DNA of 26,305 nt from a virus, in IMG/VR virus record IMGVR_UViG_3300023184_002390, positions 1 through 26,305 of that record; one strand, written 5' to 3'. The first letter of the stretch is position 1, and each line of letters starts with the position of its first letter. The translations under genes and the position numbers were made by a program. Positions 1 to 26,305 of this stretch are shown here, in pieces. A model generated the notes under the pieces. That model did not search any database. It was not told the origin of the DNA and was given only the letters and a program-made list of their open reading frames with translations.

Positions 1-148
1 ATTCACTGTACTTGACCATGCCCTCTAATACGCTGCCTACCTTGGGGGCAACCTCTGTGCGCCAGTGATCGCCATAGTTATAACTGAAGTGAACTTCAGC
101 ATTGGGATCTAAATCCATCAATTGCTCTATTAGTTGAAAGACTTGCAT
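1..148 (-). CDS. small phage protein, 3' part cut by window edge
   Basis: The reading frame starts at the ATG at 148-146 (MQVFQLIEQLMDLDPNAEV...) and stays open to the left edge, so the C-terminus is missing. An AAGGAG ribosome-binding site lies at 155-160, 6 nt upstream. A second ATG at 154-152 is in another frame that stops within a few codons, which settles the start. The N-terminus resembles short phage proteins of the 'xVxxLIxxLxxLDPNAEV' kind that I know from many tailed phages; their function is unknown. It has its own perfect sigma70-type promoter (176-204) and is probably an early accessory gene. Confidence 0.75.
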   Translation of the reverse strand, partial: MQVFQLIEQLMDLDPNAEVHFSYNYGDHWRTEVAPKVGSVLEGMVKYSE

Positions 149-175
149 CTCATGCTCCTTAGTGTTTAAGCGTTA

Positions 176-204
176 ATTATACAGTGGTTTTACCACTCTG
201 TCAA
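176..204 (-). promoter_or_regulatory. consensus sigma70 promoter with dyad spacer (P1)
   Basis: On the minus strand this reads TTGACA (204-199), a 17-nt spacer and TATAAT (181-176). The spacer contains the perfect dyad AGTGGT-3nt-ACCACT (183-197) with the GGTAAAACC core. It drives the small gene starting at 148. Confidence 0.85.
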
Positions 205-228
205 CCAAAGACCCTTGGCACTCTAGGG

Positions 229-444
229 TTAATACTTGACCACGCGATCTACTTGCGTTAAGTAAGCCCATGAGTCATCGTAGTCAATGCCCGGGAGACC
301 ATTCTTGATGTCCTCATCTACGCCCGTTACAGTAACAGTCTTTGGGCTACCGCTGCCAAAGTTATCACGCACACGAACAATGGAACCCTCGCGAATGTCG
401 CTGAGCATGACCCGCTTTAGAACTGTTGAGTATTGTGTAAACAT
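229..444 (-). CDS. small phage protein, 71 aa, function unknown
   Basis: This is a 71-residue protein starting MFTQYSTVLKRVML with an AAGGAG site at 450-455, 5 nt before the ATG. The middle (SDIREGSIVRVRDNFGSGSPKT) looks like a small beta-barrel of the SH3/KOW type: a 'G-S-I-V-R-V' strand followed by Gly/Ser turns. That is a fold guess, not an identification. The Asp-rich C-terminal half (GVDEDIKNG, DYDDSW) is typical of small phage early proteins. It is transcribed from its own promoter (469-497) and followed by the separate promoter P1, so it is an independent unit rather than part of an operon. Confidence 0.75.
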   Translation of the reverse strand: MFTQYSTVLKRVMLSDIREGSIVRVRDNFGSGSPKTVTVTGVDEDIKNGLPGIDYDDSWAYLTQVDRVVKY

Positions 445-468
445 ATCTTCTCCTTAGTGTATGCGTGT

Positions 469-497
469 ATTATAGCAGGCTTCTCACCGCTTGTCAA
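469..497 (-). promoter_or_regulatory. consensus sigma70 promoter (P2)
   Basis: On the minus strand this reads TTGACA (497-492), 17 nt and TATAAT (474-469). The spacer holds an imperfect dyad (AGCGG...CCTGCT) like that of P3. The leader after it (ACACGCATACACTAAGGAG) is close to the leader after P3. Confidence 0.85.
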
Positions 498-560
498 CCA
501 TAATCCCGGACTTAGGTCTTATTGCTTGCCCTGGTCAACGGCCGGGTGTATGACTATTCT

Positions 561-770
561 TTAGCAGTCAGCGTCAAAGTCTGCCCACTCTTGGGCTTCA
601 TCGGGCTGACCATCGTAGTCTTCTTCGAAGCGCTCGCTCAACTCGTTGGCATCCAGCATGTCTTCAACTTCGCTCTCGCTCATGAAACCCATGCACATAT
701 CAACCACCTGCTCATGAGTGATCATGCCCTGATCTAGTAGTTCATACAGTCTCGCTCTAGCTTTAGTCAT
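561..770 (-). CDS. small acidic phage protein, 69 aa, function unknown
   Basis: This 69-residue protein (MTKARARLYELLDQGMITHEQ...) starts at the ATG at 770-768 with an AGGAG site just upstream. It appears to be a short helical protein: a basic first helix (residues 2-14), a second helix around residues 18-30, then a strongly acidic tail rich in Asp and Glu (residues 31-69). I do not recognise a family. Acidic small proteins of this kind are common among phage early host-takeover proteins, but nothing here proves that role. It is expressed from its own promoter (799-827). The antisense frame at 522-737 is its shadow. Confidence 0.75.
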   Translation of the reverse strand: MTKARARLYELLDQGMITHEQVVDMCMGFMSESEVEDMLDANELSERFEEDYDGQPDEAQEWADFDADC

Positions 771-798
771 CTCGTGCTCCTAGTGTGTGTAAGCATGT

Positions 799-827
799 AT
801 TATAGCGGACTTCGCCCGCTATGTCAA
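799..827 (-). promoter_or_regulatory. consensus sigma70 promoter with dyad spacer (P3)
   Basis: On the minus strand this reads TTGACA (827-822), 17 nt and TATAAT (804-799). The stretch 804-820 has a 5-bp dyad AGCGG/CCGCT around the spacer centre. The -35 box lies inside the last codons of the upstream gene, whose stop codon falls in the spacer. Confidence 0.85.
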
Positions 828-1163
828 GTCACCGCGAATGTCCGTGTTCAGCGCAGGGTTAATCAAACGACGCAGTTCAACTTCCCGCCGATGAGCAGCA
901 GCCTTACCACGTATGATCTCATGCACACGAATCTCAATCTCCGATTTGTCATTCAGAGAGCGCAAAGCCACGCACAGGGCCCAGTCCTTGTTCTCAGTCT
1001 TAGCACGATAGAAGTGCTTGGCTGCACGAGCACGAACTGACTTCAATACAGTGGTCTCTGTCTTAGCAGTGACACCAATGTAGTTGAGGCCGTTGACCAC
1101 AAGCTCATACACTATGTGATTGCGGTCTGTACGCTTCTTACGAGTAGTAGTTTCTTTGTTCAT
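819..1163 (-). CDS. GIY-YIG-like nuclease domain protein
   Basis: I take the ATG at 1163-1161 (MNKETTTRKKRTDRN...) as the start, giving 114 aa; a GTG 27 bases further up lies between the -35 and -10 boxes and cannot be transcribed. The motifs fit the GIY-YIG fold: 'VYELVVNGLNYIGVT' (residues 18-32) for the first two strands, conserved Arg/His residues in 'RARAAKHFYRAK' (44-55), and 'REVELRRLINPALN' (93-106), where the Glu and the Asn-Pro match the metal-binding Glu and NPxxN end of the family. There is no extra DNA-binding domain, so it is minimal in size. Possible roles are a homing-type or host-DNA-degrading nuclease. It has no Shine-Dalgarno sequence, because the -10 box ends 6 nt before the ATG. 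Confidence 0.7.
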   Translation of the reverse strand: MNKETTTRKKRTDRNHIVYELVVNGLNYIGVTAKTETTVLKSVRARAAKHFYRAKTENKDWALCVALRSLNDKSEIEIRVHEIIRGKAAAHRREVELRRLINPALNTDIRGDLT

Positions 1164-1169
1164 GTAGTT

Positions 1170-1198
1170 ATTATAGCAAGGTTTTACCACTTTGTCAA
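1170..1198 (-). promoter_or_regulatory. consensus sigma70 promoter (P4), start codon at predicted +1
   Basis: On the minus strand this reads TTGACA (1198-1193), 17 nt and TATAAT (1175-1170). The spacer contains GGTAAAACC, as in P1. Only 6 nt separate TATAAT from the ATG at 1163, so the mRNA would be leaderless or nearly so. Confidence 0.8.
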
Positions 1199-1273
1199 TA
1201 ACTTTCTTTCTGTAGGGTCTTTGTTGTCAAAGAGCCACAAGCTCCGGCACTTCAGCGATTCTTAACATAATGC

Positions 1274-1310
1274 CAAAAGAAAACCCTATAGCTTACTCAA
1301 CTATAGGGTT
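1274..1310 (-). terminator. rho-independent terminator, minus strand
   Basis: A perfect 10-bp stem (AACCCTATAG at 1282-1291 with CTATAGGGTT at 1301-1310) has a 9-nt loop. On the minus strand it is followed by a U-rich tract (TTCTTTT, 1281-1275). It would stop minus-strand transcripts arriving from 2068 and beyond before they reach the early genes. Confidence 0.85.
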
Positions 1311-1685
1311 ACCTAGTCAGTACATTCAGCAAGTCTCTGTCATACTGCCCGATCAGCTTGTTCCAATTGATTCACATCAACGTGCCTTTACCACCGGATG
1401 TTTATGTGGTCACTGATTCAAATCAAGTAACGCGGAATCTATGATCACCACTCAATATAACTTATAGAACTCCCAGGCATCCGGCCCCTGTTCTAGGTCA
1501 TTATATCTATCCTTGCTTTTACGGTTTATATATACACTACCCACAGTGGAGTTATACTTTACAAGTACATGTCTTAGCATACATGTATATAGTATAACAT
1601 AGTCTTAACATTTGAACAATCTATCACTGTGATATATAGTATTATACACGTAGAGAACCGTGGCAGAATCGTCACAAAACGGTGG

Positions 1686-1733
1686 GAAAACGGTCTAATT
1701 ATCCTGATTTCGACTCCGATCTAGACCGTTTTC
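1686..1733. repeat. inverted repeat / hairpin, 12-bp perfect stem
   Basis: GAAAACGGTCTA (1686-1697) is followed by a 24-nt loop and TAGACCGTTTTC (1722-1733). A further direct copy of AAAACGGT lies just upstream (1677-1683 region). No U-tract follows on either strand, so it is not an ordinary terminator. Confidence 0.6.
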
Positions 1734-1858
1734 ACTGTGAAATACTGTGATTTTTATAGTGATTTTAGAATGGAACAGGGTGGGGATGAGAGGCTAACGT
1801 AAGATACTCTACCATGTTCTCACCATTCTCCACAGTGTTCTCACAGTGATCTCACCAC

Positions 1859-1902
1859 ATACCAAAGTAGATTTCCACCCAATACCAAAGTAAATCTCAA
1901 CC
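1859..1902. repeat. two 21-bp direct repeats, 23-bp period
   Basis: Copies begin at 1859 and 1882 with ATACCAAAGTA, and match at 18 of 21 positions. Confidence 0.6.
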
Positions 1903-1948
1903 TTTCACTACGTAGCTTCGACTTATGTGTATATATGTAGGGGCCTAT

Positions 1949-2061
1949 AGCGGGGTATTGGGCACTAGGCCTACAGCGGGGTATTTGGTGTATAGTGTAT
2001 ATACACAGTGGTAATCACGCTAAGTTTGTGCTCAATTCAAAGAGTGTTCTAGCGGGGTATT
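1949..2061. repeat. AGCGGGGTATT iterons (three copies)
   Basis: Perfect 11-bp copies sit at 1949-1959, 1975-1985 and 2051-2061. The first two also share CCTA upstream and are 26 bp apart. The third lies just beyond the stop codon of the minus-strand gene that ends at 2068. A 12-bp palindrome (1995-2006) lies between copies two and three. Confidence 0.65.
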
Positions 2062-2067
2062 CGTGTG

Positions 2068-2553
2068 TTATCGCATCTCAGCCAACTGTTTAAATGATGT
2101 CACACGGTAGTCATCAAAGTATCCATAGCTGTCTTCGTACACTGTGCTGTAGGTAAATCGAATTCTTTCTTTATGTTCAGTAACGCCATAACAGGGTTGT
2201 TTAATCCTATTCACTTGTATTTTAGGCACAAAGAAATAGGCCATGCTGTCAATCACGGGATTGTATGCAGATATACGTAGTGCTCCGATCTTGTTCTCTA
2301 CACTACCTATCTGAGCATTAAATGATTTGGCATTAACTGTAACAGTTTTACTATCGCTATAGTCCGGAAGGAAATCGTATCCTTTTGCGTCCACAAACTG
2401 CATTTTACCCACATGAGCCAGAGTCAGTTCTACCAGTCGTTCTACGTTAAATGCTTCTGGATTTGCCAGGGCAAATTTTTGTATTTCTCTGTCCTTGAAC
2501 GCTGGTAAATGTGGAAATACGATATCTCGCAGTATAGTTGAGTTTTTGCACAT
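2068..2553 (-). CDS. unknown phage protein, about 161 aa
   Basis: I choose the ATG at 2553-2551 (MCKNSTILRDIVFPHL...) because an AGAAAGG site lies 9 nt upstream; the longer frame opens with a TTG directly on that site. The first third (residues 1-55) is helical, and the middle (VDAKGYDFLPDYSDSKTVTV) and following strands (IGALRISAYNPVIDSMAYFFVPK) have a D-x-D-x-x-K feel that recalls PD-(D/E)xK nucleases. I cannot align a full active site, so this is only a suggestion. It is transcribed alone from P5 and read towards the origin-like region, which would suit a replication, repair or nuclease role. Confidence 0.7.
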   Translation of the reverse strand: MCKNSTILRDIVFPHLPAFKDREIQKFALANPEAFNVERLVELTLAHVGKMQFVDAKGYDFLPDYSDSKTVTVNAKSFNAQIGSVENKIGALRISAYNPVIDSMAYFFVPKIQVNRIKQPCYGVTEHKERIRFTYSTVYEDSYGYFDDYRVTSFKQLAEMR

Positions 2554-2585
2554 GTTGTCCAACCTTTCTGTGTGTATATATATTG

Positions 2586-2614
2586 ATTATACAGGTAAAA
2601 CCTCGACGTGTCAA
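2586..2614 (-). promoter_or_regulatory. consensus sigma70 promoter with dyad spacer (P5)
   Basis: On the minus strand this reads TTGACA (2614-2609), 17 nt and TATAAT (2591-2586). The spacer contains the dyad AGGT-3nt-ACCT (2593-2603), the same GGTWWWACC motif as in P1 and P4. Confidence 0.85.
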
Positions 2615-2648
2615 GTAAAAAGTAATCTGCGCTGGCGCTTCGCGCTAG
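2615..2648 (-). terminator. possible terminator upstream of P5
   Basis: A GC-rich 7-bp hairpin with one mismatch (2632-2648, GAA loop on the minus strand) sits between the end of the minus-strand operon and P5. The T-run (CTTTTTAC) comes only about 10 nt later, so the terminator call is weak. Confidence 0.35.
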
Positions 2649-2652
2649 TATA

Positions 2653-3219
2653 TCAGTTAAAGAGTGTAACCGCATCTGGGTCACATTTAACAGTCAGTGT
2701 AACTCTAGGATAGTTTCTAGCCTGATCAACAAGCACCGCATGTGGTTCTGAAACTCTCAGCAGCGTGGGTTGTAGTATCTCCACACGGGTAGTTTCTACG
2801 TAGTCTGAGTTAATCACAGCGTTAAACTCTTCTCCATTTTTTTGATAACGACGAGTAGTTTGTACATTAGTATAAAACGCAGTATATGTATTAGTGCAGT
2901 TAAACACAGGTAAGTTAATTCTAGCCTTATTGCCCAGGACCATATGATCAGTATGTGGGATCTCTGTTCTAGAGTGTGCCCAAGCCACAAATAGCGCACA
3001 AGCGTCTATGTTTAGTCCCCAAGCCAGTTTAAAGTTATCTATAAGTTCCGGAATATCATTCATAATCTCTTGACTATATTCGCCCTTATAATTGCTGCCA
3101 TCGTATTGTGATCTTTTCAGCACATTAGTTGATCGTATAACAAAGTATTGTATTTTCTTTTGTATATAGTGAAAATCAGGGAGTTCCAGAGTTCTCCAAT
3201 AATATTCTGGGGGATTCAT
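2653..3219 (-). CDS. 2OG-Fe(II) oxygenase-like (double-stranded beta-helix) protein
   Basis: This 188-aa protein carries the pattern expected of an Fe(II)/2-oxoglutarate enzyme: H89-x-D91 ('PHTDHM'), a strand 'ARINLPVF' (99-106), a distal His in 'SEPHAVL' (H160) and an Arg about 12 residues on ('YPRVTLTV', R172) that could hold 2-oxoglutarate. The layout matches the phage protein at 23754-24302, so both look like one family. The substrate is unknown. It is the last gene of an operon, one base after the upstream GT9-like gene, so it may hydroxylate or otherwise tailor something made with the two glycosyltransferases. The iron-ligand assignment is from motif reading only; an inactive cupin is an alternative. 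Confidence 0.6.
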   Translation of the reverse strand: MNPPEYYWRTLELPDFHYIQKKIQYFVIRSTNVLKRSQYDGSNYKGEYSQEIMNDIPELIDNFKLAWGLNIDACALFVAWAHSRTEIPHTDHMVLGNKARINLPVFNCTNTYTAFYTNVQTTRRYQKNGEEFNAVINSDYVETTRVEILQPTLLRVSEPHAVLVDQARNYPRVTLTVKCDPDAVTLFN

Positions 3220-3220
3220 T

Positions 3221-3979
3221 TTATTTAGGCACGCCTATAGTACGGGCATGTGGGTTAAGATTGGAGTTTTCTAGCCAAGTCCAGTGATTGCCCAGTACTG
3301 GAGTCAGTCCTATATGGCTACGCGGAATAAAGTATCGATCATCGCCTATACTCATTTGATCCACAATATTAGCAAATACCGAATCAACAAGTATAAGACT
3401 TTGGGCCTTTTCCAGTACAGTAATCCAATCAAAGACATTATCAGAGACCGAGGGGGTGATCTCAATGATCTGCCAATCTTTGGGAACCATATTAGGATCC
3501 CAGGTGGCCTTATGGTCTGAGCCCTCTAGATGCACTACCACATAGTTAGGATTGCTCACAAGTTTATTGTAGATATCGTGTTCTTTGTTCAAATCTCTAG
3601 AGATACAATCGGCCAACTTCCATTTTTCAAGGAAGGGTACGCCTGCTCTAATGTATTTGTATTCATCAAATCCAGTATGTTGGAAATATGTTTCTTCGTG
3701 GAAAGTTTGGCCGGTCAAGGCTTGATAAAGTGGTATAATCTCATCGCATTTAAAGTTCTTTAAACGTTCTAATGGTGTATGATAAAAGAATGCTCCTTGA
3801 TCGGGTTCTATGGGTATCCATTTAATCCAAGGTACAGCCCGTGTCATGGGTTCAACCCAAATATTCAATATGGGCCAAAGTACATCCCAGCCTTGTTTGC
3901 GATAGTAATTAGCGATGGGTAAAGCAATAATAACATCGCCCAAGCCACGTGTTTGTATAATTCCTAGTTTCTTAGCCAT
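3221..3979 (-). CDS. glycosyltransferase family 9-like (heptosyltransferase-type)
   Basis: This is a 252-aa protein. The N-terminus 'LGIIQTRGLGDVIIALPIANYYRKQGWDVLWP' (4-36) is the nucleotide-sugar transferase signature of GT9 enzymes (Gly-Leu-Gly-Asp before a long helix). The C-terminal half contains 'TVLEKAQSLILVDSVFANIVDQM', the donor-binding segment where GT9 members have a D-S-x-x-x-H/N loop. It is shorter than LPS heptosyltransferases (about 320-350 aa), as phage versions often are. It is expected in the cytosol with a GT-B fold and an ADP-heptose-like donor, but neither donor nor acceptor can be read from the sequence. Its ATG overlaps the stop codon of the upstream GT9 gene by one base (TAATG), so translation is coupled. 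Confidence 0.7.
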   Translation of the reverse strand: MAKKLGIIQTRGLGDVIIALPIANYYRKQGWDVLWPILNIWVEPMTRAVPWIKWIPIEPDQGAFFYHTPLERLKNFKCDEIIPLYQALTGQTFHEETYFQHTGFDEYKYIRAGVPFLEKWKLADCISRDLNKEHDIYNKLVSNPNYVVVHLEGSDHKATWDPNMVPKDWQIIEITPSVSDNVFDWITVLEKAQSLILVDSVFANIVDQMSIGDDRYFIPRSHIGLTPVLGNHWTWLENSNLNPHARTIGVPK

Positions 3980-4743
3980 TAAAAGTATTCTCCATTAGGG
4001 TGATTAGGGAAGTAGCATTCGTTACGTTCCGGGGGTATATCGTCTCTAGCCTCACATGTCCAATTAACTCCTAGGCCAATGGCCAGTGATAGTGCCACAC
4101 TTTGATTGCCTATAAATTGTTTTGAGCCAGCAATGACCTGCGCCAGTTCTAATAGTGTATCAGTGGGTCTAAAGGGTATATCCCAACCTGTGGCACGAGC
4201 AAATGTTTCGTGTTCTTCGGGTAGGCCCACAAATACTGATTGTTTTTCCCAGCCCATTTCTTGCCAAGTTTGCCATTTTGGGCTCAATGTTCTAGGAGTC
4301 CAACGTGCTGTGCGATTAATCACAATGGGTTTAGACTCTATTAGGTTAGGTACAGAGAGCCAAGGAGTATTACGCAGGGTTGATTGTTGAGTAGCATCTC
4401 TAATACCAAATGTATTAGCGTACATATCTACATAGTTGCCCGGGTGGCCTACAAATGCGGGTCTAAAGCGATCCAAATTATGTGTGATTAGATCTTTATT
4501 TGGGTCCAATGGTGCAAACTTAGAGATATAAGTTTGTGCTTCAAAGAATGATCGCATGAAGTTCAAATCATTGTTGGTCATACGACCCTGATGGAATGGA
4601 TTTGGTTTGCTGCCGTAGTAGTGTTGTCCTATCCAATCAATTTGATTTAGATGCAGATAGAATTCACCCCCACCGAGATGTTTCATTATGGGTAGGGCGT
4701 AGATGATATCACCTAGTGTGCCCGAATGTTTATAAGTGTTCAT
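3979..4743 (-). CDS. glycosyltransferase family 9-like (heptosyltransferase-type)
   Basis: This 254-aa protein opens with 'YKHSGTLGDIIYALPIMKHLGG' (4-25), the GT9 acceptor-side signature. It then has 'SVFVGLPEEHETFARATG' and 'TDTLLELAQVIAGSKQFIGNQSVALSLAIGLG', which match the GT-B donor half (strand, Glu-containing helix, 'GNQS...A' loop before a helix). It is a paralogue or partner of the next gene; two different GT9 proteins in a row suggest two successive sugar transfers or a heterodimer. It is the first gene of the minus-strand operon, with a possible promoter at 4754-4782. The family assignment is fairly firm; the sugar is not known. Confidence 0.7.
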   Translation of the reverse strand: MNTYKHSGTLGDIIYALPIMKHLGGGEFYLHLNQIDWIGQHYYGSKPNPFHQGRMTNNDLNFMRSFFEAQTYISKFAPLDPNKDLITHNLDRFRPAFVGHPGNYVDMYANTFGIRDATQQSTLRNTPWLSVPNLIESKPIVINRTARWTPRTLSPKWQTWQEMGWEKQSVFVGLPEEHETFARATGWDIPFRPTDTLLELAQVIAGSKQFIGNQSVALSLAIGLGVNWTCEARDDIPPERNECYFPNHPNGEYF

Positions 4744-4753
4744 AGATTGTTTT

Positions 4754-4782
4754 ATTATATACGTATTTAATCAATAGGACAA
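4754..4782 (-). promoter_or_regulatory. possible sigma70 promoter for the GT9 operon
   Basis: On the minus strand TTGTCC (4782-4777) lies 17 nt before a perfect TATAAT (4759-4754), ten bases upstream of the ATG at 4743. The -35 matches only 4 of 6 consensus bases, weaker than P1-P7. Confidence 0.45.
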
Positions 4783-4802
4783 TAGTGAATAAAAAATTGC
4801 CG

Positions 4803-4809
4803 CTAAATA
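4803..4809 (+). promoter_or_regulatory. T4-type late promoter box (CTAAATA)
   Basis: CTAAATA lies 6 nt before the ATG at 4816. This is the late-promoter form seen in T4-like phages. No Shine-Dalgarno sequence precedes the ATG, so the transcript is predicted to start at or next to the start codon. Confidence 0.6.
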
Positions 4810-4815
4810 CTGTTT

Positions 4816-5601
4816 ATGAGTGCAACAGTTGGAACAGTAATCACCGCCACAGAATATAATGAAGTTCATGTTCTTATATCTGATATACTAGGTCTAGGCG
4901 AAAATGGTTGGGGGATGCCATTCAGTGCAAGCACCCCAGTAAGTTCGGGTAATAGGATCTACGCCAGATCGTGGATTGATTTGCTTGATGATGTAAATTT
5001 TGCCAACAAGCATGTATATGGTACAAATTCAGCCATAGCCTATGTAGTCACAGGTACCACAATGGTATCAGCATCATATGCCAACAGCCTAGTAGATTTA
5101 GCCACAGCGTTAAGTGATGAGGAAGTAAGATATACGTGTCACCCTAGTAATTTTGTTTTCAATCCATTAACCAATTCAACCACAAATTTCAGTGATAGTG
5201 TAAGTATAAGGACATTGCCTTGGGGAGCCAATGGTACCACAATGATTGAGCACACCATGGTAGTCAGTTGGCCTAACAGATTATCAGCAAGATATTATTT
5301 CAATGAAGGTAATTATCTAGTATATAATCCATTTTACTCAGGAGTTGGATTAAATGATCTAGACGCTGAATGGGATCATTTTTTCAGTTACCTAGGAAAA
5401 AATCCTTGGAAATATAATCATCATCAATTTGTAAATTACAGAACTACTACTACAAATTGGACCAGTGGTACATTGGAAATTAATATAAGTGCAACCATTG
5501 CCACTGACGATAAGAGTATAACAGTAGATGTTAAGTACATCAATAATTCCAGTGCTGATTTAATATTAACTCCAGCGGTATCAATATTCAACATATCATA
5601 A
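4816..5601 (+). CDS. virion structural protein, tail-fibre-like
   Basis: This 261-aa protein is rich in Thr, Ser, Asn and aromatic residues, with alternating beta-strand character throughout. It has a repetitive-sounding start (MSATVGTVITATEYNEVHVLISDILG) and a C-terminal segment (NWTSGTLEINISATIATDDKSITVDVKYINNS) like a beta-sandwich of a tail appendage. No enzyme motif is visible. I recall similar proteins in marine and freshwater T4-like phages annotated only as structural. It is the first of three structural genes on the plus strand and sits behind a late box, which supports a virion role. It could be a baseplate or fibre component; which one cannot be told. Confidence 0.6.
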   Translation: MSATVGTVITATEYNEVHVLISDILGLGENGWGMPFSASTPVSSGNRIYARSWIDLLDDVNFANKHVYGTNSAIAYVVTGTTMVSASYANSLVDLATALSDEEVRYTCHPSNFVFNPLTNSTTNFSDSVSIRTLPWGANGTTMIEHTMVVSWPNRLSARYYFNEGNYLVYNPFYSGVGLNDLDAEWDHFFSYLGKNPWKYNHHQFVNYRTTTTNWTSGTLEINISATIATDDKSITVDVKYINNSSADLILTPAVSIFNIS

Positions 5602-5605
5602 AATC

Positions 5606-6994
5606 ATGACAGCACAAACATATTTGCTTACCAATACCAATGCTGTTAATAGTATATCTATACAGCGGTTTTCATTCACAGATGATTCGAATGTTCAGCA
5701 CCAAGCTGATTTATCCAATTTTAATGAATCGAGTGGTTATACAGGAAACAACACATTAAAAACAGTGGTAAAAACCTATGCCACTGGTGGATATTTAAGA
5801 AAGCACCTTACCCAAGATAGTCACAACAGGACAGTTTATTACAGCACACACACCGGCTCGGCATTAACTATAAGGAATACCGTGGGACATTTATTTGATT
5901 ATCCCAATGGAGTTCAAGCAGGATGGGTAGCCAGTGGCGGAACTGGTTACGATGGTTTAAGGGTTGTATCGGTAACTGATGACAGACATCTAGTAATGAG
6001 TGGAACGCCATCATCGACACCGATAGATGGTGACAGTATTATATTTTCTACCTCAACATATATATTAGTATTAGATGATACAACCACATTGGCCGCAAAT
6101 TGGACAATAACTGAAAATGGATATACTCCGCCTCCTAGTGGAGCACCTGCATACATTATAAGTGTAATAGATTCAACGCACATTCAAGTGAACAGACTTC
6201 CTGACACTACTCCAACCTATGGTAGTGGCAATGGTGCTTGGATATATTTCACCACTGCATCTAATTTTTTAACATTTAGTCAAACTACATCGGGATTATC
6301 AGGTGGGTGGACTGCTCAAGGAAATGGTTACAGTGGTCAAAGTGTAGTTTCAATTGTTAATGACTATACAGTTATAATGAGTGACATGCCTGATAGTGTT
6401 CCAACTTCTAGTGGGGCAATAACATTCACAGATCCTAATCCTATGCTAACCCTAGGGCCATTTGAGTCTGCGACATTCACTGTAGATTATTCAACTCCTA
6501 CACATTTACAGGGTAATAATTATCCTGCCACTGTAACAGTTTATGCCAAAGAAGGTTCGTCTAACCTTACAAGGATAGCCTACAATTTTATTAACATAAA
6601 TCAAGCAGCAACTCAAGTACCAACATACTTGGGGGGTACTAATGGCAGGTCTGGTTATACTTTCACTGTTCAAACATTTACAACTTTTGATAATACCTAT
6701 GGTGTACAAACCGTAACCGTAGTTACCAATGATCAAACAGGACAAAGTTATGCCGTAACAGGTATAGCGTCAAATCCAGATGGAGACACTTCAATATCAA
6801 TCAGTACGGCAATTAGCACTGGTAATGATCCAGCTAGTCAAGCCGCAGCCGCCGCTAGCGCCGCAGCCGCAGCCGCAGCCGCAGCCGCAGCCGCAGCCGC
6901 ACCCGCAGCATCCGCTGATGGAGTTGGTGATGGTGTAGGTGATGGTGTAGGTGACAGTACATCACCATCGGTGGGTGTAGGTGTAGGAGAATAA
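5606..6994 (+). CDS. repetitive tail-fibre-like protein with poly-Ala and GVGD tail
   Basis: This is a 462-aa beta-rich protein. Residues about 107-276 contain three imperfect repeats of one unit (for example 'GWVASGGTGYDGLRVVSVTDD...MSGTP', 'NWTITENGYTPPP...IISVIDS', 'GGWTAQGNGYSGQSVVSIVND...MSDMP'), followed by a beta-sandwich-like region up to about 385. The C-terminus is unusual: five Ala, a Ser, then 14 Ala (419-432), then P-A-A-S-A-D and GVGD repeats ending in GVGVGE. The poly-Ala is coded by a GCCGCA microsatellite. The tail may be a flexible spacer or a sheet/coil-forming tether. It begins 4 bases after the previous stop with no clear Shine-Dalgarno sequence, suggesting translational coupling. 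A virion fibre role is inferred from composition and neighbours. Confidence 0.6.
   Translation: MTAQTYLLTNTNAVNSISIQRFSFTDDSNVQHQADLSNFNESSGYTGNNTLKTVVKTYATGGYLRKHLTQDSHNRTVYYSTHTGSALTIRNTVGHLFDYPNGVQAGWVASGGTGYDGLRVVSVTDDRHLVMSGTPSSTPIDGDSIIFSTSTYILVLDDTTTLAANWTITENGYTPPPSGAPAYIISVIDSTHIQVNRLPDTTPTYGSGNGAWIYFTTASNFLTFSQTTSGLSGGWTAQGNGYSGQSVVSIVNDYTVIMSDMPDSVPTSSGAITFTDPNPMLTLGPFESATFTVDYSTPTHLQGNNYPATVTVYAKEGSSNLTRIAYNFININQAATQVPTYLGGTNGRSGYTFTVQTFTTFDNTYGVQTVTVVTNDQTGQSYAVTGIASNPDGDTSISISTAISTGNDPASQAAAAASAAAAAAAAAAAAAAPAASADGVGDGVGDGVGDSTSPSVGVGVGE
6860..6901 (+). repeat. GCCGCA microsatellite, seven perfect units
   Basis: Seven perfect tandem copies of the GC-only-but-one hexamer GCCGCA lie inside an AT-rich gene and code for Ala-Ala each time. 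Related imperfect units flank it (6842-6856, 6902-6910). Unit gain or loss would change linker length without shifting the frame. Confidence 0.9.
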
Positions 6995-6995
6995 A

Positions 6996-8441
6996 ATGGC
7001 AGATTCATTTGACGTCAATATAAACATAGGTAGTGAATTGGGATTTACCATACAAACCGGCACGAATCTACTTGCCTATACTCCACAGATTCAAACGGTA
7101 TTAAATTTAAATGGTGATAGATTTACCACTGCTAGTTTTACTCAATCTGTGGGTTCTTTAATACAAGTGACCTCATTATCAGATTTTGAATTTCCTCTAT
7201 ATACAATAAGTAATAGCCAAACAGTAACTATTTCTAACGTTGGATTATCTGCTTTAACTATCACTAATATCTTATATTCTCAAAACCCAGATGTATCTCC
7301 AGTATTTTGGATTACTCCTCCAACTATTGCAAATCCTATTATAATTGCTCCGGGAGCTAGTTCAACAATTGGTATCGCCTATGTATCATTTGCTTCTGGA
7401 GTATTTGACAACTATATTATTTTTAGATCAAATAATGCAACCGGATCGTATTATAAACTTGAAACACATCAACTAGTCGGTGTATCTACCGGATTTACAA
7501 TCAGTCCTAGTGGATTTAATACTACTACAACATTGATAAATCATGTTGATACAGTTAGTTATAATATAACTGCTATAGTCAATACAGCTCCGTATCCAGG
7601 ATATATTATTCCATTAGAGCCTTCTTTAAAGGGCAGTCGAGCATGGAGTATAATAAGAAACAGTTCTAATGTAGTTAGAGTACAGTTTGATCCTAGTGAG
7701 GTGAATAATGTTAATGGAACTTATATATCTACATTAACAGTTGTGGCGGCGGGTATTACACGTACTGTGACAAATACAGCAACTATAAACATAGACTATA
7801 CTGCTAACAAACATATAGCAGGATGGATAAGTCCTGCAAGTCATTATAATAGTATCGTGGGTATAAGTTATGATCTTGAAGACAATCAAAGAATTCTCAC
7901 TATAGGTGTAGGCATGGGCGGGGATGGAGTACCTATATACGGAGCAGGTGGTAGTAGATATGCCAATGTAGATTATCTAGGATTGGGAGCAAGTTCAGTA
8001 GTCACACCATATCCATTTTGGGCCAAAGTATATAAGATACCATTTATCGGATCCAAACAAGTATATCACAGTAATGATTATGTAGTTAAAACAACATCAA
8101 GTTTAGATTACAGTAGTTATTTTGGAGAATATCGTGCGCCCGGATCAATGTTTATTGTTGAAGATGATGGGTACGGATCTATCAAAATTGAAATAAATCA
8201 TCTAAGAGATCTCATAGGAGATGAGGATGAGATACTCAGCACTACATTAAAGAATTTAACTAGAGCATTCCATTATTATTCTAATGTGGATATACAAGGT
8301 AGATATGCTCCGTTACCTACAGAGTATATTGCTCCTAATGCATTGAATACTGCTACAACTAATTTATTCCTTGGTTTTGATTATAATACAAGAGATAAGG
8401 TAGGATCAGTTAATGCTTCAATAGTAGTTCTTCCTGTCTAA
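6996..8441 (+). CDS. virion structural protein with ASH/Hydin-like Ig domain
   Basis: This 481-aa protein follows the preceding stop by one base and has a GGAGA ribosome site. Residues about 60-165 ('FPLYTISNSQTVTISNVGLSALTITNI...PPTIANPIIIAPGASSTIGIAYVS...YIIFRSNN') match the pattern of ASH/Hydin-type Ig-like domains, with the typical 'vtisNvG...l.i...i...' start and 'PG.s..i.v.y' strand. The rest is beta-rich, and the C-terminal 180 residues are Gly/Tyr/Ser-rich ('GVGMGGDGVPIYGAGGSRYANVDYLGLGASS'). No catalytic motif is seen. Position after two fibre-like genes suggests a tail appendage. The Ig-like call is by eye and should be treated as moderate. Confidence 0.55.
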   Translation: MADSFDVNINIGSELGFTIQTGTNLLAYTPQIQTVLNLNGDRFTTASFTQSVGSLIQVTSLSDFEFPLYTISNSQTVTISNVGLSALTITNILYSQNPDVSPVFWITPPTIANPIIIAPGASSTIGIAYVSFASGVFDNYIIFRSNNATGSYYKLETHQLVGVSTGFTISPSGFNTTTTLINHVDTVSYNITAIVNTAPYPGYIIPLEPSLKGSRAWSIIRNSSNVVRVQFDPSEVNNVNGTYISTLTVVAAGITRTVTNTATINIDYTANKHIAGWISPASHYNSIVGISYDLEDNQRILTIGVGMGGDGVPIYGAGGSRYANVDYLGLGASSVVTPYPFWAKVYKIPFIGSKQVYHSNDYVVKTTSSLDYSSYFGEYRAPGSMFIVEDDGYGSIKIEINHLRDLIGDEDEILSTTLKNLTRAFHYYSNVDIQGRYAPLPTEYIAPNALNTATTNLFLGFDYNTRDKVGSVNASIVVLPV

Positions 8442-8480
8442 TTTAAAAACATCAATTATATACTAGGATAATTAGTATAT

Positions 8481-10049
8481 ATGTTAGATGTAGTTCAAAT
8501 ACCCTCAAATGAAATAGCAGCCATAGAATGGAATGGTGATCATATAGATTATGACACACAACTGCATGAATTGGGTTCTGACTATGATGAGTTCATAGTA
8601 ATAAATCCTTGGTTAGAAGATAAAAGTTTAATTCATTATATAGAATATATTCCATCAACATATAAATGTGTAATGTGGAATTACCAAGGCAATTGGGTAG
8701 CTAAATTCTTCAATAGTGATTGGACATACGACTTAGGTTATGAAGTAATTGAAATAGTCAAACCTAAGTTCATTTGGAATAAGAATCCAAATCTTGATAA
8801 ATTAATAACATTTGAAGATGATCCATTTGGAAATTTTGAGCCCGACTATTGGGATAACTCATATGAATTAGTTTGGTATTTAGATCCCAAAGTAAATCCA
8901 ACTAATAATAAAGTTTGGGCCATAAGCTGTCGTGCAATCGGCAATGAAAACATCGGTACCAAGGATATGGGATATGTAATGCCCTTGCTCAATATTGAAT
9001 ATAATAGCGATCTTCCTGACCTAGGAGTAGATATAGATCAGTGCTATCCTGCTTATTGGGAATTAGATAAGGAATGTGCTTGGGAATTGGATCCTGTACA
9101 TACTCCCAATAAGCGTATGTGGGTAATAAAATTTAGTCCTGCATATAGAAACCCATCGGGGTGGTTGTGGTATGGAACTATTTCTCCAGAATATCATGTA
9201 GTTCATAATCCCGAATTACCTAAAATGAATTATGATGTAGATTATGTTATACCATGGCATGATCTAGATTACGAGCATGTTTGGTATCTTGATGATCAAT
9301 ATACAACCTGGGTATTTAAAATATATGCTTCTAAAGATCTAGTAGGTACTAAAGAATTATATATACCCAATCCGGATGTTGTTTTTATTAGTTACAATGA
9401 ATCTAATGCGGAAGAAAATTGGCAAAGGTTATTAGAGAAAGCACCTAATGCAATGAGAGTAGATGGTGTTAAGGGTATATTTAAAGCTCACAAAGCTGCT
9501 GCCAAATTAGTTAAGACTGATATGTTCTATGTAGTAGATGGTGATGCTTATATAAAAGATAATTTTAACTTTGATTATCAACCTAGCCTGCATAATAGAG
9601 ATTGTACTCACATATGGAAAGCTAAGAATCCTATTAATGGATTAGTATATGGATATGGTGGAGTTAAATTGTTTTCAACTCAGGTAATGAGAAAAGCACG
9701 GTCTTGGAAAACATTAGATCTATCAACTACAGTAATTGATAAACTTAAACTCATAGATGTTGTTAGTAATATAACAGCATTTGATACAGATCCTAAATCA
9801 GTTTGGCGAAGTGCATTTAGAGAATGTGTAAAATTGTGTTATAATGTTTTAGTAGATTCTAATGATAAAGAAAGCCAAAAAAGATTAGACAAATGGCTAA
9901 CAGGTGGAGAGAATCATCAATATGGACAATATGCAAGAGATGCTGCTAGGTTAGCCATAGAATGGACTAATGAAAATCATAATGATCTAACTACCCTACA
10001 GTTGGTAAATGATCGCCAATGGATAGAGAACAAATTTAATAATGAGTAA
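8481..10049 (+). CDS. glycosyltransferase-like protein with N-terminal repeats
   Basis: This is a 522-aa protein. The C-terminal half (from about residue 299: 'DVVFISYNESNAEENWQRLLEKAP') has a GT-A-like nucleotide-sugar fold pattern: a first strand, a helix, 'VDGVKGIFKAHKAAAKLVKTDMFYVVDGDAYI' with a D-x-D motif at D353-G-D355, and a Trp-containing acceptor region after it. Residues about 121-297 hold three diverged copies of a Trp/Asp/Pro-rich module around the motif 'Y-x-x-x-W-x-L-D-P...W-x-I/F-K' (for example 'YELVWYLDP', 'KECAWELDP', 'YEHVWYLDD'). These may be a binding array. It starts the decoration operon and overlaps the next gene by 8 bp. Similar proteins are common in T4-like aquatic phages. 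The acceptor is unknown. Confidence 0.65.
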   Translation: MLDVVQIPSNEIAAIEWNGDHIDYDTQLHELGSDYDEFIVINPWLEDKSLIHYIEYIPSTYKCVMWNYQGNWVAKFFNSDWTYDLGYEVIEIVKPKFIWNKNPNLDKLITFEDDPFGNFEPDYWDNSYELVWYLDPKVNPTNNKVWAISCRAIGNENIGTKDMGYVMPLLNIEYNSDLPDLGVDIDQCYPAYWELDKECAWELDPVHTPNKRMWVIKFSPAYRNPSGWLWYGTISPEYHVVHNPELPKMNYDVDYVIPWHDLDYEHVWYLDDQYTTWVFKIYASKDLVGTKELYIPNPDVVFISYNESNAEENWQRLLEKAPNAMRVDGVKGIFKAHKAAAKLVKTDMFYVVDGDAYIKDNFNFDYQPSLHNRDCTHIWKAKNPINGLVYGYGGVKLFSTQVMRKARSWKTLDLSTTVIDKLKLIDVVSNITAFDTDPKSVWRSAFRECVKLCYNVLVDSNDKESQKRLDKWLTGGENHQYGQYARDAARLAIEWTNENHNDLTTLQLVNDRQWIENKFNNE

Positions 10050-11421
10050 TGAACAAAGAATAGAAGTTCTCAAAAATAAAGTAATTAAGATAAACTCAGT
10101 AAGTCCTAGCTTCTGTACAGCTAAATGGTTACAAACTACTTTATATTTGCAAAATGGATACAATCATAGTTGCCATCATCCTGGGCCACATAAAATACCT
10201 GTAGATGAAGTGTTGGCTGATCCAGCAGCATTACATAATTCAAGTTATAAAAAAGATCAACGTAAGATGATGTTAGAAGGTCAAAGGCCCAGCGAATGTG
10301 AATATTGCTGGAACATTGAAGATTTAAACAAAGACTATTTTTCTGATAGACATTACAAAACTAGTGATTACTGGGCATGGGATAGATTTGATGAAGTTGC
10401 TAGATCTAATTGGTCCGATAACATCAATCCTGCATATTTAGAAGTAAGTTTCTCTAATGCTTGCAATCTTAAATGTGCATATTGTAGTCCAGAGATTAGT
10501 TCTAAATGGTTAGAAGAGATTGAACGCTATGGTCCGTATCCTAGTGGGTTAGGCGACTTAACTTGGTTAAAAGATACTGGCAGATATCCTTACAAAGCAA
10601 GAGAAGTAAATCCATATGTTGATGCATTTTGGAGTTGGTTCCCCGATATATATAAAGACTTAAAAGTGTTTCGTGTAACTGGCGGTGAGCCTTTAATGAG
10701 TAAAGACCTATGGAAATTATTAGATTGGATTATAGAAAATCCCAATGATCAATTAGAGTTAGCTATTAACAGCAACATGTGTAATGATAAAATATTAATT
10801 AATAAGTTTATTGAGAAACTTAATTTAGTTCAAAGTAAAGTTAGACGTCTTATTGTTTTTACCAGTATTGAAAGTATAGAACAACAAGCGGAATATGCTA
10901 GATTTGGAATGAATTATAAACAATGGTTACGCAATGTAAATTTGTTATTAGAAAATACACAGGTTGAATTGGGTATAATGACCACTATGAATATATTAAG
11001 TGTAAATCATACTACTGATCTAATAGATTTAGTAATGAACTTACGTGCTACATTTAATAAATCAAATGACGACACTAGGATACATTTAAGTTTTAATATT
11101 CTTCGTTGGCCTCCTATATTAGATATTAGATTGTTGCCCAATGATTATAAACAACAACTTGCCAAAGACATTTTAGCTAAAGGTAATTGGTGGACTAAGT
11201 TTGAAAATGGAACTACATTTTCTAAACTATATTTAGAAGAACTAGATCAGTTAAAACGTTTCTGTGATTATATGAACAGTGATATAGATGAAGTAGAATG
11301 TAATACGCATCGAAAGAATTTTATTGATTTTGTAAATGAATATGATAAAAGAAAAGGAACAGATTTTTTAAAAACATTCCCCCATTTAGAATCTATATAT
11401 TATGATTGGAATAACTTGTGA
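10042..11421 (+). CDS. radical SAM enzyme 1, SPASM/twitch-like cysteines N-terminal
   Basis: This 459-aa protein has the radical SAM core signature C141-x3-C145-x2-C148 ('NACNLKCAYCS') and 'VTGGEPLM' for SAM binding. Ahead of it, residues 24-90 carry C25, C44, C86 and C89 in the arrangement 'FCTAKW...SCHH...LEGQRPSECEYCW', which is the SPASM/twitch auxiliary-cluster pattern normally found after the core. Here it comes first. Such enzymes usually alter peptide side chains or similar substrates using 5'-deoxyadenosyl radicals, and need [4Fe-4S] clusters. It overlaps the preceding gene by 8 bp and the next by 4 bp. It is the closest paralogue of the following gene. The substrate is unknown. Confidence 0.85.
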   Translation: MSNEQRIEVLKNKVIKINSVSPSFCTAKWLQTTLYLQNGYNHSCHHPGPHKIPVDEVLADPAALHNSSYKKDQRKMMLEGQRPSECEYCWNIEDLNKDYFSDRHYKTSDYWAWDRFDEVARSNWSDNINPAYLEVSFSNACNLKCAYCSPEISSKWLEEIERYGPYPSGLGDLTWLKDTGRYPYKAREVNPYVDAFWSWFPDIYKDLKVFRVTGGEPLMSKDLWKLLDWIIENPNDQLELAINSNMCNDKILINKFIEKLNLVQSKVRRLIVFTSIESIEQQAEYARFGMNYKQWLRNVNLLLENTQVELGIMTTMNILSVNHTTDLIDLVMNLRATFNKSNDDTRIHLSFNILRWPPILDIRLLPNDYKQQLAKDILAKGNWWTKFENGTTFSKLYLEELDQLKRFCDYMNSDIDEVECNTHRKNFIDFVNEYDKRKGTDFLKTFPHLESIYYDWNNL

Positions 11422-12998
11422 AAAAAACAGACGAAACATATGTAGAATATAGGAATAGAGCAATTGATTCTATTAGTCCTAGTTTCTGCGGAGCAAAATG
11501 GTATAATGCAACAGTTTGGTTAGGCAGTGGAAGTACAGCAAGTTGTCACCATCCGCCTGCACATAAGATACCGTTAGAAGAATTAGCCCGTAGTCCAAAA
11601 GCCCTACACAATACTGAATATAAAAAGTTAGTAAGAGAGCAAATGCTTAGAGGCGAACAACCAGAAGAGTGTGACTACTGCTGGAAAATTGAAGGATTAA
11701 GCAAAGACACAATTAGTGATCGTGTTTATAAGAGTATAATTTATTCTGATCAAGATCTAATAGATGCAAAAACTGTATTTGGCAGTAAGATTGATGTAGA
11801 TTTAAAAACATTAGAGATAGCATTTGATGCTAACTGTAATTTTGCCTGTAGTTATTGTAATCCTAGTTTCAGTACAACATGGATGGCAGATGTTAAGACT
11901 AATGGGCCTTATCAAAATCTAGTAAGCGACGGCGCCGGAGCATTTCAACAAGACGGAACATGGGCACAACCTTACGGTATTAAAAACAAAGACAATCCAT
12001 ACGTAGCAGCATTTTGGAAATGGTGGGAAGGTGACCTACAACATAGTTTAAAAGAGTTGCGGGTCACTGGTGGTGAAGCAACCATGAGTCAAGACTTTTG
12101 GAAACTAATGGATTGGTGGGAACAGCATCCTGAATGTAAAGTTGCGTTAGCCGTTAATAGTAATCTAGGAGCAACACCTAAATTAATTAAAAGGTTGTGC
12201 AATGCAACACATAGTTTCAAGAGCTTTGATCTTTACACCAGTAATGAAAGTTATGGAACTCATGCAGAATACATTAGAGACGGACTCAATTGGGAAACTT
12301 GGATATCTAATTTACGTATGATGATTGAACAAGGCAATTGTCGTGCAACACATATGATGATGACTATTAATAGTTTGTCGTTATTCAGCATTACTGAGTT
12401 TATGGATGAAATGTTAAAGTTACGTAAAGAATTTGGACGCAGACATTGTACAATGAGTTTTAATATATTGCGTTTCCCTAGCTTCATGAGTCCATTAACA
12501 TTACCACAACCTATTAGGAATCAGATAGCAGACAAACTTGAAACTTGGATTACTACCAAATGGGAAGAGCAAGGCAACTCAGACGGACAAGGTACAGGCC
12601 TAATACATCAAATGGAATATGATAGCATCAAACGTATGCTACCTTATCTACGTGAGTTAGATGTTGGACATAATCAAACAAGTAGTTTAGAAACTAGAGA
12701 GCGTGACTTCAAAAGTTTCTTTATGCAGTATGATCAACGTAGAGGTAAAGATTTTAAAACAACATTTCCTGAACTATCAGAATGGTATGATTCTATCCCA
12801 GTTACTGACCTAACTCCCTTAACTGAATTCATAGATGGAGATAGTACTAAAGGATGGGGACACGCCGATAGATTAGTTGAGAAAGCCAATAAGGAAGGTT
12901 GGATATTGAAACCAACTGGAGAAAATCCAGGAAGTCAAACATATAAACAACCTGCCGTAGGTGCTCCTATTAGATTTTACAAAAAGAAAAATGTCTAA
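11418..12998 (+). CDS. radical SAM enzyme 2, SPASM/twitch-like cysteines N-terminal
   Basis: This 526-aa protein starts with GTG (GTGA overlap with the previous stop). The core cysteines are C140-x3-C144-x2-C147 ('NCNFACSYCN') with 'VTGGEATM'. The N-terminal auxiliary cysteines are C24, C43, C85 and C88 ('FCGAKW...SCHHP...LRGEQPEECDYCWK'). It shares the residue order of enzyme 1 throughout (for example 'SPSFC.AKW', 'CHHP..HKIP', 'ALHN..YKK'), so the two arose by duplication. A C-terminal extension of about 70 residues past the shared region ends in a Lys-rich tail. Radical chemistry on a protein or glycan is expected. The ATG of the third enzyme lies within its last codons. Confidence 0.85.
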   Translation: MKKTDETYVEYRNRAIDSISPSFCGAKWYNATVWLGSGSTASCHHPPAHKIPLEELARSPKALHNTEYKKLVREQMLRGEQPEECDYCWKIEGLSKDTISDRVYKSIIYSDQDLIDAKTVFGSKIDVDLKTLEIAFDANCNFACSYCNPSFSTTWMADVKTNGPYQNLVSDGAGAFQQDGTWAQPYGIKNKDNPYVAAFWKWWEGDLQHSLKELRVTGGEATMSQDFWKLMDWWEQHPECKVALAVNSNLGATPKLIKRLCNATHSFKSFDLYTSNESYGTHAEYIRDGLNWETWISNLRMMIEQGNCRATHMMMTINSLSLFSITEFMDEMLKLRKEFGRRHCTMSFNILRFPSFMSPLTLPQPIRNQIADKLETWITTKWEEQGNSDGQGTGLIHQMEYDSIKRMLPYLRELDVGHNQTSSLETRERDFKSFFMQYDQRRGKDFKTTFPELSEWYDSIPVTDLTPLTEFIDGDSTKGWGHADRLVEKANKEGWILKPTGENPGSQTYKQPAVGAPIRFYKKKNV

Positions 12999-14310
12999 TC
13001 CATATTTTTGTACAGCACCATGGACACACACTTATCTCAGTCCGCAAACTGAGCGTAGGATATGTTGTGCCAGTAGAGAGCAAGCTACTTGGCAAAGACA
13101 ATATATTGATCAAAATAGTGATGCTATTAATAAAGAATATAAACCTGTTACATTGGAAGAACATTGGAACAGCGAACATATGATGAGTGTTCGTAAAAGA
13201 ATACTTGCAGGAGAAGCAATTCCAGAATGTCAAGTATGTAATGACAACCTATTAAATTTATATACCTATAGAGATTATTTCACTAAAACATTGTTTCCAC
13301 ATAAGGTTAATGACATATTGTCTAATACAGATGAGCATGGATTTACTACATTAAAGCCAGTAAGTTTTGATTATAGAATATACAATCTATGTAATTTCAA
13401 ATGTCGTATGTGTGGAGAACAATTAAGTAGTGCATGGGAAACTGAAAAACGCACAATGGGCATGTGGAATCCTAAACGCGACTTCTGGATGGTTGATGAA
13501 GCCAAAGCAAAGATAGAAGAATTCCAAAGTTCTGTATGCGAAGAAGAATTATGGGAATCAGTTAAAAACAATACCATTGAAGAAATATACTGGGTAGGTG
13601 GAGAACCACTCATGTATCAAATACATTGGGATGTTATGCAGTATCTAGTCAAATCAGGACATAGTAAAAATGTCACAGTTAGATACAATACTAATCTAAG
13701 TAGAACAAAGTATAAAGGTATTAACCTTTATGATCTATTGCCTCATTTTAAAAATGTTAATATGTGCTGTAGTCAAGATGCTACAGGAAAAGTTGCAGAA
13801 TGGATAAGAACGGGACTCAAATGGGACGAATGGCTTGAAAATTTTAAAGCAGGTATATTTCTAAACGAGATGTTTAATATCAATGGAATGGTAATTGATG
13901 TTACATTAACATTACCGGGTATGTTGGATATGAAACGACTCATCGATCTAGCATTAGAATTAGGTGTTGCAAGTTATGTAAAAATATCATTTGATTTTGA
14001 TCCTAGTGCTATCATGAGTCCAATGTGTTTGCCTAGAGATATACTTAATGAGATATGCGATGATTTAATAGAATACGAATCTCGTGTAGGTAATCAATTG
14101 ACAAAAATATACAGTGAAACTTTTAAAGATATGAAGACTCGCCCTACATTTGAAGACAAATATGGTAATGAATTCAAACAGGGATTACTTAACGGTAAAC
14201 GTCGATATGATAGAATTGCAGAGTTTAGGAAAGATAAAGATAATATCACAATTGAGCAAATATTTGCAAGAAATTCTAAAGTATTAGAGTGGTGGGATAA
14301 TATAAAATGA
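12991..14310 (+). CDS. radical SAM enzyme 3, SPASM/twitch-like cysteines N-terminal
   Basis: I start at the ATG at 12991 (MSNPYFCTAPW), giving 439 aa; an upstream GTG at 12961 would add ten residues read from the previous gene and looks spurious. The N-terminal segment is a textbook SPASM-like string: 'FCTAPW' (C7), 'RICCAS' (C25, C26), 'LEEHWNSEHMMSVRKRILAGEAIPECQVCN' (C80, C83). The core is C134-x3-C138-x2-C141 ('LCNFKCRMCG') with 'VGGEPLM'. It is more distant from enzymes 1 and 2 than they are from each other. It is translationally coupled to both neighbours (8-bp and 4-bp overlaps). Confidence 0.85.
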   Translation: MSNPYFCTAPWTHTYLSPQTERRICCASREQATWQRQYIDQNSDAINKEYKPVTLEEHWNSEHMMSVRKRILAGEAIPECQVCNDNLLNLYTYRDYFTKTLFPHKVNDILSNTDEHGFTTLKPVSFDYRIYNLCNFKCRMCGEQLSSAWETEKRTMGMWNPKRDFWMVDEAKAKIEEFQSSVCEEELWESVKNNTIEEIYWVGGEPLMYQIHWDVMQYLVKSGHSKNVTVRYNTNLSRTKYKGINLYDLLPHFKNVNMCCSQDATGKVAEWIRTGLKWDEWLENFKAGIFLNEMFNINGMVIDVTLTLPGMLDMKRLIDLALELGVASYVKISFDFDPSAIMSPMCLPRDILNEICDDLIEYESRVGNQLTKIYSETFKDMKTRPTFEDKYGNEFKQGLLNGKRRYDRIAEFRKDKDNITIEQIFARNSKVLEWWDNIK

Positions 14311-15467
14311 ACGATATATTATGCTCATTGCCCTGGATGCATCTTGCCACACATCCAGAAGGTAAATCTACCCTTTGTTGTATCAGTGATCATACTAATA
14401 ATATAAGTGCAGCAAGATCTAACGGTCAAGTTTTGAATTTAAATAAACATTCTGTAATAGAAATTGTTAATAGCGATTACTTTAAAAAAACAAGATTGGA
14501 GATGCTACAAGGTATTAAGCCCAACGCATGTTTAAGATGTTATCAAGAAGAAGATGCATCCGGTACTAGCAAACGGTTGTTAGAAAATAGTAGATTTACA
14601 GTTGAAGGTATTACAAACGAAGACGGTTCTATTATACCAAATTTAAAATTTATAGAACTTAGATTAGGCAACTTATGCAATGTTCGATGTAGAACATGTA
14701 ATCCGTATTCAAGCACTCAGTGGATACAAGAATACAAAAAATTAGAGCACGAGCTAAATTTTGTTACAAAATATAATCAACCATTAAACACTAGTTGGAC
14801 ACAAGATGATAACTTTTGGAACGATTTATTGAGTCACAGTAAGAATTTAGAACTTATATACATTAATGGGGGAGAACCTACATTAGTTGAAAAACATTGG
14901 AATTATTTAGAACGTCTAATTGATGCCGGATTGAACAGCAAGATTACGCTATGGTATAACATAAACATGACAAACTTACCCGATAAGTTAATCAACATAT
15001 GGAAACAATTTAAAAAAGTCGTTGTTCATGCTTCTATTGATGATATCGGCGAACGTAACACATATCTTAGAAAAGGTACAAAGTGGAGTGATGTAGAACA
15101 TAACCTATTAAAATTAAAGTCATTAACATGGATTGACACTCATATAACACAAACAGTTAGTTGGATGAATATATATTATGTAGATGAATTTAAAAAATAC
15201 TTCGACCACATGCAAATAAATACCCATATAAATTTAGTTTATGATCCAATATTTTTAAGTCCAAAAATTCTTTCTAACTCTATCAAGATTAAATTGTTTG
15301 AAAAACTGCAAAACTTTGATTGGTTACATCAATTAATCAAAGATGGTGAAGATATAGATAAATTTCAACAAGGGATTAGATATAATAATTGGTTAGATGA
15401 ATCAAGAAATGAAAATTTTGCTGATCATTTTAGTGAATGGCAAAAGATATTAAAAATATATTCGTAA
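14307..15467 (+). CDS. radical SAM enzyme 4, SPASM/twitch-like cysteines N-terminal
   Basis: This 386-aa protein is the shortest of the four. N-terminal cysteines are C6 ('LCSLPW'), C24 and C25 ('TLCCIS'), and C75 and C78 ('QGIKPNACLRCYQEED'). The core is C124-x3-C128-x2-C131 ('LCNVRCRTCN') with 'INGGEPTL'. All four proteins thus keep both cluster sites, so all should be active. It starts with an ATGA overlap and is followed after one base by a glycosyltransferase. This switch from radical chemistry to group transfer within one operon argues that both act on one product. Confidence 0.85.
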   Translation: MNDILCSLPWMHLATHPEGKSTLCCISDHTNNISAARSNGQVLNLNKHSVIEIVNSDYFKKTRLEMLQGIKPNACLRCYQEEDASGTSKRLLENSRFTVEGITNEDGSIIPNLKFIELRLGNLCNVRCRTCNPYSSTQWIQEYKKLEHELNFVTKYNQPLNTSWTQDDNFWNDLLSHSKNLELIYINGGEPTLVEKHWNYLERLIDAGLNSKITLWYNINMTNLPDKLINIWKQFKKVVVHASIDDIGERNTYLRKGTKWSDVEHNLLKLKSLTWIDTHITQTVSWMNIYYVDEFKKYFDHMQINTHINLVYDPIFLSPKILSNSIKIKLFEKLQNFDWLHQLIKDGEDIDKFQQGIRYNNWLDESRNENFADHFSEWQKILKIYS

Positions 15468-15468
15468 A

Positions 15469-16278
15469 ATGTTGAAGCCTAAAAAAATAACAATAGCCAT
15501 CATAACCTTTCATAGAGATTTTGGGTTATTATCAAATTTATTGCAATCGATTTATAAAAACTGGAATTCTAATGAAATAGATTCTATTAAAGTTGTGTTA
15601 AATGATAGTTCTATGTATTATGAAAAATTTAACGAAATAATAAAAAACAATACTAATCCTTTATTTCAAATAGACAAAGTATTTCATTACGAATTAGAAC
15701 CCCGATTACATACTTTAGATTGGTTTAGCCAACAAATGTTTAAATGTTTGGTATCAGATCTAATCGACACTGATTGGTTTTTAATACATGACTGTAAAGA
15801 TATCTATATAGATAAAGTTTCAATTAATGATTGTTTTGATGATCAGGGAAGAGCATTTATGCGTATTGATCATACTAGATTAACAAATAGTGGAGAAAAT
15901 AAAACGCATTGGGGCTTTGGACCATTTGCGTTTGCTCATTTAAATTCTTGCAATATTTTTGGTATTGATCCAAGTGATTATAATAACACGCATTTACCAC
16001 ATATCACTCCATTTTTTGTTAAAACATCTATGATGAAAAGCATGGTAGATGAACTGAAACAAAGTACATCTAGTTTAGGATCTAATTTTTTTCCGTTTTT
16101 ATTTTCCTTACAATTAAATGGACAAACGTTTGTTACTGAATTTTTATTATACAACGCATATTGTAGTTCTCAAAATAATTTAGCAGATTATATTGATTGG
16201 GAATATAATGATCGAAAATTTTTTAATAAAGTTGTTCATAATTTTGACGGAAGAAATTCAGATGGATCTAGAATATAA
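15469..16278 (+). CDS. DUF6492-like glycosyltransferase
   Basis: This is a 269-aa protein. 'KKITIAIITFHRDFGLLSNLLQSIYKNW' (4-32) is the first strand, loop and helix of a GT-A fold. 'DTDWFLIHDCKDIYI' stands where GT-A enzymes keep their metal-binding D-x-D; here the Asp pattern is 'HDCKD', as in the DUF6492 group of putative transferases. Later 'HLPHITPFFVKTSMM' would be the acceptor-side loop. It is expected to transfer a sugar from a nucleotide donor. It follows the radical SAM block by one base and overlaps the next gene by one base. Base composition here is strongly AT-rich, more so than the virion genes. Confidence 0.55.
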   Translation: MLKPKKITIAIITFHRDFGLLSNLLQSIYKNWNSNEIDSIKVVLNDSSMYYEKFNEIIKNNTNPLFQIDKVFHYELEPRLHTLDWFSQQMFKCLVSDLIDTDWFLIHDCKDIYIDKVSINDCFDDQGRAFMRIDHTRLTNSGENKTHWGFGPFAFAHLNSCNIFGIDPSDYNNTHLPHITPFFVKTSMMKSMVDELKQSTSSLGSNFFPFLFSLQLNGQTFVTEFLLYNAYCSSQNNLADYIDWEYNDRKFFNKVVHNFDGRNSDGSRI

Positions 16279-17732
16279 TGAAAAATAAAATAATACTAGC
16301 ATATGAAAAATATGATCCAATAACTGGATCTGGATGGAACCTTAATGGTAGAATAACTCCTAATACAACTACACAAATTATTGGACCTTCTTCAGCGTTC
16401 TATGATCACCTATATAAATTATTAATAGATTCTCAAAATAATTTAGGTATGCGTGATGATTCTAGAATTTTTGCTTATAGTGATAAGGTAACCTCAATTG
16501 TAATGCAGATGCAACTATCTGATATCACGGATCAAACTTATTTTTATCCTGTAGAAATTCGTTCAATTGATTTTTATCTTGATAACACAAGTCATATAGC
16601 AATTACTCCTAGAGTATTAGATGATATACGAAATGGTCAAGCATACTTATTAATTGTATATGATAATGAAGGTAATTTAGCATTTAGAAAAAATCAGTTA
16701 GATTTATTAATAAAACCATTAGAATTACCAAAGAACAGAGTTTATGTTATACATGGAGATTATGAATGCAATAATTTCAAAGATCAATTGTATTATTCTT
16801 ATAAGCCAGTGAATGGATATCCATGGTGGCTTGAATCTTTTAAGAACAATAACAATTATCTAACACCAATCACATATGTTCCTAACAAATTGTATATTAC
16901 ATATAATAGACGACCGAGAACACATCGCCTCTATTTAATTTCAATGTTAAAAGACAATAAGTTGTTAGAAGATGGTTTTGTGAGTTTTGGTAAAGTAGAT
17001 TTAACAGGTTTATATTTTAACGATATAAGTCAGGAAAACATAGAATTTTTAACAGCATTTGGTGGGAGAAGTATTGACAATATAGATTTAGATATTGAAG
17101 TTCCTGCTATACACATTGATTGGTTATCACATGCTAAATCTTTTTTGTCTTTAGTTTCTGAAACTTTAGTTTCTGATGAAACCAATTGTATATATTTCAG
17201 TGAGAAAATATATAAACCAATTGTAATAGGTCATCCTTTTTTATTGCTAGGCGGACATAAACAGTTAGCAAAACTTAGAGAATTTGGATTTAAAACATTT
17301 AACCAATGGTGGGATGAAGACTACGACAATATACACAATGTATTAGAAAGAATTAAATGCATAATTAACATATTAGTTGATCTAAAATCTAAACCAATAG
17401 AAGAATTAATTTTAATAAGAAAACAAATGCTGCCTACATTAGAGCACAACCAACAGGTTTATAGAGAATTAGTAGCAAACAATCCAGACAAACATAGTCG
17501 TCCTATCAGAGAAGTATTGGAATCGATATTAATACAAGACGGTAACTTATCCATAAGTAACAAAGTACAGGAAATTTATAATATGGAAATTAATACAAAC
17601 ACTAATAGTGCGTCTAAATTGACGTTGGAAGAACTTCTAGAAAGAGAAGAACAAAAAATGAACGAACAAAAAAACGACATGCAAAAACGCTTAGAAGAAC
17701 TAAGAAAACGTGATCCGTTTATATACAAATGA
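16278..17732 (+). CDS. GT-B glycosyltransferase-like (fucosyltransferase-type C-half)
   Basis: This is a 484-aa protein. The first 200 residues are unfamiliar. 'YNRRPRTHRLYLISMLKD' (209-226) and then 'SLVSETL...IYFSEKIYKPIVIGHPFLLLGGHKQLAKLREFGFKTF' (291-341) match the GDP-sugar binding half of alpha-1,3-fucosyltransferase-like (GT10-type) proteins, where 'E-K-x-x-x-x-x-x-G-x-P' contacts the donor. The last 40 residues ('LTLEELLEREEQKMNEQKNDMQKRLEELRKRD') form a highly charged coiled-coil helix that may bind a partner. It overlaps the DUF6492-like gene by 1 bp and the carbamoyltransferase gene by 4 bp. The donor could be a GDP- or other nucleotide sugar. Confidence 0.55.
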   Translation: MKNKIILAYEKYDPITGSGWNLNGRITPNTTTQIIGPSSAFYDHLYKLLIDSQNNLGMRDDSRIFAYSDKVTSIVMQMQLSDITDQTYFYPVEIRSIDFYLDNTSHIAITPRVLDDIRNGQAYLLIVYDNEGNLAFRKNQLDLLIKPLELPKNRVYVIHGDYECNNFKDQLYYSYKPVNGYPWWLESFKNNNNYLTPITYVPNKLYITYNRRPRTHRLYLISMLKDNKLLEDGFVSFGKVDLTGLYFNDISQENIEFLTAFGGRSIDNIDLDIEVPAIHIDWLSHAKSFLSLVSETLVSDETNCIYFSEKIYKPIVIGHPFLLLGGHKQLAKLREFGFKTFNQWWDEDYDNIHNVLERIKCIINILVDLKSKPIEELILIRKQMLPTLEHNQQVYRELVANNPDKHSRPIREVLESILIQDGNLSISNKVQEIYNMEINTNTNSASKLTLEELLEREEQKMNEQKNDMQKRLEELRKRDPFIYK

Positions 17733-18673
17733 TACGTTGGGGAATTAATGCTCTTAATCACGGTAGCAGTGTAGCCGTGTTTAACGATGATAATCTTAAC
17801 TTGTTTGAATTTGCCAAACAAGATACCCTGCCACAAGAATTGTTAGGAAAAGCATTAGACATGGGATGGCCTGATCATATCTTTTGGTACGAACGTCCTT
17901 GGGTTAAAAAAGCAAGGCAATTATATGCAGGACAATATTCACTGGCAATGGATTTAGATGAATTGCCAAGTCGGTATCTTAACAAATACTCATTGGGAGA
18001 TGTTCCAATAACATATACTCCCCATCACGGAAGTCATGCAGCCGCTGGATACTATTCAAGTCCATTTAATCACTGTGCTATTGTAGTACTCGATGCAATC
18101 GGCGAGTTTGAATGTGCCACTATATGGGAAGGCAAACACGGTAAGATGCGTAAGGTATGGAGTCGTAGTTATCCTAACAGTTTAGGATTGTTTTATAGCG
18201 CCTTTACTAAATTAATAGGATTAGAACCAATAAAGGAAGAATATTTACTTCAACAGATGTCAATACAAGGCGACCCTAAACGATATTATCACGATGTTAA
18301 ACGTTATGTTAATTTTATTGTTAGACTCACTAGTAATTTACACAAAGGAGTAACAGATTGGCCTTATACAATTGATACTCAACAAGATAAGAATGATATT
18401 GCTGCGGCAGTACAATTAGTATTTGAGAATCAAGTGTCGGCTGTTATGCTTAAAGCTAGACAATTAATTGATACTGATTGTTTGGTGTATATGGGAGGTT
18501 GTGCCATGAATAGCAAATCAAATGAGTATGAAGTAAAGGCATGGAAACATGTTTGGAGTTTGCCTAATCCTGGAGATCCAAGCAGTGCTATTGGTGCAGT
18601 ATTATATCACACAAAAAATCGTAATTGGAATTATAATTTAGGTACCGTTAAACATATTACAATTAATGTATGA
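17729..18673 (+). CDS. carbamoyltransferase, NodU/CmcH N-terminal domain only
   Basis: This 314-aa protein matches the N-terminal (ASKHA, Kae1-like) domain of NodU/CmcH carbamoyltransferases: 'GINALNHGSSVAVF' (5-18), 'YTPHHGSHAAAGYYSSPF' (96-113) with the paired metal-binding His residues, 'VLDAIGEFECATIW', 'SLGLFYSAFTKLIGL' and 'YMGGCAMNSKSN' for the nucleotide site, then 'PNPGDPSSAIGAVLYH'. Full enzymes are about 550-600 aa with a C-terminal domain that makes carbamoyl-adenylate from carbamoyl phosphate; this one ends after the first domain. It may use a host domain in trans or a different chemistry, or only bind. Sugar O-carbamoylation is the likely reaction by family. It has ATGA overlaps on both sides. 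Confidence 0.8.
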   Translation: MIRWGINALNHGSSVAVFNDDNLNLFEFAKQDTLPQELLGKALDMGWPDHIFWYERPWVKKARQLYAGQYSLAMDLDELPSRYLNKYSLGDVPITYTPHHGSHAAAGYYSSPFNHCAIVVLDAIGEFECATIWEGKHGKMRKVWSRSYPNSLGLFYSAFTKLIGLEPIKEEYLLQQMSIQGDPKRYYHDVKRYVNFIVRLTSNLHKGVTDWPYTIDTQQDKNDIAAAVQLVFENQVSAVMLKARQLIDTDCLVYMGGCAMNSKSNEYEVKAWKHVWSLPNPGDPSSAIGAVLYHTKNRNWNYNLGTVKHITINV

Positions 18674-19218
18674 TAAACAAGGATGCTTTCAGTAGCGGGC
18701 AAGTTGGTAGCAAAATTTGGCTCTGCGAACAATTGGAACTATTATTTGATAATATAGATACTATATGGATATATGGCGGTTGGTATGGAATTACATCATT
18801 CTTGTTAAAGTCTAGAAATAATATAAACATATCAACTATAAGAAGTTATGATATGGATCCTAGTTGTGAAGCAATAGCTGATATGATCAATGAAAATTGG
18901 GTGTATAATGATTGGCAATTTAAAGCGCATACTGCTGATTGTTCTACACTAATACCTACTGTGGGTAATCCTGATCTAATAATCAATACCAGCACTGAAC
19001 ATTTTGATACAATGGATTGGTGGGATAATATTCCCAAAGGCTCCTATGTTGCATTGCAAGGTAACAATATGCCACATGATGATCATGTTATACATTCAAG
19101 GTCGCTATCTGAGTTCTGTGAATCATATCCCTTAGACAATATTTTATACAAGGGCAAATTGGATTTTAATTATCCAACCTGGAATTTTACTAGATTTATG
19201 CAAATTGGTACAAAGTAA
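18670..19218 (+). CDS. class I SAM-dependent methyltransferase-like
   Basis: This is a 182-aa protein. 'DTIWIYGGWYGITSFLL' (30-46) is motif I of a Rossmann methyltransferase with Gly-Gly-x-x-Gly in place of the common GxGxG. 'IRSYDMDPSCEAIA' (57-70) gives the acidic residues (D61, D63) that bind the SAM ribose. 'PDLIINTSTEHF' (101-112) is the motif IV region. It is short, with no separate substrate domain. Phage cassettes of this type often O-methylate a sugar. Methylation, carbamoylation and sulfation genes lie next to each other, which strengthens a glycan-tailoring reading. It is coupled to its neighbours by 4-bp and 1-bp overlaps. Confidence 0.65.
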   Translation: MINKDAFSSGQVGSKIWLCEQLELLFDNIDTIWIYGGWYGITSFLLKSRNNINISTIRSYDMDPSCEAIADMINENWVYNDWQFKAHTADCSTLIPTVGNPDLIINTSTEHFDTMDWWDNIPKGSYVALQGNNMPHDDHVIHSRSLSEFCESYPLDNILYKGKLDFNYPTWNFTRFMQIGTK

Positions 19219-19844
19219 TGATCATATCAGATAATGATAAATGGCTAGTATTAAGTGCAACACGAACAGGTAGCACACTTATAGTAGATTTTATAAGAAG
19301 TGTATATGAGTGCAATTTAAAAACCATACACTTCATACCTCATGGCATGCATGATCGTGACGAGTATTTTGTAAAACATTCACATGATTTAAAAGATTAT
19401 TTTCTTTTTAAAGACGATCCTTTAATTAAAATTGTAATCAGTACAAGAGACATAATTGAAAGCAGTTTGAGTTGGTGCATAGCCAAAAGACATAAAATTT
19501 TTTATCATTATGATAAAAGTCATAAACCAACTATGGAACCATTTGTATTAGATCCTAATGAACTTTTATATACTTATTCTAAATTAAAAGAATTCTACAT
19601 TGGGATAACAGATATTGATAATCATTTTATTATTGACTATGACAACTTTAGAGATGATCCTAAAAATTTGTTTAGATTATTAGATTTAGAAAAATACGCT
19701 AACTCAACGCAATTAAAATTACCCATAAAAAATGACCCATATCACATTTTTATAAAAAACTGGAACGAGATAGATAAATTATCAAATACATTAAAAAACA
19801 ACAAACCATTTTTGGTTAAAGACAGATTGACAACATTATATTAA
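19218..19844 (+). CDS. sulfotransferase-like protein
   Basis: This is a 208-aa protein. 'WLVLSATRTGSTLI' (9-22) is the P-loop-like 5'-phosphosulfate-binding loop of PAPS-dependent sulfotransferases. 'KIVISTRDIIESSLSW' (71-86) is the 3'-phosphate-binding segment with R77 and S83. The C-terminal third has 'HFIIDYDNFRDDPKNLFRLLDL', a typical family end. The donor is expected to be host-made PAPS. It is the last gene of the operon, and the promoter of the lysis genes begins inside its final codons. Sulfated groups would add negative charge to a glycan or protein surface. A related P-loop enzyme without sulfotransferase activity is less likely. Confidence 0.65.
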   Translation: MIISDNDKWLVLSATRTGSTLIVDFIRSVYECNLKTIHFIPHGMHDRDEYFVKHSHDLKDYFLFKDDPLIKIVISTRDIIESSLSWCIAKRHKIFYHYDKSHKPTMEPFVLDPNELLYTYSKLKEFYIGITDIDNHFIIDYDNFRDDPKNLFRLLDLEKYANSTQLKLPIKNDPYHIFIKNWNEIDKLSNTLKNNKPFLVKDRLTTLY

Positions 19845-19855
19845 TAGTTTATAAT
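19827..19855 (+). promoter_or_regulatory. consensus sigma70 promoter for the lysis genes (P7)
   Basis: TTGACA (19827-19832), 17 nt and TATAAT (19850-19855). The -35 lies within the end of the sulfotransferase gene. Confidence 0.75.
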
Positions 19856-19890
19856 AGTAAATTATTGATAACTACTTAACCGCTAACGAA

Positions 19891-19898
19891 AAGGAGGT
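19891..19898 (+). promoter_or_regulatory. very strong ribosome-binding site
   Basis: AAGGAGGT lies 4 nt before the ATG at 19903. It is the longest anti-Shine-Dalgarno match I noticed in the window and contrasts with the SD-less late genes. Confidence 0.8.
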
Positions 19899-19902
19899 CT
19901 TT

Positions 19903-20469
19903 ATGACTACTATTGCGCTAGATAGGGAACAGACTGGTACATCGGCTGCTAAGATTCTTAACATTACACTAATGATAATGGCATTGCTCGGTAGTATAAT
20001 GCTGCTAAATTGGGCAGTAACAGATAAATTTTCCCGTGTAGGAGTAACCACAACAGCACAGGTTACTGCTGAAATGCGAGAACGACAATTAGGTTGTCTT
20101 GCTAAAAATATATATCACGAAGCAGGCAGTGAGCCATTTGAAGGCAAAGTCGCTGTGGCTCAGGTGACCATGAACCGTGTTGCAAGCAGTCAATTTCCTG
20201 GAGATGTTTGCAAGGTAATTTACCAAAAGAATATGTTCTACGAACGAGTAGTATGTCAATTCTCATGGGTATGCGATAGGGAAGTAGCATTCAGACCTAC
20301 TAATCGAGCTAATTATAATGAAAGTATGATTGCTGCTCAAAAAGTTCTACTAGAAGACTTCCGTCTGCCTAGTTTGAAGAATGCTTTATACTATCATGCG
20401 GATTATGTTAATCCCGGTTGGAAGAAAGAGCAAGTGGCTAAAATTGGACATCATATTTTTTATAAGTAA
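19903..20469 (+). CDS. membrane-anchored SleB-type cell-wall hydrolase (endolysin)
   Basis: This is a 188-aa protein. Residues 18-39 form one hydrophobic helix (ILNITLMIMALLGSIMLLNW), a signal anchor that would place the rest in the periplasm. From residue 65 it matches the Hydrolase_2/SleB family: 'CLAKNIYHEAGSEPFEGKVAVAQVTMNRV' with the catalytic Glu at E73, then 'CQFSW', and a C-terminal 'YYHADYVNPGW'. It cuts peptidoglycan glycan strands (SleB lytic-transglycosylase activity by family). A small hydrophobic protein follows 9 bases after the stop. The anchor suggests a SAR-type endolysin, released or activated at lysis. The strong ribosome site and own promoter imply high expression. Confidence 0.85.
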   Translation: MTTIALDREQTGTSAAKILNITLMIMALLGSIMLLNWAVTDKFSRVGVTTTAQVTAEMRERQLGCLAKNIYHEAGSEPFEGKVAVAQVTMNRVASSQFPGDVCKVIYQKNMFYERVVCQFSWVCDREVAFRPTNRANYNESMIAAQKVLLEDFRLPSLKNALYYHADYVNPGWKKEQVAKIGHHIFYK

Positions 20470-20478
20470 GGAAACAAA

Positions 20479-20805
20479 ATGAGATCAGCATTTTTGAACA
20501 TGGTCGGACATATCCCTGGCAATATCTACGTTTTTCTACGTGATCATTTGGGTAGAATAAGTGCTCATACACTAGGGTGGATAACTATCATTTTATTGCA
20601 TTTTGCTAGTATTCCTACACTGTTGGCTGTACTAATGGCTCAAAGCGATAAGTTACCACCTGTGGATCTAATGGTATTTGTGTGGGCGGGCCTGCTTACA
20701 TTGTTCTTCAAGAGTTTGATTGAACGTAACTTCTTGTATATTGCTACAATATGTATGGGATTTGCTGCTCAAACATTGATTATGGGATTGATTCTTTTTA
20801 AGTAA
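20479..20805 (+). CDS. small membrane protein, possible holin
   Basis: This is a 108-aa protein with three predicted membrane helices (about residues 31-53, 62-79 and 84-106) and a short basic-to-neutral N-terminus (MRSAFLNMVGHIPGN). Size, helix count and position directly behind a membrane-anchored cell-wall hydrolase fit a class I holin. No holin family signature is recognisable by eye, so this is inferred from context. A 9-base gap and GGAAACA ribosome site suggest cotranscription with the hydrolase. A late-promoter box for the next gene overlaps its stop codon. Confidence 0.6.
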   Translation: MRSAFLNMVGHIPGNIYVFLRDHLGRISAHTLGWITIILLHFASIPTLLAVLMAQSDKLPPVDLMVFVWAGLLTLFFKSLIERNFLYIATICMGFAAQTLIMGLILFK

Positions 20806-20811
20806 TAAATA
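20805..20811 (+). promoter_or_regulatory. T4-type late promoter box (ATAAATA)
   Basis: ATAAATA lies 4 nt before the ATG at 20816. There is no Shine-Dalgarno sequence. It could drive the small basic gene plus iscU and erpA. Confidence 0.55.
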
Positions 20812-20815
20812 CTTG

Positions 20816-21061
20816 ATGCGAATCTTAGAACTTCTTACCGAAATAGCAGCACCTACTGCTAGTCAATGCTCAATTGGACGCTCACGTTTGAGCAATGTAC
20901 GTTATTCACAATGCGTAAGTCATGGGTTATTAAAACATGACACTGATCATACAGCAGGTACAGGTAAGCAAGGTAAAGCCGGCTCCGGTGTTAAACTTAA
21001 AGGGCGTAAATCCAAAAGTACTATTCATGGTGGCCCGGTTAAAGATTACGATGGAAAATAA
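20816..21061 (+). CDS. small basic Gly/Lys-rich phage protein, 81 aa
   Basis: I take the ATG at 20816 rather than the TTG one codon earlier. The 81 residues split in two: a short helical start 'MRILELLTEIAAPTASQ' and a long polar, Gly/Lys/Ser-rich part (for example 'AGTGKQGKAGSGVKLKGRKSKST') with Cys at 18 and 33. The 'MxxLELLTE' opening recurs, as I recall, in small proteins of T4-like aquatic phages. The leader-plus-flexible-core look might fit a DNA-binding, virion-internal or modified peptide. Nothing identifies it. It sits 2 bases ahead of iscU and behind a late box. Confidence 0.6.
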   Translation: MRILELLTEIAAPTASQCSIGRSRLSNVRYSQCVSHGLLKHDTDHTAGTGKQGKAGSGVKLKGRKSKSTIHGGPVKDYDGK

Positions 21062-21063
21062 TA

Positions 21064-21450
21064 ATGAGTTATTCTAACACTGTACTTGATCATTATGAAA
21101 ATCCTAGAAATGTAGGATCGTTTGGTAAAGATGAGGATAATATAGGAACAGGTATGGTTGGTGCCCCTGCGTGTGGGGATGTAATGAAACTTCAAATTAA
21201 AGTAAATAATTGTGGAGTTATCGAAGATGCAAGATTTAAAACGTATGGTTGCGGAAGCGCGATTGCTTCGAGTTCGCTTGTTACTGAATGGATCAAAGGA
21301 CGGACACTTGAGCAAGCGGAGCAGATTAAAAATAGCGAAATTGCTAATGAACTTGCCCTCCCCCCAGTTAAAATTCATTGTTCAATACTTGCGGAAGACG
21401 CAATCAAAGCGGCAGTAAAAGATTACAGAGAACATTATGGATCAAATTGA
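21064..21450 (+). CDS. iscU: IscU Fe-S cluster scaffold protein
   Basis: The 128-aa protein is the same length as bacterial IscU and nearly collinear with the Escherichia coli protein as I remember it: '[12 protein letters not shown]', '[19 protein letters not shown]' (C37, D39), '[21 protein letters not shown]' (C63) and '[19 protein letters not shown]' (H105, C106). The three cluster cysteines and the LPPVK site for HscA are all present, so it should be functional and use host IscS/HscA. It is not the shorter SufU or the NifU form. It lies 2 bases after the previous gene, and erpA overlaps it by 14 bp. In a phage its likely job is to help assemble clusters for the four radical SAM proteins (inference). 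Confidence 0.95.
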
Positions 21451-21766
21451 AATCACTAATTCTGCAATACTTAAAATTGCAGACATACTTGCTGAAGAAA
21501 ATAATCCACAAGTAATGCTAAGAACATTTGTACAAGGTGGAGGATGTAGTGGATTTAACTATGGTTTCACTCTTGACGAAGAACAAAATGAAGATGACTT
21601 TGTAATTAAGAAACCTGGAATGACAGTGGTAATAGATGCTATGAGTATGCAATACCTACAAGGTGCTACAATAGATTACAAAGAAGAACTTATGGGATCA
21701 AATTTTGTAATTAAAAATCCTAATGCTCAAAGCACTTGCGGATGTGGATCTAGTTTTTCTGTTTAA
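21437..21766 (+). CDS. erpA: ErpA-type A-type Fe-S carrier protein
   Basis: This 109-aa protein belongs to the HesB/IscA/ErpA family. '[17 protein letters not shown]' carries the first cluster cysteine, and '[14 protein letters not shown]' the C-G-C pair at the end, so all three ligands are kept. '[15 protein letters not shown]' is closer to ErpA than to IscA. It passes [2Fe-2S]/[4Fe-4S] clusters to target enzymes. It overlaps iscU by 14 bp in another frame, so the two are coupled and made together. Its 3' end overlaps a convergent gene by 4 bp. Confidence 0.9.
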
Positions 21767-22101
21767 TCATCTGGATTGAAGTTAGATACAGCTTCAAATA
21801 ACAATTCTCTATGAGTTAATCCAGCATACTGATCATCTAGTTCGTAGAACTTTTCTTCATTGACTTCGATATCATCAATACCCAGCATTTCCATAAGTTC
21901 AACGTAGGTAATTTCTTCGCAACGTAATTGACTTACCCATATGCAGGTAAGGAACATACACATAAAAACTACTCGATCGTCATCGACGCCGTTTTCGCTG
22001 CACCAATCTTCTGTTCTTTTAAGATATTCTGCAATATCCTCAAGGCGGTCTTCTAATTGTGTGATCCATGCCTTGGTTTGTTCTCTTGACCAGTAGTTCA
22101 T
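21763..22101 (-). CDS. unknown acidic phage protein, 112 aa
   Basis: I start at the ATG at 22101-22099 ([20 protein letters not shown]...), which has a GAGGG site 7-8 nt upstream and a late-type box (22118-22124) at proper leader distance; the longer frame would run through that promoter. The protein is helical and acidic: a first coiled-coil-like helix (residues 5-30), a hydrophobic Cys/Met-rich stretch '[16 protein letters not shown]' (44-59) that is more likely a buried core helix than a membrane segment, and an Asp/Glu-rich end. I do not recognise it. Confidence 0.65.
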
Positions 22102-22117
22102 AATGTTACCCTCGATA

Positions 22118-22124
22118 TATTTAT
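22118..22124 (-). promoter_or_regulatory. T4-type late promoter box, minus strand (ATAAATA)
   Basis: ATAAATA reads on the minus strand 17 nt before the ATG at 22101, leaving room for a GAGGG ribosome site. It is thus a leadered late gene, unlike its divergent neighbour. Confidence 0.5.
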
Positions 22125-22142
22125 TGAACAAAAAATTAGTCA

Positions 22143-22149
22143 CTAAATA
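22143..22149 (+). promoter_or_regulatory. T4-type late promoter box (CTAAATA)
   Basis: CTAAATA lies 5 nt before the ATG at 22155 with no ribosome-binding site. The divergent late box at 22118-22124 is 18 bases away. Confidence 0.6.
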
Positions 22150-22154
22150 TTATC

Positions 22155-22994
22155 ATGCATAAAGATCACGTACAAGAATATCTTCTTAAAGTTACAAAAC
22201 ATTTGTTTGGGCCTATTAATCCAGAGTATAACCCTAGTACAGATATTATCCCGCAACCTATATATCGTAGGCATGAGATTCCTATTGCTGATTACTTAAT
22301 GAGTTTTAAAGAAGCATTAACTGAAGAATTTTTAAGAGGTTATTCTAATTTAGAAGAAGCTATCAATGCTCAAGGTCATCCTGTATTGCAAAAAAGAGAA
22401 GATAGAAAACAATATTTTGACAAAGTTGAATTTGATGAGCAACTAACAAGATTTCCAGATGCAGCAACACAATTTATCAGAACATTACACGGTGATGAGT
22501 CTATAGTTAATCCACACGCATGGAAAAATGTAGAACTCAAATATCATTGTCCTTTTGAAAATATACACTGGGATATTGATCCAGAGTATGCTCAAAAAAG
22601 ATATCCAGTTGCTTATAAGTTAATACAAGAATTTGGCGACGATTGTCCTATCTCTAGTTTTTCTTATATCGGGCCCATGAGTACATTGCATAGACATACT
22701 GGTCCTGAAAATAGATTAGGAGAGTTTATAAGAATACATATTCCTTTAATAATTCCACCTGGCGATATATTTTTTGAAGTTCATGGTGAAGAAATCGATT
22801 GGAGTGATATATTTGCTTTTGATAATCAACTAGCACATAGCGCCCATAATTTAAGTAATGATCATAGGCTTATATTCCTAATTGATATACGTAGAAGTAG
22901 AATAGGAATGCCACCTGGTCAAACTTATAATCGTGATAGACAACTACATTCAGTAGCAACGTCTTTTGTGAGGAAACCTAAAAATGAAAGATGA
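22155..22994 (+). CDS. Asp/Asn beta-hydroxylase-like protein, copy 1
   Basis: This is a 279-aa protein. The C-terminal half has the Asp/Asn beta-hydroxylase (PF05118) pattern: 'STLHRHTGPENRLGEFIRIHIPLIIPPGD' with H179/H181, then 'WSDIFAFDNQLAHSAHNLSNDHRLIFLIDIRR' with H228/H231 and R238. These are the His iron ligands and the Arg that binds 2-oxoglutarate; like AspH it shows no clear acidic third ligand. The first 110 residues are helical and not familiar. Next to it lies a paralogue. It probably hydroxylates an Asp or Asn side chain in a protein, or acts on a small molecule. It is behind a late box, so it may modify a virion protein. Confidence 0.75.
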   Translation: MHKDHVQEYLLKVTKHLFGPINPEYNPSTDIIPQPIYRRHEIPIADYLMSFKEALTEEFLRGYSNLEEAINAQGHPVLQKREDRKQYFDKVEFDEQLTRFPDAATQFIRTLHGDESIVNPHAWKNVELKYHCPFENIHWDIDPEYAQKRYPVAYKLIQEFGDDCPISSFSYIGPMSTLHRHTGPENRLGEFIRIHIPLIIPPGDIFFEVHGEEIDWSDIFAFDNQLAHSAHNLSNDHRLIFLIDIRRSRIGMPPGQTYNRDRQLHSVATSFVRKPKNER

Positions 22995-23695
22995 TCAATT
23001 AGGTGATGTTTTTCAAAAGTTCTTTAAAGATATTCTTGGAGAAATTGATCCTAGCTATGATCCATTAAAAGATAATATACCACAAGGAATATTTCACAGG
23101 CATGAAATACCCATTGCTGATTACCTAATGAGTTATCAAAAAGCTCTAACTGACGAATTCTTAGCAGGTTATTCTTCTTTAGAAGAAGCAATTAATGCAG
23201 AAGGCAGTAACACGCTAGGAGATAGACCCGAAGCACATGAAATAATCAGAACCAAAGTATCTGATGGAGAATCAAGATCAAATTTTGAAGGTTGGAAAAA
23301 TGTAAATTTTAAATATCAACATCCCGGCGAGGGCATTAATGAATTTAATAATTCGGAATATGCAAAAAAAAGATATCCTACTGCATTTAAATTAGTCGAA
23401 GAATTTGGAAATGACTGTCCCATTGCTAACTATTCTCATTTAGTACCAAAAACTGTATTACACAGACATATAGGACCAGAAAACCCAAGCGGTGAATTTA
23501 TAAGAATACATATACCCTTAATTGTACCCGACGGTGATGTATTTCTAGAAGTTAATGGAGAAGAAGTTAGATGGGATGATATATTTGCTTTTGATAATCA
23601 ATTGGCACACAGCGCACATAATTTAACCAATGAGCACAGACTTATATTTTTAATTGATATACGTAGAAGTAGAATAGGAATGCCACCTGGTCAAA
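22879..23695 (+). repeat. 45-bp identical segments within the tandem hydroxylase genes
   Basis: Positions 22879-22923 and 23651-23695 are identical over 45 bases (coding for IDIRRSRIGMPPGQ), although much of the rest of the two genes has diverged. This suggests strong constraint or gene conversion. Confidence 0.8.
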
Positions 23696-23763
23696 ATTTT
23701 AATAAGGATAGGTTCTTTTATTCTCTATCAAAACCATTTGTCAGAAAGAATGTTCATGGTTGA
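22984..23763 (+). CDS. Asp/Asn beta-hydroxylase-like protein, copy 2
   Basis: This 259-aa protein is a tandem paralogue of the preceding one. It shares the opening 'IPxxIxxRHEIPIADYLMS' and the whole C-terminal catalytic part ('VLHRHIGPENPSGEFIRIHIPLI' with H160/H162; 'FAFDNQLAHSAHNL' with H209/H212; R219). The region between residues 80 and 110 is shorter and diverged, which may change the substrate. It overlaps copy 1 by 11 bp and has no own promoter. A 45-bp stretch is identical at the DNA level to copy 1. Its end overlaps the convergent gene by 10 bp. Confidence 0.75.
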   Translation: MKDDQLGDVFQKFFKDILGEIDPSYDPLKDNIPQGIFHRHEIPIADYLMSYQKALTDEFLAGYSSLEEAINAEGSNTLGDRPEAHEIIRTKVSDGESRSNFEGWKNVNFKYQHPGEGINEFNNSEYAKKRYPTAFKLVEEFGNDCPIANYSHLVPKTVLHRHIGPENPSGEFIRIHIPLIVPDGDVFLEVNGEEVRWDDIFAFDNQLAHSAHNLTNEHRLIFLIDIRRSRIGMPPGQNFNKDRFFYSLSKPFVRKNVHG

Positions 23764-24302
23764 TAGTAATCTTTAAATAAAATTAGAGCATCATCCCAAT
23801 TAACTAATGTACCGTCTGATAGATGTCCTAGAACAAAAGAAAAACAAAATCTAGGAGACTCAACTGTTGATACTCCATGGAATTGCCCTACATTTATCAA
23901 ACTAGGTTTTCCTATATATGCACTATGTACTAAATCACACTTAGCTTCATCTATTTCTAAATAATGACTACCTGTTGCAGTAATGCATTCTTTAACATCG
24001 TTTTTAAACTCTTCTTTTACTATATACCAATTCATTAATGCATCTGTATCAGAATATACAAAATTTATTTTTGCATGATCATCAAATTCTGTTCTGTCAA
24101 GATGTGGATCATGTTTAGATTGAGTATCAGGTGAAAGGTAAAAAACTTCAGAATAATAAATGCATAATTTTAAATTAAAGAGAAACTCAATAAGTTCCTT
24201 ATTAATTAATTCAGTATTGTACTCTGAAATAAGAGTTGGATTTTTTGGAAAAACAGGATCAAAATTAACTGGTAAATTAAGTTTTAAATGATACCTATTC
24301 AT
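23754..24302 (-). CDS. 2OG-Fe(II) oxygenase-like protein
   Basis: I start at the ATG at 24302-24300 (MNRYHLKLNLPVNFD), 182 aa; a frame extended to 24392 would read through the promoter boxes. The pattern H67-x-D69 ('KHDPHLDRTEF'), 'HAKINFVYSDTDALMNWY' (76-93), H142 ('VGQFHGVSTVESPR') and R151 matches Fe(II)/2OG dioxygenases. The same H-x-D...H...R layout occurs in the protein at 2653-3219. It is a third type beside the Asp/Asn hydroxylase pair, and it converges on that pair with a 10-bp overlap. The substrate is unknown. A perfect TATAAATA box sits 5 nt before the ATG, so it should be a late, leaderless gene. Confidence 0.65.
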   Translation of the reverse strand: MNRYHLKLNLPVNFDPVFPKNPTLISEYNTELINKELIEFLFNLKLCIYYSEVFYLSPDTQSKHDPHLDRTEFDDHAKINFVYSDTDALMNWYIVKEEFKNDVKECITATGSHYLEIDEAKCDLVHSAYIGKPSLINVGQFHGVSTVESPRFCFSFVLGHLSDGTLVNWDDALILFKDYYQP

Positions 24303-24307
24303 GCCAA

Positions 24308-24315
24308 TATTTATA
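24308..24315 (-). promoter_or_regulatory. perfect T4 late promoter TATAAATA, minus strand
   Basis: TATAAATA reads on the minus strand 5 nt before the ATG at 24302. In T4 this octamer sits at about -13 to -6, which would place +1 exactly on the A of the start codon. Confidence 0.7.
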
Positions 24316-24322
24316 TATTGTC

Positions 24323-24351
24323 TTGACAGGGTTAGTAAAAGACAGTATAAT
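24323..24351 (+). promoter_or_regulatory. consensus sigma70 promoter for the ligase operon (P6)
   Basis: TTGACA (24323-24328), 17 nt and TATAAT (24346-24351). The leader ends in AGAGGA just before the ATG at 24384. It is only 7 bases from the divergent late box, so early and late transcription start back to back here. Confidence 0.85.
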
Positions 24352-24383
24352 AATACTGTTGCAACACATATCAAAGAGGAATT

Positions 24384-25697
24384 ATGAGTCATTGCGATAG
24401 TATTATTCGGGTCTTAGAAGACCATTCTAGTCGTTTGGACAAAGAAGGTATTATTGATGCTGAAGCTAAAGACAATAACACTGAGTTGTTTGAAGGTTTC
24501 TGTATGGCCCTGGACAATCTATATACGTTTGGTGTAAAGAAAGTGCCCACACATGGTGGTCCAGATGGGCAAGGATTGCCCTGGGCTGCATTTAAAGAAC
24601 TTGCCCATTTACTCTATACACGAGAACTTACAGGGCATGATGCACGTGATGCAATTGAACTAGCATTAAGTGCAAGCACACAAAAACAATGGAATGATTG
24701 GTATCGTCGTATTTTGATTAAAGATCTACGTTGTGGTGTTAGTGAGAAAACAGTTAATAAAGTGCTCAAAGCATATCCTAACATCAAATCAGTGCCTGTG
24801 TTTGAATGCATGTTAGCACATGATGGTGCTAATCATGAAAAGAAGATTACAGGCAAAAAACTTTTAGAACCTAAGTTAGATGGTGTCCGTGTAATTACTG
24901 TAATTAATGCAGAGAATCACACCTGCACAATGTATAGCCGCAATGGCAAAGAATTGGAAAACTTCAGTCACATCACTAAGGCTATAGAAGCTAATATTGG
25001 ATTGTTTGATCGCAATATGATATTAGATGGAGAAATGGTTAGTTCTAGCTTCCAAGCATTGATGAAACAGGTACATCGTAAAAGTGATGTACAAAGTGAA
25101 GATGCACGATTAATGTTATTTGATATTATTCCTCTCAGCGAATTCCAACGCGGAGAAAGTGTATTAGGACAAAAACGCCGTAGTAATCTATTACGCAGTA
25201 TGAAAGCTGTGTTTGATAAAGTTGGTAGCATTGATATAATTCCACAAACAGAAGTTGATTTAGACAGCTATGTCGGTGAATTAGAATTCAAACAATATAA
25301 CAAAGATGCTATTGAAGCAGGCTTTGAAGGTATTATGATTAAGAGCGTGGATGCACCTTATGAATGCAAACGCAGTGTTAGTTGGTTAAAGATGAAACCT
25401 TTTATTGAAGTAAGTTTGGAGATCACAAATGTTGAAGAAGGTACTGGTAAAAACGTGGGACGACTTGGAGCTCTTGTTTGCTCCGGCATCGACGAAGGTA
25501 GGGACATACGAGTTAATGTTGGTAGCGGTCTTAGTGACGCTGATCGAACTGAGTTTTGGGCTAACCGTGATAGTCTTAATCGCCAAATTGTGGAAGTGAG
25601 AGCAGATGCTGTTACACAAAATCAAGATGGCACTTATTCGTTGCGTTTTCCGCGTTTTCTCCGTTTCCGTGGGTTTGCGGCTGGCGAAAAGATTTAA
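24384..25697 (+). CDS. ATP-dependent DNA ligase
   Basis: This is a 437-aa protein. 'KLLEPKLDGVRVITV' holds the adenylation motif with K164-L-D-G; 'MILDGEMVSS' is motif III, 'FEGIMIKSVDAPY' motif IV and 'WLKMKPF' motif V. These define the ATP-dependent ligase nucleotidyltransferase domain, followed by an OB-fold ('VSLEITNVEEGTGKNVGRLGALVCSG'). The first 130 residues are a helical N-terminal domain, as in T4-type ligases; its length lies between those of the T7 and T4 enzymes. It seals nicks with a 3'-OH and 5'-phosphate during phage replication and repair. It has an own early-type promoter (P6) and a good ribosome site, and begins an operon with the next two genes. Confidence 0.9.
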   Translation: MSHCDSIIRVLEDHSSRLDKEGIIDAEAKDNNTELFEGFCMALDNLYTFGVKKVPTHGGPDGQGLPWAAFKELAHLLYTRELTGHDARDAIELALSASTQKQWNDWYRRILIKDLRCGVSEKTVNKVLKAYPNIKSVPVFECMLAHDGANHEKKITGKKLLEPKLDGVRVITVINAENHTCTMYSRNGKELENFSHITKAIEANIGLFDRNMILDGEMVSSSFQALMKQVHRKSDVQSEDARLMLFDIIPLSEFQRGESVLGQKRRSNLLRSMKAVFDKVGSIDIIPQTEVDLDSYVGELEFKQYNKDAIEAGFEGIMIKSVDAPYECKRSVSWLKMKPFIEVSLEITNVEEGTGKNVGRLGALVCSGIDEGRDIRVNVGSGLSDADRTEFWANRDSLNRQIVEVRADAVTQNQDGTYSLRFPRFLRFRGFAAGEKI

Positions 25698-25698
25698 T

Positions 25699-25941
25699 AT
25701 GGAAAAAGACGCAGTAAAAGCTATCATGTATGGTGGTATCAACGAACTAATGAATAATAAAGATTATTTTCGTCGAAGTGCAGTTGGTTCTAAGTATAGT
25801 GAATGGACTGAAAAGGGTATGAGGGTGTTAATGGAATACACACTTGAAATGACTCAGCGCATACAAGATGCCGAAGACACGGCGTTAGACAAACGTGCCA
25901 AAGAATTGGTAATTAAAGGTTTAAAAGGAGAGAAAGTTTAA
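25699..25941 (+). CDS. small phage protein, 80 aa, function unknown
   Basis: I start at the ATG at 25699 ([18 protein letters not shown]...), one base after the ligase stop; a longer frame inside the ligase gene is a shadow. The protein is helical, with '[33 protein letters not shown]' forming a long amphipathic helix and a Lys-rich end '[15 protein letters not shown]'. I recall similar small proteins in T4-like aquatic phages, always without function. Between ligase and IF-1 it may belong to replication or expression, but nothing shows which. Confidence 0.7.
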
Positions 25942-25943
25942 TC

Positions 25944-26162
25944 GTGGCTAAAGAAGATTTAATCACTTCGGATGGAGTGGTAGAGGAAGTGTTACCCAAC
26001 GCAATGTTCAGGATAAAAATAGCACAAGGTGCAACTATACTTGGACACATCTCGGGCAAGATGCGTCAAAATAAAATTCAAATTCTAGCAGGAGATCGTG
26101 TTAGAGTAGAACTTTCACCGTATGATCTGAGTAAATGTAGAATCACTTATCGTGAGAGATAA
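25944..26162 (+). CDS. infA: translation initiation factor IF-1
   Basis: The 72-aa protein has exactly the length of bacterial IF-1 and follows it from end to end: '[26 protein letters not shown]', '[39 protein letters not shown]'. It is a single OB-fold (S1 type) that binds the 30S A site and helps place the initiator tRNA. The start is GTG; AAAGGAG lies rather far upstream (about 13 nt). It follows the small phage gene after two bases and is closed by a strong terminator. The Gly normally in 'DLSKGRI' is a Cys here. Phage-coded IF-1 is rare; it could change initiation preferences in the infected cell. Identification is firm, role is inferred. Confidence 0.95.
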
Positions 26163-26195
26163 AAAAATAGCACCCTAAGGTGCTATTCTTTATTC
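26161..26195. terminator. bidirectional rho-independent terminator
   Basis: AATAGCACC (26166-26174) and GGTGCTATT (26179-26187) form a 9-bp stem with a 4-nt loop. On the plus strand CTTTATTC follows; on the minus strand a run of seven U follows. It ends the ligase/IF-1 operon and the convergent gene beyond. Confidence 0.85.
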
Positions 26196-26305
26196 TAAGT
26201 ATGCTGCCCAACTTGGGTGACGCAGATCGAACTTCATCTTCTTCCGCTTATCTACTAATTGGAAGTATGTAGGTTTGAATGGTGCAACTTTAGGAACAAT
26301 TTTCT
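26190..26305 (-). CDS. C-terminal end of an unknown phage gene
   Basis: An open minus-strand frame enters from the right edge and ends at the TAA at 26192-26190. The visible 37 residues are basic and aromatic ('KIVPKVAPFKPTYF', 'KRKKMKFDLRHP', ending SWAAYLE). The frame stops just at the terminator stem, as expected for a real gene. The product cannot be named from this fragment. Confidence 0.6.
   Translation of the reverse strand, partial: KIVPKVAPFKPTYFQLVDKRKKMKFDLRHPSWAAYLE

Follow-up and report, generated by a model that had tools for sequence, protein, structure and literature searches.

A glycosyltransferase and radical SAM gene module adjoining fibre-type genes in a viral genome fragment: a candidate fibre-glycan pathway

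The window, by which we mean the whole 26,305-nucleotide stretch analysed (IMG/VR record IMGVR_UViG_3300023184_002390), carries ten open reading frames on the plus strand between positions 8481 and 19844, named g1 to g10 here, with coordinates that agree with the first-pass annotation. Their positions and those of the flanking features are as follows.

3221..3979, minus strand: GT9-like gene b, upstream and divergent, heptosyltransferase-like by eye; no Pfam match
3979..4743, minus strand: GT9-like gene a; no Pfam match, homologue in locus L047 57% identical
4816..5601, plus strand: TA, virion/fibre-type protein, homologous to a TA gene elsewhere in phages
5606..6994, plus strand: tailB, probable fibre protein with low-complexity C-terminus; same-position homologues in L047 and L201
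6996..8441, plus strand: tailC, Ig-like probable fibre protein; homologues in L047, L181, L185 and L201
8481..10049, plus strand: g1, predicted GT-A core (aa 293-522, AF2 model) behind an N-terminal repeat region
10042..11421, plus strand: g2, N-twitch radical SAM enzyme (NF033640, 333 bits; 7 cluster Cys intact)
11418..12998, plus strand: g3, N-twitch radical SAM enzyme (NF033640, 311 bits; own clade, support 1.0)
12991..14310, plus strand: g4, N-twitch radical SAM enzyme (NF033640, 297 bits)
14307..15467, plus strand: g5, N-twitch radical SAM enzyme (NF033640, 340 bits)
15469..16278, plus strand: g6, probable glycosyltransferase with a DUF6492 match (PF20102, E 9e-10, above cut-off)
16278..17732, plus strand: g7, probable glycosyltransferase of GT-B fold (AF2 model)
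17729..18673, plus strand: g8, stand-alone Kae1-like carbamoyltransferase domain (PF02543, E 4e-24)
18670..19218, plus strand: g9, probable methyltransferase of the c89 family, common to L086, L183 and the 'putative methyltransferase' of phage Mosig; no Pfam match
19218..19844, plus strand: g10, possible sulfotransferase (PAPS-type motifs by eye only)
19827..19855, plus strand: sigma-70 promoter-like site (consensus, 12/12 match, 17-nt spacer) at the 3′ boundary of the cassette
21064..21766, plus strand: IscU and A-type Fe-S carrier genes (PF01592, E 2.6e-51; PF01521, E 6e-20)

The nine junctions measure -8, -4, -8, -4, +1, -1, -4, -4 and -1 bp, taking the ATG at 12991 as the start of g4 (a GTG at 12961 is the alternative), and the run of 1-8 bp overlaps or 1-bp gaps described earlier was thereby reproduced. 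Among related viral loci, 45% of 2361 co-directional junctions are equally tight, and in 2 of 1823 runs at least nine junctions of this kind follow one another; the ten-gene run is unusual, though not without parallel. Packing is nearly as tight in the trio of fibre-type genes upstream (gaps of 4 and 1 bp), the sole break between them and the cassette being a 39-bp gap (8441-8481). No T4-type late promoter (TATAAATA) was found upstream of fibres or cassette; its one copy, on the minus strand at 24308, is a count below chance expectation. Rfam and tRNA searches gave no matches. The source is a large phage from water, uncultured and probably contractile-tailed.

All four radical SAM calls of the first-pass annotation held, as g2-g5 score 297-340 bits against the curated NF033640 cut-off of 170 bits and retain the four twitch cysteines, the CX3CX2C motif and GGE. 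Both CX3CX2C and the twitch cysteines are invariant in an alignment of 15 sequences that includes g2-g5. In cultured phages no close homologues of the g3 type were found at E 1e-5, and matches of the g4/g5 type in Vibrio phages reach 22-25% at best. The phage-coded IscU and A-type carriers possibly support these enzymes; as an obligate partner, IscU was set aside, being present in 5 of 19 radical SAM records against 0 of 8 without, numbers too small to carry the point.

Three glycosyltransferases had also been proposed, and of these g6 stands as a DUF6492 protein and probable glycosyltransferase, with g1 and g7 assigned by model. Neither g1 nor g7 has a family match, and PDB sequence searches with g1, g7, g9 and g10 returned no meaningful match. 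The g1 model (pLDDT 87.4) aligns to B4GALNT1 (9h6k; VIA Z 11.5, rmsd 3.2, 140 aligned), and its matches also include peptide glycosyltransferases, e.g. SunS and GalNAc-T. The g7 model is of low confidence (pLDDT 66.5), and a large number of GT-B chains match it about equally well (VIA Z 9.7-10.7). The models thus suggest GT-A for g1 and GT-B for g7, a fold being in itself no demonstration of function. Close homologues of the g1 family in cultured phages were likewise absent at E 1e-5.

The substrates of radical SAM enzymes are not readable from sequence, and twitch/SPASM relatives also modify peptides, which counts against a glycan role. Among the twitch/SPASM relatives with PDB entries are SkfB and YydG, both peptide enzymes. 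Together with the SunS and GalNAc-T matches of g1, this would fit a run of enzymes that matures a protein or peptide directly, by side-chain cross-linking or epimerisation of a fibre protein or RiPP-like product, with the glycosyltransferases acting afterwards; a metagenome-assembled locus beside an integrase (L103) has four radical SAM genes in a run and no glycosyltransferase. We consider this quite unlikely. Within the gapless cassette there is no room for a short precursor ORF, though one may lie farther away, the twitch segment also matches the sugar-type enzyme BtrN, and genes for sugar nucleotides accompany the relatives (UDP-glucose dehydrogenase, dTDP-4-dehydrorhamnose epimerase and cytidylyltransferase).

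Of the carbamoyl-, methyl- and sulfotransferase trio proposed earlier, g8 is retained as a Kae1-like N-domain only, g9 by family only and g10 by motifs seen by eye only, the last two calls being on weaker evidence than those of the other genes. The g8 protein matches only the N-domains of NovN, GdmN and TobZ. Its HX3H-X18-D spacing and distal Asp (H99, H103, D122 and D283, which we take from TobZ to be the metal ligands) are invariant in 16 sequences. It stops at 314 aa, leaving out the YrdC-like C-domain that makes carbamoyl-adenylate, and because of this we class it as a Kae1-like domain homologue, not a full NodU/TobZ member. In g10, the motifs are ATRTGST near the N-terminus and VISTRD; no match was found in Pfam, PHROGs, NCBIfam or PDB sequences.

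Carbamoyl and glycosyl transfer might instead serve hypermodification of the phage DNA (glycosylated or carbamoylated bases), as some phage carbamoyltransferases are able to use 5-hydroxymethylcytosine (PMC8670742). Many relatives carry a short carbamoyltransferase between primase-like and helicase-like genes, and g7 aligns to T4 BGT and AGT, though tied with other GT-B proteins. This reading is nonetheless very improbable: the thymidylate-synthase-type (dCMP) hydroxymethylase, the partner that marks DNA modification in PMC8670742, was not seen in the window, itself a fragment; GT-flanked carbamoyltransferases occur in unmodified contigs according to that paper; and the module lies in the fibre block.

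That location is shared. A conserved order of fibre-type gene, c51, two glycosyltransferases and g1 family, usually followed by radical SAM genes, was recovered from viral loci defined by c51-GT-GT (n = 44; 34-36 distinct by 80-95% clustering). The g1 family comes next in 44/44, a radical SAM gene lies within the next seven same-strand genes in 34/44, and a TA or c83 fibre-type gene is upstream in 39 of the 40 loci that have an upstream gene; TA, c83, c51 and c39 were not used as search queries. The c83 family matches tail-fibre and virion PHROGs, and TA homologues in other phages come after a fibre-type c83 or the tail tube. For tailC, a HYDIN/CFA65 Ig-like domain was seen below cut-off (E 9e-5). 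A tie to the tail backbone was considered and rejected: phages with genomes of 219, 238 and 424 kb keep the module next to TA/c83, with the sheath gene 57-110 kb off. Adjacency of the g1/radical SAM module to fibre-type genes is much more regular than its adjacency to other tail genes.

The ten genes had been described as one cassette, and here the comparison speaks otherwise. Between the window and L047, conservation is highest in g2-g4 and lower in the fibre genes, and in the comparison with the nearest relative there is replacement or relocation of g6, g9, g10 and a large part of g7. With g6-g10 exchanged between relatives and identity peaking in g2-g4, we rejected a single ten-gene unit; the conserved core consists of g1 and the radical SAM run, and g6-g10 are variable. 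Gene fusions join the g1 family to a twitch radical SAM enzyme in L181, to another radical SAM enzyme in the bacterium L145 and to the g9 methyltransferase family in L069, and the g7 family to an NAD sugar epimerase in L192; no fusion of any module enzyme with a fibre gene was found. The g1/radical SAM fusions argue that glycosyltransferase and radical SAM genes act together and, with the fixed order by the fibre genes, support a pathway that makes a glycan and is linked to the adhesion block of the phage.

Dozens of phages have related modules, and bacteria have parts of them. Relatives with the cassette far from or lacking structural genes were to speak against the first-pass proposal, and in part such relatives exist: five well-flanked viral loci have glycosyltransferase and radical SAM genes with no recognised structural gene, L183 lacks TA, tailB and tailC at apparently the same site, Bdellovibrionota chromosomes carry a g1-family glycosyltransferase, methyltransferase and radical SAM gene with no fibre genes, and L103 has its radical SAM run beside an integrase. 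Such occurrences in phages and predatory bacteria count against a strictly virion-bound role. Those in bacterial chromosomes would suit an infecting phage that alters the LPS core or capsule glycan of its host's envelope, blocking superinfection or hiding the receptor; module and fibre genes would then be neighbours through their common concern with one receptor. The GT9-like pair upstream, kept together in L047, L187 and probably L183, points the same way, the GT9 family being known mainly for LPS core synthesis. An envelope target is also the published interpretation for glycosyltransferases in the pelagimyophage host recognition cluster (PMC7029224). We rate it as possible but somewhat unlikely, since the module tracks fibre genes and not any envelope gene, and the cassette has no flippase, polymerase, bactoprenol glycosyltransferase or other membrane protein. 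The membrane flippase and bactoprenol glucosyltransferase of Gtr-type serotype conversion have no counterpart in g1-g10, in which no hydrophobic segment was detected (hydropathy maximum 1.23).

Decoration of virion fibres by a glycosyltransferase/radical SAM glycan module is our leading reading, tentatively preferred, with host-envelope modification a close second. What the sequence shows, namely the families to which the enzymes belong, metal sites left intact, synteny shared with other loci, gene fusions and the lack of a membrane component, is compatible with a mobile glycan-building module inserted among the adhesion (tail-fibre) genes of a large phage. The sugar-nucleotide genes of relatives and the GT-A and GT-B folds also favour it. 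The g1 enzyme and the four radical SAM enzymes would work on one shared substrate: g1 would attach a sugar, and the radical enzymes, supplied by the phage-coded Fe-S carriers, might then rearrange, epimerise, dehydrogenate or cross-link it. The glycan could be lengthened by g6/g7 and probably capped by g8-g10 through carbamoyl, methyl and sulfo transfer. We infer the sugar substrate and this reaction order, and likewise the acceptor, most likely the fibre-type proteins just upstream (TA, tailB, tailC), and the purpose, which may be tuned receptor binding or fibre shielding; modification would take place in the cytoplasm, ahead of tail assembly. The first-pass proposal that the cassette decorates structural proteins thus keeps its enzyme cooperation and fibre-gene adjacency, the virion as target being a step beyond both. 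The fuller version, in which a chain of four radical SAM enzymes rewrites the carbon skeleton of the fibre glycan before carbamoyl, methyl and sulfo groups are added, as a class of virion modification not known from cultured phages and partly shared with predatory bacteria, we regard as unlikely.

Phage radical SAM islands have been called 'highly unusual' since 2010, with function never assigned, and a fixed order in dozens of phages, together with fusions of glycosyltransferases to radical SAM enzymes and to a methyltransferase, now allows a specific proposal: that these enzymes and the glycosyltransferases work on a single glycan linked to adhesion. Our literature search found no report uniting phage, radical SAM, carbamoyltransferase, glycosyltransferase and sulfotransferase. 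The earlier view that the combination was undescribed nevertheless finds no support, as publications already describe such islands among the structural genes of phages (PMC2853527, PMC7029224, PMC12390700), and the module is a variant of these already reported, functionally unsolved islands. The cultured Pelagibacter phage Mosig EXVC030M (MT647606, L263:12527-22842) likewise has a compact gene run, next to its tail fibre and VrlC genes, for radical SAM enzymes, a carbamoyltransferase, a c89-family methyltransferase and SGNH-like and sugar aminotransferase proteins; it differs in having c46/MoaA-type radical SAM enzymes instead of the twitch quartet, a full-length carbamoyltransferase, no g1-family match and no recognised sulfotransferase-like gene. 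The pelagimyophage host recognition cluster, a variable structural-region island for which the authors prefer host O-chain modification, combines tail fibres, many glycosyltransferases and radical SAM cassettes (PMC7029224), as the window does; it is bounded by VrlC and gp14, neither of which the 26-kb fragment contains. Campylobacter phages CP220/CPt10 share clustered radical SAM genes with nucleotide-sugar transferase-fold genes, in an interchangeable block near the baseplate lysozyme gene (PMC2853527), but have other radical SAM families and an amidinotransferase, no carbamoyltransferase being seen in the part of the genome covered. Aeromonas phage vB_AerVM_332-Vera (PQ474292), likened to the window by its published description, has a structural cluster that contains eight radical SAM genes as well as five for tail fibres, and differs in being a chimallin-type jumbo phage (PMC12390700). 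The T4-like environmental genome TARA_ERS488813_N000010 and relatives encode up to 12 radical SAM genes and an Fe-S carrier, some relatives coding IscU like the window; the enzymes are read as Fe-S metabolism, and the passages covered make no link to fibre genes (PMC5332604). In mycobacteriophages, phage glycosyltransferases act on capsid and tail tube proteins, with no radical SAM or capping enzymes by the description cited in PMC12619734. Comparable clusters in the cultured Mosig, CP220 and 332-Vera make the claim open to mass spectrometry, and decorated virion fibres, if confirmed, would bear on host recognition and bring radical chemistry into phage protein modification.

The first-pass annotation placed ten ORFs (g1-g10) in a tight run at 8481-19844 (+), and our recheck bore out both the ORFs and the nine junctions, which measure in order -8, -4, -8, -4, +1, -1, -4, -4 and -1 bp. 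The same tightness is seen at 45% of the 2361 co-directional junctions in related viral loci; of the 1823 runs there, only 2 extend to nine such junctions, which makes the present run unusual but not unique. Junctions of the fibre-type genes directly upstream (TA, tailB and tailC) are nearly as tight, and the 3′ boundary of the run is marked by one site:

19827-19855, + strand: sigma-70 consensus promoter-like site (12/12 match), overlapping the end of g10 just ahead of a cell wall hydrolase gene

The window spans the entire record, a linear fragment of 26,305 bases from an uncultivated virus, and absences in the window refer to the content of that fragment. Elsewhere it carries a GIY-YIG endonuclease-like ORF recognised by eye (819-1190, -) after which some 880 bp lack a clear gene, a poly-Ala and GVGD-repeat C-terminal end of tailB (6840-6990, +), two tandem, duplication-like Asp/Asn beta-hydroxylase genes (22155-23763, +), and an ORF resembling, by eye only, translation initiation factor IF-1 (25944-26162, +), unusual for a phage.

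Profile matches identify g2-g5 as N-terminal-twitch radical SAM proteins, with SkfB, MoaA, BtrN and viperin among their PDB matches and their N-terminal segment aligning with the BtrN twitch. CX3CX2C, GGE and four twitch cysteines are conserved in all four; from the twitch cysteines and CX3CX2C, each is predicted probably to hold two [4Fe-4S] clusters. In a tree of 445 sequences g2, g3, g4 and g5 fall in separate clades (support 1.0 for g3, 0.94 for g4, only 0.66 for g2 and g5), and several marine T4-like contigs repeat the order g2-g3-g4-g5. Two mutually adjacent genes at 21064-21766 (+) encode IscU and an A-type Fe-S carrier; of 27 related records, 5 have IscU, and each of these also has radical SAM genes.

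The C-terminal 230 residues of g1 gave a good model (pLDDT 87.4) resembling GT-A glycosyltransferases (GTs), led by B4GALNT1 (Z 11.5, rmsd 3.2, 140 residues) with WrtF, ThuS and others close behind. The g7 model is low-confidence (pLDDT 66.5), its GT-B matches tied at Z 9.7-10.7, and g6 matches DUF6492 in Pfam. About three 65-residue repeats of type YExVWYLDP occupy the N-terminal region of g1 (8481-9356, +); longer homologues exist (900 aa at locus L085), and a g1-family protein at L195:4949-7867 has about six degenerate repeats ahead of a single intact GT core.

Among the capping-type genes, g8 comprises only a Kae1-like domain, as in NovN, GdmN and TobZ. Many other phages have close homologues of it (57-72% identity, about equal length) between a primase-like and a helicase-like gene, so g8 is separable from the cassette. 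Such a strongly conserved stand-alone carbamoyltransferase domain lies between these genes at L003:10001-10945 and about 40 more loci; full-length carbamoyltransferases occur at other places in 15 of the 27 related records. The g9 protein shares its family with a phage Mosig gene product annotated as a methyltransferase, and g10 is, by motif only, a putative sulfotransferase.

DNA comparison with the nearest relative (L047) gives identities of 55-63% for the fibre genes, 72-73% for g1, and 88%, 91%, 82% and 68% for g2 to g5, while g6 is for the most part unalignable, as is much of g7. This pattern defines a core of g1 plus the radical SAM run with exchangeable capping genes, and the proposal of a single ten-gene cassette is not supported. 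Fusions join the g1 GT to a twitch radical SAM in one 981-residue protein (L181), to another radical SAM in a bacterium (L145) and to the g9 methyltransferase family (L069), and the g7 family to an NAD sugar epimerase (L192); none between a cassette enzyme and any fibre gene was found in the related loci.

The recurring module order is c83 - TA - c51 - GT - GT - c84 - g1 family - radical SAMs, where c51, c83 and c84 are protein families and c83 is fibre-type (PHROG matches to tail-fibre and virion). All 44 c51-GT-GT loci (34-36 distinct) go on to the g1 family, and in 34 radical SAM follows within seven further same-strand genes, counts biased upward since loci were fetched by radical SAM, carbamoyltransferase or g1 queries; the TA, c83, c51 and GT counts are unbiased, and TA or c83 lies upstream in 39 of the 40 loci having an upstream gene. 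The module still adjoins c83/TA in phages of 424, 238 and 219 kb, where the sheath gene is 57-110 kb off. On marine T4-like contigs a g2-g3 pair sits between sheath and a tail fibre with S74-type C-terminus, and GTs are fused to lectin-like domains. A structural gene was recognised in 30 of 40 fetched loci with g2/g3-type genes.

Five well-flanked viral loci in which GT and radical SAM occur but no structural gene was recognised speak against a purely virion role. Locus L183 apparently shares the window's flanking genes, yet lacks TA, tailB and tailC at that position. Bacterial twitch relatives, mostly in Bdellovibrionota genomes, in some cases adjoin, on long contigs, a GT of the g1 family and a methyltransferase of the g9 family. 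In a bacterial MAG (L103:6609-12022), four twitch radical SAM genes in a row (two g3 type, one g4, one g5) neighbour an integrase and are unaccompanied by any GT. The viral and bacterial loci together indicate a portable pathway, not virion-tied in every setting.

We consider a glycan pathway clearly the favoured reading of the module. The radical enzymes would rework the sugar, or the glycosylated residue, handled by the g1 GT, with capping to follow; action would be cytoplasmic, given no membrane segment. The fibre proteins encoded next to the module would be the likeliest acceptor, a proposal to which we give an even chance. Its main rival has the glycan module act on the host envelope, the published preference for pelagimyophage GTs (PMC7029224).

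Islands of radical SAM genes are on record for Campylobacter phages (11-12 genes; PMC2853527), T4-like environmental genomes with Fe-S carriers (PMC5332604), pelagimyophages (PMC7029224) and Aeromonas phage 332-Vera, where eight such genes lie within the structural cluster (PMC12390700). In cultured phage Mosig, radical SAM, carbamoyltransferase, methyltransferase and sugar aminotransferase genes stand beside those for tail fibres. The first-pass view that such a combination is undescribed in phages is thus not supported. What this case contributes is the quartet of twitch radical SAM enzymes, a conserved order of fibre, GT and radical SAM genes, and the fusions; set against the earlier islands and Mosig, it is a variant of an already known, functionally unsolved kind.
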